A program made the translations under genes and the position numbers. From positions 587,183 to 651,182 of the forward strand of contig QCWG01000001.1 in NCBI GenBank assembly GCA_003149575.1: DNA of 64,000 nt, written 5' to 3'. Source of the DNA: Altererythrobacter sp. XM-24bin4 (GTDB lineage Bacteria; Pseudomonadota; Alphaproteobacteria; Sphingomonadales; Sphingomonadaceae). Below are positions 1-64,000 of this stretch, piece after piece. The notes beneath the pieces were generated by a model, which was not told the origin of the DNA, ran no database searches, and worked only from the letters and a program-made list of their open reading frames with translations. The first letter of the stretch is position 1. Each line of letters begins with the position of its first letter.

Positions 1-290
1 ATGTTCTTACCCGTCGTAGTTGCGGGCGCGAGGAACGCGTCATGGCTATCCATCAGGCCAGCGACCAATGGCGCAACATTCTCTGCCAGCGCGTGCTCGT
101 AAGCTGCGTCGTCTGCCAGATGCACCGTGCCAACGCCTGCGATCTTGGCGGCTTCGTCTGCCACGCTTGCGCAGCCTGAACCCGCGACCAGCAGATGCAC
201 GTCGCCCAGCTTTGCCGCAGCGGTGACCACCGCCAGCGTTGCGTCCTTAACGCTTGAATTGTCGTGTTCGACCCAAACGAGAGTTTTCAT
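1..290 (-). CDS. etfA: Electron transfer flavoprotein alpha subunit, N-terminal part
   Basis: The reading frame starts at the ATG ending at base 290 and runs off the window at base 1, so only about 96 residues are visible. They begin MKTLVWVEHDN and continue with a typical EtfA N-terminal alpha/beta domain containing VAGSGC and AAKIAGV. EtfA with EtfB forms the FAD-containing soluble electron carrier that takes electrons from acyl-CoA dehydrogenases and passes them to ETF-ubiquinone oxidoreductase. It lies 30 bases downstream of etfB, so the two are almost certainly one transcript. The five acyl-CoA dehydrogenases further along the window are its likely partners. The FAD-binding C-terminal half lies outside the window. 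Confidence 0.93.
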   Translation of the reverse strand, partial: MKTLVWVEHDNSSVKDATLAVVTAAAKLGDVHLLVAGSGCASVADEAAKIAGVGTVHLADDAAYEHALAENVAPLVAGLMDSHDAFLAPATTTGKN

Positions 291-320
291 GGTTCTTTCT
301 ACCTTTCCTGTCCGGGTTTC

Positions 321-1073
321 TTACGCGATGCCGAGCGCTTTGATTTTGGCGACCAGAGCATCAACATCTTCGACCTTTTCACCGGCCTGGCGAACCGGCG
401 GCTCGGAGACATTGGTGGTGGTGAGGCGCGGGGTGATGTCCACGCCGTAGTCAGCCGGGCTCTTCGTATCGAGCGGCTTCTTCTTCGCCTTCATGATGTT
501 CGGCAGCGAAGCATAGCGCGGCTCGTTGAGGCGCAAGTCAGTGGTAACAATCGCTGGCAGCGAGAGCTTTACGGTTTCCAGACCGCCGTCGATCTCGCGC
601 TTCACAATCACGCTGTTGCCATCCACCTCAACGGTATTGGCGAAGGTGCCTTGCGGGCGGCCCATCAGGGCGGCGAGCATCTGACCGGTCTGGTTGCTGT
701 CGTCAGAGATTGACTGCTTGCCGAGCATCACGATGCCTGGGCCTACTTCCTCAGCAATGGCTTTGAGGATTTTCGCAACCGCGAGCGGCTCTACATCAAC
801 GCCGTCTTCCACCTCGACCAGAATCGCGCGGTCTGCACCCATGGCGAGCGCGGTACGCAGCGTTTCCTGCGCCTTGGCCGGGCCGACAGAGACTGCAATG
901 ATCTCTTCTGCCTTGCCAGCTTCCTTGATACGAATCGCCTCTTCAACGGCGATTTCATCGAAGGGGTTCATGCTCATCTTGACGTTGGCCAGGTCTACGC
1001 CTGAACCATCCGCCTTGACGCGCGGCTTCACGTTGTAGTCGATCACCCGCTTGACGGGGACGAGGATTTTCAT
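321..1073 (-). CDS. etfB: Electron transfer flavoprotein beta subunit
   Basis: A 250-residue protein, the usual EtfB length. It begins [14 protein letters not shown] and carries the conserved segments [21 protein letters not shown] and the recognition-loop region around [15 protein letters not shown]. EtfB binds AMP and docks acyl-CoA dehydrogenases; with EtfA it transfers their electrons to the respiratory quinone pool. It is the first gene of an etfB-etfA pair on the reverse strand. A 14-base palindrome lies 43 bases upstream of the start codon and is a candidate operator. The start is supported by the conserved N-terminus and by a purine-rich GGAAGGAAAT sequence just upstream. Confidence 0.95.
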
Positions 1074-1116
1074 GGGATTTCCTTCCTCTTGAATAGCGCG
1101 GTGCTCACCTAGCTTG

Positions 1117-1130
1117 CGTTTACGTAAACG
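1117..1130. promoter_or_regulatory. Perfect 14-base palindrome upstream of etfB
   Basis: CGTTTACGTAAACG is a perfect palindrome and the flanks (CTTG on the left, CAAG on the right after one extra base) extend it to an imperfect 23-base inverted repeat. It ends 43 bases before the etfB start codon, which is where an operator overlapping the promoter would be expected. Its form resembles operators of TetR- or MerR-family regulators that control acyl-CoA catabolism (LiuR and PsrA sites come to mind), but this resemblance is from memory. Confidence 0.5.
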
Positions 1131-1272
1131 TCAAGTCAGGCAAGGCCTCGAGAATCTCTAAAAATGCGCGACTGTCACTCGCCGTCTCAGCGCTTCAGGT
1201 CAAGGATTCGTTCCGCCGAGCTGGACTAGCCATTTGGTCAGGGATAGCCTGCGGAATGATCGGGAGAAGGCG

Positions 1273-2172
1273 ATGAAACTGAGCAAGCGTATGATGCTGG
1301 TTATGGCTGCGGCGCTTTCGGCCGCACCTGTAGCGAGCGAAGAACCGCAGATGGAAACGCGAATAGGCGAGAAGGATTTCGTTTCACCGCCTGCCACAAT
1401 CGGCCAGCTGGACTGGCTCGTGGGTCAATGGGCAGGCGAAGGCATTCAAGGCGCGCCCGCTATGGAAAGCTGGCTACCGCCGATTGGCGGCACGATGGTG
1501 GGCACCTTTGTGCAGGAGACAACCGAAGGCGCGATCATGTTCTCTGAGCACATGTACATTCTGCCTCAGGACGGCAGCCTTGCGCTCAAGCTAAAGCACT
1601 TCAATGCCGACTTGACGGGCTGGGAAGAGAAGGATGATATGCTCACCTTTCGCCTCGTCGCTATCGAGCCTTGTGCAGCCTATTTCAACGCGCTGACACT
1701 GCGCTGTGCCGATCCGGATAATCCGGGCGAAGGGCTGGTGGCTGCTGTACGGATGCAATCCGGTGGGGAGCTGAGTTTTCGGTTTGACCGAATGGCGGGG
1801 CCGGGTGCGTCGTCCATTGAGCGCTGTCTCGATGCTGTTTCCACCGTAGAAATAAACGAATGCCTTGCGGCGACTCTAACGCGTGCAGACGGCCATCTCG
1901 CTCGTTACCTCGCCGCGGCGATTGAGCGGGCAAAAGACGAATCGGTTCTCGTGGCTAAGATCAAGGCAAGCGACGACACCTTTGTCGCGTATCGTGAAAG
2001 TGAATGCGATGCAGTTTATGAGAATTGGAAAGGTGGAACAATAAGGGGCGCGATGGCTCTTGATTGTAAGATCGCTATGACCGACCGGCGCACGTACACA
2101 ATCTGGCAAAACTGGCTGACATACATGGACGGAGCTCCACCAATTTTGCCTGAACCCGGGCCGACGCGGTAG
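1273..2172 (+). CDS. Secreted DUF6265-LprI (DUF1311) fusion protein
   Basis: A 299-residue protein from the ATG at 1273; an in-frame ATG at 1234 would only add a charged stretch in front of the signal peptide. Residues 1-22 form a signal peptide (MKLSKRMMLVMAAALSAAPVAS). Residues about 40-170 resemble the DUF6265 beta-barrel domain (LDWLVGQWAGEG, GGTMVGTF). Residues about 180-285 look like the LprI/DUF1311 lysozyme-inhibitor domain: four cysteines, INECLAATLTRAD, a central AYRESEC and a C-terminal CKIAMTDRRT. LprI-type domains are periplasmic, and some inhibit lysozyme. The domain pairing in one chain is unusual. It stands alone on the forward strand with a shared terminator behind it. Assignment is by motif memory only. 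Confidence 0.75.
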   Translation: MKLSKRMMLVMAAALSAAPVASEEPQMETRIGEKDFVSPPATIGQLDWLVGQWAGEGIQGAPAMESWLPPIGGTMVGTFVQETTEGAIMFSEHMYILPQDGSLALKLKHFNADLTGWEEKDDMLTFRLVAIEPCAAYFNALTLRCADPDNPGEGLVAAVRMQSGGELSFRFDRMAGPGASSIERCLDAVSTVEINECLAATLTRADGHLARYLAAAIERAKDESVLVAKIKASDDTFVAYRESECDAVYENWKGGTIRGAMALDCKIAMTDRRTYTIWQNWLTYMDGAPPILPEPGPTR

Positions 2173-2184
2173 CGCCGCCCAAAA

Positions 2185-2220
2185 GAAAGGCCCCGCCAGC
2201 GAATGCCGGCAGGGCCTTTC
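2185..2220. terminator. Bidirectional terminator between the DUF6265 gene and sucC
   Basis: GAAAGGCCC at 2185-2193 pairs exactly with GGGCCTTTC at 2212-2220, with a further GCC/GGC pairing inside and a loop of about ten bases. The A-rich left flank and T-rich right arm give a U-tract on either strand. It sits 12 bases after one stop codon and 22 bases before the other converging stop. Confidence 0.8.
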
Positions 2221-2242
2221 AAATACTTCGCGAATTTGACGC

Positions 2243-3442
2243 TTAAGCCGCTTGCTTCACCTCAGCCACGATCTTCTTCGCGGCATCGCCCAGATCATCG
2301 GCCGGAACGATCGGCAGGCCGGAATTGGCGAGGATCTCCTTGCCTTGCTCGACATTGGTGCCCTCGAGGCGAACAACCAGAGGTACACTTAGGTCGACTT
2401 CCTTGGCCGCAATCACGATACCTTCCGCAATCGTGTCGCAGCGCATGATCCCGCCGAAGATATTGACCAGGATGCCTTCGACTGCCGGGTCTTTCAGGAT
2501 GATCTTGAACGCCGCAGTGACCTTTTCGGTTGTCGCACCGCCGCCCACGTCAAGGAAGTTCGCCGGGAAGGCGCCGTTCAACTTGATGATGTCCATCGTC
2601 GCCATGGCAAGTCCTGCGCCATTGACCATGCAGCCGATGTTGCCGTCCAGCTTGATGTAAGCGAGGTCATACTCGCTCGCTTCGACTTCAGCGGGATCTT
2701 CCTCGGTTACGTCGCGCAGTTCTTCGACATCCTTGTGACGGAACAGCGCATTGCCATCGAAGCTCATCTTGGTGTCGAGCACCAGCAGCTGGCCATCCTC
2801 GGTCTCGACCAGCGGGTTGATCTCCAGCATTTCCATGTCGAGATCCATAAAGGCTGTGTAGAGCTGCTTGGTCAGCTTCTGGCACTGCTTGTTGAGATCG
2901 CCGGTCAGTTTGAGTGCGAAGGCAGCCGCGCGGCCATGATGCGGCATGAAGCCTTGGGCCGGGTCGATAGTGATCGTGGTGATCTTTTCCGGCGTATTGT
3001 GCGCTACATCTTCAATGTCCATCCCGCCTTCGGTCGAGACAATCATCGCAACGTGACCCGATGCTCGGTCGACCAGCATCGACAGGTAGTATTCCTTAGC
3101 AATATCAACACCATCGGTAACGTACAGGCGGTTGACCTGCTTGCCGGCGTCGCCCGTCTGGATGGTCACCAGCGTGTTGCCGAGCATTTCCTTGGCATGC
3201 GATTCGACTTCTTCAATGCTTTTTGCCAGACGAACACCGCCGCCTGCGTCCGGGCCCAACTCCGAAAACTTGCCCTTGCCGCGGCCACCCGCGTGGATTT
3301 GCGCCTTCACGACATAAAGCGGTCCGGGCAGTTTCTTTGCGCCTTCAACAGCTTCTTCAACTGTGAGCGCAGCGTGGCCGGCAGGGATGCCAATGCCATA
3401 TTTCGCGAGAAGTTCTTTTGCCTGGTATTCGTGGATATTCAT
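2243..3442 (-). CDS. sucC: Succinyl-CoA synthetase (ADP-forming) beta subunit
   Basis: A 399-residue protein of standard SucC length. It starts [12 protein letters not shown], has the ATP-grasp fold with [12 protein letters not shown] near residue 50, LEINPLVET near residue 205, and the ligase-CoA domain with [11 protein letters not shown] and [10 protein letters not shown] at about residues 265-335. It makes succinate and ATP from succinyl-CoA, ADP and phosphate in the TCA cycle together with SucD. sucD is not adjacent on the visible downstream side; a terminator follows sucC directly. In this context it would also drain succinyl-CoA produced by beta-oxidation. Confidence 0.96.
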
Positions 3443-3578
3443 AGGGAGGCCGTTTCCTTTGCTTGAGGCTTTCCGCTGGAATGTTTCGCAAAGCGCCTAA
3501 GCATGGTTTCGCCGCCTTGAAAAGCAGACTTTGGACGTGCAGTGCCAAGACTGACAATTTAAGGGGTAATTCATAGTC

Positions 3579-4376
3579 TTGATCGATAGCGACCGCCTCG
3601 AAACCATTGTCCGTGAAGCTGGCCGGATCGCTTGTGATCTGTGGCCGGGTAATGGACATGCGCTGGACAGTTGGGAGAAGGAACCCGGATCGCCCGTTTG
3701 CGAGGCGGATCTGGCGGTTGATGCATTCCTGAAGCGCGAACTGGGCGCGTTGCTGCCTTCCGCCGGTTGGCTGTCGGAGGAGACCGGAGATGCGCCCGAG
3801 CGCCTGAATCGTGGCTTGATCTGGTTGGTTGATCCGATCGACGGCACGCGTGATTTTGTGCGCGGGCGCACCGGCTGGTGTGTGTCGGTAGCGTTGGTCA
3901 GCTCAGGCAAACCGCTTATCGGCATGTTGTGCGCACCTGCCCGCAAAGAAGAGTGGCTAAGCGTCGCAGGCAAAGGCGCGTGGTGCAACGGAGCGGCACT
4001 GCGCGCATCGCGGCGCGCCATTTTTTCGGGTGCGCGCGTTCCAATTGACCAATTGCCGCAAGCAGACAGCGATCTTGTTATGGTCGACAAGCCAAACTCG
4101 ATTGCCTTGCGGATTGCGATGGTTGCGGCGGACGAGGCGGATCTGGTCGCAACGCTGCGCTGGGGCTATGAGTGGGACATTGCCGCGGCAACCTTGATCG
4201 CGCGTGAGGCCGGTGCAGAAGTCACAGACGCTTTCGGCGGGCCGCTCGCCTACAACAAACGCGATCCGCGCGCCTTTGGCGTTCTGGTTTGTGCCCCTGA
4301 GATTCATGGCGATGCAGTCGCGCGACTAGCGGATCGCGCAGCGGAACTGGCCCCAACAACAAAGGGCCAGCGCTAA
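3579..4376 (+). CDS. Inositol-monophosphatase-family phosphatase (CysQ/HisN-like)
   Basis: A 265-residue member of the IMPase/FBPase superfamily. The metal-binding motif DPIDGTRDF lies near residues 89-97, with the second acidic motif SEET near residue 68 and the C-terminal WEWDIAAA-type segment as YEWDIAAATL near residue 195. These Mg-dependent enzymes remove a phosphate from inositol phosphates, 3'-phosphoadenosine 5'-phosphate (CysQ) or histidinol phosphate. The sequence does not let me separate these; CysQ is my preferred reading because of the DPIDGTRDF form. The start is a TTG at 3579 with AAGGGG 12 bases upstream; no in-frame ATG exists before residue 100. Confidence 0.85.
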   Translation: MIDSDRLETIVREAGRIACDLWPGNGHALDSWEKEPGSPVCEADLAVDAFLKRELGALLPSAGWLSEETGDAPERLNRGLIWLVDPIDGTRDFVRGRTGWCVSVALVSSGKPLIGMLCAPARKEEWLSVAGKGAWCNGAALRASRRAIFSGARVPIDQLPQADSDLVMVDKPNSIALRIAMVAADEADLVATLRWGYEWDIAAATLIAREAGAEVTDAFGGPLAYNKRDPRAFGVLVCAPEIHGDAVARLADRAAELAPTTKGQR

Positions 4377-4387
4377 GGCCGGCCCTT
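4362..4387. terminator. Hairpin over the CysQ-like stop codon
   Basis: AAGGGCC at 4362-4368 pairs with GGCCCTT at 4381-4387, with the TAA stop of the phosphatase gene in the loop. The hairpin lies between two converging genes and could terminate both transcripts, though no long T-run follows on either side. Confidence 0.55.
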
Positions 4388-4410
4388 CGCTTGTTTCAAA
4401 AGCTGTAGGC

Positions 4411-5109
4411 TTAGTAACTCTGCTGGGGTTGCGCCTCCCGCACATCCTGTTCGTCGAACGGAATGATCTTGATCTCGACCCGGCGATTGCGCGCGCGGCC
4501 TTCTGCAGTGTCATTCGATGCGACCGGCAAAGTCTCGCCAAAGCCCTGCCAGCGGATTCGCGCTTGCGAGACGCCGCGCGACTGAAGGTAGTTGGCAACG
4601 GTTTGCGCGCGGCGCTCTGACAATGTCTGGTTGAATGCATCCGAACCGGTCGAGTCGGTGTGGCCATACACATCGATCAGACTGTTGGGATACTGCACCA
4701 GATTTTCCGCTACGCCGTCTAGCGTGCTACGGAAGCCGGGGTTCAGCGTCGCGCTGCCAACATCGAATGTCACATTGTCAGGCAGGTTGAGCAAGATCGC
4801 CTCGCCATTGTCGACTTCAGTGACTTCAACGCCAGAGCCTTCGGTCTCTTCTTTCAGCTCCTTGATCTGCTGATCCATTGTGTAGCCGGCGTAACCGCCC
4901 GCTGCGCCGCCAGCCACCGCGCCGACAATACGTCCGGTCTTGCCGCCAATTGCGCCGCCAAGCAGCCCGCCCAGAACTGCACCCCCGACACCGCCAATGG
5001 CTGTGCGTGAGACTTTGCGCTCGCCGGTGTTGGGGTCCGTGACACAGGCACTGGTGCCCAACAGCGATGCCGCCGCCAGGCTCGAAAGCATAATTCGTGA
5101 TGTTTTCAT
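4411..5109 (-). CDS. OmpA-family outer-membrane lipoprotein (YiaD-like)
   Basis: A 232-residue protein from the ATG at 5109, chosen because it places a clean lipoprotein signal directly at the N-terminus (MKTSRIMLSSLAA... LGTSAC, lipobox cysteine near residue 22). Residues about 35-75 are a glycine-zipper membrane segment (GGVGGAVLGGLLGGAIGG). Residues about 105-225 form an OmpA peptidoglycan-binding domain with DVYGHTDSTG, NQTLSERRA and ARNRRVEI. It probably anchors the outer membrane to peptidoglycan. An in-frame ATG at 5130 would add seven residues and is less likely. The gene is divergent from the CNNM-like gene. Confidence 0.9.
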   Translation of the reverse strand: MKTSRIMLSSLAAASLLGTSACVTDPNTGERKVSRTAIGGVGGAVLGGLLGGAIGGKTGRIVGAVAGGAAGGYAGYTMDQQIKELKEETEGSGVEVTEVDNGEAILLNLPDNVTFDVGSATLNPGFRSTLDGVAENLVQYPNSLIDVYGHTDSTGSDAFNQTLSERRAQTVANYLQSRGVSQARIRWQGFGETLPVASNDTAEGRARNRRVEIKIIPFDEQDVREAQPQQSY

Positions 5110-5227
5110 CAAGATTCTCCTCTGCATCAAATCGGCGGATTGCCGAATCGGCCCCCAGCGACCGAACTTCCCCCAAAGCAGAGATCGCTAATGCCACAGT
5201 TTCTAGGCGCTTAAGGCTTGCTGCGCA

Positions 5228-6562
5228 ATGAAGCTGGCAAGCGCGCTGATTTGTGCTAGCGGTTTATGCGTGACACCGTTTCCTTGGCCTGAAGCCCTCA
5301 TTATTGCTTGCCTGATCGTGCTCAATGGCGTGTTTGCCATGTCCGAGCTGGCGATTGTATCGGCTAAGCCTGCGCGCCTGAAGGGCAAGCGAGACAAAGG
5401 CTCGGCCGGTGCGAAGGTTGCGCTGCAGTTGGCGGCTGATCCCGGCAAGTTTCTCTCGACCGTGCAGATCGGGATCACACTGGTGGGCATTATCGCCGGT
5501 GCCTATTCTGGGGCGAGTCTGGGCGGGCCAGTGGGCGAGCGGATGTTGGCCTTGGGCGTCCCGCCTGAATGGGCCGGTGATGCCGGGTTTGCGCTTGTGA
5601 TCGCGCTGACGACATATTTCAGCCTCGTGGTAGGCGAGCTTGTGCCCAAGCAGCTGGCCTTGCGGCATGCCGTACCGATCGCGGTAGCAATGTCGCGCCC
5701 TATGGCGCTTGTGGCCAGAATTGCCGCGCCGCTCGTCTGGGTGTTGGATACATCGTCTGGTTTGCTGATTCGTTTGCTGGGCGTGCGTCCGGGTGGGCAG
5801 TCGTCTGTGACCGCTGAAGAACTGCATATGATCTTCGCTGATGCAACGCGTTCAGGCACGATCGAGGAAGATCAGCATCAGATCCTGACCGGTGTTGTGC
5901 GTTTGGCAGAACGGCCAGTACGCGAATTGATGACGCCGCGTACTGAGCTCGACTGGATCGATGTCAGCGCGGACGAAGCAGCGATCCGCCAGGCAATCGA
6001 AGACAGCCCGCATTCTTTGCTGCCAATCGCGGACGGATCGCCCGACAATGTTCTGGGCGTTGTGAAAGTGCGCGAAGTTCTTGGCGCGCTGGTGGCGGGA
6101 GAGAAGGTGTCCTTGAAGCGGCTGATGCGCAAAGCGGAAGTCGTCCCCGATCAGCTTGATGCCATGGACGCGCTGCGCGTGCTCCAACAATCTGAAGTCG
6201 CAATGGCGATGGTTCATGATGAATATGGCCATCTGGATGGTATCATCACACCGGTCGATCTGCTCACCGCAATGGCCGGCGAATTTGCCAGCGATCAGGA
6301 TGAAGGTGATACGCCGCTGCTGGTCGAGCGCGAGGATGGATCGCTATTGGTGTCGGGATCGCTATCGGCCGATGCGCTCGCGGACCGTTTGGGCATCGAA
6401 TATGACGTGAACCGGGAGTTCGGCACTGCGGCCGGTTACGTATTGTCAGTCCTGAAACAGCTACCTGTCGCAGGAGATCATTTCCACGATCAGGGCTGGC
6501 GCTTTGAGGTTGTCGATATGGACGGTCGCCGGATCGACAAACTCTTGATTAGCCAGGAATAA
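5228..6562 (+). CDS. CNNM/CorC (HlyC) family membrane protein with CBS pair
   Basis: A protein of up to 444 residues. After a short N-terminus it has a DUF21/CNNM transmembrane domain (IIACLIVLNGVFAMSELAIVSA; LVVGELVPKQLALR), then two CBS domains from about residue 210 (RELMTPRTELDWI; VHDEYGHLDGIITPVDLL) and a C-terminal CorC/HlyC domain ending LLISQE. Relatives are magnesium or cobalt efflux-associated proteins in the inner membrane. I place the start at the ATG at 5228, which has a weak TAAGG sequence 12 bases upstream. A GTG at 5270 (VTPFPWPE) matches the usual family N-terminus as I remember it and may be the true start. Confidence 0.88.
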   Translation: MKLASALICASGLCVTPFPWPEALIIACLIVLNGVFAMSELAIVSAKPARLKGKRDKGSAGAKVALQLAADPGKFLSTVQIGITLVGIIAGAYSGASLGGPVGERMLALGVPPEWAGDAGFALVIALTTYFSLVVGELVPKQLALRHAVPIAVAMSRPMALVARIAAPLVWVLDTSSGLLIRLLGVRPGGQSSVTAEELHMIFADATRSGTIEEDQHQILTGVVRLAERPVRELMTPRTELDWIDVSADEAAIRQAIEDSPHSLLPIADGSPDNVLGVVKVREVLGALVAGEKVSLKRLMRKAEVVPDQLDAMDALRVLQQSEVAMAMVHDEYGHLDGIITPVDLLTAMAGEFASDQDEGDTPLLVEREDGSLLVSGSLSADALADRLGIEYDVNREFGTAAGYVLSVLKQLPVAGDHFHDQGWRFEVVDMDGRRIDKLLISQE

Positions 6563-6968
6563 CGGCAGTCGCTGATGCGCCTGCACCTGAAGGTGCAGCG
6601 ATGATGTCGCGCGTAACAGAGCCCTTGGCGACCGTATTGGTCTGCGGGTCACCCACTGAAGAGCGGATGCCGGGCGCCGCTGTGCCCGCGCGGTCCAGCG
6701 CGCTGGTTTCTACCTGACTGCGCGGGGCAGGGCCACCAAACAGGGCTTCCAACGCCTGTTCTTGCGTCGAGCCATCGCCAGGGCGCGGTGCACCCGGAGC
6801 TGGCGGAACAAGATTGAAGTCTGGCGGAACCACCAAAGGTGCCTGACGTTGCACAGCAAACTCGTCTGGTCGTTCGCGGTTCAAAAAGCCGCCACCGCCG
6901 CATCCGGCCAGCATGGCGCTGGTCGCGATCAGGAGAATTGGTGTCTTTAGGCTAGGCATTGTGTTCAC
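6549..6968 (-). CDS. DUF3035-type lipoprotein
   Basis: A 139-residue lipoprotein: signal peptide with LLIATSAMLAGC, lipidated cysteine near residue 23, then RERPDEFAV and a proline-rich PLVVPPDFNLVPP segment that is the recognisable core of DUF3035. The rest is low-complexity and probably disordered. Function is not established; related alphaproteobacterial lipoproteins have been linked to the outer-membrane assembly complex, which I cannot confirm here. The start overlaps the lspA stop by four bases, so it is the last gene of the ileS-lspA run. Its 3' end overlaps the 3' end of the converging CNNM-type gene by 14 bases. Confidence 0.85.
   Translation of the reverse strand: MNTMPSLKTPILLIATSAMLAGCGGGGFLNRERPDEFAVQRQAPLVVPPDFNLVPPAPGAPRPGDGSTQEQALEALFGGPAPRSQVETSALDRAGTAAPGIRSSVGDPQTNTVAKGSVTRDIIAAPSGAGASATAVIPG
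6581..6598. terminator. Hairpin downstream of the CNNM-like gene
   Basis: CTGCACC at 6581-6587 and GGTGCAG at 6592-6598 form a perfect 7-base stem with loop TGAA, 18 bases after the CNNM-type stop codon and inside the 3' part of the converging lipoprotein gene. There is no T-run, so terminator function is uncertain. Confidence 0.35.
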
Positions 6969-7510
6969 TCCACGGGCCGCGCACGCGGCCCTTCTTCAGC
7001 AATTTGTTCAGCTTGACGTTCCTTGTCGCTTACGAAGAAGCTTCGCACAAGGATTATCACTACGCCGATGGTGATAGCGGCATCAGCGACATTGAAAATG
7101 AGGAATGGGCGGAAATCCCCGATATGAAAATCGGCATAGTCGAGCACATAGCCGAACCGCGTGCGGTCCACGATATTGCCCAGCGCGCCGCCCAGGATCA
7201 TGCCTAGGCCGATAATGTCACCCAGCAATCGTTCGCGGAACATCCATACAGCAACGACGATGGCGATCAGCGCAGTCACGCCCACAAGGATCCAGCGCAT
7301 TTCTTCGCTGGTTGCTTCGAACAGGCCCAGCGAAACGCCGCGGTTATGAACCCGTGTGAGGTCAAAGAACGGCAGCAAATCCATCTTGTCGAGTTCGCGC
7401 GATAGGCCAAGCGGGCCATCTACCAGCCATTTGATGAACTGGTCGCTGACAAAGATCAGCGCGGCAATGCCAAGCCCGATCATGCGGTTGCGGGTGAGGA
7501 ATTCGTTCAT
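6965..7510 (-). CDS. lspA: Lipoprotein signal peptidase
   Basis: A 181-residue inner-membrane aspartic protease that cleaves signal peptides of prolipoproteins. It has four predicted membrane segments. The two catalytic aspartates lie in the family motifs NIVDR (near residue 116) and FNVADAAI (near residue 143). The start ATG at 7510 overlaps the ileS stop codon (ATGA), so translation is coupled; longer in-frame versions run into ileS and are not real. lspA next to ileS is a common bacterial arrangement. The DUF3035 lipoprotein that follows is a likely substrate. Confidence 0.94.
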   Translation of the reverse strand: MNEFLTRNRMIGLGIAALIFVSDQFIKWLVDGPLGLSRELDKMDLLPFFDLTRVHNRGVSLGLFEATSEEMRWILVGVTALIAIVVAVWMFRERLLGDIIGLGMILGGALGNIVDRTRFGYVLDYADFHIGDFRPFLIFNVADAAITIGVVIILVRSFFVSDKERQAEQIAEEGPRARPVE

Positions 7511-10450
7511 TCCGCTGCGTCCATTTGGCTGACAGCATCGTCGCACCGCCCGCATAGCTCGCCATCTTCCGAAACTTCGGGAAGCAAGCGCCAGCAACGG
7601 CCGCATTTGTGATGATTGGTCTTGGTGACAGTCACACTGTCGCTATCGCTGCACGTGACTGACGCTGTGATGAACAATTCGGCCAAATCTGCATCGCTGA
7701 AGCCTTCTGGCACCGCATTGGCAGGCACCCTCACTTCGGCCTCCAGACTGGAACGGATCACTTTCTCGCGGCGCAGTGGCTCGATCGCTTCGTTCACGCG
7801 CTCACGCAGATCGCGAAGCTTCTCCCAACGCTCACCATCAGCGGTCACGCCCGGCACCGCTGGCCATTCGAGCAAATGCACGCTGCCGCCATCGGGATAG
7901 CGCGTGCTCCAGACTTCCTCTGTGGTGTAAACCAGCACCGGCGCTGCATAGCGCACCAGCGCATGGAACAGCAGGTCCAGCACGGTGCGATAGGCATTGC
8001 GCGTCGTCGAGTCAGGCCCGTCGCAATAGAGCGTGTCTTTGCGGATATCGAAGAAGAACGCGCTCAAGTCTTCATTGCAGAAATCGACCAGCAGCCGCGT
8101 GTAGGCGTTGAAGTCGTAATCATCGACCGCCTTGCGCAGCTTGCCGTCGAGATCCGCCAGCAGCGCCAGCACATAGAGCTCCAGCTCCGGCACTTCTCCG
8201 GCATCGCCCATATCGCCAACAAAGCCGTCAAGCGCGCCGAGCAGATAGCGGAACGTATTGCGCAGCTTGCGGTACTGGTCGCCCACACCTTTCAGGATTT
8301 CATCGCCGATGCGGTGATCCTCGGTGAAATCGACCGACAGCGCCCACAGGCGAATGATATCCGCGCCATATTGCTCCATCACCTTTAGCGGGTCGATGGT
8401 GTTGCCGAGCGACTTCGACATCTTCTTGCCCTTGGCATCCATGGTGAAGCCGTGGGTAAGGATTTGGTCGTAAGGTGCACGGCCGCGGGTCGCGCAGCTT
8501 TCGAGTAGCGAAGACTGGAACCAGCCGCGGTGTTGGTCACTGCCTTCGAGATAGAGATTGGCGGGCCACTGCAGGTCGGGCCATTTGCCACTTTCCAGCA
8601 CAAAGCTGTGCGTGCAGCCCGAGTCAAACCACACGTCCAAGATGTCGGTGACCATCTCGAAGTCGTCGGCGTTGTAATCGGCTCCGAGGAATTCCTGCGC
8701 GCGCGCCTCTTCCCACGCGTCGACGCCTTCCTTGTGCACGGCGGCGACGATGCGTGCATTCACGGCTTCATCGCGCAGGTAATCGCCGCTCTCGCGATTG
8801 ACGAACAGCGTGATCGGGACACCCCAGGCACGCTGGCGAGACAGCACCCAGTCAGGGCGGCCCTCCACCATGCTGCCGATGCGGTTGCGGCCTTTCTCTG
8901 GAACGAAGCGGACGCGGGCGATTTCCTCCATCGCGCGTTCGCGCAATGTGGGGGCAGCACAGATTGTCTCTTCAGACGGATCGATGGCGCCGCCTTCGCC
9001 TTCCCAGCTCTTGTCTTCGGCGCTCTTGGGCTCGAGCCAAGGCAAGTCCTTGTCCATCGGCACGAACCACTGAGGCGTGCAGCGATAGATGACCTTGGCC
9101 TTGGAGCGCCAGGAATGCGGATAGCTGTGCGCGTAATCGGCGGAGGCGGAAAGCAGCGCGCCCACTTCGCGCAAATCGCTGCAGATCGGGCCTTCGGGCG
9201 AATTGAACGGCTTGTTGATCACGCTGCGGCGGCGATCATCATTGCCGCCCAGCCACAGCCAGTCATCGCGATAACGCCCGTCATTCATCACCGCGAACAC
9301 GGGCTCGATGCCGTGCGCTTTGCACAGCGCGAAATCGTCCTCGCCATGGTCGGGCGACATATGGACAAGGCCTGTGCCGCTATCGGTGGTGACGAAATCT
9401 CCGGGCAGGAACGGGCGCGGCGTCGCGTAAAATCCGCCGAGTTTGTGCATCGGGTGGCGGGCTTTGGTTCCGGCTAGTTCTGAGCCTTTGATCCCGATTT
9501 CCTGATCAATATCGTAGCAGGATGTCGCGCCTGTATCATTCTGGAGACGACGAATTTCTTCGAGCTTTCGGTCCAAGAACTGCTGCTTTAGCGCACGAGC
9601 AACAAGGTAGAAGCGATAGCCGGAATCTTCATCATCTCGAGCCTGCTCTTCTGGCATAAAGCAGGCATTCAAGAGAACATACTCAACATCCGGCCCATAG
9701 GCCAAAGCCTGGTTGACCGGGATCGTCCAGGGCGTGGTCGTCCAGATCACCGCATGCGCGCCGATCAGTTCCTTGATCGGGCTCTCGATAATCTCGAACG
9801 CCACATCGATCTGCGGGCTGTCGGTCAGATCTTCATATTCAACTTCGGCTTCGGCCAACGCGGTCTCTTCCACCGGGCTCCACATCACCGGCTTTGACCC
9901 GCGATAGAGATTGCCGCTCTCCGCAAATTTCAGCAGCTCGGACACAATCGTGCCTTCGGCCGCGAAATCCATGGTGAGGTAGGGATTGTCCCAATCGCCC
10001 ATGATACCCAGCCGCTTCAGCTGCTCACGCTGCGTATCGACCCAATGCTGCGCATAGGCGCGGCATTCCGCGCGGAATTCCTTGGGATCGACCGCGTTCT
10101 TGTCGAGCTTCTTCTTGCGGTATTGCTCTTCGATCTTCCATTCGATCGGCAAGCCGTGGCAATCCCAGCCCGGCACATAGGGCGCATCCTTGCCCGCCAA
10201 GTTCTGCGTGCGGCAGACCATGTCTTTGAGGATATGATTGAGCGCGTGGCCGATATGCATATCGCCGTTCGCGTAAGGCGGGCCATCGTGCAGGATGAAC
10301 TTCTCACGACCCGCGCGGCTCTCGCGCATCTGATTGTACAGATCCTCTGAATGCCAGCGCGCCTGAATGCCCGGCTCCTTTTGAGGTAAGCCGGCTTTCA
10401 TCGGGAAATCAGTCTTCGGCAGGAAGACAGTGTCTTTATAGTCGCGCTTT

Positions 10451-10458
<8 letters not shown>
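7507..10458 (-). CDS. ileS: Isoleucyl-tRNA synthetase
   Basis: A 983-residue class I aminoacyl-tRNA synthetase. The HIGH signature is seen as MHIGHALNH near residue 71, the KMSKS loop as KKMSKSLGN near residue 680, the editing domain lies between, and a C-terminal zinc finger has CGRCW and CGRCDD. It charges tRNA-Ile and proofreads valine. It overlaps ribF by eight bases upstream and lspA by four downstream. Residues about 265-315 are a charged insertion (MPEEQARDDED... LEEIRRLQNDTG) that I believe is common in alphaproteobacterial IleS. Confidence 0.97.
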
Positions 10459-11901
<1,443 letters not shown>

Positions 11902-12984
11902 TCAGCCTCGCGAACCGCTCACGCGAGTCACATGGCCCATCTTGCGCCCTTCGCGTGCTTCGGCCTTGCCATAGAGATGCAGATGCGCCTCGGTATCCTC
12001 GCCAAGGATGTCGTAGGCGGTGAGCGCATCCTCGCCTACGATATTGCGCATCTCGATATTCGCGAAGCGTGTTTCGGTTGATCCCAAGGGCAAACCGCAA
12101 ACCGCGCGGATATGGTTTTCAAACTGGCTGGTGGCCGCACCTTCGATCGTCCAATGGCCGGAATTGTGCACACGCGGGGCCATCTCGTTGAACACAGGGC
12201 CTGATTTCGTGGCGAAGAATTCCAGCGTCAATACGCCGACATAGTTCAACGCTTCGGCGGTCTGCCGGGCGATCTCGCGGGCTTGCTGGACCTGTGCTTC
12301 GACAGCTTCCCCTGCTGGCAGTGTCGAAGTTTCCAGCATGCCGCCAGAATGCACATTCGCGGTCGAATCCCAAAAGCGCACTTCGCCGTCAGCATCACGC
12401 ACGAGAATCACGGAAAATTCCGCGTCGAACTCGACCATGCCTTCGTAAACGTATGGCTTGCCGGGAAAGCGGAAACTTTCCGCATCGCGCGCGGAGGCGA
12501 TGCGCCACTGCCCTTTGCCATCATAGCCGTCACGTGCTGTCTTAAGGATCCCGGGCGCACCAATCCGCTCCACTGCCGCCGCCAGATCGCTTTCGGAATC
12601 GACCGGCGCATATGGTGCAGGCTTGCCGCCCAGCCCTTCGACAAAGCGTTTTTCCTTCAAGCGGTCTTGCGCGGTCTCTAGCGCGCGCGGATGCGGGACA
12701 AGCAGGTTATCCGGGATCGCGGCCACCGCGCTCAACGGCACATTCTCGAACTCCCAGGTCACGACATCGCATTTGGACGCAAATGCCGCGAGTGCTGCCT
12801 TGTCGCCCCACCCGTTCTCGAAGAAGTCATGGCACACCTCAGCGGCGACATTGTCCCCTGGTGGGGAATAGCCGATTACACGGCAGCCCAATTGTGCGGC
12901 TGACATGGCCATCATGCGGCCCAGCTGTCCGCCGCCCAAGATACCGATAGTGCCGCCGGGCCTGATCATTGTCGCACTTGGCAT
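11902..12984 (-). CDS. purK: N5-carboxyaminoimidazole ribonucleotide synthase
   Basis: A 360-residue ATP-grasp enzyme that carboxylates aminoimidazole ribonucleotide in purine synthesis. GILGGGQLGRMMA lies near residue 13, the ATP-grasp core ARDGYDGKGQW near residue 150, and EMAPRVHNSGHWTIEGA near residue 265. I chose the ATG at 12984, which shares one base with the purE stop codon (TGATG); longer in-frame starts run back into purE. PurK hands its product to PurE, encoded immediately upstream. Confidence 0.95.
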   Translation of the reverse strand: MPSATMIRPGGTIGILGGGQLGRMMAMSAAQLGCRVIGYSPPGDNVAAEVCHDFFENGWGDKAALAAFASKCDVVTWEFENVPLSAVAAIPDNLLVPHPRALETAQDRLKEKRFVEGLGGKPAPYAPVDSESDLAAAVERIGAPGILKTARDGYDGKGQWRIASARDAESFRFPGKPYVYEGMVEFDAEFSVILVRDADGEVRFWDSTANVHSGGMLETSTLPAGEAVEAQVQQAREIARQTAEALNYVGVLTLEFFATKSGPVFNEMAPRVHNSGHWTIEGAATSQFENHIRAVCGLPLGSTETRFANIEMRNIVGEDALTAYDILGEDTEAHLHLYGKAEAREGRKMGHVTRVSGSRG

Positions 12985-13469
12985 CAGTTCGTCGGACGTT
13001 CCGCCACCGCCGCGCTGCGCGCCGCGCGCCAATCCTGCAGGCGTTCGGACAAATCTTCATCCTGTAGTGCGAGGATCGCCGCCGCCATCAGCCCGGCATT
13101 GGTTGCGCCCGCTTCGCCAATCGCGAGCGTGCCGACGGGGATGCCGGCCGGCATTTGTACGATCGAAAGCAAGCTGTCTTGCCCGCTCAAAGCTTTGGAT
13201 TGCACCGGCACACCCAACACCGGCAGATGCGTCATCGCCGCTACCATGCCAGGCAGATGTGCAGCGCCGCCTGCGCCCGCGATGATGACATCGAACCCTT
13301 CGCCCTCTGCGCCCTTGGCAAAGGCGCTCATCCGGTCGGGCGTGCGGTGTGCGGAAACAATGCGCGCCTCGTGCTCGACTTCAAGCTCTTCCAGTACCTC
13401 TGCAGCACGCTTCATCGTCGGCCAGTCTGACTGGCTGCCCATAATGATTGCGACCTTGCCCCCCATCAT
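12984..13469 (-). CDS. purE: N5-carboxyaminoimidazole ribonucleotide mutase
   Basis: A 161-residue PurE of normal length. The signature GSQSDWPTM lies near residue 11, SAHRTPDRM near residue 44 (catalytic histidine) and [13 protein letters not shown] near residue 65. It rearranges N5-CAIR to CAIR in de novo purine synthesis. The gene is 14 bases after gpmA and overlaps purK by one base. Confidence 0.96.
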
Positions 13470-13483
13470 ATGTCTCGCTTTTC

Positions 13484-14170
13484 TCAGCTGTCTTTCAGAT
13501 AGTACCGCTCGCTCGGCACCATGTTGTCGTCAAAGTCATAGATGATCGGCTGGCCGGTGGGAATCTCCAGCCCGGTGATGTCCTCATCCGAGATTTGCGA
13601 GAGATGCTTTACCAATGCGCGCAAGCTGTTGCCATGTGCGGAAATGATCATAGTTTCACCACTCGCCAGCACCGGCAGAATATCGCTTTCCCAATAAGGC
13701 AATACACGTTCGATGGTGTGCTTCAGGCTTTCGGTGTAAGGTACATCGATGCCTTCGTAGCGCGGATCGGCACCGGGATCATACTTGCTGCCCGGCTCCA
13801 TTGGCGGTGGCGGCACATCAAAGCTGCGGCGCCAGATATGCACTTGCTCATCGCCATGCTTCTCGCGCGTTTCCTGCTTGTTGAGACCTGTCAGCCCGCC
13901 ATAGTGGCGCTCGTTCAGGCGCCAGTCCTTGGTCTCAGGGATCCATAACCGGTTGCACACGCCCAGCGCCAGATGCAGCGTCTTGATCGCGCGGGTCTGT
14001 AACGAGGTGAAGGCGCGTGTGGGCAATACGCCCTTGTCCTGCATCAACGCACCTGCCGCCATCGCCTCTTCAACGCCTTTGTCGGTCAGGTCGACGTCCC
14101 ACCAACCGGTGAAACGATTTTCGAGGTTCCACTGGCTTTGGCCATGGCGAACAAGGATCAATTTTAGCAT
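13484..14170 (-). CDS. gpmA: 2,3-bisphosphoglycerate-dependent phosphoglycerate mutase
   Basis: A 228-residue histidine-phosphatase-fold enzyme. [10 protein letters not shown] near residue 6 holds the phosphorylated histidine, followed by [27 protein letters not shown] near residue 88 and [11 protein letters not shown] near residue 180 (second histidine) complete the active site. It interconverts 3- and 2-phosphoglycerate. I start at the ATG at 14170 because the family begins [10 protein letters not shown]; an in-frame start at 14197 adds nine unconserved residues. It heads the dense purine/folate/riboflavin run. Confidence 0.95.
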
Positions 14171-14203
14171 GATTGCTCCGCAAGGTCTCAGGAGCACGCC
14201 TCG

Positions 14204-14350
14204 TTAGCTTCCCTGTTCGCCTTTGGGAAGCGTTTCCCCGCGTGATTCGGTCATTTTGCGGGCCTGAGATTTCCTGCGGCGCAGGTTCTCGCGCAATTTT
14301 TCCGCCAATCGCTCCTCACGCGACATATTCTTGTCTGCATCTTCACTCAT
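14204..14350 (-). CDS. Small conserved hypothetical protein (48 residues)
   Basis: A 48-residue, highly charged protein (MSEDADKNMSREERLAEKL...), rich in Arg, Lys and Glu, probably one amphipathic helix. I recall similar short proteins next to gpmA in sphingomonads but know no function. The start is the ATG at 14350; the longer in-frame reading would run through the tRNA-Thr gene and is not credible. It ends 33 bases before the gpmA start and could be the first gene of that operon. Confidence 0.6.
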   Translation of the reverse strand: MSEDADKNMSREERLAEKLRENLRRRKSQARKMTESRGETLPKGEQGS

Positions 14351-14393
14351 ACGAAACGCATTGCATCTAAGTGATGCCCACATCAAGCATGGC

Positions 14394-14420
14394 TTGACAA
14401 TGGGCGCGCACGAGACAATA
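14394..14420 (+). promoter_or_regulatory. Probable promoter of tRNA-Thr
   Basis: TTGACA at 14394-14399 is a perfect -35 hexamer, with an A/T-rich ACAATA at 14415-14420 as a -10 candidate after a 15-base spacer. This places a transcription start about 15 bases before the tRNA 5' end. Confidence 0.5.
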
Positions 14421-14440
14421 GGCGCGCGTCTTGAACAGGC

Positions 14441-14515
14441 GCCGCGGTAGCTCAGTGGTAGAGCGCACCCTTGGTAAGGGTGAGGTCGAGAGTTCAATTC
14501 TCTCTCGTGGCACCA
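14441..14515 (+). tRNA. tRNA-Thr (GGT anticodon)
   Basis: A complete cloverleaf of 75 bases including an encoded 3' CCA. Acceptor arms GCCGCGG and TCGTGGC pair with two G-U pairs; the anticodon stem is CACCC/GGGTG with loop TTGGTAA, giving anticodon GGT; the T-arm is GAGAG-TTCAATT-CTCTC. It decodes ACC and ACU. It separates the core-genome block from the catabolic region. Confidence 0.96.
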
Positions 14516-14541
14516 TTCACCCCCCAATCACAGACATCGAC

Positions 14542-15675
<1,134 letters not shown>

Positions 15676-15703
15676 GTGTTTCTCTCCGCGTATCGCTATG
15701 GTA

Positions 15704-16900
15704 TTAAAGGCCGAGGATCATTTTCGTGATGATGTTGCGCTGAATCTCGTTTGATCCGCCGTAGATCGATGTCTTGCGCATGTTGAAATAGGTCGCGGCT
15801 GAATGCTGCGCATAGTCGGGCCCGATCGGATATTCATTCGATCCGGTATCGGCAATGCTGCCATACATCGGCGTGCCATAGCTGCCGACGGCTTCCAATG
15901 TCAGCTCGGTCAGGCGCTGCTGGATTTCTGTCCCCTTGATCTTGAGGATCGAGCTTTCCGGGCCAGGGCCCTTGCCCGCTTGTTCGCCGGCCAGCGTGCG
16001 CAGCTCTGTGATTTCCAGTGCGGCCAGATCGATCTCCAACTGGCTTACCTTGCGTGCAAAATTGAAATCGCTGATCAGCGGTTCGCCATCGATTGTTTCA
16101 TTCGCTGCGATTTCGCGCAGCTTCTCAACCCCGCGCTTCGAACGCGCAACACCGGCGATACCGCTGCGTTCGTGCGCAAGCAGGAATTTGGCATAGGTCC
16201 AGCCCTTGTTCTCTACACCGACCAGATTCTCGACCGGCACACGCACATCGGTCAGCCAGGTTTCATTGACCTCATAGCCGCCATCGATCAGTTTGATCGG
16301 CTTGACTTCAACGCCCGGTGTTTTCATGTCGATCAGGATGAAGCTGATGCCTTCCTGCGGCTTGGTGGCATCCGGATCAGTGCGGCAAAGGAAAAAGCCC
16401 CAATCGGCATATTGCGCCAGCGTGGTCCACGTCTTCTGCCCGTTGATCACATAGTGATCGCCATCGCGCACCGCGGTTGTCTTGAGTGAAGCCAAGTCCG
16501 AACCAGCACCTGGCTCTGAATAGCCCTGGCACCACCATACATCGCCGCTGCGAATGCCGGGCAGATGACGCGCCTTCTGCTCTTCATTGCCAAAGGTGTA
16601 GATCACCGGACCGACCATTGAGACACCGAATGGCAGCGGCATCAAGGCGTTGACGCGCGCGTTCTCTTCTGACCAGATGTAGCGCTGCGTCGGGGTCCAG
16701 CCGGTGCCGCCATATTCCACCGGCCACGCTGGGACGGACCAGCCCTTTTCACCCAGAACCTTGTGCCAGGCGACGAAGTCTTCCGGCGCGAGATCTTCGC
16801 GCAATCCGGTATCACCCAGATGCTTGGGATAGTTCTCCGCGATAAAGCTACGCACTTCTTCGCGGAATGCGATTTCTTCTGCTGTGAATTCCAGATTCAT
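15704..16900 (-). CDS. Acyl-CoA dehydrogenase, probable catalytic subunit
   Basis: A 398-residue flavoprotein. CQGYSEPGAGSDLASL near residue 124 and the FAD/substrate loop WTTLAQYADW near residue 158 are typical. The likely catalytic base is Glu244 in AHERSG, at the isovaleryl-CoA-dehydrogenase position, and the C-terminal loop reads YGGSNEIQRN. It would introduce an alpha,beta double bond into an acyl-CoA and pass electrons to EtfAB. It precedes the shorter partner gene by 28 bases and is divergent from the SDR/E1 operon; the 230-base gap holds both promoters. Confidence 0.9.
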   Translation of the reverse strand: MNLEFTAEEIAFREEVRSFIAENYPKHLGDTGLREDLAPEDFVAWHKVLGEKGWSVPAWPVEYGGTGWTPTQRYIWSEENARVNALMPLPFGVSMVGPVIYTFGNEEQKARHLPGIRSGDVWWCQGYSEPGAGSDLASLKTTAVRDGDHYVINGQKTWTTLAQYADWGFFLCRTDPDATKPQEGISFILIDMKTPGVEVKPIKLIDGGYEVNETWLTDVRVPVENLVGVENKGWTYAKFLLAHERSGIAGVARSKRGVEKLREIAANETIDGEPLISDFNFARKVSQLEIDLAALEITELRTLAGEQAGKGPGPESSILKIKGTEIQQRLTELTLEAVGSYGTPMYGSIADTGSNEYPIGPDYAQHSAATYFNMRKTSIYGGSNEIQRNIITKMILGL

Positions 16901-17130
16901 CAGAACCCTCTCTCAAAACGAGTCGTTGTTGCACCTCAATTGTGGCACGTGAATGTGCATGCTTAAAGGCCAAATGGCAGTTATTTGATCCTGAGCACGC
17001 GCGATCTAGGATGCCCTAGCGGCAATTGTTGCGACATTGCGGCCCCGCCCCCAACACTTTTGACGATTACTGCGCTTGGCGGCCTTCGCTATCGCATTCT
17101 CAACAATCAATCAGTTGGGAGAATTAAGCG

Positions 17131-17895
17131 ATGGATCTCGGACTAAAGGGCAAGAAAGTCATCATGAATGGCGGTGCACATGGGCTGGGCCTCGCATCGC
17201 TCAAATTGTTTGCTGCTGAAGGCGCGGACGTTGCTTTCATGAGCCGCAAGGAAGACAAGATTGAAGCTGCGACGAAAGAGATTGATGCGGCTGGCTCCGG
17301 CAAAGTGCATGGTTCAGTTGTCGATATGGCTGACGGCGCGGACAATTATAAGAAATGGGTTGCCGACGCGGCAGAGGCGCTGGGCGGCTGCGATATCTTC
17401 GTGCACATGGCCAGTTCTTCCGGAACAGGCGGCACCGGAGATTGGCAGAACGGCCTTGATATGGACATTCTGGGCGCGGTCCACGCCATCGAAGTGCTGA
17501 CCCCACATCTGGCTGAATCAGACAGCGGCTCGATTGTTCTGATGTCATCGACCGCCGCGCTAGAGACTTTTGTCGCGCCACAAGCGTTCAACGCGCTGAA
17601 GGCCGCGCTGATCACACATGGATCTCAACTGTCACAAGCTCTCGCGCCGCAGGGCATCAGAGTAAACTGCGTCAGCCCGGGTGCGATATATTACCCCGGC
17701 GGCAATTGGGAAGTGATCGAAGGCGTGATGCCAGAGCTGTTCAATGCGACACTCGCCAAAATGCCAATGGGTCGGTTCGGCAATGACGAAGAAGTGGCCA
17801 AAGCGGTCGTCTTCGTTGCCAGCCCGGCGGTGCCGTACATGACCGGGGCAAACATCGTCGTCGATGGCGGCTTTACGCAGCGCGTCCAGTTTTAA
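17131..17895 (+). CDS. Short-chain dehydrogenase/reductase with Phe in place of the catalytic Tyr
   Basis: A 254-residue classical-length SDR starting MDLGLKGKKVIMNGGAHGLG (NAD(P)-binding glycine motif near residue 14). The catalytic serine is in LMSSTAAL near residue 140. The expected YxxxK reads FNALK near residue 154, so the tyrosine is phenylalanine (TTC). The C-terminus VVDGGFTQRVQF is normal. It is the first gene of a forward operon with the E1 alpha/beta genes. Its start is preceded by GTTGGGAGA, a leader shared by several genes here. It may be inactive as a classical dehydrogenase or use another base. Confidence 0.85.
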   Translation: MDLGLKGKKVIMNGGAHGLGLASLKLFAAEGADVAFMSRKEDKIEAATKEIDAAGSGKVHGSVVDMADGADNYKKWVADAAEALGGCDIFVHMASSSGTGGTGDWQNGLDMDILGAVHAIEVLTPHLAESDSGSIVLMSSTAALETFVAPQAFNALKAALITHGSQLSQALAPQGIRVNCVSPGAIYYPGGNWEVIEGVMPELFNATLAKMPMGRFGNDEEVAKAVVFVASPAVPYMTGANIVVDGGFTQRVQF

Positions 17896-17924
17896 TCCAA
17901 TCACCGCACAGGAAGGGCCAAATT

Positions 17925-18893
17925 ATGGCTGAGATAGACCGCGACAAGCTGCTCGATGTTTACACCCGCACCATGAAGGTGAACCGCACGGATGAAAAAT
18001 TCCGCCAGCTGCTGATGCAAGGCAAGGTTGCCGTGATGTATTACTGTGTGCGCGGGCAGGAACTTGTGTCCGCCGCCGCCATGGCTGCGCTGGAGAAAGA
18101 CGATTACGTCGTCTGCACCTATCGCGGACAGGGCGAGCAGACCGCCAAAGGCATCCCGATCGAGAAATGGTGGGGAGAATGCCTTGGCAAGGCAACGGGC
18201 ACTTGCAAAGGCAAGGGCGGCACCATGCATATCACCGATCCCGACACCGGGATCATGGTGACGACCGGTGTTGTCGGCTCCGGCCTGCCGATTGCCAATG
18301 GCCTTGCAATGGCGAGCCAGAATAATGGTGACGGGCGTGTAACTCTGGTCAGCTTCGGTGATGGCGCCGCCAATATCGGCGGCTTTCACGAGGCTATGAA
18401 CATGGCGCAGCTCTACAAGCTGCCTGTCATCTTCCTGTGCCAGAACAACCGGTATGGCGAGCATACTGCCTATGCCGATCACACCGACAGCCCCGACATT
18501 TCCAGCCGCGCCGCCGGCTATGGCATGAAAGGGATCAAGGTTGACGGCAATGATGTGAACCAGATCTACCCTGCGATGGAAGAGGCGGTTGCGCATGCCC
18601 GCTCGGGCAAGGGGCCAGTGCTGGTGGAGGCCATGTGTTACCGCATGATGGGTCACTTCTTCGGCTCGGATTTTTCTTACATGCCGCCAGAGCATATCGA
18701 GGAAATGAAGCGCGAAGATCCGTTGCCCAAACTGCGTGCAGTCATGCTTGAGCGGCAGTTCACCGAGGAAGAGCTCGACAAGATCGTGGCTGATATCGAT
18801 GCGGAAATTGACGCAGCGGTCCAGCACGCGCTTGATGCGCCGCTGCCGGACACTGATGAAATCTACAAAGACGTGCTTGAGGAGACGGCGTAA
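17925..18893 (+). CDS. 2-oxoacid/acetoin dehydrogenase E1 component, alpha subunit
   Basis: A 322-residue thiamin-diphosphate enzyme subunit. The ThDP motif runs from GDGAANIGGFHEA near residue 145 to the CQNNRYG end near residue 175; YRGQGEQTAKG near residue 66 and YRMMGHFFGSD near residue 240 match the AcoA/PdhA alpha family. With the beta subunit it would decarboxylate a 2-oxoacid (or cleave acetoin) and transfer the acyl group to a lipoyl arm. It overlaps the beta gene by one base (TAATG). AGGAAGG precedes its start. Substrate cannot be read from sequence. Confidence 0.9.
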   Translation: MAEIDRDKLLDVYTRTMKVNRTDEKFRQLLMQGKVAVMYYCVRGQELVSAAAMAALEKDDYVVCTYRGQGEQTAKGIPIEKWWGECLGKATGTCKGKGGTMHITDPDTGIMVTTGVVGSGLPIANGLAMASQNNGDGRVTLVSFGDGAANIGGFHEAMNMAQLYKLPVIFLCQNNRYGEHTAYADHTDSPDISSRAAGYGMKGIKVDGNDVNQIYPAMEEAVAHARSGKGPVLVEAMCYRMMGHFFGSDFSYMPPEHIEEMKREDPLPKLRAVMLERQFTEEELDKIVADIDAEIDAAVQHALDAPLPDTDEIYKDVLEETA

Positions 18894-19879
18894 TGGCTGA
18901 GATTACCATGACGCAGGCTCTGAACCTCGCGATTGACGAGGCGATGGCCGAAGATGACGGCGTGTTCTGCCTGGGTGAAGATGTGGCCGCCAAGCAAGGA
19001 GGCGGTGTGTTCAAGATCACCTCTGGCCTGACCGAAAAATACGGCGAGCACCGCATCCGTGCGACGCCGATTTCCGAAACCGCGATTATTGGCGCCGCGG
19101 TGGGTGCCGCTCTCGCCGGGCAACGCCCGATCGCAGAGATCATGCTGATGAACTTTGTCGGCGTGTGCATGGACCAGATCGTCAATCACGCCGCGAAATT
19201 GCGCTTCATGTCAGGCGGCCAGACGCCATGTCCGATTGTGATTCGCACTACCACTGGCGTGGGTGTGGGCTTTGGCGGACAGCACTCGGACATGCTTGAG
19301 GCATGGTTCGCCCATGTCGCCGGTATTCATGTGGTCACCCCGTCGAACGCAGCCGATGCACGCGGTCTGATGCGTTCGGCCATCGACGCCAATGACCCTG
19401 TGGTCTTTATCGAGAATATCCTTTGCTATGGCCTGACTTCGGAAGACCCTGGCCCCGGCTACCGTGTGCCTTTGGGCAAGGCGGCTGTGGCTAAGGAAGG
19501 CAGCGATATCAGCCTCATCACCTATGGCCGTACCGTGTTGGATGCGCTGGAAGTGGCTGGCGAGCTCGACAAAGAAGGCATCAGCGTAGAGGTCATCGAT
19601 CTGCGCACTATCGCGCCCTATGATGAGGCCACGGTGCTTGCATCGGTTAACAAAACCGGCCGCGCGCTGATCCTGCACGAAGCGGTTCGCCCCTTCGGAA
19701 CCGGCGCGGAAATCGCTGCGAACATCCAGGAAAAATGCTGGGACAAGCTAAAAGGTCCGGTGCGCCGGATCGGCGGGACGTTCTCTGCCGTGCCATTCGC
19801 ATCGCATCTGGAGCAGGCCTGGATCCCGCAAAAGAGCGATATCGTGAACCAGATCAAAGTGAGCGTAGGGAAGGCGTAA
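18893..19879 (+). CDS. 2-oxoacid/acetoin dehydrogenase E1 component, beta subunit
   Basis: A 328-residue transketolase-like beta subunit. Landmarks: GEDVAAKQGGGVF near residue 23, RATPISETAIIGAAVG near residue 54, GGQHSDMLEAWFAH near residue 128 and the C-terminal transketolase domain with LITYGRTVLDALE near residue 205. It completes the E1 heterotetramer with the alpha subunit. The lipoyl gene begins at the next base after its stop codon. No E2 acyltransferase or E3 gene follows. Confidence 0.91.
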   Translation: MAEITMTQALNLAIDEAMAEDDGVFCLGEDVAAKQGGGVFKITSGLTEKYGEHRIRATPISETAIIGAAVGAALAGQRPIAEIMLMNFVGVCMDQIVNHAAKLRFMSGGQTPCPIVIRTTTGVGVGFGGQHSDMLEAWFAHVAGIHVVTPSNAADARGLMRSAIDANDPVVFIENILCYGLTSEDPGPGYRVPLGKAAVAKEGSDISLITYGRTVLDALEVAGELDKEGISVEVIDLRTIAPYDEATVLASVNKTGRALILHEAVRPFGTGAEIAANIQEKCWDKLKGPVRRIGGTFSAVPFASHLEQAWIPQKSDIVNQIKVSVGKA

Positions 19880-20110
19880 ATGGCTGAAGAAATTCGCATT
19901 CCCAAGCTAGGCATGAGCGCGACAGAAGTAATTCTGGCCGAATGGATGTTCGGTGATGGCGAAGCTGTGACCAAGGGGGACATCATCTACACTGCTGAAA
20001 CCGACAAGACGACGGTCGAGATTGAAGCGCAAGCTACTGGCATTATCAGGCCAACCGGCGAAGAGGGTGTCAAATACAAGGTCGGCGAAGTTATTGGCAC
20101 CATTGAGTAG
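19880..20110 (+). CDS. Free-standing lipoyl-domain protein
   Basis: A 76-residue protein that is a single biotinyl/lipoyl domain (MAEEIRIPKLGMSATE; ETDKTTVEIEA, with Lys42-43 region DK as the lipoylation site; a closing GTIE). It has no catalytic acyltransferase domain and no peripheral-subunit-binding domain, unlike an E2. It follows E1 beta without a gap, so it is the natural acceptor for E1. Function as a carrier is inference; the acyltransferase that would unload it is not in the window. Confidence 0.9.
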   Translation: MAEEIRIPKLGMSATEVILAEWMFGDGEAVTKGDIIYTAETDKTTVEIEAQATGIIRPTGEEGVKYKVGEVIGTIE

Positions 20111-20115
20111 CGCTG

Positions 20116-20508
20116 ATGGCTAGTCCTCGCGAGATACAGGCCGCTGTTTACGCCGCTGCTGGCGCGCGTGACTGGGACAAGGTGGAGTCGCTGCTGCATC
20201 CCGACTTCGTGCTTTACGAGGCTGATTGCCTGCCCTTTGCCGGCGAATGGCGGGGGAAAGACGCGCTGCAACGCTGCGCGGCGGCCATGTATGGCACATG
20301 GGCAGAGGCCAAGGTCGACATTCACGACATCACCGGCGGCGATACTCATGCGGTAACGGTGCTGACCCTGACCATGACGCCCAAGGGCGGCGGCGAAACG
20401 TTTAGCCAGACCGTGTGCGAAATGGGTGAGTTTGAAGACGGGCTGATGAAGTCGCTACGCATCCATTATTTCGACGCAGACGAAGTCGCGCGGAAAGCTG
20501 CAAGCTGA
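20116..20508 (+). CDS. NTF2-like (SnoaL/ketosteroid-isomerase fold) protein
   Basis: A 130-residue protein of the NTF2-like superfamily. ARDWDKVESLLHPDFVLYEAD near residue 17 is the usual first helix and strand, and ICHYFD-type ending appears as RIHYFDADE near residue 115. Members include isomerases, hydrolases, cyclases and non-catalytic proteins, so no reaction can be given. It overlaps the next gene by four bases (ATGA) and both are in the E1 operon. A similar SnoaL + NmrA pair occurs at 51977-53390. Confidence 0.75.
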   Translation: MASPREIQAAVYAAAGARDWDKVESLLHPDFVLYEADCLPFAGEWRGKDALQRCAAAMYGTWAEAKVDIHDITGGDTHAVTVLTLTMTPKGGGETFSQTVCEMGEFEDGLMKSLRIHYFDADEVARKAAS

Positions 20509-21428
20509 TGACAATTACAAGAGTGTGCGTGCTCGGCGCGCCGGCCGATCAGGGGCAGCCACTTGTCGCGGAACTGCTGGGCGCTGGGTTCGAAGTGACG
20601 GCGGGCGTTCGGCGTGCGGATGCGATGAAAGACACGCCATGGCCTGACTTGCCGACGGTACACGCCGACATCACTGATGCGGATGCGATGGCTAAGGCAT
20701 TTGAAGGCCAGGATGCCGCCGCGTTCCACCTACCTTTCGAGTTTGACCGGGCCAAAGCTGCGCATTTCGGGAAATGCATTGCCGAAGGGGCAAAGCGCGC
20801 AGGGCTGAAGAAGATCGTCTTCAACACCGCCTGCTATGTTGCGGATCACGATCTTGACCTGTCGGCGCATGATGGCAGGCGCGATATAGAGCGCGCGCTG
20901 GAAGAAACCGGCATCACGTGTGTGTTCATTGAGCCGACCGTGTTCATGGACAATCAGTACCGCATCTGGACGCGGCCCTTGATCATGCGCGACGGGATCT
21001 TTGCCTATCCTGCCAAGCCTGACTTGCTGATCAACTGGGTGTGCCTGGAGGACGTGGCGCAGGCGATGCGCCGCGCGCTGCAAACCGATGCGGCGGACGG
21101 CCTGCATGTGCCGCTGGGCGGGCCGGAGGCGCTGACGGGCGACCAGGTTGCGGCCAATTTGACCGAGGCGATCGGGCGACCGGTGCGGTTTCAGAGCCTC
21201 GCGCCGGAAGAATTCGCCGCCCGTATGAGCGAGCTTGTCACCGGCTCGCGCGAAGTGCAGCCGCTATCGATCTATGACGGGATGGCGAAGTTCTATTCAT
21301 TCTATAACACGCAGCCCACGTCGCCTCTGCTGGTCGATCCGCAAGGTGCGCGCGACTTGCTGGGAATGGAGCACACCTCGCATCTGGACTGGGCGAAGTC
21401 GAAGGACTGGACGGCCGGGCTGGGTTAG
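20508..21428 (+). CDS. NmrA-like NAD(P)-binding protein
   Basis: A 306-residue Rossmann-fold atypical SDR of the NmrA family (VCVLGAPADQGQPLV near residue 6 in the place of GxxGxxG, and VFNTACYV near residue 103). It has an extra C-terminal region with MAKFYSFYNTQPTSPLLVDP. NmrA-type proteins may be NAD(P)-dependent reductases, isomerases or redox sensors. It shares mid- and C-terminal features (FIEPTVFMDN, YNTQPTSPLLVD) with the protein at 51977, so the two are paralogues. Last gene of the 17131-21428 operon. Confidence 0.78.
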   Translation: MTITRVCVLGAPADQGQPLVAELLGAGFEVTAGVRRADAMKDTPWPDLPTVHADITDADAMAKAFEGQDAAAFHLPFEFDRAKAAHFGKCIAEGAKRAGLKKIVFNTACYVADHDLDLSAHDGRRDIERALEETGITCVFIEPTVFMDNQYRIWTRPLIMRDGIFAYPAKPDLLINWVCLEDVAQAMRRALQTDAADGLHVPLGGPEALTGDQVAANLTEAIGRPVRFQSLAPEEFAARMSELVTGSREVQPLSIYDGMAKFYSFYNTQPTSPLLVDPQGARDLLGMEHTSHLDWAKSKDWTAGLG

Positions 21429-21448
21429 AACCCGTCTATCACCACCAC

Positions 21449-21757
21449 TCAGTCTTTTTCTTTGAGCGTTTCGAGATAGGCGAGCAAATTGGCGATATCG
21501 CCGTCTTCGAATACGAAGGCTGGCATTTCCATCGAATGCCCGATTTGAACTCCACGCTCGAACGATGCCTCTATTGCCCAATCCGGCAATCTTTTGGCCG
21601 CTCGGCGAAGGCTGGGCGCATTCGGGTTTGGCGAAACTCCGTCTTCCAGCGCATGGCAGCTGGCGCAATTCGCCTGAGCAAAAGCCCGGCCATCAGCCGC
21701 ACTTTCCGAAAGAGCGTTCGCATCGCGATCGGTCACGCACGACGCGATGAGCAGCAT
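21449..21757 (-). CDS. Small class I c-type cytochrome
   Basis: A 102-residue protein with one haem site CASCH near residue 31 and a likely methionine ligand in MEMPAF near residue 76, ending LLAYLETLK as usual for class I cytochromes c. It may accept electrons from a dehydrogenase in the cluster. The N-terminus MLLIASC is odd: it looks like a lipobox but has almost no positively charged or hydrophobic lead. The start is fixed by AAGGGGG upstream and an in-frame TAA four codons before. Confidence 0.82.
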   Translation of the reverse strand: MLLIASCVTDRDANALSESAADGRAFAQANCASCHALEDGVSPNPNAPSLRRAAKRLPDWAIEASFERGVQIGHSMEMPAFVFEDGDIANLLAYLETLKEKD

Positions 21758-21860
21758 ATGGCCCCCTTACCCGCAGGTTATCGCAGTGTTGCAACCAAAC
21801 ACAAGCGTCTCCTACCTTGGGCTTTATGACGATCGCGGGATTCCCAAGGCCTGAAGCCCT

Positions 21861-22619
21861 TTAGAGCGTTTGTCCGTCGTCAAGCACAAAATCTGTGCCG
21901 GTGATGTATTCGGCGGCGTCAGAGCACAGCATCAACAGAGCCGCGTCGAGCCCCTCTTCGCCCATCAAACGCTTGCGCGGGAAACGTGCCATCTGGCGTT
22001 TGCCCGGCTCAGTATCAAACCAATCAGCATTGATATCAGTCCGGATATAGCCCGGCGAAATCGTGTTTACAGAAATGCCTGTGCGCGCCCATTCGCGCGC
22101 CATGCTGCGCGCCGCCTGTATCACCCCGGCCTTGCTGGCGGAGTAAGCGACCAGGCCGGGCGAGGGCTCAAAAGCTGTGATCGAGGCGATCATCACAATC
22201 CGTCCGTTCGGCACCTTGTTTGCGATCATCCGCTTCGCGCCTTCGCGCGCAGTCAGGATCGCACCCTTCAGGTTCACGCTGAGAGTGCGCTCGATCTCTT
22301 CCTCAGGCATTGATGTTGCCATGCCCGCACCGTCAATCCCGGCGTTGGCGACCACGGTATCGACCACGCCGCCGAAGGCTTCTTCTGCGGCATCGAAACC
22401 AGCTATAATGTCGGCCTCGCGCATGATATCCATCTGCACCGCGCGCGCGCGATCCCCGATTTCGTCGGCCAGTGATTGCAAACGATCTGCGCGCCTTGCT
22501 CCCAAAGCGACCTGCGCACCGGCCTCAGCGAGCAAGCGCCCGAAGCGCGCACCAAGGCCGGATGATGCGCCGGTGATCAGCGCGTTGCGCCCGCTCAGAT
22601 CGAACGAGAAACCGCCCAC
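21861..22619 (-). CDS. Short-chain dehydrogenase/reductase
   Basis: A 252-residue classical SDR. TGASSGLGARFG near residue 17 binds NAD(P); VANAGIDGAG near residue 89; catalytic ASITAFEPSPG and YSASK near residues 140-160; FVLDDGQTL at the end. It is likely to oxidise or reduce a hydroxyl/keto group of a pathway intermediate. The start codon directly abuts the stop codon of the upstream Rieske oxygenase gene, so the two are co-transcribed and may work in sequence, for example dehydrogenating a hydroxylated product. Confidence 0.88.
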   Translation of the reverse strand: MGGFSFDLSGRNALITGASSGLGARFGRLLAEAGAQVALGARRADRLQSLADEIGDRARAVQMDIMREADIIAGFDAAEEAFGGVVDTVVANAGIDGAGMATSMPEEEIERTLSVNLKGAILTAREGAKRMIANKVPNGRIVMIASITAFEPSPGLVAYSASKAGVIQAARSMAREWARTGISVNTISPGYIRTDINADWFDTEPGKRQMARFPRKRLMGEEGLDAALLMLCSDAAEYITGTDFVLDDGQTL

Positions 22620-24038
22620 TTAAGCAGGCAGTTCGCCGTTGATATACTTCATCAGCGTGGTCTGGAAATGGCGCACGCGGCTGTCCTGATAATGGCCCAA
22701 CTCCATCATGCCGTCCTTCATCGCCTTCATCCCGGTCTGGACATGTGGCAGGTTCGCCATGTCCTGATCGAACACGCCGGCTAATGCTTCACCCATCGTG
22801 TCTTTCGCCCAGGCAAAGGGTTCGTCATCAGGGATGTAAAGACGCTCGACCGATTTAGGCCGTTTCTCGCCTTTGGGTGTCGGGAACAACAGCCGGATCT
22901 CCATGATGCACCAATCGGGTGTGTCGCCTGGCAGCCAGCGATAGCACAGCGTCGGCAAATAACCGATCCAGGGGCTGAAATTGGGGAAGATATTATACGT
23001 GAAATTGTCCAGAATCTCCGCGTCAGAAGCATCGGAATAGTCATAACCATACTGCTCGGCAAAGCCCTTACGCCCCGCATCGGCGAGCACTTTGCGCGCC
23101 ATCAACGGATCGTTCTCGTCAAAATCACCGCCTTCCTCACTAGCTGCGAAACGGCGATTGGTATCGGCATCCGATCCGCCGGAGAACTGGTTCATCTTGT
23201 CGAGCACATAGCGCTGATCCTTGCCCGCGAGGTGCGGTGACAGAACCCCCGATGGCGTGATCGCGCGGTTGAAGTGATCGCCGATGTGGTCATAGCGGCT
23301 GTTCGCATCGCCGAGGAACGGCAGCAGCTGCGGGTGCGTGGTGACCGAATGCCAGGCTTCCATGAAAGCCTCGGCAGTCGCTTTCCAATTGGCGGGGATC
23401 TTCTTCGCCACCCACATTCCGGTGTAGCGGTTTTCCATGTCATAGCGATCATAATGCGCTGCCGCCGGGCCGAGCCAGGTCTTGAAGTCTGGCAGATCGT
23501 AATTCTCTGTGATCATCACAAAGCCTTGCCACAGTTCAACCCGGGCTTCAGGCAGGCTCATGTCCTTGTTCTTGAGGTGCTCGAAATCCCATTCACACGG
23601 GATTTCCTTCAAGCTGCCGTCGGTCTTCCATGTAAAGCCGTGGAACGGGCAGCGGAATTGTGTTGTTGTTCCGCTTTCGGTGCGCAGCTTGCGGCCGCGG
23701 TGCAGGCAAACGTTATACAGCGCTTTGACGCTGCCATCGCGTTGACGCGTGATCAGGAAGCTCTTCTGATTGATCTCGAAAACAACTGTATCGCCGGGTT
23801 CGGGCAATTCGTCTTCCCGCGCCGCAAACAGCCAGACGTTGGGCCATAGTTTCTCACGCTCAAGCCTGGCGAACTCCTCGCTGATATAGGGATCGACCGA
23901 AATCGGATCGTCCCCCATATCTGCCACGGTTTCCTCGAACAGATAGTCTGGCGGAGTGCGGGTATCCGCTTCGAGCATATTGGTATAGCTCATGCCCGGG
24001 CAGCGCGGTTCGTTAGCGATGTTCTTGATCTCGTTCAT
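22620..24038 (-). CDS. Rieske non-haem iron oxygenase, alpha subunit
   Basis: A 472-residue oxygenase. The Rieske [2Fe-2S] ligands are Cys111/His113 (CLHRG) and Cys130/His133 (CPFHG). The mononuclear iron site is the EAWHSVTTH segment with His230 and His235; the bridging acid between the two centres is Glu227 instead of the more common Asp. This family hydroxylates or dihydroxylates aromatic and alicyclic compounds. No beta subunit, ferredoxin or reductase is near. It is divergent from a VOC gene and forms a pair with the following SDR. Confidence 0.9.
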   Translation of the reverse strand: MNEIKNIANEPRCPGMSYTNMLEADTRTPPDYLFEETVADMGDDPISVDPYISEEFARLEREKLWPNVWLFAAREDELPEPGDTVVFEINQKSFLITRQRDGSVKALYNVCLHRGRKLRTESGTTTQFRCPFHGFTWKTDGSLKEIPCEWDFEHLKNKDMSLPEARVELWQGFVMITENYDLPDFKTWLGPAAAHYDRYDMENRYTGMWVAKKIPANWKATAEAFMEAWHSVTTHPQLLPFLGDANSRYDHIGDHFNRAITPSGVLSPHLAGKDQRYVLDKMNQFSGGSDADTNRRFAASEEGGDFDENDPLMARKVLADAGRKGFAEQYGYDYSDASDAEILDNFTYNIFPNFSPWIGYLPTLCYRWLPGDTPDWCIMEIRLLFPTPKGEKRPKSVERLYIPDDEPFAWAKDTMGEALAGVFDQDMANLPHVQTGMKAMKDGMMELGHYQDSRVRHFQTTLMKYINGELPA

Positions 24039-24155
24039 GGCGTTTTGACCCTCCTGCAGGCCATCTCCCTCGCAATTTACGCAGTGTTAGTTGGCATTTT
24101 TATCGCACAACCTGTGCTCAACGCATCCTATCGGATTGAAGAGGAGTACCAAGCC

Positions 24156-24689
24156 ATGGCGCGCAGCGAAACGATTTCAGCCTTGGGCGATGTGATGCAG
24201 CTGGCCTTTGTGCCGGATGATTTCGACGCAGCGATAAAGCATTGGACCGAAACCATGGGGGTGGGGCCGTTCTACCTTATAGAAAACATCCATCTTGACG
24301 GGATGAAGTACAAGGGCGAGCCAACCGATGCGGTATTCACTTTGGCGCTTGCTTATTGGGGCGACATCCAGATCGAGTTGATCAAGCCGGAGAATGACGC
24401 GCCTTCAATCTATTCGGGTGAATATGCCGCAACCGAAGGGCTGCACCACGTTTGCATGCTGGTTGATGACATTGCCGAAGCGCGCCGCGTTTGCGCCCGG
24501 CAAGGCGCCGAAGTCGTGATCGAAGGCAAGTTTGGCACAAGCGAAGTGATCTATGTCGATCCCGGCAAAGGCACCGGCCATCTGGTCGAGATATTGCAGC
24601 AGGCGACCGACGGGCCCGATCTCTTTGGCATCATCAAGGCCGCCAGCGTCGACTGGGATGGCGGCGAGCCGGTGCGACGGTTCGGGTAA
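24156..24689 (+). CDS. VOC (glyoxalase/bleomycin-resistance) family protein
   Basis: A 177-residue protein of the vicinal-oxygen-chelate superfamily: MQLAFVPDDFDAAIKHW near residue 14, GVGPFYL near residue 34, GLHHVCMLVDD near residue 97 and HLVEILQ near residue 147. Members are metal-dependent epimerases, dioxygenases, lyases or isomerases. I start at the ATG at 24156, with GAGGAG ten bases upstream; an in-frame start at 24045 would consume the divergent promoter region. Its C-terminal tail (ASVDWDGGEPVRR) matches that of the VOC protein at 47668, so they are paralogues. Confidence 0.82.
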   Translation: MARSETISALGDVMQLAFVPDDFDAAIKHWTETMGVGPFYLIENIHLDGMKYKGEPTDAVFTLALAYWGDIQIELIKPENDAPSIYSGEYAATEGLHHVCMLVDDIAEARRVCARQGAEVVIEGKFGTSEVIYVDPGKGTGHLVEILQQATDGPDLFGIIKAASVDWDGGEPVRRFG

Positions 24690-24702
24690 CGTAGGCTATT
24701 CC

Positions 24703-24848
24703 GGCTTGCAACCAACCGGCGCGTAGCGCCGCAAGAGCGGAAGCGAAGTCGAAGACGCAGCTGACCGAAAGTCACCTGCAAGCCCGCCCGCAGCGACGGG
24801 GCCTCTAGGCCGTGTGAGCGAGGATGCCGCACGCCGGATGGCGTGCGG
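24703..24848. other. Structured intergenic segment with several inverted repeats
   Basis: Between the VOC gene and luxR-type gene are nested hairpins: GGCTTGCA at 24703-24710 pairs with TGCAAGCC at 24777-24784 enclosing CGGCGC-GTA-GCGCCG (24717-24731), GTC-GAA-GAC (24748-24756) and TGAC-CGAAA-GTCA (24762-24774). A separate perfect 9-base stem CCGCACGCC/GGCGTGCGG with loop GGAT lies at 24827-24848. The last could terminate the converging transcripts. The first looks like a multibranched RNA fold or a degenerate extragenic repeat. No coding frame explains it. Confidence 0.4.
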
Positions 24849-24851
24849 AAT

Positions 24852-25661
24852 TCAAGATGAAGCGCCGAGATACCCCAGTTGGCCCGCCTTGAATATGGTC
24901 TGCGCGCGATTGACGCTGTCCAGTTTCTCGCCGGCGCGGTGGATGTGATAGCGGATCGTTGCGTGAGACCGCTCAAGGATCATGCTGATTTCCTTGTCAG
25001 TCTTGCCAATCGCTGCCCAGCGCAGGCATTCCACCTCGCGTTTCGACAGAACGCAGTCCGACGGGATCCGGCGTTTAGTTCGATGAGCTTGAACATAGCC
25101 GGCGATAAAGCGGCGCGTGATCTGTGAAAATAAAGAGCCGTGCAGCGCAAACTCTTCCGACAAATCGGTTTTCTCGCGATCAAGACTGATGAAGCTGTTC
25201 GCGGAGATTTGCCCAAAGGGGAGGTGGACCGGAATAACGATCGCAGCCTTGCACATGGAGCGCTTCTCAAAGTCCGAAAGGTCGATCTCTTCGAGGTAGG
25301 AATTCTTCCAGCGTGTGTGGAATCCTTGCTCGTTGACCCAGAAAGGCTCGCTTTCGTAGCGGCAGGCGCGGGGTAGCGGCGAGCTCAAAGCCAGACGGTG
25401 ATCTTCCCACCATCGTTCCCCATTATCGACCCATCCGAACACGTCCGCATTCAGGATGGTGCCATCGGTATCAAGCATCGTCTCTTTCGATGAAATGTCA
25501 TCGCACATGGAAACCTGCATGCCGTATTCTTCGGCAATCCTCGCAATGGCCAGCGCAGCGTCATGAATGTCTTCATCACAACGGATCGTAACCAGTTCGA
25601 GCAATTGATTGAGGCTTTCACGCCCTTGGGGCGTGCGCAATTCGACGATTTCTGCAGCCAT
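24852..25661 (-). CDS. LuxR-family transcriptional regulator (LuxR solo)
   Basis: A 269-residue regulator. The C-terminal residues about 205-262 are a GerE/LuxR helix-turn-helix (LSKREVECLRWAAIGKTDKEI; SHATIRYHIHRAGEKL). The N-terminal half resembles an autoinducer-binding domain (RWWEDHRLA; EPFWVNEQG; VIPVHLPFGQISANSF), the type that binds small hydrophobic ligands. No luxI-type synthase is present. It is the only transcription factor in the catabolic region, so it may respond to the substrate, much as TeiR, also LuxR-type, does in Comamonas testosterone degradation. It is divergent from the acyl-CoA synthetase gene. Confidence 0.85.
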   Translation of the reverse strand: MAAEIVELRTPQGRESLNQLLELVTIRCDEDIHDAALAIARIAEEYGMQVSMCDDISSKETMLDTDGTILNADVFGWVDNGERWWEDHRLALSSPLPRACRYESEPFWVNEQGFHTRWKNSYLEEIDLSDFEKRSMCKAAIVIPVHLPFGQISANSFISLDREKTDLSEEFALHGSLFSQITRRFIAGYVQAHRTKRRIPSDCVLSKREVECLRWAAIGKTDKEISMILERSHATIRYHIHRAGEKLDSVNRAQTIFKAGQLGYLGASS

Positions 25662-25690
25662 GAGACTTGAGTCCTTTCATCTCCACGTCA

Positions 25691-25719
25691 GCCAACGCAC
25701 CTTGGTGGTGCAGGTTGGC
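25691..25719. promoter_or_regulatory. Inverted repeat in the luxR / acyl-CoA synthetase divergent promoter
   Basis: GCCAAC (25691-25696) pairs with GTTGGC (25714-25719) and GCACC (25697-25701) with GGTGC (25707-25711), separated by TTGGT and a two-base bulge. It lies 30 bases upstream of the LuxR-type start and 86 bases before the synthetase start, a good place for a regulator operator. Binding is inference. Confidence 0.4.
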
Positions 25720-25804
25720 TTTATCCTCTTTTTGGGCAGGCACTCTTTGCGGTGCCACTTGTTAGGTAGGGGACGCTATCAAAGAGTCGGAGTAATGGCG
25801 AGTC

Positions 25805-27418
25805 ATGGTTTGGCAGGGTGATAATTTTGGCATTGCTTTGAAAGCGTTAGCCCGGGCCATTGAACCGGATCGGCCAGCTTTGGTGCAGGGGGGGCGGATC
25901 GTTGGCTGGTCGCAGCTCGATTCGCTGACTGACCGGATCGCGGCTGGGCTAACTGCGCGCGGCTTGAAGCCGGGCGATGTGGCCGGGCAAATGCTGCGCA
26001 ATACGCCCGATTACATCCTGGCCTATTTCGGATGCATCAAAGCCGGTGTCACTCCGGTCAATGTGAATTACCATTACAAGGACCGCGAACTGGCGGATAT
26101 TTTCAGTCGTTTTGGATTGAAAGCCCTGTTTGTAGAGAGCGATTTTGCGAACAGCGCGGGCGCGGCCATGCCTGATGGTGCTTTGACTATTGATGTCGGA
26201 AGCACGGGTTGGGCGGACTTGCAGTCCAGCGTCGCTCCCCCCGATTTCGCGCCACACGATCACAAGCAAGCGCTGTTCTTCACCGCAACTGGCGGCACAA
26301 CCGGCATGCCCAAAGCCGTGATGTGGCCATTCGAAGCGGCGTGGCAGGCCTTCGGCATTTCAGTGTGGCAGCGCGGAATGGGGGAGCCGCCTCTCGTGGC
26401 GACATCACTGGAAGAACAAGCCGCCGAAGCAGCAAAGATCGGCCCCGATCATCCCGCATCCACCTCGCCGCTCTTGCTGCTTAGCCCGCTAATGCACGGG
26501 GCGGGGCAGTTCTCGGCTGTGATCCATTTGCTGAAAGGTGGAACGCTGGCGATGCTGCCATCGGAGAAATTCGATGCCGATCTGACGATTGACGAGGTTA
26601 AACGTTTGGGCGCGCGAAACCTGTTCATGGTTGGCGATGCCTTCGCTCTGCCGCTGGCCGATGCGCTTGACGCGCGCGACGATGCTGTCGATGCGATGAA
26701 GAGCCTGCGTATGGTAACCTCGTCTGGCGCGGTGTTCTCCGAGAGCAATAAGATGCGGCTGATCAAACACAATCCGCAGCTGATGGTGTTTGATGCCTTG
26801 GGCTCTTCCGAAAGTTCGGGAACGGCGATTGTCATTACCACTGCCGCTGGTTCGAGCGGGGGCGGCAAGTTTCAGGCGCTGCCTGGCCGCTCAACCAAGC
26901 TTTTCGATGCGGATCTCAATGAAATCAAACCGGGCGAAGATGGCATTGGCATTGTCGCGCGCTCTGGCCCCTTGCCGCTCGGCTATCTCGGCGAAGACGA
27001 GAAAAACGCGAAGACTTTCCCGGAAATCGATGGCCAGCGCTATTTGATGACGGGCGATCAGGCGCGCTGGGGCGCGGACGGCACGATGGAATTCATCGGG
27101 CGGGACAATATGTGCATCAACACCGGCGGGGAGAAGGTCTTTCCGGAGGAAGTCGAGGCAGTGCTGCAAGAGCACGCCGGTGTGAAGGATGTGCGCATCG
27201 TGAGCCTGCCAGACCCGCGCTTTGGCCGGAAAGTTGTGGCGGTGGTGCAGCCAGACGGCGATGCGGATGGGCTGCAAGAGGCACTGGACACTGCCGCGCG
27301 TGAAGGGCTCGCCGGCTACAAAATACCGCGCACCTATTTCTTCACGGACACATCGCTGCGATTGAACAATGGCAAGCCTGATTACAAGGCCGCACAAGCC
27401 ATCGCGAATGAGGGGTAA
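25805..27418 (+). CDS. Acyl-CoA synthetase (AMP-forming, FadD-like)
   Basis: A 537-residue ANL-superfamily ligase. The AMP-binding P-loop is TGGTTGMPK near residue 159; the A8 hinge is GRDNMCINTGGEKVFPEEVE near residue 435; the C-terminal catalytic lysine lies in NGKPDYK near residue 526. It activates a carboxylic acid to its CoA thioester with ATP, most likely the entry step for a bulky acid. The ATG at 25805 gives the usual N-terminus. Divergent from the LuxR-type regulator, which may control it; its 3' end meets a converging SDR gene after three bases. Confidence 0.9.
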   Translation: MVWQGDNFGIALKALARAIEPDRPALVQGGRIVGWSQLDSLTDRIAAGLTARGLKPGDVAGQMLRNTPDYILAYFGCIKAGVTPVNVNYHYKDRELADIFSRFGLKALFVESDFANSAGAAMPDGALTIDVGSTGWADLQSSVAPPDFAPHDHKQALFFTATGGTTGMPKAVMWPFEAAWQAFGISVWQRGMGEPPLVATSLEEQAAEAAKIGPDHPASTSPLLLLSPLMHGAGQFSAVIHLLKGGTLAMLPSEKFDADLTIDEVKRLGARNLFMVGDAFALPLADALDARDDAVDAMKSLRMVTSSGAVFSESNKMRLIKHNPQLMVFDALGSSESSGTAIVITTAAGSSGGGKFQALPGRSTKLFDADLNEIKPGEDGIGIVARSGPLPLGYLGEDEKNAKTFPEIDGQRYLMTGDQARWGADGTMEFIGRDNMCINTGGEKVFPEEVEAVLQEHAGVKDVRIVSLPDPRFGRKVVAVVQPDGDADGLQEALDTAAREGLAGYKIPRTYFFTDTSLRLNNGKPDYKAAQAIANEG

Positions 27419-27421
27419 AAC

Positions 27422-28321
27422 TTACCCCGTCGCCCGATCCGCTTTGTCCGCCGCGTTGGTGCCTTTGATCATCGCGCGCAGCTGTTCCCACTCGGCATCA
27501 CCAAGCCCTTGCAGCGTGGACCAGAACGTGCCGCCGGTCGCCTGATAACCAGCCCCATCGATCGCGATGGTCTGCCCGTTCACATATTCCGCGCCCGGTC
27601 CCATCAGGAACACCGCGAGATTGGCCAGCTCGTGCATTTCGCCGTGGCGGCCCATCGGGTTGATCTCATTATTTGAATTGCCGCCGCGCCCGCCGGGGGA
27701 GAGCCGCGCGCTCATCCCCTTGGTCGGGAAGAGGCCCGGCGCGATGGCGTTGAAGCGCATGTTGTGACGGCCCCATTCGACTGCCAGACTTTGCGTCATG
27801 GTGTTGATCGCGCTTTTCGACATGGCAGACGGCACGACAAAGGCCGATCCGTTCCATACCCAAGTGGTCAGGATCGAAAGGACATTGCAGCGCCCCTTCT
27901 CGGCAATGATCCGCTTGCCGACATTGTGCGTGACATAGAACGTGCCGCGGAAAACGATGTCGGCAATAGCGTTGAAGCCATTGACTGACAGGTCTTCGGT
28001 GCGGCTGATGAAATTGCCTGCTGCATTGTTGACGAGGCCGGTCAGCGGCCCGTCCGCCCAGATCTGGTCGATCATCGCGTTGATCGCATCGGCATCGCGG
28101 ATATCGCAAGCAATGCCCACGACTTTGCCGCCGTGTTCGGCCATCAATTCCTGCGCAGTCTCATCAAGCTTGTTCTGCCGCCGCCCGCAAATATAGACGG
28201 TCGCGCCCAACTTCAGGAACGCCTCGGTCATCTCGCGGCCCAATCCAGTACCGCCTCCGGTCACGAGAATTCGCTCGCTCTCCATCAGGCCGGGGCGAAA
28301 CATCAACTGCGATACATCCAT
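27422..28321 (-). CDS. 2,4-dienoyl-CoA reductase-like SDR with Trp at the tyrosine site
   Basis: A 299-residue SDR resembling DECR/FadH-type 2,4-dienoyl-CoA reductases: VTGGGTGLG near residue 20, NNAAGNFI near residue 97, GSAFVVPSAMSK near residue 165 and WGRHNMRFNAIAPG. In mammalian DECR the catalytic Tyr lies 15 residues before the active-site Lys; here that position is Trp (TTWVWNG). The enzyme would reduce a conjugated double bond of an acyl-CoA with NADPH, if active. It is the last gene of the P450-ACAD-DUF35-thiolase operon, 28 bases after the 402-residue acyl-CoA dehydrogenase. Confidence 0.83.
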   Translation of the reverse strand: MDVSQLMFRPGLMESERILVTGGGTGLGREMTEAFLKLGATVYICGRRQNKLDETAQELMAEHGGKVVGIACDIRDADAINAMIDQIWADGPLTGLVNNAAGNFISRTEDLSVNGFNAIADIVFRGTFYVTHNVGKRIIAEKGRCNVLSILTTWVWNGSAFVVPSAMSKSAINTMTQSLAVEWGRHNMRFNAIAPGLFPTKGMSARLSPGGRGGNSNNEINPMGRHGEMHELANLAVFLMGPGAEYVNGQTIAIDGAGYQATGGTFWSTLQGLGDAEWEQLRAMIKGTNAADKADRATG

Positions 28322-28349
28322 GAATGGGTCTTTCTATTGAGAAGGGGGC

Positions 28350-29558
28350 TCAGAGACCGAGAACGGTCTTTGCGATGATGTTCTTCTGCACTTCGTCCGA
28401 TCCGCCAAAAATCGTAGATGCACGATTGTTCAGATACTTGCCCATCGCAATCTGCGCGACTTGGCTGCCAACCGGCTCCGGCACTTCATTGCCATAGAGC
28501 GGCCGATCAACCGGCAGTTGCAGCGCATCATAACCGAGCAGTTCCAGACGCATTGTGTCCACGGCCTGGCCGATGTTGGAGCCAAGTAATTTGACGAGCG
28601 AGGTTTGCGGCCCTGGCGCGCGGCCCTTGGCAAGGTCTGCCAGAATACGCAGCTCGGTGACTTCAAGCGCTTCGGCATCCAGCCTTGTCCGCGCGAGCTT
28701 GTCACGGAAGCGCGGATCATGCGCAACTGCGCCATTGACACCCGACGGCTGCGTCTTCGCCAATTCTTGCAAGCGATCAATGCTTTGCAGTAAGCGCGGG
28801 GCGTAGCACGATCCGCCGCGCTCGTTCTCCAGCAGGAATTTGGCAATTGTCCAGCCTGCGCCTTCTTCGCCGATGCGGTTCTCGACTGAAGTCACGGCAT
28901 CGGTGAAAAAGACCTGATTGACTTCATGATCACCCGACATCGAATGGATCGGCGTCACTTCAACGCCCGGCTGATCCATCGGGATTAGCAAGAAAGTGAT
29001 ACCTTGCTGCTTCTTGCCGCTGTTGTCTGTCCTAACCAGCGCGAAAATCCAGTCCGCGTGATGGGCATGCGTCGTCCAGATTTTTGATCCGTTGACGACA
29101 TATTGGTCACCCTCCAGCCGTGCTGCGGTTTTGAGCGAAGCCAGATCCGAGCCGGAGCCCGGTTCCGAGTACCCCTGGCACCAGTAATGCTCGCCTTTAA
29201 GCAGAGGCGGCAGGAACCGGTCCTTCTGTTCCTGTGTGCCGAATTCGCAAATCACCGGACCTACCAGGCGCAGACCCAGAATCGAGATCGCAGGTGCGCC
29301 GGCCAGCGCGCATTCCTTTTCAAAGATGAAGCGCTGCGTCGGGGTCCAACCGGTGCCGCCATCTGCCTCAGGCCAGTGATAGGCAAGCCACCCTTTCTCA
29401 TTCAGGATGCGGTGCCATTCCATCCCGATGTCCGGCTCCACAAACACGCCTGGTGTGCGGCGCGCACCATCTTTGAGATGTTCGGGCAGGCTTTCCTTCA
29501 GGAACGCGCGCACTTCGTCGCGAAATGCCAGGTCTTCGGGTGAGAAATCCATGTCCAT
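28350..29558 (-). CDS. Acyl-CoA dehydrogenase, catalytic subunit of a probable heteromer
   Basis: A 402-residue dehydrogenase with CQGYSEPGSGSDLASL near residue 127, WTTHAHHADW near residue 161 and likely catalytic Glu246 in NERGG (isovaleryl-CoA-dehydrogenase position); the C-terminal loop is FGGSDEVQKN. It resembles the larger, catalytic half of alpha2beta2 acyl-CoA dehydrogenases. Its probable partner is the 355-residue protein at 32662-33729 in the same operon, which lacks a catalytic glutamate. Electrons would go to EtfAB. Confidence 0.9.
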   Translation of the reverse strand: MDMDFSPEDLAFRDEVRAFLKESLPEHLKDGARRTPGVFVEPDIGMEWHRILNEKGWLAYHWPEADGGTGWTPTQRFIFEKECALAGAPAISILGLRLVGPVICEFGTQEQKDRFLPPLLKGEHYWCQGYSEPGSGSDLASLKTAARLEGDQYVVNGSKIWTTHAHHADWIFALVRTDNSGKKQQGITFLLIPMDQPGVEVTPIHSMSGDHEVNQVFFTDAVTSVENRIGEEGAGWTIAKFLLENERGGSCYAPRLLQSIDRLQELAKTQPSGVNGAVAHDPRFRDKLARTRLDAEALEVTELRILADLAKGRAPGPQTSLVKLLGSNIGQAVDTMRLELLGYDALQLPVDRPLYGNEVPEPVGSQVAQIAMGKYLNNRASTIFGGSDEVQKNIIAKTVLGL

Positions 29559-29561
29559 GGC

Positions 29562-30317
29562 TTATTCCCCTTCTCTCATGGCCCATGCGATTCCCCGTCG
29601 CAGCAGGTCATAATAAACGTCGTAGTTCCAGGCGCACATTTCCTTGTGCGGGTAAAAATCCGCCATTCCGGGCAGGTCATAATGCCCGCGGCAATGGCCC
29701 AGCGCATTGTAGACGATGCGTCCCTTGCCGATGTCGCGCGTGTACAGGATCGGAACGGTCGTCTTGTCCCAATGTTCCTTGGTGAAGCCGGTCGCTTCGC
29801 CTTCGAACGTGGTCTGCATCAGCGTGTCGATCGGCGCGGTGGTTTCTGACAGGTAAAGTTCGTCGACAATCTCGAAATCGTCGATCCCGCGGGTCAATTC
29901 ATGGTCCTTGTTGACCACCTCCACGGGGAATGGGCCAATCGGCGGGTGCGCCTTGAACTGCGTGCCGAGCATTTCCATCAAGCCGGTTGTATCGTCGGGC
30001 GCATCGACCAGCCCGCTCTCGGTAAAGACCAGAATCGAATTGGTCCCATGCAGCGCCAGCCATTTGCCGCCCGCCTCCAACCAGCTACGCAATTGCTGCG
30101 CCTGTTCCTTGGTCGGGAGCAGGTCGCAAGTATAGGTGACGAGGAAACGGCATTGGTCGAGCCGCTCGAGTCCGGAATAGTCCGCCGCCACGGTGGTGCG
30201 GATATGCGGGTGCTCCATTAGCAGTTTGAGCACCTCCAGCCGCGCATAATCGATATCGTGATACTTGCCCGCGGCAATGAAATGCGCGTCGATCCGGGTT
30301 GCTGGTTTTTCTGCCAT
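29562..30317 (-). CDS. ThuA-like domain protein
   Basis: A 251-residue protein with the ThuA fold, related to class I glutamine amidotransferases: YTCDLLPTKEQAQQLRSWLEAGG near residue 63, ALHGTNS near residue 88, and YNALGHCRGHY near residue 207, a frequent ThuA motif. ThuA domains are known from trehalose utilisation, but here the setting is acyl-CoA catabolism, so the role is unknown. I chose the ATG at 30317, one base after the upstream SDR stop; longer in-frame versions run into that SDR. A second ThuA-like gene is at 35475. Confidence 0.78.
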   Translation of the reverse strand: MAEKPATRIDAHFIAAGKYHDIDYARLEVLKLLMEHPHIRTTVAADYSGLERLDQCRFLVTYTCDLLPTKEQAQQLRSWLEAGGKWLALHGTNSILVFTESGLVDAPDDTTGLMEMLGTQFKAHPPIGPFPVEVVNKDHELTRGIDDFEIVDELYLSETTAPIDTLMQTTFEGEATGFTKEHWDKTTVPILYTRDIGKGRIVYNALGHCRGHYDLPGMADFYPHKEMCAWNYDVYYDLLRRGIAWAMREGE

Positions 30318-30318
30318 A

Positions 30319-31089
30319 CTAGCTCCTGATGCTGCCTCCGCCATCGACCGTAATGTCGCAGCCGGTGGTGAAGCTGGCTTCGTCGCTGGCGAGCCAGACA
30401 ACCGCGCGTGCGACTTCCTCGGGCTCGCCGATACGGTTCATGGGATGGGTCGCGGCGAAATCGCGTTCGATGTTTTCCGGCTCATCTGCGCCTGAATATT
30501 TGTAGCGATTGTACATCGGCGTGCGGATTGCACCGGGGTGTACCATGTTTGCACGGATCGGCACCCCGCGTTCAGCGCAATCAAGCGCGACCGAACGGGT
30601 CAGGCCAAGCAGGCCTGCTTTGGATGCGCTGTAGGCGGCGACAAAGGCGGCGGCACGAATTGCGATCATCGATCCGATATTCACGATAGCGCCCGGCTCG
30701 CCGCTTGCTTCCATCGCGGGCAGTGCCGCGCGCATGCCGTAATATGGTCCGTTGAGATTGATGTCGATTGTGCGTTCCCACGTGTCGAGCGTGCCGTCGA
30801 CCACGTTCCCGGGTTCGGAGATTCCGGCGATATTGCACAGCACCGTCAGCTTGCCGAAGCGTTCTTGCGTCGCCTTTACTGCTTCATGCCACTGATCGAG
30901 ATTTCGTACATCGAGTTCGAAGGCCTCGGTATTCTCGCCCAGTTCCTCGGCCAGCTCGCGCGCCTTGTCGATCTGGACATCGCACAGCATCACGCTGCCG
31001 CCTTCTTCCACGATCATCCGGCCAACCGTGGCGCCGATCCCTTCCGCGCCGCCGGTGACCAGCGCAACCTTTCCGCTCATGCGTCCCAA
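30319..31089 (-). CDS. Short-chain dehydrogenase/reductase
   Basis: A 256-residue classical SDR: TGGAEGIGATVG near residue 12, CNIAGISEPG near residue 85, SMIAIRAAAF with YSASK near residue 155, and DITVDGGGSIRS at the C-terminus. The overall pattern resembles bacterial 3-alpha/20-beta hydroxysteroid dehydrogenases and 3-hydroxyacyl-CoA dehydrogenases of the SDR type. Within the operon it sits between the thiolase and ThuA genes, so oxidation of a 3-hydroxyacyl-CoA is a reasonable guess. Confidence 0.87.
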   Translation of the reverse strand: MGRMSGKVALVTGGAEGIGATVGRMIVEEGGSVMLCDVQIDKARELAEELGENTEAFELDVRNLDQWHEAVKATQERFGKLTVLCNIAGISEPGNVVDGTLDTWERTIDINLNGPYYGMRAALPAMEASGEPGAIVNIGSMIAIRAAAFVAAYSASKAGLLGLTRSVALDCAERGVPIRANMVHPGAIRTPMYNRYKYSGADEPENIERDFAATHPMNRIGEPEEVARAVVWLASDEASFTTGCDITVDGGGSIRS

Positions 31090-31103
31090 ATGCGTGTCTC
31101 CCC

Positions 31104-32249
31104 TCAGCTTTGCAGAATTGCCACGGCGCTAAGCCCCGGCGCGCCATAAACATGGCTGTATCCGGTCTTCGCGCCTTCAACCTGTCGCTCGCCTGCGCGC
31201 CCACGCAATTGCTGGACGTTTTCATAGACTTGACGAAGGCCAGACGCGCCGATCGGCTCGCCGCAGGCCAGGCATCCACCATCGGTGTTCACCGGCAGCT
31301 TGCCGCCAATCTCGGACCAGCCATTGGCAAGCCATTCTTCCTGCTCGCCATCCTTGCAAAATCCGTTTTCGGCCATGTGCATGATTTCCGCGCCGCTTTC
31401 GGTGTCTTGCAATTGAGCAACGTCGATGTCTTCCGGGCCGATCCCTGCGCCTTCAAACGCAGCCTGACTGGCAAGCACTGTGGGCTTGCCGCCTTCCTTG
31501 ATGCTGACGCCGGCCTGGAACACTTCGAAACTGTCCGGCGGGCGGGTCTTCACCGCGACCTTGGCTATTTTCACCCCGTGTGCGCCCAGTTCCTTCATCT
31601 TCTTTTCAGATGCCAGGATCAGCGCGACACCGCCTTCTGCCGGGGCGCAGAACATGTATTTGGTCAGCGGATCATTGATCATCGGCGCGTTCATGATCGT
31701 GTCGAGATCGATCGGGCTGCGCCGCCACGCATGCGGCGTGATGGTGCCGTTCTTGAACGCCTTTTCCGCCACCCGGCCCAGTGTCGTGCGGCTGATCCCG
31801 TGCAACTGCATATAACGCTGGATCTTCAATGCGAAGAATTGCGTGGTCAGCATCATGCCCGTTTGGCCGTACCATTCGGGCAGGCCATAATCGGATGGCT
31901 TAGCATTGAACGCACCGCGCGGGTGCTTATCGAAACCGACCGCCAGCGCGAGATCGTAAAACCCGCTGGCGATTGCCATTTGCGCTGAAACCAGCGCGCT
32001 GCCGCCGGTCGCGCAACCATTCGCGACATTGGTGAAGGGCAGGCTGGTCAGCCCCAGCTCGTTGACCATGATATCGGCGCTGCCTGCGGCGGCTGATCCG
32101 CCATAGGCGCATTCGATATCGGTCCACTCAAGGCCGGCATCTGCCATTGCTTCACGTACTGCAAAGACACCCTGTTCGCGGCCTGATCGACCGTCTGTGC
32201 GCCCGAAGGGATGGATGCCTGCGCCGATGATATATACGTCTTCACTCAC
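31104..32249 (-). CDS. SCP2-type thiolase / Ltp2-like lyase
   Basis: A 381-residue thiolase-fold protein. The nucleophile region is NGCATGGSAL (Cys79) and the C-terminal signature is GGCLACGEPIGASG, where the usual GHP histidine is glutamate. Proteins of this class, paired with a DUF35 protein, act as carbon-carbon lyases or thiolases on CoA esters; Ltp2 with the ChsH2 DUF35 domain is the retro-aldolase that removes the last cholesterol side-chain carbons. The start is the GTG at 32249, forming a GTGA overlap with the DUF35 gene; an in-frame ATG at 32282 lies inside that gene. Tight coupling supports a complex. Confidence 0.87.
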   Translation of the reverse strand: MSEDVYIIGAGIHPFGRTDGRSGREQGVFAVREAMADAGLEWTDIECAYGGSAAAGSADIMVNELGLTSLPFTNVANGCATGGSALVSAQMAIASGFYDLALAVGFDKHPRGAFNAKPSDYGLPEWYGQTGMMLTTQFFALKIQRYMQLHGISRTTLGRVAEKAFKNGTITPHAWRRSPIDLDTIMNAPMINDPLTKYMFCAPAEGGVALILASEKKMKELGAHGVKIAKVAVKTRPPDSFEVFQAGVSIKEGGKPTVLASQAAFEGAGIGPEDIDVAQLQDTESGAEIMHMAENGFCKDGEQEEWLANGWSEIGGKLPVNTDGGCLACGEPIGASGLRQVYENVQQLRGRAGERQVEGAKTGYSHVYGAPGLSAVAILQS

Positions 32250-32662
32250 GAGCTTTTCTCCGGCCGATAGGCAAAGGTGCAATGCGTGTCGCTGAACGGC
32301 GCGAGGCAGAATTCCATCGGCATGCCCAGCTCCAGCTTTTCAAGCGTGGCATCGACAATGCGGCTTTCGACGATCACTTCGCCCGGCAGTTCGATATAAC
32401 CCAGGAGGAACGGCTTGAAGTCCGGCGGCCCCTCATTCTCACCGCTACCCCAGCCTTCGTATGGTTCCTTGGGCAGGAAGCCCTGACTGGTCCAGCTCCA
32501 CAGCTTGCCATGGCGCGATAGCTTGACCGGTTCGACATCTTTCGCAGCGTCGCCTTGCGGCATGGGAAACACAATCTCGCCAGATGGCAAGCGGCCACCC
32601 ATCAGGTGGGGTTCGCCATCATTGCTCCACAGATCGGGATCAACCGGTGCGAGCGCGCCCAT
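32246..32662 (-). CDS. DUF35 OB-fold protein, thiolase partner
   Basis: A 138-residue protein of the DUF35 (Zn-ribbon plus acyl-CoA-associated OB-fold) family: GGRLPSGEIVFPMP near residue 23, SWTSQGFLPKEPYEG near residue 56, LLGYIELPGEVIVESRI near residue 86. The four cysteines that bind zinc in most relatives are missing; only Cys119 and Cys128 remain, both in the OB-fold half. It is translationally coupled to the thiolase downstream and to the acyl-CoA dehydrogenase upstream. It probably shapes the thiolase active site or channels the substrate. Start: ATG at 32662 sharing one base with the upstream stop. Confidence 0.84.
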   Translation of the reverse strand: MGALAPVDPDLWSNDGEPHLMGGRLPSGEIVFPMPQGDAAKDVEPVKLSRHGKLWSWTSQGFLPKEPYEGWGSGENEGPPDFKPFLLGYIELPGEVIVESRIVDATLEKLELGMPMEFCLAPFSDTHCTFAYRPEKSS

Positions 32663-33729
32663 CACGCGGCCTCCGCGTAGTGAACAAGATTGGTGTCCAC
32701 ATCGCCAAACAGTTTGGACAACAGCAGCACGCGTTTCATCGCGTGGCCGATCGCCAGTTCATCGGTAATGCCCATGCCGCCGTGCATCTGCACCGCTTCG
32801 CGCGCGATGTGATCGACGTTCTCTGTGATGTAAGCTTTTGCGCCCGCAGCCTGATGTTGCCAGGCTGCACTGTCGGACGTGTCCGTCAGCGCCGCGCGGT
32901 ATAGCATTGATCGAGCTTGCTCGATCCGCGCATAGCAATCCACCAGGCGGTGCTGCAGCGCCTGGAAACTGCCGATTGGTACGCCGAATTGCTCGCGCTC
33001 CTTGACGTAAACGAGCGTATCCTCAAGCAATCTCTGGCCCAGACCGACCATTTCGGCGGCGGCCAGCAACCGTACTTCGGCGATCGCCTGATCAAGCAAG
33101 CCCGGGGCCAGATCAAGCTTCTCTCCCGTCACACGTGTAAAGCGTAATTCGCCAGCCATGCTGCCATCAGCCATGCGATATGCGCGGGTTTCGAGTCCCG
33201 GCGCATTGGCAGCCACGATAAAGAACTCAGTCGCGCCACCGTCTTGCGCAGACACGATAAACTGGTCTGCCAATGCAGCGCCTAAAACAAAGGTTTTCTC
33301 ACCGGTAATTGTGCCGCTATCACTCTTGGTCTGTTTCGCTTCCAGACTGTAACGCTGATTGCGTTCAGCCCATGCAAGAGCGGTGAAGCTTTCGCCGGAC
33401 AGCACGCCATCCAGGGCTGTCTCCGCACTTGCCGCTGCGAGCAGTTTTGCCGGAAGAACCCCGTTCTCCAGCCATGGGTCAGGGGAATTGGCCCTCCCGA
33501 TCGCTTCACCGACCAGAGCCAGGTCAAGGATCGAACCTCCCATACCGCCCGCCTCTTCGCTTGCAGCCAGCGCTATCAGTCCCAACTCTGCCAACTCCTG
33601 CCAACGCGCAGGATCATACCCGCCATCATTCATGCGCAGCTTGCGCCGCGCCTCGACATCGATGGGGGCGGTGAAGCGCTCTACAGTCGCGCGAAACAGC
33701 TCCTGCTCTTCGGACAGATCGAAGTTCAT
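32662..33729 (-). CDS. Acyl-CoA dehydrogenase, short partner subunit
   Basis: A 355-residue acyl-CoA dehydrogenase-fold protein (MNFDLSEEQELFRA; AEMVGLGQRLLEDTLVYVKEREQFG; QMHGGMGITDEL near residue 322). Like the protein at 14542 it lacks a catalytic glutamate in both known positions and is shorter than a full enzyme. Paired FadE proteins of this sort are known from cholesterol side-chain oxidation. The likely partner is the 402-residue enzyme at 28350. Its start overlaps the P450 stop by four bases (ATGA). Confidence 0.87.
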   Translation of the reverse strand: MNFDLSEEQELFRATVERFTAPIDVEARRKLRMNDGGYDPARWQELAELGLIALAASEEAGGMGGSILDLALVGEAIGRANSPDPWLENGVLPAKLLAAASAETALDGVLSGESFTALAWAERNQRYSLEAKQTKSDSGTITGEKTFVLGAALADQFIVSAQDGGATEFFIVAANAPGLETRAYRMADGSMAGELRFTRVTGEKLDLAPGLLDQAIAEVRLLAAAEMVGLGQRLLEDTLVYVKEREQFGVPIGSFQALQHRLVDCYARIEQARSMLYRAALTDTSDSAAWQHQAAGAKAYITENVDHIAREAVQMHGGMGITDELAIGHAMKRVLLLSKLFGDVDTNLVHYAEAA

Positions 33730-34964
33730 TTGGCCACCTCATATGTGATCGGCAGCTTGGTTACCCCGCGCAGCATGATGTTGGGCAGGACTGTGATCCC
33801 GCCTTCATCTGCTAGCTGGAAATTGTCGAGCCGCTCCAGAAGCTCGTCAAAGGCGACGAACATTTCCTTGCGGCTCAGCATATTGCCCACACACATATGT
33901 GGGCCTTTCCCAAATGCCAGATGCGCGCGCGCGTTCTTGCGATCAATCAGGAATGCGTCCGGGTCTTCGAACTTGGCAGGATCGCGGTTTGCAGCGGCGT
34001 AGCGCACTTGCAGCATCGACCCGGCTGCGATCTTCTCGCCGCCCAGTTCAACGTCTTTCTTGACCACGCGCCAGATGCCCGCGCTGGGCGATTCATATCG
34101 CAGCATTTCTTCGACCATATTCTGGATCAGTTTGGGATCGCGCCCCCCGGCCGCAGCTTTTGCTTTGGCCATCTGGTCTGGATTGCGGATCAGCTGAAGC
34201 AATCCGCCCGCGATGGTAGATGTGGTGGTCTCGTTTCCGGCGACCATGAATTGCTGCATGATCGACATGATTTCCTCGTCGGTCAGCGGGGTCTCGCCTT
34301 CGACCCGTGCTTCAACGAGGTCGGTCAAAAGGTCATCACCGCCATTGGCACGGCGATCATCGATCAGCCCTTTCATGTAACGCTGGTAATCGACGAAGCT
34401 GCGCGCGCATTCCAACTCGCGCTCGCGGCTGATCAGTTGGCTGAAGCGGTCGACCGCTGCATCGGACCAGTCCTTCACTTGCTTGGGGTCGTTATCCAGC
34501 CCGATTTGCTGTGCGATCATGGCGACGGGCAAGGGAATCGCGAAGTCCTCCACAAAGTCACCGCTGCCCTTTTCCGCCATCTTGGCGATCAGTTCGATCG
34601 ACTTCTTGCGCATGTCGGCTTCGATCGCGTTCACGCGCGGGGCAGAGAATGCGAGGTTCACCAGCTTGCGGTTGCGGGTATGGATCGGGTGATCGGCGGT
34701 CAGCAGCGTAGGCGGGTTGTCCCACCCTTCCGCAAGAATTGCATCAATCTCATCATCGGCGGCGCCCATCAACGACGCAAAATCATTGGAGTAGATTTCC
34801 GGTTTGGCGGTTACTTCCGACACCAGTTCATAGGAATAGACCACCCAGGCATTGGCTTCAGCCACAAACTCGAGCTTGACCCCGGCTTCGTGTGCCTCAC
34901 GATAATAGTCGAACGGATCGACCAGTGTTTCCGGTGCGAACAGATTGCCGGCAGGCTTGTTCAT
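33726..34964 (-). CDS. Cytochrome P450
   Basis: A 412-residue soluble bacterial P450. The I-helix oxygen-activation motif is VAGNETTTS, the K-helix is EEMLRYES, and the haem-binding loop is AFGKGPHMCVG with Cys358 as axial ligand. It would hydroxylate an unactivated carbon of the substrate or its acyl chain. It is the first gene of the eight-gene run 34964-27422. The order P450, dehydrogenase, DUF35, thiolase recalls the igr operon headed by cyp125. No ferredoxin or reductase gene is nearby. Its 5' flank holds a GGGTC/GACCC inverted repeat. Confidence 0.93.
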   Translation of the reverse strand: MNKPAGNLFAPETLVDPFDYYREAHEAGVKLEFVAEANAWVVYSYELVSEVTAKPEIYSNDFASLMGAADDEIDAILAEGWDNPPTLLTADHPIHTRNRKLVNLAFSAPRVNAIEADMRKKSIELIAKMAEKGSGDFVEDFAIPLPVAMIAQQIGLDNDPKQVKDWSDAAVDRFSQLISRERELECARSFVDYQRYMKGLIDDRRANGGDDLLTDLVEARVEGETPLTDEEIMSIMQQFMVAGNETTTSTIAGGLLQLIRNPDQMAKAKAAAGGRDPKLIQNMVEEMLRYESPSAGIWRVVKKDVELGGEKIAAGSMLQVRYAAANRDPAKFEDPDAFLIDRKNARAHLAFGKGPHMCVGNMLSRKEMFVAFDELLERLDNFQLADEGGITVLPNIMLRGVTKLPITYEVAK

Positions 34965-35060
34965 TGTTGCTGCTCCATTGGTCCCAAACTCAGCTAAGCA
35001 AACTAGCCCTGCAGGCCGTATGGGCGCACTGCGTGAAAGTGTTAGGAACGGCGCGCTTCC

Positions 35061-35074
35061 AGGGTCGGGACCCT
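35061..35074. promoter_or_regulatory. Inverted repeat upstream of the P450 operon
   Basis: AGGGTC-GG-GACCCT is a perfect 14-base inverted repeat with a two-base centre, 97 bases upstream of the P450 start and 27 bases after the limonene-epoxide-hydrolase-like stop codon. The tiny centre fits a protein-binding palindrome better than an RNA hairpin; neither role is shown. Confidence 0.35.
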
Positions 35075-35100
35075 ATCCAAATGAGCAGCTTTTCGGGTGT

Positions 35101-35478
35101 TTAACCGCCGCCAAACTCGCGCTGAAATGTTGCCATGTCGAAATAGTCGCGCCACTCGGCTATCTTGCCATCGCCATTGATCTCGAACGTGCCCATCACA
35201 GGCAGCGCGGCACGGCGTCCATCGCTCAGGATAAATGCGTCGGTACGCTCGGTAAGGACCGAGTTGCCGTTTGTGGCGATCGTATGGATTTCCCACTCGC
35301 AGCGATCAACCGGCCCCATAAAGCCGCTCACGGCATCGCGCACTGCGGAAACACCGGTTACCGGTTCCATCGGCATGTTGTGCCAGGTGATGTCATCTGC
35401 GCACATGTCATACATTGCTTCCATGTCACCGCTGTTCCAATGGTCGACAAAGGTTTGAACGGTCTCGCTTGGGGTCAT
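35101..35478 (-). CDS. Limonene-1,2-epoxide hydrolase-family protein
   Basis: A 125-residue NTF2-fold protein whose motifs match limonene-epoxide hydrolase: HNMPMEPVTG near residue 33 (the conserved Asn), LTERTD near residue 75 (Arg and Asp of the catalytic triad) and EWRDYFD near residue 107 (second Asp). These enzymes open an epoxide with water in one step; mycobacterial EphG of this family accepts a cholesterol epoxide. The tyrosine of the Rhodococcus enzyme is Trp here. It overlaps the ThuA-like gene (ATGA). A P450-made epoxide would be a sensible substrate. Confidence 0.82.
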   Translation of the reverse strand: MTPSETVQTFVDHWNSGDMEAMYDMCADDITWHNMPMEPVTGVSAVRDAVSGFMGPVDRCEWEIHTIATNGNSVLTERTDAFILSDGRRAALPVMGTFEINGDGKIAEWRDYFDMATFQREFGGG

Positions 35479-36260
35479 AGTGTATCTCCTCCAGTAAAAC
35501 GCAGCGCATTCACCAAGATACGCTGAACATGCGGATCGGCGTAAGTCTCAGGCCCGTCACCGAATTGGCAATAAACCAGCGGGGCATTGCCGATTTGCCG
35601 CCACCACGCGACAAGATCACTGCCATTGGGATGTTCCCAACCTTCATTGCTGAACATCTCGCCTTTGACCGCCAGCGCCGCGGAATAGAAGTTCTCGCGG
35701 GTGAAATCATGACGCGCGCGGATCAAGGGATGCACCGCGCTTTCGTCGATTTGGCAAAGATATAGTTCGTCGGTGAAAGGGAATGTGTCAGGCAGTGCGG
35801 CGGTCACCGCATGCTGGGCCACTACCTGGGCATCGTAAGCGACATCGTGGCGATAGCCAGAGTCGGGCACTGACTGCCCCTGCCATTGCCCCGGCTGGTA
35901 CAGGAAACGCCCACCCAGCATTTCCGCCCATTCCGGCCAGTCAGCCCAGCCTGCCAGTGCATGGTGCATCGCGACTGCGCCTTTGCCGGATGCAAATCGG
36001 CGGGCGATTGCTTGCCTGAAGCCTTCGGACGGTGGGCGGCTCGTTACAACTCCGTCGCCAAATGTGTATCCGCCCATGTCGTAGAAAAGCAGCGCATCGG
36101 CCTCGTCCGCCGCGCCTTCAGCGACAGCTTGCTCCGCGTCCGGATGAACGAGGTGGGATACATCCCATTCGCCCAGTTCGCGGCCCAGTAGCTGGATCAG
36201 CGCGTCAAACGGCGCTTCCTCGTAAGGGTGCCCGCCAGACAGGACGAGCAACTTTCCCAT
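35475..36260 (-). CDS. ThuA-like domain protein (second copy)
   Basis: A 261-residue ThuA/GATase1-like protein: LLVLSGGHPYEEAPF near residue 4, YDMGGYTFGDG near residue 61, AMHHALAGWADWPEW near residue 97, and VYCQFGDGPETYAD near residue 231. It is only distantly similar to the protein at 29562 but belongs to the same fold. It overlaps the MDR reductase gene by one base and the epoxide-hydrolase-like gene by four, so all three are one operon. Function in this setting is unknown. Confidence 0.78.
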   Translation of the reverse strand: MGKLLVLSGGHPYEEAPFDALIQLLGRELGEWDVSHLVHPDAEQAVAEGAADEADALLFYDMGGYTFGDGVVTSRPPSEGFRQAIARRFASGKGAVAMHHALAGWADWPEWAEMLGGRFLYQPGQWQGQSVPDSGYRHDVAYDAQVVAQHAVTAALPDTFPFTDELYLCQIDESAVHPLIRARHDFTRENFYSAALAVKGEMFSNEGWEHPNGSDLVAWWRQIGNAPLVYCQFGDGPETYADPHVQRILVNALRFTGGDTL

Positions 36261-37270
36261 CAGGCGATCTTCAGGATCATCTTGCCCTGGTTCGTCCCCG
36301 CGAACAGGCGCATGAAACTGTCGAATGTGTTTTCCAGCCCTTCGTCGATGTGCTCTTCAATGGCCAGCTTTCCCTCGGCCGCCCATTGACCCATTTGCGC
36401 TGCACCCTCGCCAAAGCGTTCGACATAGTCCGCCACCAGCAGGCCGCGGATTTGTGCACGCTTGACGATGAGCTGCCACAGATTGCGAATGCCACGGGGC
36501 TCGGTGTTGTATTCGCTGATGAGGCCGCACAGACCCACGCGAGCATAGAGGTTGAGGTTCATGAGCCCGGCATCAAGGATAATCCTGCCGACATTCTCGA
36601 AGATCACATCGACGCCATCGGGCGCGGCTTCGGCGATCGCTTTCGTCAGCGCAGCTTCGTCTTTGCCCTTGTAATCGATTGCAGCATCGAAGCCGTATTT
36701 TTCTGTCAGCTTGGCGCATTTCTCAGGCCCGCCCGCGATACCAATCGCTCGGCAGCCTTTGATCTTGGCAAGTTGTCCGACAAGCGAGCCGACGGCGCCA
36801 GCTGCGCCTGTTATCAGAACCGTTTCGCCTTCCTTCGGCTCGCAAACCTCCAGAAAACCGAAATAGGCGGTCATGCCCACTGCGCCGAAGATCGAGAGAT
36901 AGTTCGTGACGCTAGGTACGAGTGTCGGGTCAATCGGCTGGGTAAAACCACCGACTTCGCCGACTGAATAATCTTCCAGCGCATTCAATCCCATCACCCA
37001 TTGGCCGGGTGCAAACCCTTCCGCGCGGCTTTCCTCGACCACACCGATTGTGCTGGCGCGCATGGCCGTGCCCAGCGGAACCGGCGGCATGTAATTGCCG
37101 CCAGCGTCCATCCAGCCGCGCATGGCCGGATCGAGCGAGGCATAGTGATTGCGGATCAGGAACTGGCCTTCTGCCAATTCCGGCGTGGGCTCGGTGACAA
37201 GCTCGAAGTCTTCGCGCACCGGCTCGCCATCTGGCCGCCGCTGGAGGAGAAAGCGCCGGTTTTCAGGCAT
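36260..37270 (-). CDS. CurA-type zinc-independent MDR reductase
   Basis: A 336-residue medium-chain reductase of the leukotriene B4 / curcumin reductase group. It has N-terminal RRPDGEPVREDFEL, SLDPAMRGWM near residue 49, the NADP-binding GAAGAVGSLVGQLAKIKG near residue 156, and no zinc-binding cysteines. These enzymes reduce alpha,beta-unsaturated ketones with NADPH. Two paralogues are at 39559 and 50839. It is 24 bases downstream of the molybdopterin oxidoreductase. Confidence 0.88.
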   Translation of the reverse strand: MPENRRFLLQRRPDGEPVREDFELVTEPTPELAEGQFLIRNHYASLDPAMRGWMDAGGNYMPPVPLGTAMRASTIGVVEESRAEGFAPGQWVMGLNALEDYSVGEVGGFTQPIDPTLVPSVTNYLSIFGAVGMTAYFGFLEVCEPKEGETVLITGAAGAVGSLVGQLAKIKGCRAIGIAGGPEKCAKLTEKYGFDAAIDYKGKDEAALTKAIAEAAPDGVDVIFENVGRIILDAGLMNLNLYARVGLCGLISEYNTEPRGIRNLWQLIVKRAQIRGLLVADYVERFGEGAAQMGQWAAEGKLAIEEHIDEGLENTFDSFMRLFAGTNQGKMILKIA

Positions 37271-37294
37271 AGGTTTCCTTTTTCGTTTGCTCGG

Positions 37295-39433
37295 TCAGGC
37301 GGCTGCGATCCGCACGGGGATCGCGCTTTGCAGCGCTTGTCCGGTGATCGGATCATAGTCGACTTCATCACTGGTCAAGCGGTTGGTTGATCCGCCCATT
37401 TCGCGCACATTGTGCTTGCCCGCTTCGCTGTCGCCAAAAGCATGCGCCATCGAAATTAGCCCGCGCCGCACCCGATCACTGCTTTTAACAATGCCATGGA
37501 TCGAAGCGTGCGGTGAACTGATTTCGATGACATCGCCATCTTTCAATCCGCGCTCTGCCAGATCATCCGGGTGTATATAGGCCGGGTTCGTGGTGATCTT
37601 GCGGCCAAGATTCTTAAGCGGCTGCCCAATCGAATTGAATCGCGCTTTCGAACGGCGTGAAATCAAGCGGAAATCGAAGCCCGCGGCGCGCGCATCCTCT
37701 GCGCCATATTTCTCCAGTTGTTTGGGCATATCGCCCGCCGCTAATTGGAAGCGGTGATGCTGGTCAGGATCAGCTGGTTCGATAACCGGATGGAGATCAT
37801 CATATATCACCGCCGCACCGCCAGCCTTGCGCGCATCTTCGCGCACCTTGCTCGGCGGAACCAGGCATCCCGCCGCCATCAAATCCAGAAATTCCTGTTT
37901 GGTCGGGCATTCATCCATCGGCACATCGCCGCCTGGAAGCTTCATTTGCACGCCAAGGTTCTTTCCGATGGTCCAGAGCATTTCATACTCGTCAATCGTG
38001 TCTCCCGGCGCGTCAGCCAGCGCTTCGGTGTAGCGCGCATAGGCATTCTCGTGCCACCATTCAGACAGATTGGTTATGTCCTCGCGCTCAAGACATTGCT
38101 TGGGTGCAAGCACGACATCCGCACGCTTGGCGCTGGCGCTCATCCATGGGTCAATCTGAACGAACAGTTCCAGATCATCCAGTGCGCGGCGCATCTTGAG
38201 CTGGTTGGGGAAACCGACTTCGGGGTTGCCACCAACCGATACAAGCGCCCGGATCTGGCCTTCGCCCGGTGTCAGGATTTCATCCGCCATCACATTGCAC
38301 GGCATTTCGAACAGCAATTGGCCAAGCCCGCGGAAGCGCGATTTGGCCATCCCTTCGACGCCGAACATCGGGGCTGGCGGCGCGACTTGAGCGCGCTTCT
38401 CACCCATCTGGATGGTAAAGACGCCGGGAACGCTGCACTTTTCGCCTTCTTGCTTGAAGCGCGCGCAAACGGTGTTGAGGCATGTCACCAGATACTCTGT
38501 CAGCGTGCCATTGCCCGCCATCTCAGGGCCGGTGCCAGTGACAGCGCAGCCTTTGGAGCCGTTTGCAAACATGCGAGCTGCGGCGACCAATTGATCGGTC
38601 TCAACCCCGGCCCGCTCTGCCGCCACTTCCGGCGTGAAGGCGGCAACTGCGTCTTTTAGTTCATCCAGTCCGTCGACATGCGCGGAGACGAAGTTGCGAT
38701 CGTAAAGCTCTTCAGTGAAAATCACATTCAGCATGCCTGCCAGCAGTGCCGGGTCTTCGCCCGGCTTTACCGGCAGATAGATATCTGCCAGCTGGCCGAC
38801 CTCGGCCAGACGCGGGTCCGCCACGATCAGCTTCATACCTTCTTTCTGGCGATCACGAATGCGTTTGGAAGGGCTGAACGGCGGCACCCCGCCAACAGGC
38901 GAGTAATGCGACACAATCGGATTATTTCCGATGAAGAACGCAACGTCAGCTTGAGAGAAGTTGTTCGCGCCGCCCATCCATTTGCCATAGCGTTCGGTCG
39001 TGAAGACCTTGGCTGGCTGGTCCAGAGTGACCGACGTAAAGAAGTGTTTAGTGCCGATGGCCTGCGCCAGGCTCATCGTAGCCATCATCGCAGAGCTGTT
39101 CTGGTAGCCGCCCGAACCCATGAAGAGTGCGATCGAGTCGGGGCCGTATTTGTCGATTATCCGGCGGAATTCATCGCTGACATGGGCCAGCGCATCCTGC
39201 ATCGGGGTTTCCTGAAACTCGCCATTTTCATCGCGCACCAGCGAATGGTGCAGACGATCTTCCGAATTGTGCGAATCCGGCAGTTCGCGGCCTTTCTTGC
39301 AGGTATAGCCGCCATATTCGGGATCATCCGGATCGCCGCGGACGGCCTTAACTTTTCCATCTTCCACATCGACCAACATCGCGCAATTTGCGTGGCAAAA
39401 GCGGCAGAATGTCTTGTGCGTTTGAACGCCCAT
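37295..39433 (-). CDS. Molybdopterin (DMSO-reductase family) oxidoreductase
   Basis: A 712-residue protein. Cys10, Cys13, Cys17 and Cys45 are arranged to bind a [4Fe-4S] cluster (CRFCHANC...YTCKKG). The molybdopterin domain follows, with GTKHFFTSVTLDQPAK near residue 128, GNNPIVSHY near residue 164 and the C-terminal dinucleotide-binding domain with NPAYIHPDDLAERG. There is no Tat signal, so it is cytoplasmic. The molybdenum ligand cannot be placed with certainty; Asp in TLDQ is a candidate. It may hydroxylate or hydrate a substrate anaerobically or oxidise an aldehyde. Start ATG at 39433 has GGAGAG eight bases upstream; longer starts are unsupported. Confidence 0.88.
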   Translation of the reverse strand: MGVQTHKTFCRFCHANCAMLVDVEDGKVKAVRGDPDDPEYGGYTCKKGRELPDSHNSEDRLHHSLVRDENGEFQETPMQDALAHVSDEFRRIIDKYGPDSIALFMGSGGYQNSSAMMATMSLAQAIGTKHFFTSVTLDQPAKVFTTERYGKWMGGANNFSQADVAFFIGNNPIVSHYSPVGGVPPFSPSKRIRDRQKEGMKLIVADPRLAEVGQLADIYLPVKPGEDPALLAGMLNVIFTEELYDRNFVSAHVDGLDELKDAVAAFTPEVAAERAGVETDQLVAAARMFANGSKGCAVTGTGPEMAGNGTLTEYLVTCLNTVCARFKQEGEKCSVPGVFTIQMGEKRAQVAPPAPMFGVEGMAKSRFRGLGQLLFEMPCNVMADEILTPGEGQIRALVSVGGNPEVGFPNQLKMRRALDDLELFVQIDPWMSASAKRADVVLAPKQCLEREDITNLSEWWHENAYARYTEALADAPGDTIDEYEMLWTIGKNLGVQMKLPGGDVPMDECPTKQEFLDLMAAGCLVPPSKVREDARKAGGAAVIYDDLHPVIEPADPDQHHRFQLAAGDMPKQLEKYGAEDARAAGFDFRLISRRSKARFNSIGQPLKNLGRKITTNPAYIHPDDLAERGLKDGDVIEISSPHASIHGIVKSSDRVRRGLISMAHAFGDSEAGKHNVREMGGSTNRLTSDEVDYDPITGQALQSAIPVRIAAA

Positions 39434-39558
39434 CACTCTCTCCTTTGACACGCAACATAACAGATGCCGTAGGGGCAGCGACTGACACTTTTGCGCGTGG
39501 TGAGTTGCGGCGTGGGCCACCATTAGGCTGAATCGACAGAAACAGCAGGAGAAACATC

Positions 39559-40560
39559 ATGCCCACCACCGCTCGCCAATGGCTTTTGAACGGACATCCG
39601 CGTGGACGGGGGATCGAGGATGGTGATTTCAAGCTGTCCGAAACACAGCTGCCTGATCCAGCCGAAGGTGAGATGCTGCTCGCAACGCGCTATCTTGGCT
39701 TCGATCCGGCGCAAAAAGGCTGGATGGAGAATATTGCGGACTATGTCGCGCCCATGGCGATCGGCGATGTCATGCGCGGCAGCGGCATTTGCGAAGTGAT
39801 CGAAAGCAATGGCGGGCGCTTCCAGAAGGGCGACTGGGTGTTCGGCACAATCGGCTGGACCGATCACCTTGTCACCGACGGCAAGGATCTGACCAAAGTA
39901 GAGACAGGGCTTTCACCAACCGCTGTTCTGTCAGTGCTCGGCACGACCGGGGTTACTGCCTATTGCGGGCTGTTCAAAGTGGGCAAGCCTGTGGCTGGCG
40001 ACACGGTGCTGGTGTCGGGTGCAGCAGGCGCAACCGGATCTGTCGTTGGGCAATTAGCGAAGATTGCCGGATGCCGCGCAGTTGGAATTGCTGGCGGTCC
40101 GGAGAAATGCAAATGGCTGGTCGAAGAAGCCGGCTACGATGCGGCGATTGATTACAAGGCGGGCGATGTAAAGCGCCAGATCAGGGAACTTTGCCCTGGC
40201 GGTGTCGATGTGATCTTTGACAATGTCGGCGGCGCAATCCTTGATGACATGCTTGCCAATATCGCCACCGGAGCGCGTGTGGTGGTTTGTGGAGGTATCA
40301 GCCGGTATGAGTCTGGCGGAACACCCACTGGCCCGGGCAATTATTTCAATCTGATTTTCCGCCGCGCCAGTATGGCGGGCTTCATCGTGCTGGATTGGGC
40401 GGCGGAATTCCCCGGCATCCGCAAGCGTTTGGAAGGCTTCGTCAATGATGGCAGATTGCGCTATCAGGAAGACATCCAGGAAGGGTTTGAAAACGCGCCT
40501 GAAACGCTGAAGCGGCTGTTTGTGGGCAAGAACCGCGGCAAGCAGATGCTCAAGCTCTAG
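39559..40560 (+). CDS. CurA-type zinc-independent MDR reductase
   Basis: A 333-residue NADPH-dependent reductase: QWLLNGHPRGRGIEDGDF at the N-terminus, LGFDPAQKGWMEN near residue 50, GAAGATGSVVGQLAKIAG near residue 155, FDNVGG near residue 217. It is divergent from the molybdopterin oxidoreductase, with a 125-base gap carrying both promoters. Its end overlaps the converging MobA gene by four bases. Likely reduces a conjugated double bond in a ring or side-chain enone. Confidence 0.88.
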   Translation: MPTTARQWLLNGHPRGRGIEDGDFKLSETQLPDPAEGEMLLATRYLGFDPAQKGWMENIADYVAPMAIGDVMRGSGICEVIESNGGRFQKGDWVFGTIGWTDHLVTDGKDLTKVETGLSPTAVLSVLGTTGVTAYCGLFKVGKPVAGDTVLVSGAAGATGSVVGQLAKIAGCRAVGIAGGPEKCKWLVEEAGYDAAIDYKAGDVKRQIRELCPGGVDVIFDNVGGAILDDMLANIATGARVVVCGGISRYESGGTPTGPGNYFNLIFRRASMAGFIVLDWAAEFPGIRKRLEGFVNDGRLRYQEDIQEGFENAPETLKRLFVGKNRGKQMLKL

Positions 40561-41069
40561 CTTTCAAGATCGCTTGGCCGGTTCACATTCATCAGCGGCG
40601 GATCGATAGCAATCTGCCGCGCGTTGACGCTCTCGGTAAAGCCATAAAGTGCGCGCCCCCCGTCGCGTATGAAGATATCAAGTCGCGGCGCTAGCGATGC
40701 AGGCCACAGCCCCACTATTGGCTGGTCTTGCACGATCGCGGGGCCTTCGCCGGCAAGCGCCTGAGCAAGATTGTCGGGCAGGTTGGGAGTGTCACAGCCG
40801 GAACTGAGAACCCGGTCAAAGCCATTGATTCGAGCAAAATGCAGAGCCGCGTTCAGCCCCCCGAGCGGACCAAGCCCGTCTTCCGGCAGGTCCGCAATGC
40901 AATCGAAGCCTTCCTCCGCCCGCCCGCATACAACCAACCCGCTGCATTGCGCGGCCAGCGCCGCCCCGACATGATCGATAAGGCGCCTTCCCTTGTGACG
41001 CGCATAGGCCTTGTCGCTGCCAAATCGCGTGGCTTTTCCACCCGCGACAATGGCGCCGAGCAGCTTCAG
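40557..41069 (-). CDS. mobA: Molybdenum cofactor guanylyltransferase (MobA)
   Basis: A nucleotidyltransferase of about 170 residues: LLGAIVAGGKATRFGSDKA is the GTP-binding signature, GLGPLGGLNAAL and SGCDTPNLPD follow. It attaches GMP to molybdopterin, giving the bis-MGD cofactor used by DMSO-reductase-family enzymes such as that at 37295. The reading frame extends back to an ATG at 41237, but that extension is arginine-rich and antisense-like over the upstream gene. The natural start appears to be CTG at 41069, which overlaps the upstream TGA as CTGA with AGAGAAG five bases before it. A CTG start is unusual. Confidence 0.82.
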   Translation of the reverse strand: MKLLGAIVAGGKATRFGSDKAYARHKGRRLIDHVGAALAAQCSGLVVCGRAEEGFDCIADLPEDGLGPLGGLNAALHFARINGFDRVLSSGCDTPNLPDNLAQALAGEGPAIVQDQPIVGLWPASLAPRLDIFIRDGGRALYGFTESVNARQIAIDPPLMNVNRPSDLES

Positions 41070-41407
41070 CCGAACTTCTCTGTCGGTACGCCTTCCTCGT
41101 TGTAAACCGGGCCTTCGGCGTCGACGCGGTACTTCCGGCTCACGGCGTTCTCGATCCCGAATGAACCCAGATGGCCCAGCATTCCGGCATAGTGTTTGTT
41201 CGCGAAATGGCTCGCGAGGGCTTCTTCGCTGGTCCATTCTTCGAAGACATTGATGCGGGTCGGATTATTCAGGTCCGCGCTCCAGTCATAATGCAGGCAC
41301 CCCTCTTGAGAGAGTGCGCCATCGATAAACGGCTGTGCGGTTTTCAATGCTTCTTCGCGTTTGTCTGCCGGCAGGTCGATCTGTGCCGAGATAACGATTT
41401 TCGCCAT
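41066..41407 (-). CDS. Antibiotic-biosynthesis-monooxygenase (YgiN-like) domain protein
   Basis: A 113-residue ABM-domain protein: AKIVISAQIDLPADKREEAL at the start, QEGCLHYDWSADLNNP near residue 34, VFEEWTSEEALASHF near residue 54. Members are small cofactor-free quinol monooxygenases or simple dimeric ferredoxin-like proteins. Four bases separate it from the SnoaL-like gene upstream, and it overlaps the MobA start, making a three-gene operon. Its role could be oxygenation of an aromatic or enolic intermediate, but this is not visible from sequence. Confidence 0.8.
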   Translation of the reverse strand: MAKIVISAQIDLPADKREEALKTAQPFIDGALSQEGCLHYDWSADLNNPTRINVFEEWTSEEALASHFANKHYAGMLGHLGSFGIENAVSRKYRVDAEGPVYNEEGVPTEKFG

Positions 41408-41410
41408 GTC

Positions 41411-41824
41411 TTATCCTTCTTGCGGATTGTATTCTGCAACGATGCCGAACTTGCGATGGGTAAAGACCCATGCGCCGTCGATCTTCGCCAATTCGTCTTC
41501 GTAGAGCCCACCAACAACGCGGGTCTTGCCATCTTTCATATGCAGGATTTCTTGCGTCTGGACCCGGCTGGTGGCCGTATCTCTGGTGACATCGACCATG
41601 CAGGGGACACAGTGGAAGCTGACCGCTTCGATCCCGCTAATCGCCTGGCTCCAGAATCCGACGATGGCCTCTTTGCCTTCGAACAGATTGCCGAAGAAAT
41701 CCCACGTGGCATTCTCGGCCCAAACGCTACCCCAAGTCGCGGGATCTTTGCGCACGACTCCATCGGCATAGGTGCCATTGAGTTCGGCAATCATCTGGCG
41801 ATCTTCTGCGGGTCCTCGGAACAC
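41411..41824 (-). CDS. SnoaL-like (NTF2-fold) protein
   Basis: A 137-residue NTF2-like protein: QMIAELNGTYADGVVRKDPATW near residue 10, NATWDFFGN near residue 38, HRKFGIVAEY near the C-terminus. The frame stays open to 42079, but the GTG at 41824 is preceded by AAGGAG six bases upstream, so I use it. It begins the operon with the ABM protein and MobA and is divergent from an SDR gene. No catalytic residues can be assigned. Confidence 0.75.
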   Translation of the reverse strand: MFRGPAEDRQMIAELNGTYADGVVRKDPATWGSVWAENATWDFFGNLFEGKEAIVGFWSQAISGIEAVSFHCVPCMVDVTRDTATSRVQTQEILHMKDGKTRVVGGLYEDELAKIDGAWVFTHRKFGIVAEYNPQEG

Positions 41825-41957
41825 GGCGCTCTCCTTATCTCTCGGTGTGGCTATCGGCGTGCGCAGCCGATCCTTCAATGAGCACTTTTGGGAAGGGCGC
41901 TCAGCCGCTGGACCGCTTAGAGACGCGGGTGAGAACACATTTGGTTGGGAGCGAGAC

Positions 41958-42773
41958 ATGGGCCTTTTGGAAGGAAAGAAAGCCGTCATTCTGGGTGCGG
42001 CGAGCAAGGACAATATGGGCCAGGTGACTGCCCGGCTGTGCGCTGCCGAAGGGGCAGAGGTTCTGGTGGCTGGCCGCAAGGAAGGCCCGTTGTCGGAGCT
42101 CGCAAGCGAAATCGGCGGGCACTATGCCTTGTGCGACATTACAGACCACGCGCAAGTGCACGGCTTGGCCGCGACCGCGGCTGAAAAGATGGGCCGGGTC
42201 GACGCGGCAATTAATTGCACAGGCTGGGGGCTGCTCGCAAATATCCTAGAGACGACCGAGGAACAGCTCGACCAGATTTGCGCGCTGCAATTCAAGGGTG
42301 TGCATCATTTCCTGCAGGCCTTTGTTCAGCAGATGAAGGATCAGGACCCGCAAGGCGGATCGCTGATTTCTCTATCTTCTGCGACCACGAAGGCCCTGAT
42401 CAACAATCACGCGGCCTACATCGGTACGAAGACTGCAGGTGAAGCGATGATCCGCTGCGTCGCCAATGACTTCGGGCAATACGGGATCAAGGCCAACACG
42501 GTCTCACCCGCGTTCACGGAAAGCCCGATGACTTCAGACAGTTTTCAAGTGCCGGGACTGGTGGATGCATTCATGCCCAAATATCCGCTGGGCCGCTTGA
42601 ACACGAGCGAGGATGTGGCCGAGGCGTGCGCTTGGCTGTGCAGTGATCGTGCCTTTGTGACCGGCCAGAATATCCAGCCCAACGGCGGGCTGACCTTGCG
42701 CGGCAATCCGCAGGCGGTCGATATCGAAGCGGCTGTTGGCGCGGCGATGGCGAAGATGCAGCAGGACGGTTAG
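41958..42773 (+). CDS. Short-chain dehydrogenase/reductase
   Basis: A 271-residue SDR with an unusual cofactor loop, GAASKDNMGQV near residue 13, like the enoyl-reductase-type spacing. The catalytic YIGTK lies near residue 156 and SSATTKAL holds the serine; the C-terminus GGLTLRGNP is non-standard. Start ATG at 41958 has TTGGGAG upstream; an ORF start at 41772 lies in the promoter region. The gene converges with another SDR after 12 bases. The substrate is unknown. Confidence 0.86.
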   Translation: MGLLEGKKAVILGAASKDNMGQVTARLCAAEGAEVLVAGRKEGPLSELASEIGGHYALCDITDHAQVHGLAATAAEKMGRVDAAINCTGWGLLANILETTEEQLDQICALQFKGVHHFLQAFVQQMKDQDPQGGSLISLSSATTKALINNHAAYIGTKTAGEAMIRCVANDFGQYGIKANTVSPAFTESPMTSDSFQVPGLVDAFMPKYPLGRLNTSEDVAEACAWLCSDRAFVTGQNIQPNGGLTLRGNPQAVDIEAAVGAAMAKMQQDG

Positions 42774-42785
42774 CCTGGCACCGCG

Positions 42786-43562
42786 CTAGTATTGCGCGGT
42801 CCCGCCATCGACGCTGATCGCTGCGCCTGTAATCCCGCCGCCTTCCTTGCTGGCGAGCAGCAGGGCGACCGCTGCAATTTCCTCGACTGTGTTGGGGCGT
42901 TTGATCGCGGCTTCGCTGGCGAACATGTTGATCATCTCGTCAAATTCCATGCCCATCGCTTTCGCAGTCGCGGGGCCATTGTTCTTGATGATGTCGGTCA
43001 CAACCAGGCCGGGGCAGATGCAATTCGCGGTAATGCCCAGCTCGCCCACTTCGCGCGCAAGGCTCTTGGTCATGCCGGTTACCGCGTGCTTGGCCGCAGT
43101 GTAGGCGGTAAACACCGGCTTGCCGTGCTTGCCCTCCATTGAGGACATATTGATGATGCGCCCGGTCTTGTTCGGGATCATGGTCTTCAGCGCGCGGCGG
43201 CTGGCCCAAAAGGTGGAATAGACGTTCCATTTCATCGCCTCGTCAAAGGCTTCATCTGACAGATCAACCATCGGCTGCAGATCGCCCGCGCCGCCGGCAT
43301 TGTTGACCAGAATGTCGATCGTGCCGAAGTTGGCGGCTGTGTGGTCGATGAAGCCTTCAACGTCGGACTGCTTCATTACATCGCCAGCGACAAAGATCGC
43401 CCTGTCACCGACGTTGAGTTCTTCCAGCACCTTCGCGCCCTTTTCCGGATTGCGCGCGAACAGCGCGACCTTCGCGCCCTCGGCCAGAAACGCTTCGGCA
43501 ATCCCGCGCCCCAAACCCGCGGTTCCGCCTGTGATTGCTGCGACTTTGCCTTCCAGTTTCAT
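42786..43562 (-). CDS. Short-chain dehydrogenase/reductase
   Basis: A 258-residue classical SDR: TGGTAGLGRGIA near residue 11, NNAGGAGDL near residue 86, SSMEGKHG with YTAAK near residue 155, CICPGLVVTDI near residue 181. Resembles 3-hydroxyacyl or hydroxy-acid dehydrogenases. Start ATG at 43562, with AAGGAG seven bases upstream; a longer reading to 43661 enters the inverted repeat and is not accepted. The 230-base divergent region upstream contains a 28-base perfect inverted repeat. Confidence 0.87.
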   Translation of the reverse strand: MKLEGKVAAITGGTAGLGRGIAEAFLAEGAKVALFARNPEKGAKVLEELNVGDRAIFVAGDVMKQSDVEGFIDHTAANFGTIDILVNNAGGAGDLQPMVDLSDEAFDEAMKWNVYSTFWASRRALKTMIPNKTGRIINMSSMEGKHGKPVFTAYTAAKHAVTGMTKSLAREVGELGITANCICPGLVVTDIIKNNGPATAKAMGMEFDEMINMFASEAAIKRPNTVEEIAAVALLLASKEGGGITGAAISVDGGTAQY

Positions 43563-43638
43563 GCGTTTCTCCTTGTCCCAAGCCATGCGACATTTGTGAG
43601 GGTTCCAACATTGGCATTTTCGCTGGGGTTTCCGCGCC

Positions 43639-43709
43639 GCCCGCACCCTCCACCCTACCACCCGGATAGTTTCCGGTAGGCTCCGGGTGGTAGGGTGGAG
43701 GGTGCGGGC
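43639..43709. repeat. Perfect 28-base inverted repeat with 15-base loop
   Basis: The arm at 43639-43666 is the exact reverse complement of the arm at 43682-43709; the loop is 43667-43681. The left arm is almost all C with A/T interruptions (begins GCCCGCACCC), giving strong strand asymmetry. It lies between divergent SDR and KstD-like genes, 83 bases from the latter start, so it is not a conventional terminator. It may be an extragenic palindromic repeat or a mobile-element remnant; I saw no second copy in the window. Confidence 0.85.
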
Positions 43710-43792
43710 TGGCTTGGCTCACAGATGCCTAAACCCACACCTTGCTAAAATGAGGAATTGCCGCGCGTGGCCCGAACGCGTCTTGTCGAGCC

Positions 43793-45412
43793 ATGGAAAA
43801 AACAGATGTGATCATCCTGGGGTGCGGCGCGGCCGGAATGGCTGCGGCGCTGGCTGCCTACGAAGCGGGCGCGAAAGTTGCCCTGATTGAGCGGTTTGAC
43901 CGGATCGGCGGGACAGCGGCGATTTCGGGCGGCGTCATCTGGGTGGCGGACAATCCGCGCCAGCGCGCCGCAGGTATGAGCGACAGCCGCGAAGAAGCGC
44001 TCGCCTATTTCAAGGCGCTCGACCACGGCGACCTGGTGGATGACACGCTTGAAGCGTTTGTGGATCGCGGGCCGGAAGCGCTGGAGTTCTTGGAAAACAT
44101 TGGCGCGCTCAGCGTGTCGCTGCTTGATGGCTATCCGGACTATTATCTTGATCGTCCGGGAGCGAAGCCTGAAGGCGGCCGTGCACTGGATCATGATTTG
44201 TTTGCACTGGGTGAACTGGGCGAATGGGCAAGCCGTATCACTGCGATTGAAGAGATGAAGCCGATGATGCTGCGCGAAACGCCCTTGGGCGGCGGCACAG
44301 GAGTGGTCGAGCCTGAAGAAATGCAGCGCCGCGTCGGCAATAATGAGCGCGGCTTTGGACAGGCCATGGTCGGGCGGTTGCTCAAGGCGTGTTTGGAGCG
44401 CGGGATCGAGCCAATGCTGGGCGTGGAGACGCGCGAGCTTATCCGCGACGGCGATCGCATCACCGGAATCAAGGCGACGCGGGACGGAGCTGATTTCGAA
44501 TTGCACACGAACCAAGGCGTAATCATCGCCACCGGCGGATTTGAGTGGGATGAAGACAAGCGTCAGGCCTTTCTGCGCGGTCCAATGGATGCGCCCGCCA
44601 GCCCTCCAACGGCACGCGGCGATGGCCTAAGTCTGGCGATGGCAAATGGTGCAAAGCTCGGCAATATGACGCAGGCGTGGTGGGCGCCAACGTTGGTCAC
44701 GCCCGATATACCGTGGCCGGGCGGTGAGCAGCGCGCGCAGCCTGTGCTGATCGAACGGACTGTTCCGCATTCGATCATGGTCAATCGCAAGGGTGAACGT
44801 TTCTGCAATGAAGCGGCGAATTATTCCGCGCTGGCGGGCGCGTTCCACGCCTTCGACCCGCAGAGCTATGACTATCTCAACCTACCGGCCTGGCTGATCT
44901 TTGATGAGGATTATGTCGAGCGTTACCCGATTGGCCCGCGCTTGCCGGGGCAGCCGGTGCCCGAGTGGGTGATCCGTGCAGAATCACTGGAAGAACTGGC
45001 CTGCAAGATCGGGATCGAAGGGTCTGTGCTCGACGCCACGGTTGCTCGGTTCAACGGCTTTGCACGCGCCGGACACGATCCCGATTTTCAGCGCGGCACC
45101 TCTGCCTATGACCACTTCTATGGCGACCGCAGCCGCGAAGGAACCGCGGTGACGCTGGGCCCGATTGCCCGTGCACCCTTTTATGCGGTCGAGATTCGCA
45201 TGGGCCTGCTCGGAACCAATGGCGGGCCGCGAACCGATGGTGCGGCGCGGATGTTGGGCCATGATGGTACGCCAATCGCCGGGCTGTATGGTGCTGGCAA
45301 TGCCATCGCTTGCCCCACCGGCGGGATATATGCTGGTGCGGGCGGAACGCTCGGTCCGGCGCTGACCTTTGGCTATATTGCAGGGCGGAGTGCGGCCCAA
45401 GCCAACACTTAA
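43793..45412 (+). CDS. FAD-dependent 3-ketosteroid-delta1-dehydrogenase-like flavoprotein
   Basis: A 539-residue FAD enzyme of the fumarate reductase / KstD group. The dinucleotide motif is ILGCGAAGMAAA (residues 8-19) with GGTAAISGGVIW near residue 39; the substrate domain lies in the middle; the C-terminus has TNGGPRTDG, GLYGAGNAI and GGIYAGAGGTLGPALTFGY. Tyr513 in that last motif matches the catalytic tyrosine of KstD. Such enzymes insert a 1,2 double bond next to a ring ketone and need an electron acceptor. A related cyclic ketone is possible. The gene stands alone on the forward strand after the inverted repeat. Confidence 0.86.
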   Translation: MEKTDVIILGCGAAGMAAALAAYEAGAKVALIERFDRIGGTAAISGGVIWVADNPRQRAAGMSDSREEALAYFKALDHGDLVDDTLEAFVDRGPEALEFLENIGALSVSLLDGYPDYYLDRPGAKPEGGRALDHDLFALGELGEWASRITAIEEMKPMMLRETPLGGGTGVVEPEEMQRRVGNNERGFGQAMVGRLLKACLERGIEPMLGVETRELIRDGDRITGIKATRDGADFELHTNQGVIIATGGFEWDEDKRQAFLRGPMDAPASPPTARGDGLSLAMANGAKLGNMTQAWWAPTLVTPDIPWPGGEQRAQPVLIERTVPHSIMVNRKGERFCNEAANYSALAGAFHAFDPQSYDYLNLPAWLIFDEDYVERYPIGPRLPGQPVPEWVIRAESLEELACKIGIEGSVLDATVARFNGFARAGHDPDFQRGTSAYDHFYGDRSREGTAVTLGPIARAPFYAVEIRMGLLGTNGGPRTDGAARMLGHDGTPIAGLYGAGNAIACPTGGIYAGAGGTLGPALTFGYIAGRSAAQANT

Positions 45413-45422
45413 GGCCGGACGC

Positions 45423-46688
45423 CTAGGCTTTCTTCGGTTCGAACTCGATGTGTAGCTCTTTCAAGCTGCGCAGCAGGAAGTGCGGGTGATAGGCGAAGTC
45501 GTTCTTGCCTTCTGCAAACCACATGTCTTCAAACCGGTCGACCACTGCTGTGAAACCCCACGTCAGCTCACGCCGGGCCAATGGCGCGCCAAGGCAATGA
45601 TGCGTCCCTGAGCCAAAGCCCATGTGGCTGCCCGCCTTGGGCCGCTCCAAGTCAAGCTTTTCAGGGCATTCGAACGCCCGCTCGTCGCGATTGGCCGCGG
45701 CGAAGCGCACGTTGATCATTGCGCCGCCGGGAATGGTAACGCCTTCCAGCTCGGTATCATCGGCGACAAAGCGCATCAGGCTTTGCACCGGGCTTTCCAG
45801 CCGCACCACTTCCTCGACAAAGGTGCGCATGTATTTGTCGGGATCAGACTTCAGCTGATGCCATACATCCTTGTTTTCGATCAGCAGCTTCATACCGGCT
45901 GCCAGCGCATTGGTGGTGGTTTCGCTGCCGCCCACAAATGTATCCGCCATCATCTCGGCATGCAGCTCATTGTCGGTCAGGGTCCGACCCCAGTCTTCGA
46001 TCACAGTGTTGACGAGCACGCTGATCAAGCTGTCATCAGGGTTTTCGCGCAGCCGTTCGAAAATCGGCTGGAAATAGTGCTGCGCTTCGATTTCCTTGTC
46101 GACCATCTCCATGTGGCGATCTTCAGGCAGCATGAAGGAAATGCGATGGAAGAATGCCTCGGTCCAGCTCTTGATGCGCCAGATGTCTTTCTTCTTCGCG
46201 CCCATCTGCTCGCCGATGATGTAGAGTGGCAACGGCACACAGAACTGACTGACCCACTCGCATTTGCCCTCTTCCAGAAAGCCGTCGATCAGCTCGTAGG
46301 CCAGCGTTTCGACCTTGCCATCGATTTCCTTGATACGGCTGGGCTTGAACGCTTCGTTGAACATCGCGCGCATCTGCTTGTGATTGGGATCATCGCGCCC
46401 GTTAAGTGTTGCGGCCGGAACCCAGCCCTTTTCCTCAAACCGTTTGGCGACCATTGCGCCACGTTCCATATCGGCCGCCGATGCGCGAAAGCGGCCTTGC
46501 GGTGCAGAGCTGGGAAAACGTTGCGGGTCCATCAGCACTTCGCGAACAGTGTCGTACCGTGTCACGACCCACATATCGGTGCCTGCAATATTGTAGACGG
46601 GCGCTTCGTCACGAAGCTGCTTATAGGCCGGATAGGGACACTTCTGTGTCTCCAGATCGAACAGATTGACTTGTGGTTCGCTTCCCAA
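45423..46688 (-). CDS. Cytochrome P450 (second)
   Basis: A 421-residue bacterial P450. The I-helix motif is FVGGSETTTN, the K-helix is EEVVRLES, and the haem loop is GFGSGTHHCLG with Cys365. The frame extends to 46847, but the extension is not P450-like; the TTG at 46688 with GGGAGG five bases upstream gives a normal N-terminus (LGSEPQVNLFDLET). It is divergent from the SnoaL_4-type gene. It differs clearly from the P450 at 33726 and likely oxidises another position. Confidence 0.91.
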   Translation of the reverse strand: MGSEPQVNLFDLETQKCPYPAYKQLRDEAPVYNIAGTDMWVVTRYDTVREVLMDPQRFPSSAPQGRFRASAADMERGAMVAKRFEEKGWVPAATLNGRDDPNHKQMRAMFNEAFKPSRIKEIDGKVETLAYELIDGFLEEGKCEWVSQFCVPLPLYIIGEQMGAKKKDIWRIKSWTEAFFHRISFMLPEDRHMEMVDKEIEAQHYFQPIFERLRENPDDSLISVLVNTVIEDWGRTLTDNELHAEMMADTFVGGSETTTNALAAGMKLLIENKDVWHQLKSDPDKYMRTFVEEVVRLESPVQSLMRFVADDTELEGVTIPGGAMINVRFAAANRDERAFECPEKLDLERPKAGSHMGFGSGTHHCLGAPLARRELTWGFTAVVDRFEDMWFAEGKNDFAYHPHFLLRSLKELHIEFEPKKA

Positions 46689-46776
46689 TGCGGCCTCCCG
46701 AAAATGCGGATGGAATTTTCGCCACAGTGAGCGGATAGTGCGGGCGCGGCAACTCGCGGAAATGGGGAGAGTGGCA

Positions 46777-47301
46777 ATGGATCGCGCGCTACAGGAACTG
46801 ATCGACAGGCAGGCGATTTGCGATGTGATCCAGCGATATTCTCGCACCCTCGACTGGCTTGATGATGCGGGGCAAGCGAGCTGTTACTGGCCCGATGCCG
46901 AGATCGACTATGGCTTCTTCAAGGGCTGCGCCGAAGAGTTCCTACCGATCGTTATGGATATCGAGCGTGGCTCTGACCGGCGCTGGCACATGCTGTCACA
47001 GCCGCTGATTGATTTCCACTCATCTTCCAATGCCAGCAGCGAGTGCTACGGCGTTTTCGCCGGTGCAAGCCGCCAGGATGACGGAACGCTGGCAGGCAAT
47101 CTCTATGGCGGACGCTATCTTGATGAGTGGGAGAAACGAGAGGCAGGATCAGGGCAGGAATGGCGCATCTCCCAACGTCTCTACATTGTCGATTGGCAGA
47201 GCGACCTCGTGAACCAGCCAAGGTTTACGCCCAACCCTGACTTTCCGCTTCCTACGGCTCGGATCGATAAGAGCAATCACCCGCTTTATCGGGAACTGTA
47301 A
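46777..47301 (+). CDS. SnoaL_4-type NTF2-like protein
   Basis: A 174-residue protein: LQELIDRQAICDVIQRYSRTLDW near residue 4, DYGFFKGCAEEF near residue 49, NLYGGRYLDEWEKRE near residue 109, WRISQRLYIVDW near residue 131. Proteins with this DRxxI..I..Y start are common beside Rieske and P450 genes in sphingomonads, and resemble the beta subunits of ring hydroxylases. Start ATG at 46777 has GGGGAGA ahead. It ends on the base before the converging next gene. The protein at 50306 is a paralogue. Confidence 0.78.
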   Translation: MDRALQELIDRQAICDVIQRYSRTLDWLDDAGQASCYWPDAEIDYGFFKGCAEEFLPIVMDIERGSDRRWHMLSQPLIDFHSSSNASSECYGVFAGASRQDDGTLAGNLYGGRYLDEWEKREAGSGQEWRISQRLYIVDWQSDLVNQPRFTPNPDFPLPTARIDKSNHPLYREL

Positions 47302-47661
47302 TCACCCCTCGGCCGGCGGGTCCATATAGTCGCGGTAATAGGTCAACTGCCCATTGGCGACTTTGTATATGCCCACGCCGCCGCGGGATCCCTCTGGTGA
47401 ATGCATGGTCCAACGTGCCCAGACCGCGTGATCATCGCCGCAGATTTCATCCACTGTGAAGTTGATTTGGCGTGTCCCCATTTCCTTCACCATAGTGGTC
47501 ATGAAACCAAGGATCGCGTCGCGTCCCTTGTGCGTGCCCCAAACCGGATCTTCCAGCAGAGCATCTTCCGAAAACAGCGGTGCAAGCTTGGTGTAGTCAC
47601 CTTCATCCTGGATGCGCCAGAACTCCTCGATCACGCGTTGGGCTTCGCCGGGCATTGCCAT
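47302..47661 (-). CDS. SnoaL-like (NTF2-fold) protein
   Basis: A 119-residue NTF2-like protein: VIEEFWRIQDEGDYTKLAPLFSED near residue 10, WGTHKGRDAILGFM near residue 40, and LTYYRDYMDPP at the end. The closing YRDYMD resembles the last motif of epoxide-hydrolase-like members, but the RxD motif is not clear. It follows the VOC gene by six bases, in a synthetase-VOC-SnoaL operon. Confidence 0.77.
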   Translation of the reverse strand: MAMPGEAQRVIEEFWRIQDEGDYTKLAPLFSEDALLEDPVWGTHKGRDAILGFMTTMVKEMGTRQINFTVDEICGDDHAVWARWTMHSPEGSRGGVGIYKVANGQLTYYRDYMDPPAEG

Positions 47662-47667
47662 TTCTCC

Positions 47668-48210
47668 TCAGTTCAATTTGCGGATCGGATCGCTGCCGTC
47701 CCAATCTTTGGCGGCATTGCGCACCATGTCGTAGAATCCGGTCAGCTGTTCGCTGGGCTCGTAGAGCTCAAGCATATGGCCGAGCGAAGCGGTCGCATCG
47801 ACGAAGGCATAGCGCGTGCCGCTGGTTACCTCGGACAGCTGCGCGAGCGGCATGTCTTGCGCGCCGAAATCAGCAATCGCTGTGTCCAGATCGTCAACCC
47901 AGATTGCCATATGGTGCAGCCCTTGCGCGCTGCTGCCCGCAGGAAACATGTCATGAAACGCACTGGGGTTATCACCGTGCTGGGTGACGAATTCCACCAT
48001 CACATCGCCCCATTGGCCATAAACGCTGGAATGATCGTGGGTCACGCGCTGGCCGCGGTGCTCGCTCCAATTGAGCGGCACGTGATGAAAGGTGAAGAAA
48101 GGGCCAGACCCAAAACTTGCACTATGCGCGCGCGCCGAGCTTTCAATGTCAGGCACGAACCAGGCGATCTGCCGAACGGGAAGGTCGCCAAAGCGCCTAG
48201 TTGACGGCAC
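47668..48210 (-). CDS. VOC (glyoxalase) family protein, second copy
   Basis: A protein of about 180 residues: VRQIAWFVPDIESSARAH near residue 11, GSGPFFTFHHVPL near residue 32, GLHHMAIWVDDLDTA near residue 91, HMLELYEPSEQL near residue 142. Metal ligands of the VOC fold are plausible (His and Glu in these motifs). It shares the tail AKDWDGSDPIRK with the VOC protein at 24156. I start at GTG 48210, which overlaps the acyl-CoA synthetase end by 14 bases and has AAGG upstream; the longer frame lies inside the synthetase. Confidence 0.78.
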   Translation of the reverse strand: MPSTRRFGDLPVRQIAWFVPDIESSARAHSASFGSGPFFTFHHVPLNWSEHRGQRVTHDHSSVYGQWGDVMVEFVTQHGDNPSAFHDMFPAGSSAQGLHHMAIWVDDLDTAIADFGAQDMPLAQLSEVTSGTRYAFVDATASLGHMLELYEPSEQLTGFYDMVRNAAKDWDGSDPIRKLN

Positions 48211-49783
48211 GATCCTTGCCTTCCCAATAGGGCGCGCGCAGATCCTTGCGCAGGATCTTGCCAGAGGGATTGCGTGGCAAGGCGTCGATGAAGTCGACCG
48301 ACTTGGGGCATTTGTAGCCAGCGATATGTTCGCGGGCATGCGCGATGACTTCGGCTTCGGACAATTCCTCGCCATCCTTCACCACGACACAGGCTTTCAC
48401 CGCTTCGCCCCACTTAGTGTCAGGCACGCCGATCACTGCCACGTCCGCAACTTTGGAGTGTGCGTAGATCGCATTTTCAACTTCCGCCGGATAGACATTC
48501 TCGCCGCCGGAAATAATCATGTCTTTCACCCGGTCCTGAATATAGAGATAGCCATCCTCATCGAGGTATCCGGCGTCACCTGTGCGCAGCCAGCCATCGG
48601 CATCAATCGTCTCTGCGGTGGCTTCGGGCCGGTTCCAGTAACCTTTCATGTTCTTCGGGCTGCGCGTTGCGATCTCGCCGATTGTATCGGCTGGCACCTC
48701 TGCTCCGTCATTGTCGATAATCTTGATTTCGACATCTTGTAGCGGTGTTCCGACGCTGCGCATGCGCGGGCTGCCTTCGGGCACATGATCTTCGGGGTTG
48801 AGCGTCACTATAGTGCCTGACGTTTCCGTCATGCCGTACATCTGCACAAAGCCGCACCCCATCACATCCATCGCCTGTTTCATCAATTCGAGCGGAATGG
48901 GCGAAGCGCCATAGGTGATGTACTTGAGATTGGAGAAGTCCACCTCGCTGATACGCGGATGGTTCAGCAGGATCTGGATCGCGGCGGGCACCATGAACAT
49001 CTTGGAGATGTTGTAATTCTCGATCAGGTCGAGCGCCTGCGTCGGGTCATATTCAGGCAGCACGATCGCTTTGGAACCGTTGAACATTGTGCCAAGCCCG
49101 GTGCCGGTTCCGCTGATGTGGAAGCATGGCATGGCGAGCAGCGTGATCTCGCCCGGGACGGTTTTCTGCCAGTCCATTTTTTCGCTCTCGTCGACATCGT
49201 TCATGCGCGAGGAAAAGATCGAGCCGTGCGTCAAAATCGCACCCTTGGGATGACCGGTTGTGCCCGAAGTGTACAGCTGGATCGCGTCATCTTCTACGGT
49301 GCATTCGGTCATCGGGTCGATTTGGGGGAATGTCCCGCGCCATTCGGGATATCCGGGGTAAGGGCCTTCTGTGCCTTCGGAGCCGTAGATGCGCGTGACG
49401 TGTTCGAGCTGGCCTTCGATGTCGCGGACGAAGTCTGCAAATCCGGGCCCGACAAACAGGACCTTGGCCTGACAATCATTGACCACATAGGTGACTTCAG
49501 GGCGGGCCAACCGCCAATTGACCGGAGTCATCACCGCGCCCAGCTTGGCCGCGCCTGCCAATATCTCGAAATAGATATGCGAATTCTTGCCAAGGTAAGC
49601 GATGCGGTCACCCTTACCGACACCCAGCGAGGCCAGCGCATTGGCACAGCGATTACTGCGCCGGTCGAGCCGGCCGAATGTCATCTGATCGCCTGCGAAT
49701 TCAAAAGCGACATCCTGTTCGTGCTCGCGGCCGTGATGCCGGATGATGTCACCAATCACTTGCGGGTTGTCGATGCTCGACAT
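48197..49783 (-). CDS. Acyl-CoA synthetase (AMP-forming)
   Basis: A 528-residue ANL ligase: YTSGTTGHPKGAILTH near residue 170, YGMTETSGT near residue 315, TGDAGYLDEDGYLYIQDRVKDMIISGG near residue 395-420, and NPSGKILRKDLR at the C-terminus with the catalytic lysine. It activates a fatty or cyclic carboxylic acid to a CoA ester. Unlike the synthetase at 25805 it has the classic sequence of long-chain FadD relatives. It heads a reverse operon with the VOC and SnoaL-like genes and is divergent from a thioesterase gene. Confidence 0.92.
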   Translation of the reverse strand: MSSIDNPQVIGDIIRHHGREHEQDVAFEFAGDQMTFGRLDRRSNRCANALASLGVGKGDRIAYLGKNSHIYFEILAGAAKLGAVMTPVNWRLARPEVTYVVNDCQAKVLFVGPGFADFVRDIEGQLEHVTRIYGSEGTEGPYPGYPEWRGTFPQIDPMTECTVEDDAIQLYTSGTTGHPKGAILTHGSIFSSRMNDVDESEKMDWQKTVPGEITLLAMPCFHISGTGTGLGTMFNGSKAIVLPEYDPTQALDLIENYNISKMFMVPAAIQILLNHPRISEVDFSNLKYITYGASPIPLELMKQAMDVMGCGFVQMYGMTETSGTIVTLNPEDHVPEGSPRMRSVGTPLQDVEIKIIDNDGAEVPADTIGEIATRSPKNMKGYWNRPEATAETIDADGWLRTGDAGYLDEDGYLYIQDRVKDMIISGGENVYPAEVENAIYAHSKVADVAVIGVPDTKWGEAVKACVVVKDGEELSEAEVIAHAREHIAGYKCPKSVDFIDALPRNPSGKILRKDLRAPYWEGKDRAVN

Positions 49784-49889
49784 GATTTTCCCTTTCGCTC
49801 TCCGTGGTCCGGTCTAGTCGGAGCGCGCGCGCGGGCCATTGGCACAATTCATAGCGGCGCTGGCGCACGCATAGGCTAGGGTCGACAGA

Positions 49890-50309
49890 ATGAATGATGC
49901 CAACCCGCCCGACGGCTTTGAACCTGCCAATTTCTCGCCCGGATTTCTTGATCATGGCGGGCCTTACTTCCTGCGCGCCAATGCGGACGGCCCCCGCATA
50001 GTCGGCCTGCGGATCATGCCGCATCACATCAATTATCAGGACGCTGCGCATGGCGGTGTGCTGACGACCCTAGCCGATGTGGCGCTGAGCCACGCGGTCT
50101 ACGACAGCGAGCGACCGCATCCAGGCGTTGCGACGGTCTCGTTGACGACAAACTTTCTTAGCGGTGCAAAGCTGGGAGATTGGCTGGAGTGCGCTGTCAA
50201 CATAGATCGGATGGGCGGCCGCACAGCCTATACCAGCGGTTATATCATGCGCGATGGACAGCCGATTGTATCGATGAGCGGCGTGTTCTCGGTAAAGCGT
50301 GCGCGCTAA
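49890..50309 (+). CDS. PaaI-type hotdog-fold thioesterase
   Basis: A 139-residue single-hotdog protein: NYQDAAHGGVLTTLADVALSHAV near residue 49 is the usual catalytic helix with His-Gly-Gly, and TVSLTTNFLSGAKLGDWLE follows near residue 77. It hydrolyses acyl- or aryl-CoA esters, perhaps rescuing CoA from dead-end products. It is divergent from the acyl-CoA synthetase and overlaps the converging SnoaL_4 gene by four bases. The start ATG lies only a few bases after a TAGGCT element that also precedes the gene at 39559. Confidence 0.86.
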   Translation: MNDANPPDGFEPANFSPGFLDHGGPYFLRANADGPRIVGLRIMPHHINYQDAAHGGVLTTLADVALSHAVYDSERPHPGVATVSLTTNFLSGAKLGDWLECAVNIDRMGGRTAYTSGYIMRDGQPIVSMSGVFSVKRAR

Positions 50310-50842
50310 CCGCGCCAGCGCGCAACCGCCGGTGTCGACGGGTCACGGTCATCGTGAAAGCCAGCCATGCCTTCTGGCAGCTCGGAAAGGCCCACGCCTT
50401 CGACTTCGCGAAATTCGCGCCAGTCATAAAGGCCGGTGCGCTGTGCAATGCGCCATTGCCCCGAACGCTGCTCGAAACGATCGACATAGCGCCCTGCAAT
50501 CACCGCTGAATACACTTTGCCCTTATCCGGAAATACATCCGGCACCGGATAGCCCGCTGGGATAGTGTGCATCGCGGTGAAGTAGGTTTCGGTGTGGCAG
50601 GTGTCGTCTTCAAAGCCGAATTGTATCTGGCCTAACTGGTGCTGAGTGGCGAGGCAGGGATCGATGATGGCTTGGGCTTGCCCGACAAATTCTTCCCAAT
50701 TGCCTTGCACCGGGCCGAAACCGAATGTCGCATCTGCATGGAACAGTTGCGGCATCATGTCCCAGCGCCGTCGGTCAATCGCATGGGCATAGGCCCCGAT
50801 CACATCGCGAATGGCTTCGCGGTCTTCCAGCCTGATACTCAT
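50306..50842 (-). CDS. SnoaL_4-type NTF2-like protein
   Basis: A 178-residue protein: LEDREAIRDVIGAYAHAIDRRRWD near residue 5, HADATFGFGPVQGNWEEF near residue 34, RYVDRFEQRSGQWRIAQRTGLYDW near residue 128. It is a clear paralogue of the protein at 46777. Its start overlaps the stop of the MDR reductase upstream by four bases, so they are co-translated. No catalytic residues can be assigned. Confidence 0.78.
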   Translation of the reverse strand: MSIRLEDREAIRDVIGAYAHAIDRRRWDMMPQLFHADATFGFGPVQGNWEEFVGQAQAIIDPCLATQHQLGQIQFGFEDDTCHTETYFTAMHTIPAGYPVPDVFPDKGKVYSAVIAGRYVDRFEQRSGQWRIAQRTGLYDWREFREVEGVGLSELPEGMAGFHDDRDPSTPAVARWRG

Positions 50843-51840
50843 GCATCCAACTCCACAATGACCTTGCCGATGTTGCCGCCTGTAAAGAGCTTCTGGTAGG
50901 CGGTTAGGGTATTCTCAAGTCCCTTTGTGACATCATAGGGCATTGTCAGTTCGCCCGTATCGACCCATTGTTTGAGCCGCGCCGTCAGACGTTCGCCCTG
51001 GCCCATGAAGTCAGGTGAAAAGAAGCCTTCGATTCGCAATCGCCGCATCAGGACTTGATCGAATTCCTGCGGGCTTGTGCGGGTGCCGGAAGAATAATCG
51101 GACACCAGCCCGCACACTGCGATCCGGCCATAATGGTTCATACGCGTCAGAACATGATCCAGTATAGGCCCGCCGACATTGTCAAAATAGACATCTACTC
51201 CGCCAATCGCGTCAAGCTGCGTGCCCAGGCCATCAGCCTTATAGTCTACCGCACCGTCGATCCCGATCGCGTCAGTCAGGAAGCGACATTTGTCAGCTCC
51301 CCCGGCGATACCCCAGGCTGTGCAGCCCAGCAGCTTGGCCATCTGGACAGCCAGAATGCCCGTCGCACCTGCTGCTGCTGATACCAGCACCTTCTCGCCA
51401 GCCTTCGCGGCGCCAGTCTGCTCAATCCCCCACAGTGCAGTCCACCCGTTCATGCCCAGCGGGCCGAACCATGCGCGCTTGTCTTTGACCGCTGGATCAA
51501 GCTTCACCGCGCCAGCCATGATGGGATCGACTACGCTGTAATCTGCCCATTGACCGAACGCGCGCACTAGTGTCCCTTCAGGGAACTCCGGCTGGCGCGA
51601 AGCGGTGATTTCACCGATCACCAGACCCGTCATCGGCGTGCCAGTTTCCAGCGGCGGTTGATATCCATCCGTGCGATCGGTCAGCCACATCCGCGTGCCC
51701 GCATCCATCGACAGCATGGCATTACGGATAACGATCTCGCCTTCGCTGGGTTCAGGCTCGGGCGCCTCCATCAGCCGCAAGGATTCGCTAAAATCCGTGC
51801 CCTGAGGCCGTACGTCGATGCGCCAAAAACGGTTTGTCAT
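50839..51840 (-). CDS. CurA-type zinc-independent MDR reductase
   Basis: A 333-residue reductase: RFWRIDVRPQGTDFSESL at the start, MLSMDAGTRMWLTDR near residue 49, AAAGATGILAVQMAKLLG near residue 155, YFDNVGG near residue 217. Third member of its family in the window. Start ATG at 51840; an in-frame start at 51864 has no support. Divergent from the NmrA-like gene. Confidence 0.88.
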   Translation of the reverse strand: MTNRFWRIDVRPQGTDFSESLRLMEAPEPEPSEGEIVIRNAMLSMDAGTRMWLTDRTDGYQPPLETGTPMTGLVIGEITASRQPEFPEGTLVRAFGQWADYSVVDPIMAGAVKLDPAVKDKRAWFGPLGMNGWTALWGIEQTGAAKAGEKVLVSAAAGATGILAVQMAKLLGCTAWGIAGGADKCRFLTDAIGIDGAVDYKADGLGTQLDAIGGVDVYFDNVGGPILDHVLTRMNHYGRIAVCGLVSDYSSGTRTSPQEFDQVLMRRLRIEGFFSPDFMGQGERLTARLKQWVDTGELTMPYDVTKGLENTLTAYQKLFTGGNIGKVIVELDA

Positions 51841-51976
51841 ACCTGCCTTGTCCGCGCAGTCCAAAGCTACGGCAACGGATGCTTTTGCTAGTCAATTTAG
51901 GAGGGCTATCAAATTGGCGCGGTGCGCCGGTGCGGCGCAAATCCTAGTCTGCCTACATCAGATTGGGAGAGTGGAA

Positions 51977-52924
51977 ATGGCATTGATCACGGTTATCGGC
52001 GCGTCAGGCCGGCAGGGAATGGCACAGGTCAAACAGGCATTGGCCGCTGGCTATGACGTCCGCGCAATTTCGCGCCAGCCAGAACCCTTTGCAGGCGCAA
52101 AGATCGAAGGGATCGAACATATCGAGGTCCGCCCGATGGACTTGTATGATACTGCAACTTTCAAGCCTGCGCTCGAAGGCTCGGACTACATCTTTTACAC
52201 CCACCCGCTTCAAGCGCGCGCAGACCGTGCTGTTTTGATCGGGGATCTGGGCAAGGTGGCGGCTGAGCTTGATGTAAAGCGGGTGGTCTGGAACACCTCC
52301 AGCTGGATACCGGACAAGCCGGGCGATCCATTTACTTATGGTGAGAACACAAAGGGTATCAATGCGTTGTGGCGCTCTGGCGCACCGGGCACTGTATTCG
52401 GCTCGGTATTGTTCATGGACAATCTGCTGACCAATTGGGCGCGGCCATTTATCGTCAATGAAGGACGCTATGTGTATCCGCACGCGCCGCATCTGGAGGC
52501 GAATTGGATCAGCTTGGACGATGTGGCGAAGTTCATGCTCGCTAGCCTTGAGCGGCCTGACATGGAAGGCGCTTGGCTCAATATCGGCGGGCCCAAGAGA
52601 ATGCGCGGACCCGAAGTCGCTGAAGTGCTTACCGACACTCTAGGCAAGCCGATAACATATGATCCATGTACCCCGCAGGAATTTGGCGATTATCTCGTAC
52701 GTGCCGCCGGTGACAGCATGCCGGAGGAAATGCGCACCGAATTCGCCGCCGGTATCGCGGCATTCTATGAATACAACAACACCGCGCCTACAACGCCGTT
52801 TGCTGTCGATATGGACCATGTTTACGAGCGCTTCCCGGAGCTGGACGGAAAGCTGGAAGATATGGCAGAGTGGGCGCCGAAACAGGATTGGGGCGATTCC
52901 AATTTCCGGCCTGCGTTTGGCTGA
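51977..52924 (+). CDS. NmrA-like NAD(P)-binding protein (second copy)
   Basis: A 315-residue NmrA-family Rossmann protein: LITVIGASGRQGMAQV near residue 3 (GxxGxxG), VWNTSSWIPDKPGDP near residue 104, GSVLFMDNLLTNWARPF near residue 140, and EYNNTAPTTPFAVD near residue 265. The start ATG at 51977 is preceded by ATTGGGAGAG; the frame stays open to 51818 across the divergent promoter. It shares its C-terminal plan with the protein at 20508 and, like it, is paired with a SnoaL-like gene, one base downstream. Confidence 0.8.
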   Translation: MALITVIGASGRQGMAQVKQALAAGYDVRAISRQPEPFAGAKIEGIEHIEVRPMDLYDTATFKPALEGSDYIFYTHPLQARADRAVLIGDLGKVAAELDVKRVVWNTSSWIPDKPGDPFTYGENTKGINALWRSGAPGTVFGSVLFMDNLLTNWARPFIVNEGRYVYPHAPHLEANWISLDDVAKFMLASLERPDMEGAWLNIGGPKRMRGPEVAEVLTDTLGKPITYDPCTPQEFGDYLVRAAGDSMPEEMRTEFAAGIAAFYEYNNTAPTTPFAVDMDHVYERFPELDGKLEDMAEWAPKQDWGDSNFRPAFG

Positions 52925-52925
52925 T

Positions 52926-53390
52926 ATGTCTGAAAGACGCGTTGCAAACATTGCGCTGGCCGAAACATATTATCGTGCGCTCGAAGCTGGAGATTTCGAG
53001 GCGCTGGCTGATCTTCACGCGGACGATGTGATATTCAATCTGGTCGGTTCGACTCCGGTATCGGGGCGGTGGATCGGCAAAGCAGAGTGCTTCGGCCCCC
53101 TTGTTGAAGAGGGGGTGGTAGGACAGCTGGTTCCGGAAACAGTTCAGTTCTCACGCAAGTGGCGTATTATGTGTGCCGATGACGACCGTGTTGTTGGGCT
53201 AATGTACGGCGGAGGGGATACGAAGAACGGCGAGCAGTATCTTCAAACCTACTGCCAGATAATGACCATTCGCGATGGCAAGATCAGCGAACTGCACGAA
53301 TTCTTCGACACTGCCCTTGTGGAATTAGCTCTCAATGACAATCCGACCCGCAAGGGCCCGACTGACATCGCGCGGCCTTTCGAGTTTTAG
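52926..53390 (+). CDS. SnoaL-like (NTF2-fold) protein
   Basis: A 154-residue NTF2-like protein: NIALAETYYRALEAGDFEALADLHADDV near residue 8, TPVSGRWIGKAECFGPL near residue 43, YCQIMTIRDGKISELHEFFDTAL near residue 109. The gene starts one base after the NmrA-like stop codon, so both are certainly one transcript. Its stop is followed after one base by the converging Rieske gene. Reaction unknown. Confidence 0.78.
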   Translation: MSERRVANIALAETYYRALEAGDFEALADLHADDVIFNLVGSTPVSGRWIGKAECFGPLVEEGVVGQLVPETVQFSRKWRIMCADDDRVVGLMYGGGDTKNGEQYLQTYCQIMTIRDGKISELHEFFDTALVELALNDNPTRKGPTDIARPFEF

Positions 53391-53391
53391 C

Positions 53392-54621
53392 CTACTCTGC
53401 TGCTTCGCGTTGCTCAGCGGCAAATATCTGCAGCAGCTCCGCATCGCTCGCATTAGTGAGCTTCTCCACCCATTGGTGGAAGACTTGTCCGCCGCGCTCG
53501 TTCTTGCCGAATAGCACTTCTTTCAAGAGCCCTGATTGCAGTGCTTCGTGCTGGCGCTTGCCAGTCTTGTAGTCTTCATCGCGCACCACGACCTCAAGGA
53601 AATCGAACTGCTCATGCGCTGACTTCACGTCGGCATCCGTCTCCGGCTTGTTCTCCATCACGTAGAACTGCGTTGTGTAGCTTTCACCTACGCCATTACC
53701 GGGGAATAGCTGGCTGATCATCGCGCCGCGCTGCCCGCCTCCATAAAAGCTGGCGATCGAGATATGTGGGAAGATCGTCCACACGCCTTGGACCAGCACT
53801 TCCTGCGGGATTTCGTCATCTGAGAGATGTTCCAGATCCAGTTTCTGATCGTCGTCACCTGACACTTTGATCGCGAATTTCGAGGGGGTCGACAGCCGCT
53901 GGTGTGGGCCGAAGGCGAAGTAGTTCGCGCGGTTGTAGAAATCTGCGCCGAACGTGTCTTTGTGCAGTACAGGCAAGTGGTAGAAATCGAGATAGCCGTC
54001 ATAGGCCGTCTTCCAGTTAGGCCCCGGCAAGGTGCGCTGCGCGAACAAGGTCCAGCCATCGAATTCAAACGCCTTCAGCAGATCATCATAGCCGTTCAGA
54101 TAATCTGCAATATCGAGCTTCGAAGCGGGGTCTAGCGTTGCCCAGATCAAACCGGCGTTTTCGTAGACCGGGAAGCGTGTGAGGCAGAATTCCGACTTGT
54201 CGATGGCGCCGAAATCCTGCGGACTGGCCACGCCCACCAAATCACCGTCGTTCTTGTATGTCCAGCCATGATAGCCGCACACCAAGCGCGTCGCGTTCCC
54301 GGTACCTTCCGCCAGGGGATTGCCGCGGTGTTTGCACATGTTGAGGAATGCACCAACGGTGCCGTCCTTCTTGCGCGTCAGCAACAGAGGTACACCGCAA
54401 ATGTCCATTGCTTTGTAATCACCCGCATTCGGGATCTCACAGCTAGGCGCGACCATTAGTGGAAGACGGCGGAAGATGTGCCGCTTCTCGCGCTCGAACA
54501 ACGCTTCATCGGTATAGGCCGATGCGGGCACACGCACGACATCGTCGGCGTATTCCATAGTGTCTGCCGCGCCATGCGCGATGAGATTGCGGGTCATTTC
54601 TATCAATTGCTCGCGCGACAC
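53392..54621 (-). CDS. Rieske non-haem iron oxygenase, alpha subunit
   Basis: A 409-residue oxygenase from GTG 54621, which has CCTCC (GGAGG on the coding strand) nine bases upstream; a longer reading to 54747 passes through a terminator hairpin. Rieske ligands are Cys96/His98 (CKHRG) and Cys115/His118 (CGYHGW). The iron site is DFYHLPVLH with His215 and His220 and the bridging Asp212. It would hydroxylate an aromatic or alicyclic substrate. No ferredoxin partner is nearby. It lies downstream of the TonB receptor, separated by a terminator. Confidence 0.89.
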   Translation of the reverse strand: MSREQLIEMTRNLIAHGAADTMEYADDVVRVPASAYTDEALFEREKRHIFRRLPLMVAPSCEIPNAGDYKAMDICGVPLLLTRKKDGTVGAFLNMCKHRGNPLAEGTGNATRLVCGYHGWTYKNDGDLVGVASPQDFGAIDKSEFCLTRFPVYENAGLIWATLDPASKLDIADYLNGYDDLLKAFEFDGWTLFAQRTLPGPNWKTAYDGYLDFYHLPVLHKDTFGADFYNRANYFAFGPHQRLSTPSKFAIKVSGDDDQKLDLEHLSDDEIPQEVLVQGVWTIFPHISIASFYGGGQRGAMISQLFPGNGVGESYTTQFYVMENKPETDADVKSAHEQFDFLEVVVRDEDYKTGKRQHEALQSGLLKEVLFGKNERGGQVFHQWVEKLTNASDAELLQIFAAEQREAAE

Positions 54622-54736
54622 TGCGTAATCCCTCCAGCTATATATGCATTTGATTGGCATTGTGTCGGGCGTAGCGCATTCAGGCAATTCGCGTTTTTGG
54701 ATAGGGGTGGCACCTTGCGGTACTTGCAAATGGAAA

Positions 54737-54758
54737 GGGCGGACCAATCGGCCCGCCC
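54737..54758 (-). terminator. Terminator of the TonB-dependent receptor gene
   Basis: GGGCGG (54737-54742) pairs with CCGCCC (54753-54758), with inner CC/GG pairs and a four-base loop. On the reverse strand it is followed by TTTCCATTT. It lies 26 bases past the receptor stop codon, before the next Rieske gene start. Confidence 0.65.
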
Positions 54759-54783
54759 CTCAATTTAAGACTATGGTACTTAT

Positions 54784-57198
54784 TTAGAAGCGAATGCTGC
54801 CTTCGACAAAGATCTGGCGACCGCGGTTTTGCGTGACAACAAGATCGTCACCAACACCCGGCTCCAGGAATGGGCGCCCGCCGGATGTATTGACCCAGAT
54901 CTCGTCGGCTAGGTTTGTGCCGATTAGCGACAGTTTCCATTTGCCATCCGCATCGCCGATCGAAATTTGCGCGTCGAAAGTGACATAGCTATCCTGACGC
55001 AAATCGGTCAGCGTGTCTTCATTGGTAAAATAGCTACCTGAATATATGGCATTACCCGACACGTTAAGCTCAAGCGAATTGCTAACCGGCGTTGACCAAT
55101 CTACGGCAAAATTCCCTGACACTTCGGGCGCTCGAGCAACTTCACGGCCATCCAGATCTTGGCCTAAGCCAGCCACGAATGTGTCTGAGAATGCAGCGTC
55201 GAGATACGCAAGGTTAGAAGATATCGAAAGGCCCTCTACTGGTGTATTCCAGCGAAATTCGAGATCGAGACCTTTAGATGTCACTTCGCCCGCATTCAGA
55301 GTTTGGAACTGGATGTTAACGGCGTCGAAGTTTTGGACCTGAAGGTCATCGAAGACATAATAAAATGCGGTGGCGTTAAGTGTGACGCTACGATCGTTGA
55401 ATTGCGATTTTACGCCAATTTCGCCGCCGATTGCTGTTTCTGAGTCATAGATTAAGGCGCTGAAATCTCCGCTCAGCACTGCTTGGCTCAAACTAGCCGA
55501 AGGCAGAGCTGAGTTGTCGATTCCGCCAGACTTGAAGCCAGTCTTGAACGAGGCAAAAACATTTACATCCTCAGACGCTCTATATTTAATCGTTGCCTCG
55601 GGAGACCAGTTGCTGTCCGAAAATTCGATGGGTCCCGAATTAAAGCCAGGACTTACAAAACCCGGCCCTTGCAAAAATGTGTGCAGGTAGGGAACGGTAA
55701 TTGTCTGAGTTTTGCTTTCGTCCGTGTAACGGATACCGCCAGCAAGCTCTAAGTCATCGGTAAGATCAAAGATGGCGCTACCAAAGAATGACCAGGCTTC
55801 TGTCTTCGTTACGTGCCTTTTGTCCCAGTCGTAAGTAAACCCGGTAACTGGATCTGGTGCAACGAATGAGATGTTGACGGCTTGTTGAGCAGTGTCGAAT
55901 ACGAAAGTTCGGTCTTCATAGAAGGCGCCGAACATGAAATTCGCTCCACCATCAAAATCGGTTGTGACCCGAAGCTCTTGTGTGAACTGCTCCAGCTCAT
56001 TGATCGGATCTGAAGCACCTGCACCGCCGGGGACCCCTGGTCCGAGAAGACCGACGTACGAATAGCTGTCAAAGTCGACAGAGGACATATCCACATAGCC
56101 GGTTGTGGAGGTCAGGGTTAGAGTATCGGACAATCGCAAATTGGATATTAACCGCGTAAACCAGATATCAGTTTCACTAAAAGGGACGCCATTTCGACCA
56201 GCAGCTTTCGATGGTGTTGGAACACCTCCTGCTAGAGGCGGGGCCGCGTCCGGTAGATAATATTTGCTATCGCTATCGTTGCAATCATTGCCTGCCGGAA
56301 TGATTAAACCACCTGCAAGCAGGTAGACGCCGTCGGCTACGCCATTTGGACCGCAGTTTATGTCCGAATGCTGTACTGCGCCATCCCCTTCATTCTTGAC
56401 ATATTGAACCTTCAGATTGGCGTCAAAGGTATCGTCTGGTTCCCATGCAAGAGTAGCACGCCCAACAAAGTTTGTTTGCCCGCGAAATTGATTGACCGCG
56501 GGGGTCCCGGGCTGCAACTCTACATACTCGTCGATATCGTTGTATTGTGCAGCCAAACGAATACCAAGAGTATCACTTACAGGCCCTGATATGTAGCCGC
56601 CGATCACGTAGCCTTTTTCTTCGAATTCATACGACGCTTTGGCGCCTATTTCCCAAGTTGAAGTCGGTTGAGCTGACCTAATTGAAAATACGCCGGCTGA
56701 CGCTGATTTCCCGAAGAAAAGTGATTGCGGACCCTTAAGGACGTCAATCTGAGCTGTGTCGAAGAAACCCGCCTGTACAAGACGCATCGTCGAGACCTGT
56801 ACACCATCGAAGTCAAACGCCACGGCCGAATCGAATGCGGCTGAAATGTTGGATGATCCAACGCCGCGCAAACTGATTTGACCGCCTGAACCCGAGCCGC
56901 CGACCTGAACGTTCAGCGTTGGCACTCGCCCTACAACGTCCGCGATTTGATCGACCCCGTACTTTTCCAATACTTCTCCGCTAATAACCGAAACGGTAAC
57001 CGGCACTTCTTGCAATGTTTCCGCCTGGCGACGTGCTCGCACGATGATAACATTGTCTTCCAAATCAGCTTCTTCGGCCGAAGTATCCGCCTCTTGAGCA
57101 TGCGCAGCCGCAGGTAGTCCGGCAACTGCAAACACCGCCACTCCGCCCAGCAACGCCGCACGCATTGCTGACGGATTCCGATTCATAAGCTTGGTCAT
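54784..57198 (-). CDS. TonB-dependent outer-membrane receptor
   Basis: An 804-residue receptor. Residues 1-35 are a signal peptide (MRAALLGGVAVFAVAGLPAAAHAQ); the plug domain follows (VPVTVSVISGEVLEKYGVDQIADVV; QISLRGVGSS; DVLKGPQSLFFGKSAS) and the beta-barrel ends in ...IFVEGSIRF with a terminal Phe, as expected. It belongs to the large sphingomonad family used for uptake of hydrophobic or siderophore-like compounds and probably imports the pathway substrate. Start ATG at 57198 has GGGAGAG upstream. Its base composition is visibly lower in GC than its neighbours. Confidence 0.94.
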   Translation of the reverse strand: MTKLMNRNPSAMRAALLGGVAVFAVAGLPAAAHAQEADTSAEEADLEDNVIIVRARRQAETLQEVPVTVSVISGEVLEKYGVDQIADVVGRVPTLNVQVGGSGSGGQISLRGVGSSNISAAFDSAVAFDFDGVQVSTMRLVQAGFFDTAQIDVLKGPQSLFFGKSASAGVFSIRSAQPTSTWEIGAKASYEFEEKGYVIGGYISGPVSDTLGIRLAAQYNDIDEYVELQPGTPAVNQFRGQTNFVGRATLAWEPDDTFDANLKVQYVKNEGDGAVQHSDINCGPNGVADGVYLLAGGLIIPAGNDCNDSDSKYYLPDAAPPLAGGVPTPSKAAGRNGVPFSETDIWFTRLISNLRLSDTLTLTSTTGYVDMSSVDFDSYSYVGLLGPGVPGGAGASDPINELEQFTQELRVTTDFDGGANFMFGAFYEDRTFVFDTAQQAVNISFVAPDPVTGFTYDWDKRHVTKTEAWSFFGSAIFDLTDDLELAGGIRYTDESKTQTITVPYLHTFLQGPGFVSPGFNSGPIEFSDSNWSPEATIKYRASEDVNVFASFKTGFKSGGIDNSALPSASLSQAVLSGDFSALIYDSETAIGGEIGVKSQFNDRSVTLNATAFYYVFDDLQVQNFDAVNIQFQTLNAGEVTSKGLDLEFRWNTPVEGLSISSNLAYLDAAFSDTFVAGLGQDLDGREVARAPEVSGNFAVDWSTPVSNSLELNVSGNAIYSGSYFTNEDTLTDLRQDSYVTFDAQISIGDADGKWKLSLIGTNLADEIWVNTSGGRPFLEPGVGDDLVVTQNRGRQIFVEGSIRF

Positions 57199-57380
57199 AA
57201 TCGCTCTCTCCCATAATGGCCCGGCTCGATCTGCCGTTACCAATTGTCCCTGAATTCGAGGCTTTTCACCTTCGTATCCGATCAAGAAGTCTATGGCGCA
57301 CCCCCCAGCGAAACACTTGGCAAAAGGAATAGGCGGAAATTGCTAGTGCGTCCTTTGCGTCACATTACAATTCCGTAACG

Positions 57381-58694
57381 TCACACGGATGTTGGGGTGC
57401 CCTCCGCTGCGTCGGCATCCAACTGCGCTCGACGTGGATCATTGGGCCAAATCCATTCTTCACCTATGACCTGTTCGACCCGCAAATCCTGCGGCACATT
57501 GTCGATCCCTATCATCCGGTCACAGGATTGGTGGAAGCTGTAAATTCGCGCCTCTTGATAAGACAGCGGGATACTTCGGAATGCGGCGCTCTGCATCGAC
57601 TTTTGGATCGCTTCGCCGAACTGCGTGTCTTCGAGGATAATCGGCGACATATCGCGGCCATTGGGTTTGGTATCGTCCGGGACTGTCCAAAGATCGGGGG
57701 CGGGCTCATCACCCCAATCGAGCGCCATTGTGACCAGCTCCAGCCGGGTGGTGTTCAGCCCGGTGGGCCAGAATACGAGCGGCGGCACGAAATAGTTCGA
57801 CAGCGGCGAAACCCAGTTGGGGAACAGAGTGTAGCTCTGCGTACATGTCCGCCCCAATTCGCCCACGCTTTCGATCTGTTTCCACCCCGGTGGGCTGTCG
57901 ATTGCGCGCACATGCTCGCGGTCGGTTTGCTCAGGGGCAGGGGCCAGCATGCGTGCGTGACCGTTGGGGTAAATCGTGTTGTAATTGCGCTTGCTGTCGA
58001 CCAGCGGAGCTACGGTTGTGGGGTGGATAAAGGGTACATGGTAAACTTCCATGTTGGCTTCCATCGCCACCTTCCAATTGCAATTAAGCTCGAAGCTGTG
58101 CCGCGCCGCCAATCTGATGCGGTCGAAAGCGAACTCGTCCCATTCGTTCATCAGTGGGCCAAGCCATTCGGTCAGCGGCATGGCGTTTTGATCGAAATTC
58201 ACGAAGATCGCATTGCCCAGCATTTCGCAGCGAACCGGGATCAATCCGCGGCAGCTCATATCGAAATCGGCCGGAAAATCCTGTCTCTCAGGCACGCCCA
58301 CCAGCGTGCCATCAGTCTTGTAGGTCCAATTGTGATAGCCGCACATGAGGCGCGATGATTTGCCGCGTTCTTCGGTTACGACCGGTGCGCCCCTGTGCCG
58401 GCACGTGTTGTAGAACGCGCGGACCACGCCATCCATGCCGTGCACGATCACAATCGGATCGCCCGCATTGTGCCAACGCATGTAACAACCGGGCTCCGGA
58501 ATCTCGTCAATATGCCCGGCGAACAGCCAGCTCTTGCGGAAGATATGCTCTTGCTCGAGCGCGAAATACTCTGGCGAAGTGTAGCGAGCCGCCGGCATAT
58601 CAGGCAGCCTGGGAAAACCGTCTGGCGGCGCGCTGCGCTGGCCTTCCCACTCCATCAACGCTTTCAGGCGCCGTACTTCCGCGTCGCTGATCAT
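57381..58694 (-). CDS. Rieske non-haem iron oxygenase, alpha subunit
   Basis: A 437-residue oxygenase. Rieske ligands Cys98/His100 (CRHRG) and Cys118/His121 (CGYHNW); iron site MEVYHVPFIH with His219 and His224 and bridging Glu216. It differs from the two other Rieske proteins in the window over most of its length. It is upstream of the TonB receptor on the same strand, with a 182-base gap that likely holds the receptor promoter. Substrate unknown; ring or side-chain hydroxylation is plausible. Confidence 0.89.
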   Translation of the reverse strand: MISDAEVRRLKALMEWEGQRSAPPDGFPRLPDMPAARYTSPEYFALEQEHIFRKSWLFAGHIDEIPEPGCYMRWHNAGDPIVIVHGMDGVVRAFYNTCRHRGAPVVTEERGKSSRLMCGYHNWTYKTDGTLVGVPERQDFPADFDMSCRGLIPVRCEMLGNAIFVNFDQNAMPLTEWLGPLMNEWDEFAFDRIRLAARHSFELNCNWKVAMEANMEVYHVPFIHPTTVAPLVDSKRNYNTIYPNGHARMLAPAPEQTDREHVRAIDSPPGWKQIESVGELGRTCTQSYTLFPNWVSPLSNYFVPPLVFWPTGLNTTRLELVTMALDWGDEPAPDLWTVPDDTKPNGRDMSPIILEDTQFGEAIQKSMQSAAFRSIPLSYQEARIYSFHQSCDRMIGIDNVPQDLRVEQVIGEEWIWPNDPRRAQLDADAAEGTPTSV

Positions 58695-58837
58695 TCACGC
58701 TCTCCCTGAGAGGCAACTTAGCGTGTAGCGTCGGCCGGGCGACTGGCACTTTGATCGAAAACTAAGCGCTTCTGACAGTGGTGTGCGCAATCGCTGCCGA
58801 TAGTTTGGCGTGCAGAAAACAGTGTTGGGAGAGCAGG

Positions 58838-59617
58838 ATGGCAGGCAGAGTCGCAGGGAAGGTGGCGCTGGTAACCGGAGGCGCGATGGGGCTGGGCAAG
58901 GCTGATTGCATGCGGCTGGCCGAGGAAGGCGCGCATGTAATTGTGACTGATCGGGAGATCGATCTCGCGCACGAAGTGGCGCATGAAATCCATGGCGATG
59001 CCTATGAGTTAGACGTTACCGATCCTGATCAGTGGCAGCATATGATGGATGCAGTGGAACAACGTCACGGCGGGCTCGATATCCTGGTCAACAATGCCGG
59101 TAACGTGATCTTTGAGAGCATCGAGGAATGCTCGCTCGAACATTTCCGGCTGCATATGGCGATCCATGTTGAGGGTACATTTCTGGGCTGCAAGACCGCA
59201 CTACCATTGATGAAGAACCGGCATGAAAAGAACGGCGGAGCCGGCGCTTCGATCATCAATATGGCGTCGACTGCTGCCTTGATGGGCTACGGCAATATTC
59301 CGGCTTACACCGCTGCGAAGGGGGCAATCCGCGCGATGACGCGGTCTATCGCGATGGATTGTCAGGACAAGGGGTATGGCATCCGCTGCAATGCGATCGC
59401 GCCTGGTGGGATCGAAACCCCGATGGTGCGCGATATTTCCGGCCGCGCAGGCGAGGAATTGATGCAGATCCCGGACGGGCCGCTGCCAGTTGATGGCTTG
59501 GGTGCGCCAAAGGATGTCGCGAATGCTGTGCTTTACCTTGCCAGTGACGATTCGCGCTTCGTAAACGGGATCGTACTTCCGGTGGACAATGGCCTCGACG
59601 CCCGACCCCATCACTGA
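58838..59617 (+). CDS. Short-chain dehydrogenase/reductase
   Basis: A 259-residue classical SDR: TGGAMGLGKADC near residue 14, NNAGNVIFES near residue 86, MASTAALMGYG and YTAAK near residues 145-165, PVDNGLDARPHH at the end. The start ATG at 58838 follows TGTTGGGAGAG, the leader shared with other genes here. Its 3' end overlaps the MFS gene by 29 bases, so the dehydrogenase and transporter are translationally coupled. Confidence 0.87.
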   Translation: MAGRVAGKVALVTGGAMGLGKADCMRLAEEGAHVIVTDREIDLAHEVAHEIHGDAYELDVTDPDQWQHMMDAVEQRHGGLDILVNNAGNVIFESIEECSLEHFRLHMAIHVEGTFLGCKTALPLMKNRHEKNGGAGASIINMASTAALMGYGNIPAYTAAKGAIRAMTRSIAMDCQDKGYGIRCNAIAPGGIETPMVRDISGRAGEELMQIPDGPLPVDGLGAPKDVANAVLYLASDDSRFVNGIVLPVDNGLDARPHH

Positions 59618-60914
59618 GGATTCAAACCCGCAAGCTGAGCAAGACGCACCTGGCAAATATCGCTGGTACGTATTGTTCTTGCTGATCCTCACGCTGTTGT
59701 TCAGCGTGGCGGACCGGCTGGTGTTCTCGATCCTGCTGGAAGACATTAAAGCGGAGTTCGACTTCAGCGATACGCAGCTCGGCCTTCTGGGCGGCTTCGC
59801 TTTCACCGCGACCTATGTCATCATCGGGTTTCCGGCAGCGCGGCTGGCCGATCGTTCTGTGCGCAAGAACATCGTGGCTGGCGCGATCAGCTTCTGGAGC
59901 CTCATGACCGCGCTGTGCGGCATAGCGATCGGGTTCTGGTCACTGTTTTTCGCACGCACCGGAGTTGGCGTTGGCGAAGGATGTTCTGGCCCAGCCTCGC
60001 AATCGATGCTGGCAGACTATTTCCCGCGAAAAGAGCTGGCCCGAGCCATGGGTTTCCTGACGCTCGGCTCGACGCTGGGAACTGTAACCGGGCTGATGGC
60101 GGGCGGGTTGCTGGCGGAAGCGTTCGGTTGGCGCAACGCCTTCATCCTGATGGCAATCCCGGGCTTTGTCATCGGCGGATTCTTGTACTTTACCGTGCGC
60201 GAGCCGCAACGCGGGCGCTATGCGCCCAAGGGTGCGCGGATTGAGCAGCGGCCACTGGGCGAAACCATTCGCAGTTTGCTTGCTAACAAGGTTTTTCTGG
60301 GCCTCGCTTTAGGCTGGGCGGTCCAGATCATGATCGGATACGGCATGGCCTTCTGGCTTGCTCCGGCAATGATCCGCCTGTTCGAAGTGTCAGTGGGCGA
60401 TGTCGCTATATATCTTGGCCTTGCCTTTCTGATCGGCGGCGTTCCCGGCCCGATAGTGGGGGGTTTTCTCACTGACTGGTTGGCGAAGCATGACGAGCGC
60501 TGGCGCGCCTGGCTGCCCGGGATTGTCAGCCTTGGAGCAGTTCTTCCCCTCTGGATTGCGTTTGAAAGCGGCAGTTTTGCTCTGTTTTTGGGCATCTTTG
60601 CACTGGCATACGGAATCTACGTTGCGAGCCAGGCGCCCATCATGTCCGGCATTCAATCGGCGGTGGAGCCATCGCAGCGCGGCTTCGCCGTTGCCATCGC
60701 ACTCTTCTTCAACAATCTGATCGGGCAGGCATTCGGGTTAGGCGTGATCGGCTGGTTGAGCGATACGCTGGAGCCCACGCGCGGCAACGCGGCCTTGAGC
60801 GATGCGGTGCTCTTTGTGAGTTTTGCGGCGGGGTTAGTGGCGCTGGCGATCTTTGCCTGGACCGCGCGCCAGATGCGCGTGACCGGTTATCTTGAGCACG
60901 TAGCTAACACTTAG
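59589..60914 (+). CDS. Major facilitator superfamily transporter
   Basis: A 441-residue inner-membrane carrier with 12 predicted membrane segments. The first begins YVLFLLILTLLFSVADRLVFSILL; the loop 2-3 motif is RLADRSVRKN; GVGVGEGCSGPASQSMLADYFPRKELARAMG near residue 120-150 is typical of the spinster-like subgroup of metabolite carriers. It probably brings the substrate or an intermediate acid from periplasm to cytoplasm. The ATG at 59589 lies inside the SDR gene; no later in-frame start fits before the first membrane helix. It converges with another SDR, overlapping by four bases. Confidence 0.9.
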   Translation: MASTPDPITEDSNPQAEQDAPGKYRWYVLFLLILTLLFSVADRLVFSILLEDIKAEFDFSDTQLGLLGGFAFTATYVIIGFPAARLADRSVRKNIVAGAISFWSLMTALCGIAIGFWSLFFARTGVGVGEGCSGPASQSMLADYFPRKELARAMGFLTLGSTLGTVTGLMAGGLLAEAFGWRNAFILMAIPGFVIGGFLYFTVREPQRGRYAPKGARIEQRPLGETIRSLLANKVFLGLALGWAVQIMIGYGMAFWLAPAMIRLFEVSVGDVAIYLGLAFLIGGVPGPIVGGFLTDWLAKHDERWRAWLPGIVSLGAVLPLWIAFESGSFALFLGIFALAYGIYVASQAPIMSGIQSAVEPSQRGFAVAIALFFNNLIGQAFGLGVIGWLSDTLEPTRGNAALSDAVLFVSFAAGLVALAIFAWTARQMRVTGYLEHVANT

Positions 60915-61687
60915 AATCCGGGGTGTATGCTCAGCGCGCCGCCATCAACCAGCATGTCTGCACCGGTCATAAAGGGGCATTCGTCACTGGCGAGAAAGGC
61001 AATCGCAGCCGCGGTTTCCGCCGGATAGGCCAGGCGGTTCATGGGCGATGTGGCGGCGACAGCTGCCTTCAGGCCCGGCGTTACTTCTTCAGCTGCATTG
61101 AGAATGCCAGTCTCGGTCGCGCCGGGGATCACTGCGTTACACCTGATCGCAAGCCCTTGCTTTGCACACCACGTTGCCACCGATTTTGTCAGCGCGCGGA
61201 CACCGGCTTTGCTGGCAGAATAGCCGACGTCTGTTGGCAGCGGAGTGATCGCCGTCGTGGACGCAATATTGATGATCGAGCCGGTTGCGCCGGGATTGTT
61301 CTTCATCGCCGCAACTGCCGCTCGGCAACCCATCATGGTGCCTGTCAGATTGACCGCGATCACTTGATCCCATGCGGCGAACAGCTCTTCATCTGACCCA
61401 TCGCCAATGCTTGCGCCGGACACATTGCCGGCATTGTTCACAAGGATATCTAGCCGCCCGAATTTTGTGACAGCAGCAACAATCACTTCGCTCCAGCGCG
61501 CGCGGTCAGATACATCCTGCGGCAGGAATGTCGCGCCAAGTTCGTCGCATAATGCCTGTCCGGCATCCGCATTGATATCAGTGCCCAGCACTTGCGCGCC
61601 ATCAGATAAAAAGCGCCGGACAGTTGCTGCACCGATGCCGCTCGCGCAACCCGTGACGATTGCGATTTTGCCGGAAAGGTCGGGCAC
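60911..61687 (-). CDS. Short-chain dehydrogenase/reductase
   Basis: A 258-residue classical SDR: TGCASGIGAATVRR near residue 12, NNAGNVSGA near residue 87, ASTTAITPLPTDVGYSASK near residue 150, DMLVDGGALSIHPGF at the end. The start is GTG at 61687, sharing one base with the GST stop codon (TAGTG); a longer reading to 61717 lies inside the GST gene. A hydroxyl/keto oxidoreductase of the pathway is likely. Confidence 0.87.
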   Translation of the reverse strand: MPDLSGKIAIVTGCASGIGAATVRRFLSDGAQVLGTDINADAGQALCDELGATFLPQDVSDRARWSEVIVAAVTKFGRLDILVNNAGNVSGASIGDGSDEELFAAWDQVIAVNLTGTMMGCRAAVAAMKNNPGATGSIINIASTTAITPLPTDVGYSASKAGVRALTKSVATWCAKQGLAIRCNAVIPGATETGILNAAEEVTPGLKAAVAATSPMNRLAYPAETAAAIAFLASDECPFMTGADMLVDGGALSIHPGF

Positions 61688-62334
61688 TATTCCGCCTGTT
61701 GCCAGATGGCGGCGCACTCACGTTGGTTGTGGGTCTCAACGAAGCGCGCGAGGTTGTCTGTTCCCTCGGGCAGCTTCCAACCGATGGTGAAGCCGAAATT
61801 GGCAAAGGAAAACATCAGTAGGTCAGCGAAGGTGAAGCGGCCCAACGCCAGATTGTTGCTGTTGCCCAACTTCGCATCGAACCAGCGCCATTTGGCATCG
61901 GACATTGCGGCGAGCTCGGCCCCGGCTTCAGGCGAGACAACCGGCATACGCGGTTCGAACATTGGTCTGCCGCCAGTCGCGCGGAAACCCATTGTCATCG
62001 GGACAACAACTTCCTGATCGAACAGTCGCGCCCATTTGCGCACCTCGGCGCGCTCAAGCGAAGTCTCGCCGAACAGATTAGGGGTTGGATGCTCCTCCTC
62101 GATGAATTCGCAGATAGGCCAGCTTTCGGTCAAGCATGTGCCATCGTCCAGTTCGAGCACAGGCAACGTTTGCAATTCGTTTTTGTCAGTCAGGCTGCCG
62201 CTTTGGCGGTTTTCGCCAGCGATTATGTCATAGTGAATTCGCTCGAAGTCCTCCCCCTCTTTCAGGCCCTTCTCGACCAGAAACATGCGCACCAGGCGGG
62301 GGTTAGGGCCGAGACTGGAATGAAGCTTGGTCAT
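61687..62334 (-). CDS. Glutathione S-transferase
   Basis: A 215-residue GST. The N-terminal thioredoxin-like domain has LGPNPRLVRMFLVEKG near residue 7, TLPVLELDDGTCLTESWPICEF near residue 54 (glutathione-binding Glu-Ser); the helical domain contains FTFADLLMFSFA near residue 165. In catabolic clusters GSTs perform isomerisation, dehalogenation or epoxide opening rather than detoxification. Start ATG at 62334, with GGAGAA upstream; the frame open to 62457 crosses the divergent promoter. Coupled to the SDR downstream. Confidence 0.87.
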   Translation of the reverse strand: MTKLHSSLGPNPRLVRMFLVEKGLKEGEDFERIHYDIIAGENRQSGSLTDKNELQTLPVLELDDGTCLTESWPICEFIEEEHPTPNLFGETSLERAEVRKWARLFDQEVVVPMTMGFRATGGRPMFEPRMPVVSPEAGAELAAMSDAKWRWFDAKLGNSNNLALGRFTFADLLMFSFANFGFTIGWKLPEGTDNLARFVETHNQRECAAIWQQAE

Positions 62335-62405
62335 GGGAGTTCTCCTTCGCGAATGTCTGATTGAACTAATCCTATGCGAGCGGGCGAATTCTGCCACCCT
62401 CACAA

Positions 62406-62440
62406 ATGCGCTAGGCAAACAGCCCTCAAGATGCGCTAGG
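62406..62440. repeat. Direct repeat in the GST / acyl-CoA dehydrogenase promoter region
   Basis: ATGCGCTAGG occurs at 62406-62415 and again at 62431-62440, start-to-start spacing 25 bases. The pair lies 36 bases before the forward acyl-CoA dehydrogenase start. It may be a tandem regulator site or part of a promoter; the sequence alone does not decide. Confidence 0.45.
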
Positions 62441-62475
62441 GGTAGCGCGACAATCAAACGACAGGATCAGCACCA

Positions 62476-63645
62476 ATGGATTTCCGCCTAACCGACGAAC
62501 AGCGCGAATTGCAGGATGCGGCGCGAAAATTCGCTCGCGCCGAATTGCCAGACCTGGCGCGCGATATGGAAGAGAAAGACTATTCCGTCCCGCGCGACAT
62601 GATGCGCAAATATGGCGAGTTGGGTTTTCTCGGCGTCAATCTGCCAACCGAATATGGCGGTCTTGGGCTGGGTCATGTCGAAGCGCTTCTGGTGCTCGAA
62701 GAATTTGCGCAAATTTCCAACGCAGTTGCTTTTCCCGTGTTCGAAGCTCTGGTCGGCCCGGTGCGCACGATCGAGCGTTTCGGATCGGACGAGATGAAAG
62801 CGCGCATCCTGCCGGAAGTGATACAGGGTGAAAAAGTTGTCGCGGTTTCGATGTCAGAGCCCGATGCAGGTACGGCTTTGACGGACCTCAAAACCCGCGC
62901 AGTGGCTGAGGGTGATGATTATGTGGTCAATGGTTACAAGCGCTGGACATCGGGCGGCGGGCACTCGGACTATTATGTCACCTATTGCCGATACAATGAT
63001 GAGCCGGGCGCCAAGGGCATCGGCGCCATCCTGCTTGAGAAAGATGCGCCCGGAATGCAATTCGGAAAGCGTGAACAGCTGATGGGTTTTCGCGGGATCG
63101 ACACGGCAGACTATGCGATTGAAGATGTACGCGTGCCGAAAGAGAATGTGATCGTGGGCGCAGGCGGTTTCGGAAAACTGATGAGCGCGTTCGGATTGGA
63201 GCGCTGCGGAAACGCCACGCAATCGCTGGGTCTTGCCGCCGCTGCGCTGGAGCAGGCAACCGCATATGTGCAGGAGCGGGAAGCCTTCGGCAAACCCATC
63301 GTCGAATTTCAGGCGGTGCAGCTGAAGCTTGCCGAGATGGCAATGAAGGTAGAGGCGTCGCGCTTATTGATCCATCGCGCGGCCGCCAACGCCGCACATC
63401 AGGCGGATGGCCTGCCGACGGTCTACGAAAGCTCGGTCGCTAAATGCTATGCCAACGAAATCGTGCGCGAAGTCACCGCGATGGGGCTGCAAGTGATGGG
63501 CGGATATGGCTATCACAAGGACTACGGTATGGAGCAGCGCGTTCGCGACGGCTTTGCCTGGGGGATCGCGGGCGGCACAACTGATGTTCAGAAGACCAAT
63601 ATCGCCGCAGCACTGATCGGGCGCAGGTTCAACCAGCGGCGCTAA
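62476..63645 (+). CDS. Acyl-CoA dehydrogenase
   Basis: A 389-residue flavoprotein: VSMSEPDAGTALTDLKT near residue 124, RWTSGGGHSDYY near residue 156, likely catalytic Glu242 in GLERCG, QVMGGYGYHKDYGMEQRVRD near residue 342, and the C-terminal loop AGGTTDVQKT. Unlike the four others in the window it is a single gene without a short partner, so a homotetramer is likely. It stands on the forward strand opposite the GST operon, with AGGA upstream of its ATG. Confidence 0.92.
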   Translation: MDFRLTDEQRELQDAARKFARAELPDLARDMEEKDYSVPRDMMRKYGELGFLGVNLPTEYGGLGLGHVEALLVLEEFAQISNAVAFPVFEALVGPVRTIERFGSDEMKARILPEVIQGEKVVAVSMSEPDAGTALTDLKTRAVAEGDDYVVNGYKRWTSGGGHSDYYVTYCRYNDEPGAKGIGAILLEKDAPGMQFGKREQLMGFRGIDTADYAIEDVRVPKENVIVGAGGFGKLMSAFGLERCGNATQSLGLAAAALEQATAYVQEREAFGKPIVEFQAVQLKLAEMAMKVEASRLLIHRAAANAAHQADGLPTVYESSVAKCYANEIVREVTAMGLQVMGGYGYHKDYGMEQRVRDGFAWGIAGGTTDVQKTNIAAALIGRRFNQRR

Positions 63646-63685
63646 AAGATTGACGCTGAACGCCGTATTGCCCATCTAAAGCACT

Positions 63686-64000
63686 ATGGATCAAAACACT
63701 GACGCGGCGCCTCCTGTGGTCGCTCCTGAAACTGATCAGACACCCGTGGTCGAAGGCCATGGCGACGATCAGGCGCTAACCGAGCTTCACCCGAATTATA
63801 AATCGGCTTTGCGGGTTCAAGCCACCTTGACTTCAATCCCGTTCATAGTTGCTGCCTTCGTTCTGGAGGGCCAAGCCATCTTGCCGACCGCATCAATCAT
63901 GATCCCCGTTGTGCTGATCGCATTAGCATTCATTATCCGCCTTCCGTCGCGGCGGTTTTACGCGCGCGGCTATGCGATGAGCACAGACCGCCTGCGGGTC
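63686..64000 (+). CDS. Bacterial PH-domain (YdbS/DUF304-like) membrane protein, N-terminal part
   Basis: The frame opens at ATG 63686 and runs off the window; 105 residues are visible. They have an acidic N-terminus (MDQNTDAAPPVV), two hydrophobic segments (LTSIPFIVAAFVL; MIPVVLIALAFII) and then RFYARGYAMSTDRLRV, the start of a bacterial PH domain as in YdbS-type proteins. Function of these proteins is not well established. It probably belongs to the core genome and marks the right end of the catabolic region. Confidence 0.7.
   Translation, partial: MDQNTDAAPPVVAPETDQTPVVEGHGDDQALTELHPNYKSALRVQATLTSIPFIVAAFVLEGQAILPTASIMIPVVLIALAFIIRLPSRRFYARGYAMSTDRLRV

Follow-up and report, generated by a model that had tools for sequence, protein, structure and literature searches.

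The 64,000-nucleotide stretch of the Altererythrobacter sp. XM-24bin4 genome analyzed here (the window) encodes what we read, with a probability of about 0.5, as a DUF35-dependent module for carbon-carbon bond cleavage. It would remove a side chain or ring substituent from a bulky branched or alicyclic (isoprenoid-type) acid and would not be a steroid operon. The gene set, the type of acyl-CoA dehydrogenase (ACAD), the DUF35 pairing, and the active-site signature of the thiolase-fold protein are evident from the predicted proteins, and we infer the substrate class and the reaction (cleaving rather than joining C-C bonds). An isoprenoid substrate is the most likely class, as suggested by weak resemblances of the P450, a limonene-epoxide-hydrolase-type (LEH) protein, and the ACADs. 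The gene set is common to many relatives.

All genes of the core run are on the minus strand. The first encodes a cytochrome P450 (33726..34964; Pfam p450, 115.6 bits), followed by the short subunit of a two-subunit ACAD (pimD-like; 32662..33729), a stand-alone DUF35/OB-fold protein of 139 aa without zinc-ribbon cysteines (32246..32665; Pfam OB_ChsH2_C, 37.3 bits, cut-off 27.1), and a protein with SCP2-thiolase fold belonging to a clade marked by QDT[E/D] and GEP motifs (31104..32282, from a TTG start at 32282; alternative GTG at 32249). Downstream are an SDR oxidoreductase, possibly a beta-hydroxyacyl dehydrogenase (30319..31089; Pfam adh_short_C2, 208.6 bits), a ThuA-family protein with a glutamine-amidotransferase-like fold (29562..30401; possible alternative start ATG 30317), and the large ACAD subunit (pimC-like; 28350..29558). 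Both ACAD subunits were assigned from Pfam, NCBIfam, and PDB matches. The last gene of the run encodes an SDR nearest to 2,4-dienoyl-CoA reductases (27422..28321; NCBIfam PRK07677, 225.9 bits, cut-off 318); it lies just beyond the span first noted (28350..34964). ORF positions and Pfam families agree with the gene order given in the earlier note, and the DUF35 assignment, above the Pfam cut-off, is likewise borne out. The overlaps of 1-4 bases described there apply to P450/ACAD (4 bases) and ACAD/DUF35 (4 or 1), and the DUF35/thiolase overlap is 4 bases only from GTG 32249 (37 from TTG 32282). The ThuA protein had no match in a PDB sequence search (E up to 0.1); its structure model matches ThuA-like proteins, a match that does not indicate the reaction.

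The minus-strand run starts with an NADP-dependent medium-chain oxidoreductase (36260..37270; family assigned by eye), placed by ORF overlaps and conserved upstream relatives. A second ThuA-family protein (35475..36260, minus strand; Pfam ThuA, 75.1 bits) and a SnoaL-fold protein of the limonene-1,2-epoxide hydrolase type (35101..35478, minus strand; Pfam LEH, 73.5 bits, cut-off 24) are encoded upstream of the P450 in the same run. The LEH-type protein carries ERTD and WRDYFD, and ER[T/I]D and WRDYFD are kept among the relatives listed; these motifs match Arg-x-Asp plus Asp, which we take to be the catalytic triad of limonene-1,2-epoxide hydrolase. On the other side, a convergent acyl-CoA synthetase gene (25805..27418, plus strand; NCBIfam PRK07798, 468.7 bits, cut-off 543) lies between the core run and the gene for a LuxR-type regulator (24852..25661, minus strand; Pfam GerE), a conserved neighbor, with LuxR relatives occurring at 36 of the 51 loci.

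The clade thiolase is present in 27 of the 37 genomes of the genus, and in 23 of these 27 same-genus loci (L002-L028) the ACAD, DUF35, thiolase, SDR, and ThuA genes occur in the same order. Two loci (L008 and L009) are cut short, and two (L027 and L028, with 72-73% identity) have a different arrangement, with the large ACAD after the thiolase. Among the 51 named-genome loci with 10 kb on both sides, 50 have DUF35 immediately upstream of the thiolase, 27 have an SDR immediately after it, and 42 encode a P450 or Rieske oxygenase. Because gene order recurs across the relatives' loci, the arrangement is not due to chance. The clade also occurs in other sphingomonads, Rhodococcus, and Streptomyces. 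Annotations of clade proteins, where there are any, read simply "thiolase family protein" or "acetyl-CoA acetyltransferase." Counting against DUF35 dependence, an adjacent DUF35 gene is missing from 10 of 128 clade-gene loci: seven in one family (six of them in tandem thiolase pairs), one in M. branderi, and two whose sequence begins so near the clade gene that DUF35 may have been truncated away.

The actinobacterial igr operon (cyp125, fadE28-fadE29, chsH1-chsH2, ltp2) resembles this run in combining a P450, a two-subunit ACAD, DUF35, and a thiolase-fold protein. DUF35 is fused to the ChsH2 hydratase in igr, whereas here it is a free-standing protein that lacks the zinc ribbon; this run also differs in having no MaoC hydratase, a thiolase-fold protein other than Ltp2, and additional SDRs and ThuA proteins. 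The parallel with igr drawn in the earlier note thus extends to the ACAD type and the DUF35 partner and fails at the thiolase and the DUF35-carrying hydratase. The operon is igr-like in outline, but it is not an igr operon. An igr-like operon from an alphaproteobacterium has been published before, in the sphingomonad Caenibius tardaugens; it was defined by identity to actinobacterial igr proteins, and a strain lacking it reportedly still grew on cholate (PMC12882949). It is a possible relative of the present operon.

The best PDB matches of the large ACAD are 4x28_A, which we take to be ChsE4, and Tcur3483 (6wy9, 6wy8). The short ACAD matches Tcur3481 (6wy8_A) best, then two ordinary ACADs, with 4x28_D fourth. 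Judged by nearest solved relatives only, the pair is of the two-subunit steroid type, as the earlier note's heteromeric ACAD implied. Against PDB entries, the P450 scores 193.6 bits for CYP125MRCA, 186.9 for CYP142, and up to 185.4 for other P450s. A CYP125/142-type P450 is compatible with these scores, but it is tied with other P450s within about 10 bits; the enzyme is probably a substrate hydroxylase or epoxidase.

Zinc ribbons (CxxC...CxxC) are absent from the DUF35 protein of the window by alignment, and from 113 of 118 thiolase-adjacent DUF35 ORFs; the only five with it are actinobacterial. By these alignments the proteobacterial partner has lost the ribbon. A PDB sequence search with the DUF35 protein (E up to 1) returned no match.

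Hydratases of the MaoC or crotonase type were not found anywhere in the 64-kb window, and the absence of a MaoC-type enzyme observed earlier at the operon thus extends across the window. Within 10 kb of the relatives' 51 loci, crotonase was found in three and MaoC in none. The whole genome has 10 crotonase and three MaoC matches, all away from the operon. Because no hydratase is nearby, the step that introduces the beta-oxygen has no assigned enzyme. One solution needs no hydratase: as proposed for IpfD/IpfE of ibuprofen degradation (pIBU218), the thiolase/DUF35 pair could strip an acyl-CoA chain from a carbon freshly hydroxylated by an oxygenase. The frequency of P450 or Rieske genes relative to crotonase and MaoC in the 51 clusters fits this. 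The pIBU218 pair, whose genes we identified from their place, is also a sphingomonad thiolase-fold/DUF35 pair beside a Rieske oxygenase and a ligase; the presumed IpfE likewise has no CxxC pairs, and the available text of PMC9195938 reports propionyl-CoA release for the pair. However, the presumed IpfD groups with Ltp2/Sal, outside the clade, and its motif is YDAF; in addition, no ACAD is among the listed genes of 50 kb of pIBU218 (an incomplete gene table). We consider an IpfD/IpfE-like reaction quite unlikely here.

Active-site residues separate the thiolase-fold protein from its described relatives. Cys90, at the thiolase nucleophile position (codon 32013..32015, minus strand; numbering from TTG 32282), is kept. 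Gln292-Asp293-Thr294-Glu295 (31398..31409, minus strand) align with HDCF/HDAF of thiolases or YDxF/YDCY of aldolases, and Glu342 of Gly-Glu-Pro (31257..31259, minus strand) aligns with the His of Gly-His-Pro; all of these codons were checked. Cys90 is conserved in 134 of 134 clade rows and is Gly in all five Ltp2/Sal-type rows. QDT[E/D] and GEP (at the GHP site) occur in 134/134 clade rows (116 distinct sequences), counts that are partly by construction since the strings QDT and GEP define membership; independently of that definition, none of 154 aligned rows has just one of the two. The GHP His is kept in 15/15 HDxF rows, versus Glu in 134/134 clade rows. The 134 rows include repeats (the window's own gene three times, some genomes perhaps twice) and collapse to 80 clusters when grouped at 95% identity and to 29 when grouped at 82%. 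The alignment was limited to matches of 330 aa or more without stops. The best 80 loci of a longer list were found by peptide patterns that include Cys90, with QDTE and GEP outside the patterns; Cys90 conservation therefore rests on the other rows, where Cys occurs in 59 of 59.

Steroid aldolases use Tyr/Cys or Tyr/Tyr as catalytic residues (Tyr294 and Tyr344 in TcLtp2) according to the available text of PMC12329534. In contrast to Sal-Shy(DUF35) and Ltp2-ChsH2(DUF35), neither pair is present here: Cys90 is kept, with QDT[E/D]/GEP instead. The window thiolase has QDTE in place of the Sal motif YDCY (catalytic Tyr and Cys), and it lacks both the Tyr of the Ltp2 motif YDHF and the second Tyr. 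Gln292 and Glu342 occupy the positions aligned with the Ltp2 catalytic Tyr pair and are Gln/Glu in all 134 rows. In aligned rows, BbsAB (benzoylsuccinyl-CoA thiolase), the archaeal thiolase/HMG-CoA synthase complex, and SCP2 thiolases have HDAF/HDCF plus GHP, which are replaced in the clade. The predicted signature (Cys90, Gln292, Asp293, Thr294, Glu342) is thus distinct from thiolase, Ltp2, and Sal. Cys90 and Glu342 would presumably act together in catalysis. With both catalytic histidines and the acid/base residue lost, the protein could also serve in acyl transfer or hydrolysis, or be a partner with no catalytic role.

Phylogenetic analysis placed the clade thiolases in a clade of their own (support 100/100), separate from the Ltp2/Sal group (100/100). 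An AU test did not reject a common branch of the clade with Ltp2/Sal (p 0.303), and the tree, with its long branches for Sal, Ltp2, and other PDB rows, assigns the clade no sister group. Ltp2 or Sal identity is ruled out by residues and tree, with a deeper common branch not rejected. The structure model has a thiolase fold nearest to SCP2 thiolases. Its scores fall well short of the cut-offs for all 25 NCBIfam models listed (best 240.5 bits, cut-off 436). An ordinary thiolytic beta-ketothiolase of branched-acid beta-oxidation, with Glu342 standing in for the activating His and the acid/base role taken by water or another residue, would agree with the invariant Cys90, the predicted fold, and the directly downstream SDR, which could form the beta-keto group; we regard it as unlikely, given these low family scores and the replacement of the HDxF His, the HDxF Cys/Ala, and the GHP His in every clade row. 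The phylogeny proposed in the earlier note did not join the protein to Ltp2/Sal, but its residues are not those of an ordinary thiolase either. Against ordinary thiolases and homotetrameric ACADs the picture is mixed, with the thiolase outside Ltp2/Sal and the ACADs nearest the two-subunit kind. A search of literature titles and abstract openings, with many subscription papers outside its reach, returned no description of a QDT[E/D]/GEP clade. It forms a branch of its own, apparently uncharacterized, within a known enzyme family.

KshA is needed for aerobic breakdown of the steroid ring. The steroid-nucleus test covered KshA_C (PF19298) plus one dioxygenase family only, in 25 of the 37 genomes of the genus, chosen for being less fragmented and more complete. 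The KshA_C profile had no match in the strain's own genome and was found in two of the 25 genomes (own included; best E near 1e-58), each time over 600 kb away from the thiolase; it was not found in 16 of 18 thiolase-carrying genomes tested (own included; 15 of 17 others). The dioxygenase search gave a BphC-like match that scores under the family cut-off; it lies outside the window (C1:804282) and alone makes no steroid pathway. Steroid degradation as the operon's role is weakened by the lack of KshA_C hits in this genome and most thiolase carriers tested, and of the "steroid or other isoprenoid acid" proposed earlier, the second half is the better one. A genuine steroid module would have a divergent Ltp2/Sal removing the last carbons of a sterol or bile-acid side chain; in its bold form, this would be the cleavage enzyme still missing from the bile-salt pathway of sphingomonads. 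The ACAD and P450 resemblances, the AU result, and a 73% relative that sits with ACADs and a P450 on a MAG contig bearing the title Novosphingobium sp. Chol11 speak for it. In the available text of a review, homologs of Sal1, Sad, and Sal2/Ltp2 were not found in Chol11 and related bile-salt degraders (PMC8399759). The KshA_C distribution, the lack of catalytic Tyr and of a hydratase, and the fully supported separate group of Ltp2, Sal, and presumed IpfD make it very doubtful.

In the preferred reading of DUF35-dependent cleavage of a non-steroid acid, the P450 (a Rieske oxygenase in sister clusters) would oxidize the substrate, the ligase at 25805 would form the CoA thioester, and the two-subunit ACAD would desaturate it. 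Either an SDR or a hydratase whose gene lies elsewhere may provide the beta-oxygen, after which the thiolase-fold enzyme, bound to DUF35, would cleave the C-C bond to release acetyl- or propionyl-CoA. A biosynthetic or transfer function (Claisen condensation, or C-acylation as in PhlABC) is highly improbable amid degradative surroundings that include ACADs, ligases, Rieske oxygenases, and a KstD-like flavoprotein.

A bolder proposal, which we put forward tentatively, is that the clade is a further solution to C-C cleavage in the thiolase fold (Cys90/Gln292/Thr294/Glu342 versus Cys-His-Cys, Tyr-Tyr, or Tyr-Cys), with a zinc-free proteobacterial DUF35 partner and a hydratase-free, oxygenase-supplied beta-oxygen, and that Sphingomonadales use it instead of Ltp2/Sal for acids of the terpenoid or steroid type. 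The clade is widespread, yet none of the three known combinations of catalytic residues occurs in it. If C-C cleavage is its true function, it would add another active-site design to the thiolase fold and would be a candidate for the side-chain steps in sphingomonads that reportedly have no Sal or Ltp2.

The operon lies in a compact minus-strand run of 11 genes (37270 to 27422). ORF calling and family profiles give the order medium-chain oxidoreductase, ThuA, SnoaL/LEH-like protein, P450, short ACAD, DUF35, thiolase-fold protein, SDR, ThuA, large ACAD and dienoyl-CoA-reductase-like SDR, and they bear out the operon coordinates and protein families of the earlier note. ORF ends and start codons indicate overlaps of 4 bases between P450 and ACAD and, by choice of start, 4 or 1 bases between ACAD and DUF35 and 4 or 37 bases between DUF35 and thiolase. 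Profiles of the window proteins place a convergent acyl-CoA synthetase, a LuxR regulator, Rieske oxygenases, a KstD-like flavoprotein, a molybdopterin oxidoreductase and TPP-dependent dehydrogenase subunits around the operon. No NCBIfam model exceeded its own cut-off for the thiolase-fold protein among the matches listed.

The thiolase has a patchy distribution and is common only near its home lineage. Its named close relatives among the matches listed are from Erythrobacter, Porphyrobacter and Altererythrobacter. Within the genus it occurs at 72% identity or more in 27 of 37 genomes; 23 of these loci keep the full gene order, two are cut short and two are arranged otherwise. In an even sample of the class, full-length thiolase at 62% or more turned up in 13 of 385 genomes, counting the window's own, and there was a single partial match at 58%. 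Of 398 genomes sampled from the phylum, 2 matched at E 1e-90 or better, the window's genome and another from its family. Relatives are also carried by Rhodococcus and Streptomyces plasmids (57-61% identity) and by Rhodococcus sp. USK13 and Mycobacterium branderi (48-50%). The window's genome (2.53 Mb, 99.83% complete) has one DUF35 match, within this operon, and one strong match to the SCP2-type thiolase C-terminal domain, also in the operon (E 5.5e-34), with two weak matches (E about 3e-4) near C1:1.054 Mb.

Neighbourhoods were counted over 51 of the best 80 named loci listed, those with 10 kb of sequence on either side. In 50 of the 51, DUF35 is the gene immediately upstream of the clade thiolase. 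Large ACAD (45), short ACAD (41), ThuA (39), LuxR (36) and molybdopterin oxidoreductase relatives (32) are also frequent. P450 is found in 35 and Rieske oxygenase in 31; 42 loci have either and nine have neither. In the window, the two ThuA-family genes are at 29562-30401 and 35475-36260, and the formate-dehydrogenase-like molybdopterin oxidoreductase (37295-39523) is near an ORF judged by eye to be MobA-like (40557-41237). At 14542-16900 and 17131-19879 there is a second ACAD-like gene pair next to an SDR and TPP-dependent dehydrogenase E1alpha/E1beta genes. Because 17 of the 51 loci have an E1alpha relative no more than 10 kb from the clade thiolase, this pair and the E1 genes may share a pathway with the operon, possibly through an acyloin or 2-oxoacid step. 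A second cluster type, in Novosphingobium aromaticivorans pNL2 and Sphingobium TomTYG65, has DUF35-thiolase-ACAD followed by a 2-oxoacid-dehydrogenase-like E1alpha/E1beta/E2 set.

Alignment of the DUF35 ORFs adjoining clade thiolases identified a CxxC...CxxC ribbon in 5 of 118 (repeats included), exactly the five Rhodococcus and Streptomyces loci; the zinc site has been lost in the proteobacterial line. No adjoining DUF35 was found in 10 of 128 loci with the clade gene: seven from one family (six of them in tandem thiolase pairs), two that start only a short distance from the gene, and M. branderi, where DUF35 sits beside another thiolase. Adjacent tandem pairs (L057/L063, L058/L061 and L059/L062) occur in three genomes of one family in the class sample, with no DUF35 found next to them in the short stretches covered; such thiolases perhaps form a heteromer. 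On a Rhodococcus plasmid, a QDTE-clade pair and an Ltp2-like (YDCF) thiolase/DUF35 pair lie together within 6 kb (L065:7139-13161). Plasmid pIBU218 has, besides the presumed ibuprofen genes ipfD/ipfE, a second pair (L170:10939-12503) in which a TcLtp2 relative (59%) is accompanied by a zinc-ribbon DUF35 of its own; this pair adjoins a crotonase gene.

The earlier note likened the operon to actinobacterial igr (cyp125, fadE28-fadE29, chsH1-chsH2, ltp2). The comparison holds in outline, but the operon does not have the defining features of igr. The closest PDB sequences are 4x28_A and Tcur3483 for the large ACAD and Tcur3481 for the short ACAD, for which 4x28_D ranks fourth behind two ordinary ACADs; we take the 4x28 chains and Tcur proteins to make up two-subunit ACADs of the steroid type, ChsE4-ChsE5 and the T. 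curvata pair respectively. The P450 matches CYP125MRCA and CYP142 best, and other P450s score nearly as high. The KstD-like flavoprotein (43793-45412) scored 444.6 bits against its top-scoring model, 4-oxocyclohexanecarboxylate 2-dehydrogenase (cut-off 1000), and 422.2 bits against the next, 3-ketosteroid dehydrogenase (cut-off 789).

Profile search of the genome found no MaoC or crotonase hydratase in the window; three MaoC and ten crotonase matches lie elsewhere. HMMs built from these matches detected crotonase in 3 and MaoC in none of the 51 loci. Control loci with known genes were detected, the MaoC control of L067 weakly (E 1.5e-6). The sole hot-dog protein among the window proteins scanned is a thioesterase (49890-50309; Pfam 4HBT), not of MaoC type.

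Steroid genes were surveyed in 25 near-complete genus genomes (own included) chosen from the 37; 18 carry the thiolase. KshA_C was not found in the window's genome but was detected in two of the 25, both thiolase carriers, with the thiolase more than 600 kb away on the same contig. BphC-like dioxygenase occurred in three, own included, all matches being below the family cut-off. Therefore, in this genus the module does not track aerobic degradation of steroid rings. An igr-like operon has already been described in the sphingomonad Caenibius tardaugens, and deleting it reportedly did not impair growth on cholate (PMC12882949). Pointing the other way, towards steroids, the matches listed include a relative of the clade thiolase on a MAG contig that bears the name Novosphingobium sp. 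Chol11, and a review gives Chol11 as without homologs of the DUF35-paired steroid aldolases Sal and Ltp2 (PMC8399759); a role in bile-salt side chains is thus possible in some carriers.

The gene set, DUF35 pairing, residue pattern and absence of a local hydratase are established, and we give the following pathway outline a probability of about 0.5. An oxygenase would act on a branched or alicyclic, isoprenoid-type acid, followed by a ligase, the two-subunit ACAD and an SDR; the DUF35-bound enzyme would then cleave a C-C bond using Cys90 and Glu342 (numbered from TTG 32282). An epoxide/diol route is possible through the limonene-epoxide-hydrolase-like gene beside the P450 (35101-35478), which has relatives in Erythrobacter loci among those listed. 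Its SnoaL-fold product scored 73.5 bits against Pfam LEH, and it and the relatives listed retain positions that presumably form the LEH catalytic triad. A specific claim of new catalysis for the clade is doubtful at present. The main point of specialist interest is that the thiolase active site has been replaced throughout the clade, with QDT[E/D] and GEP in place of HDCF/HDAF and GHP.
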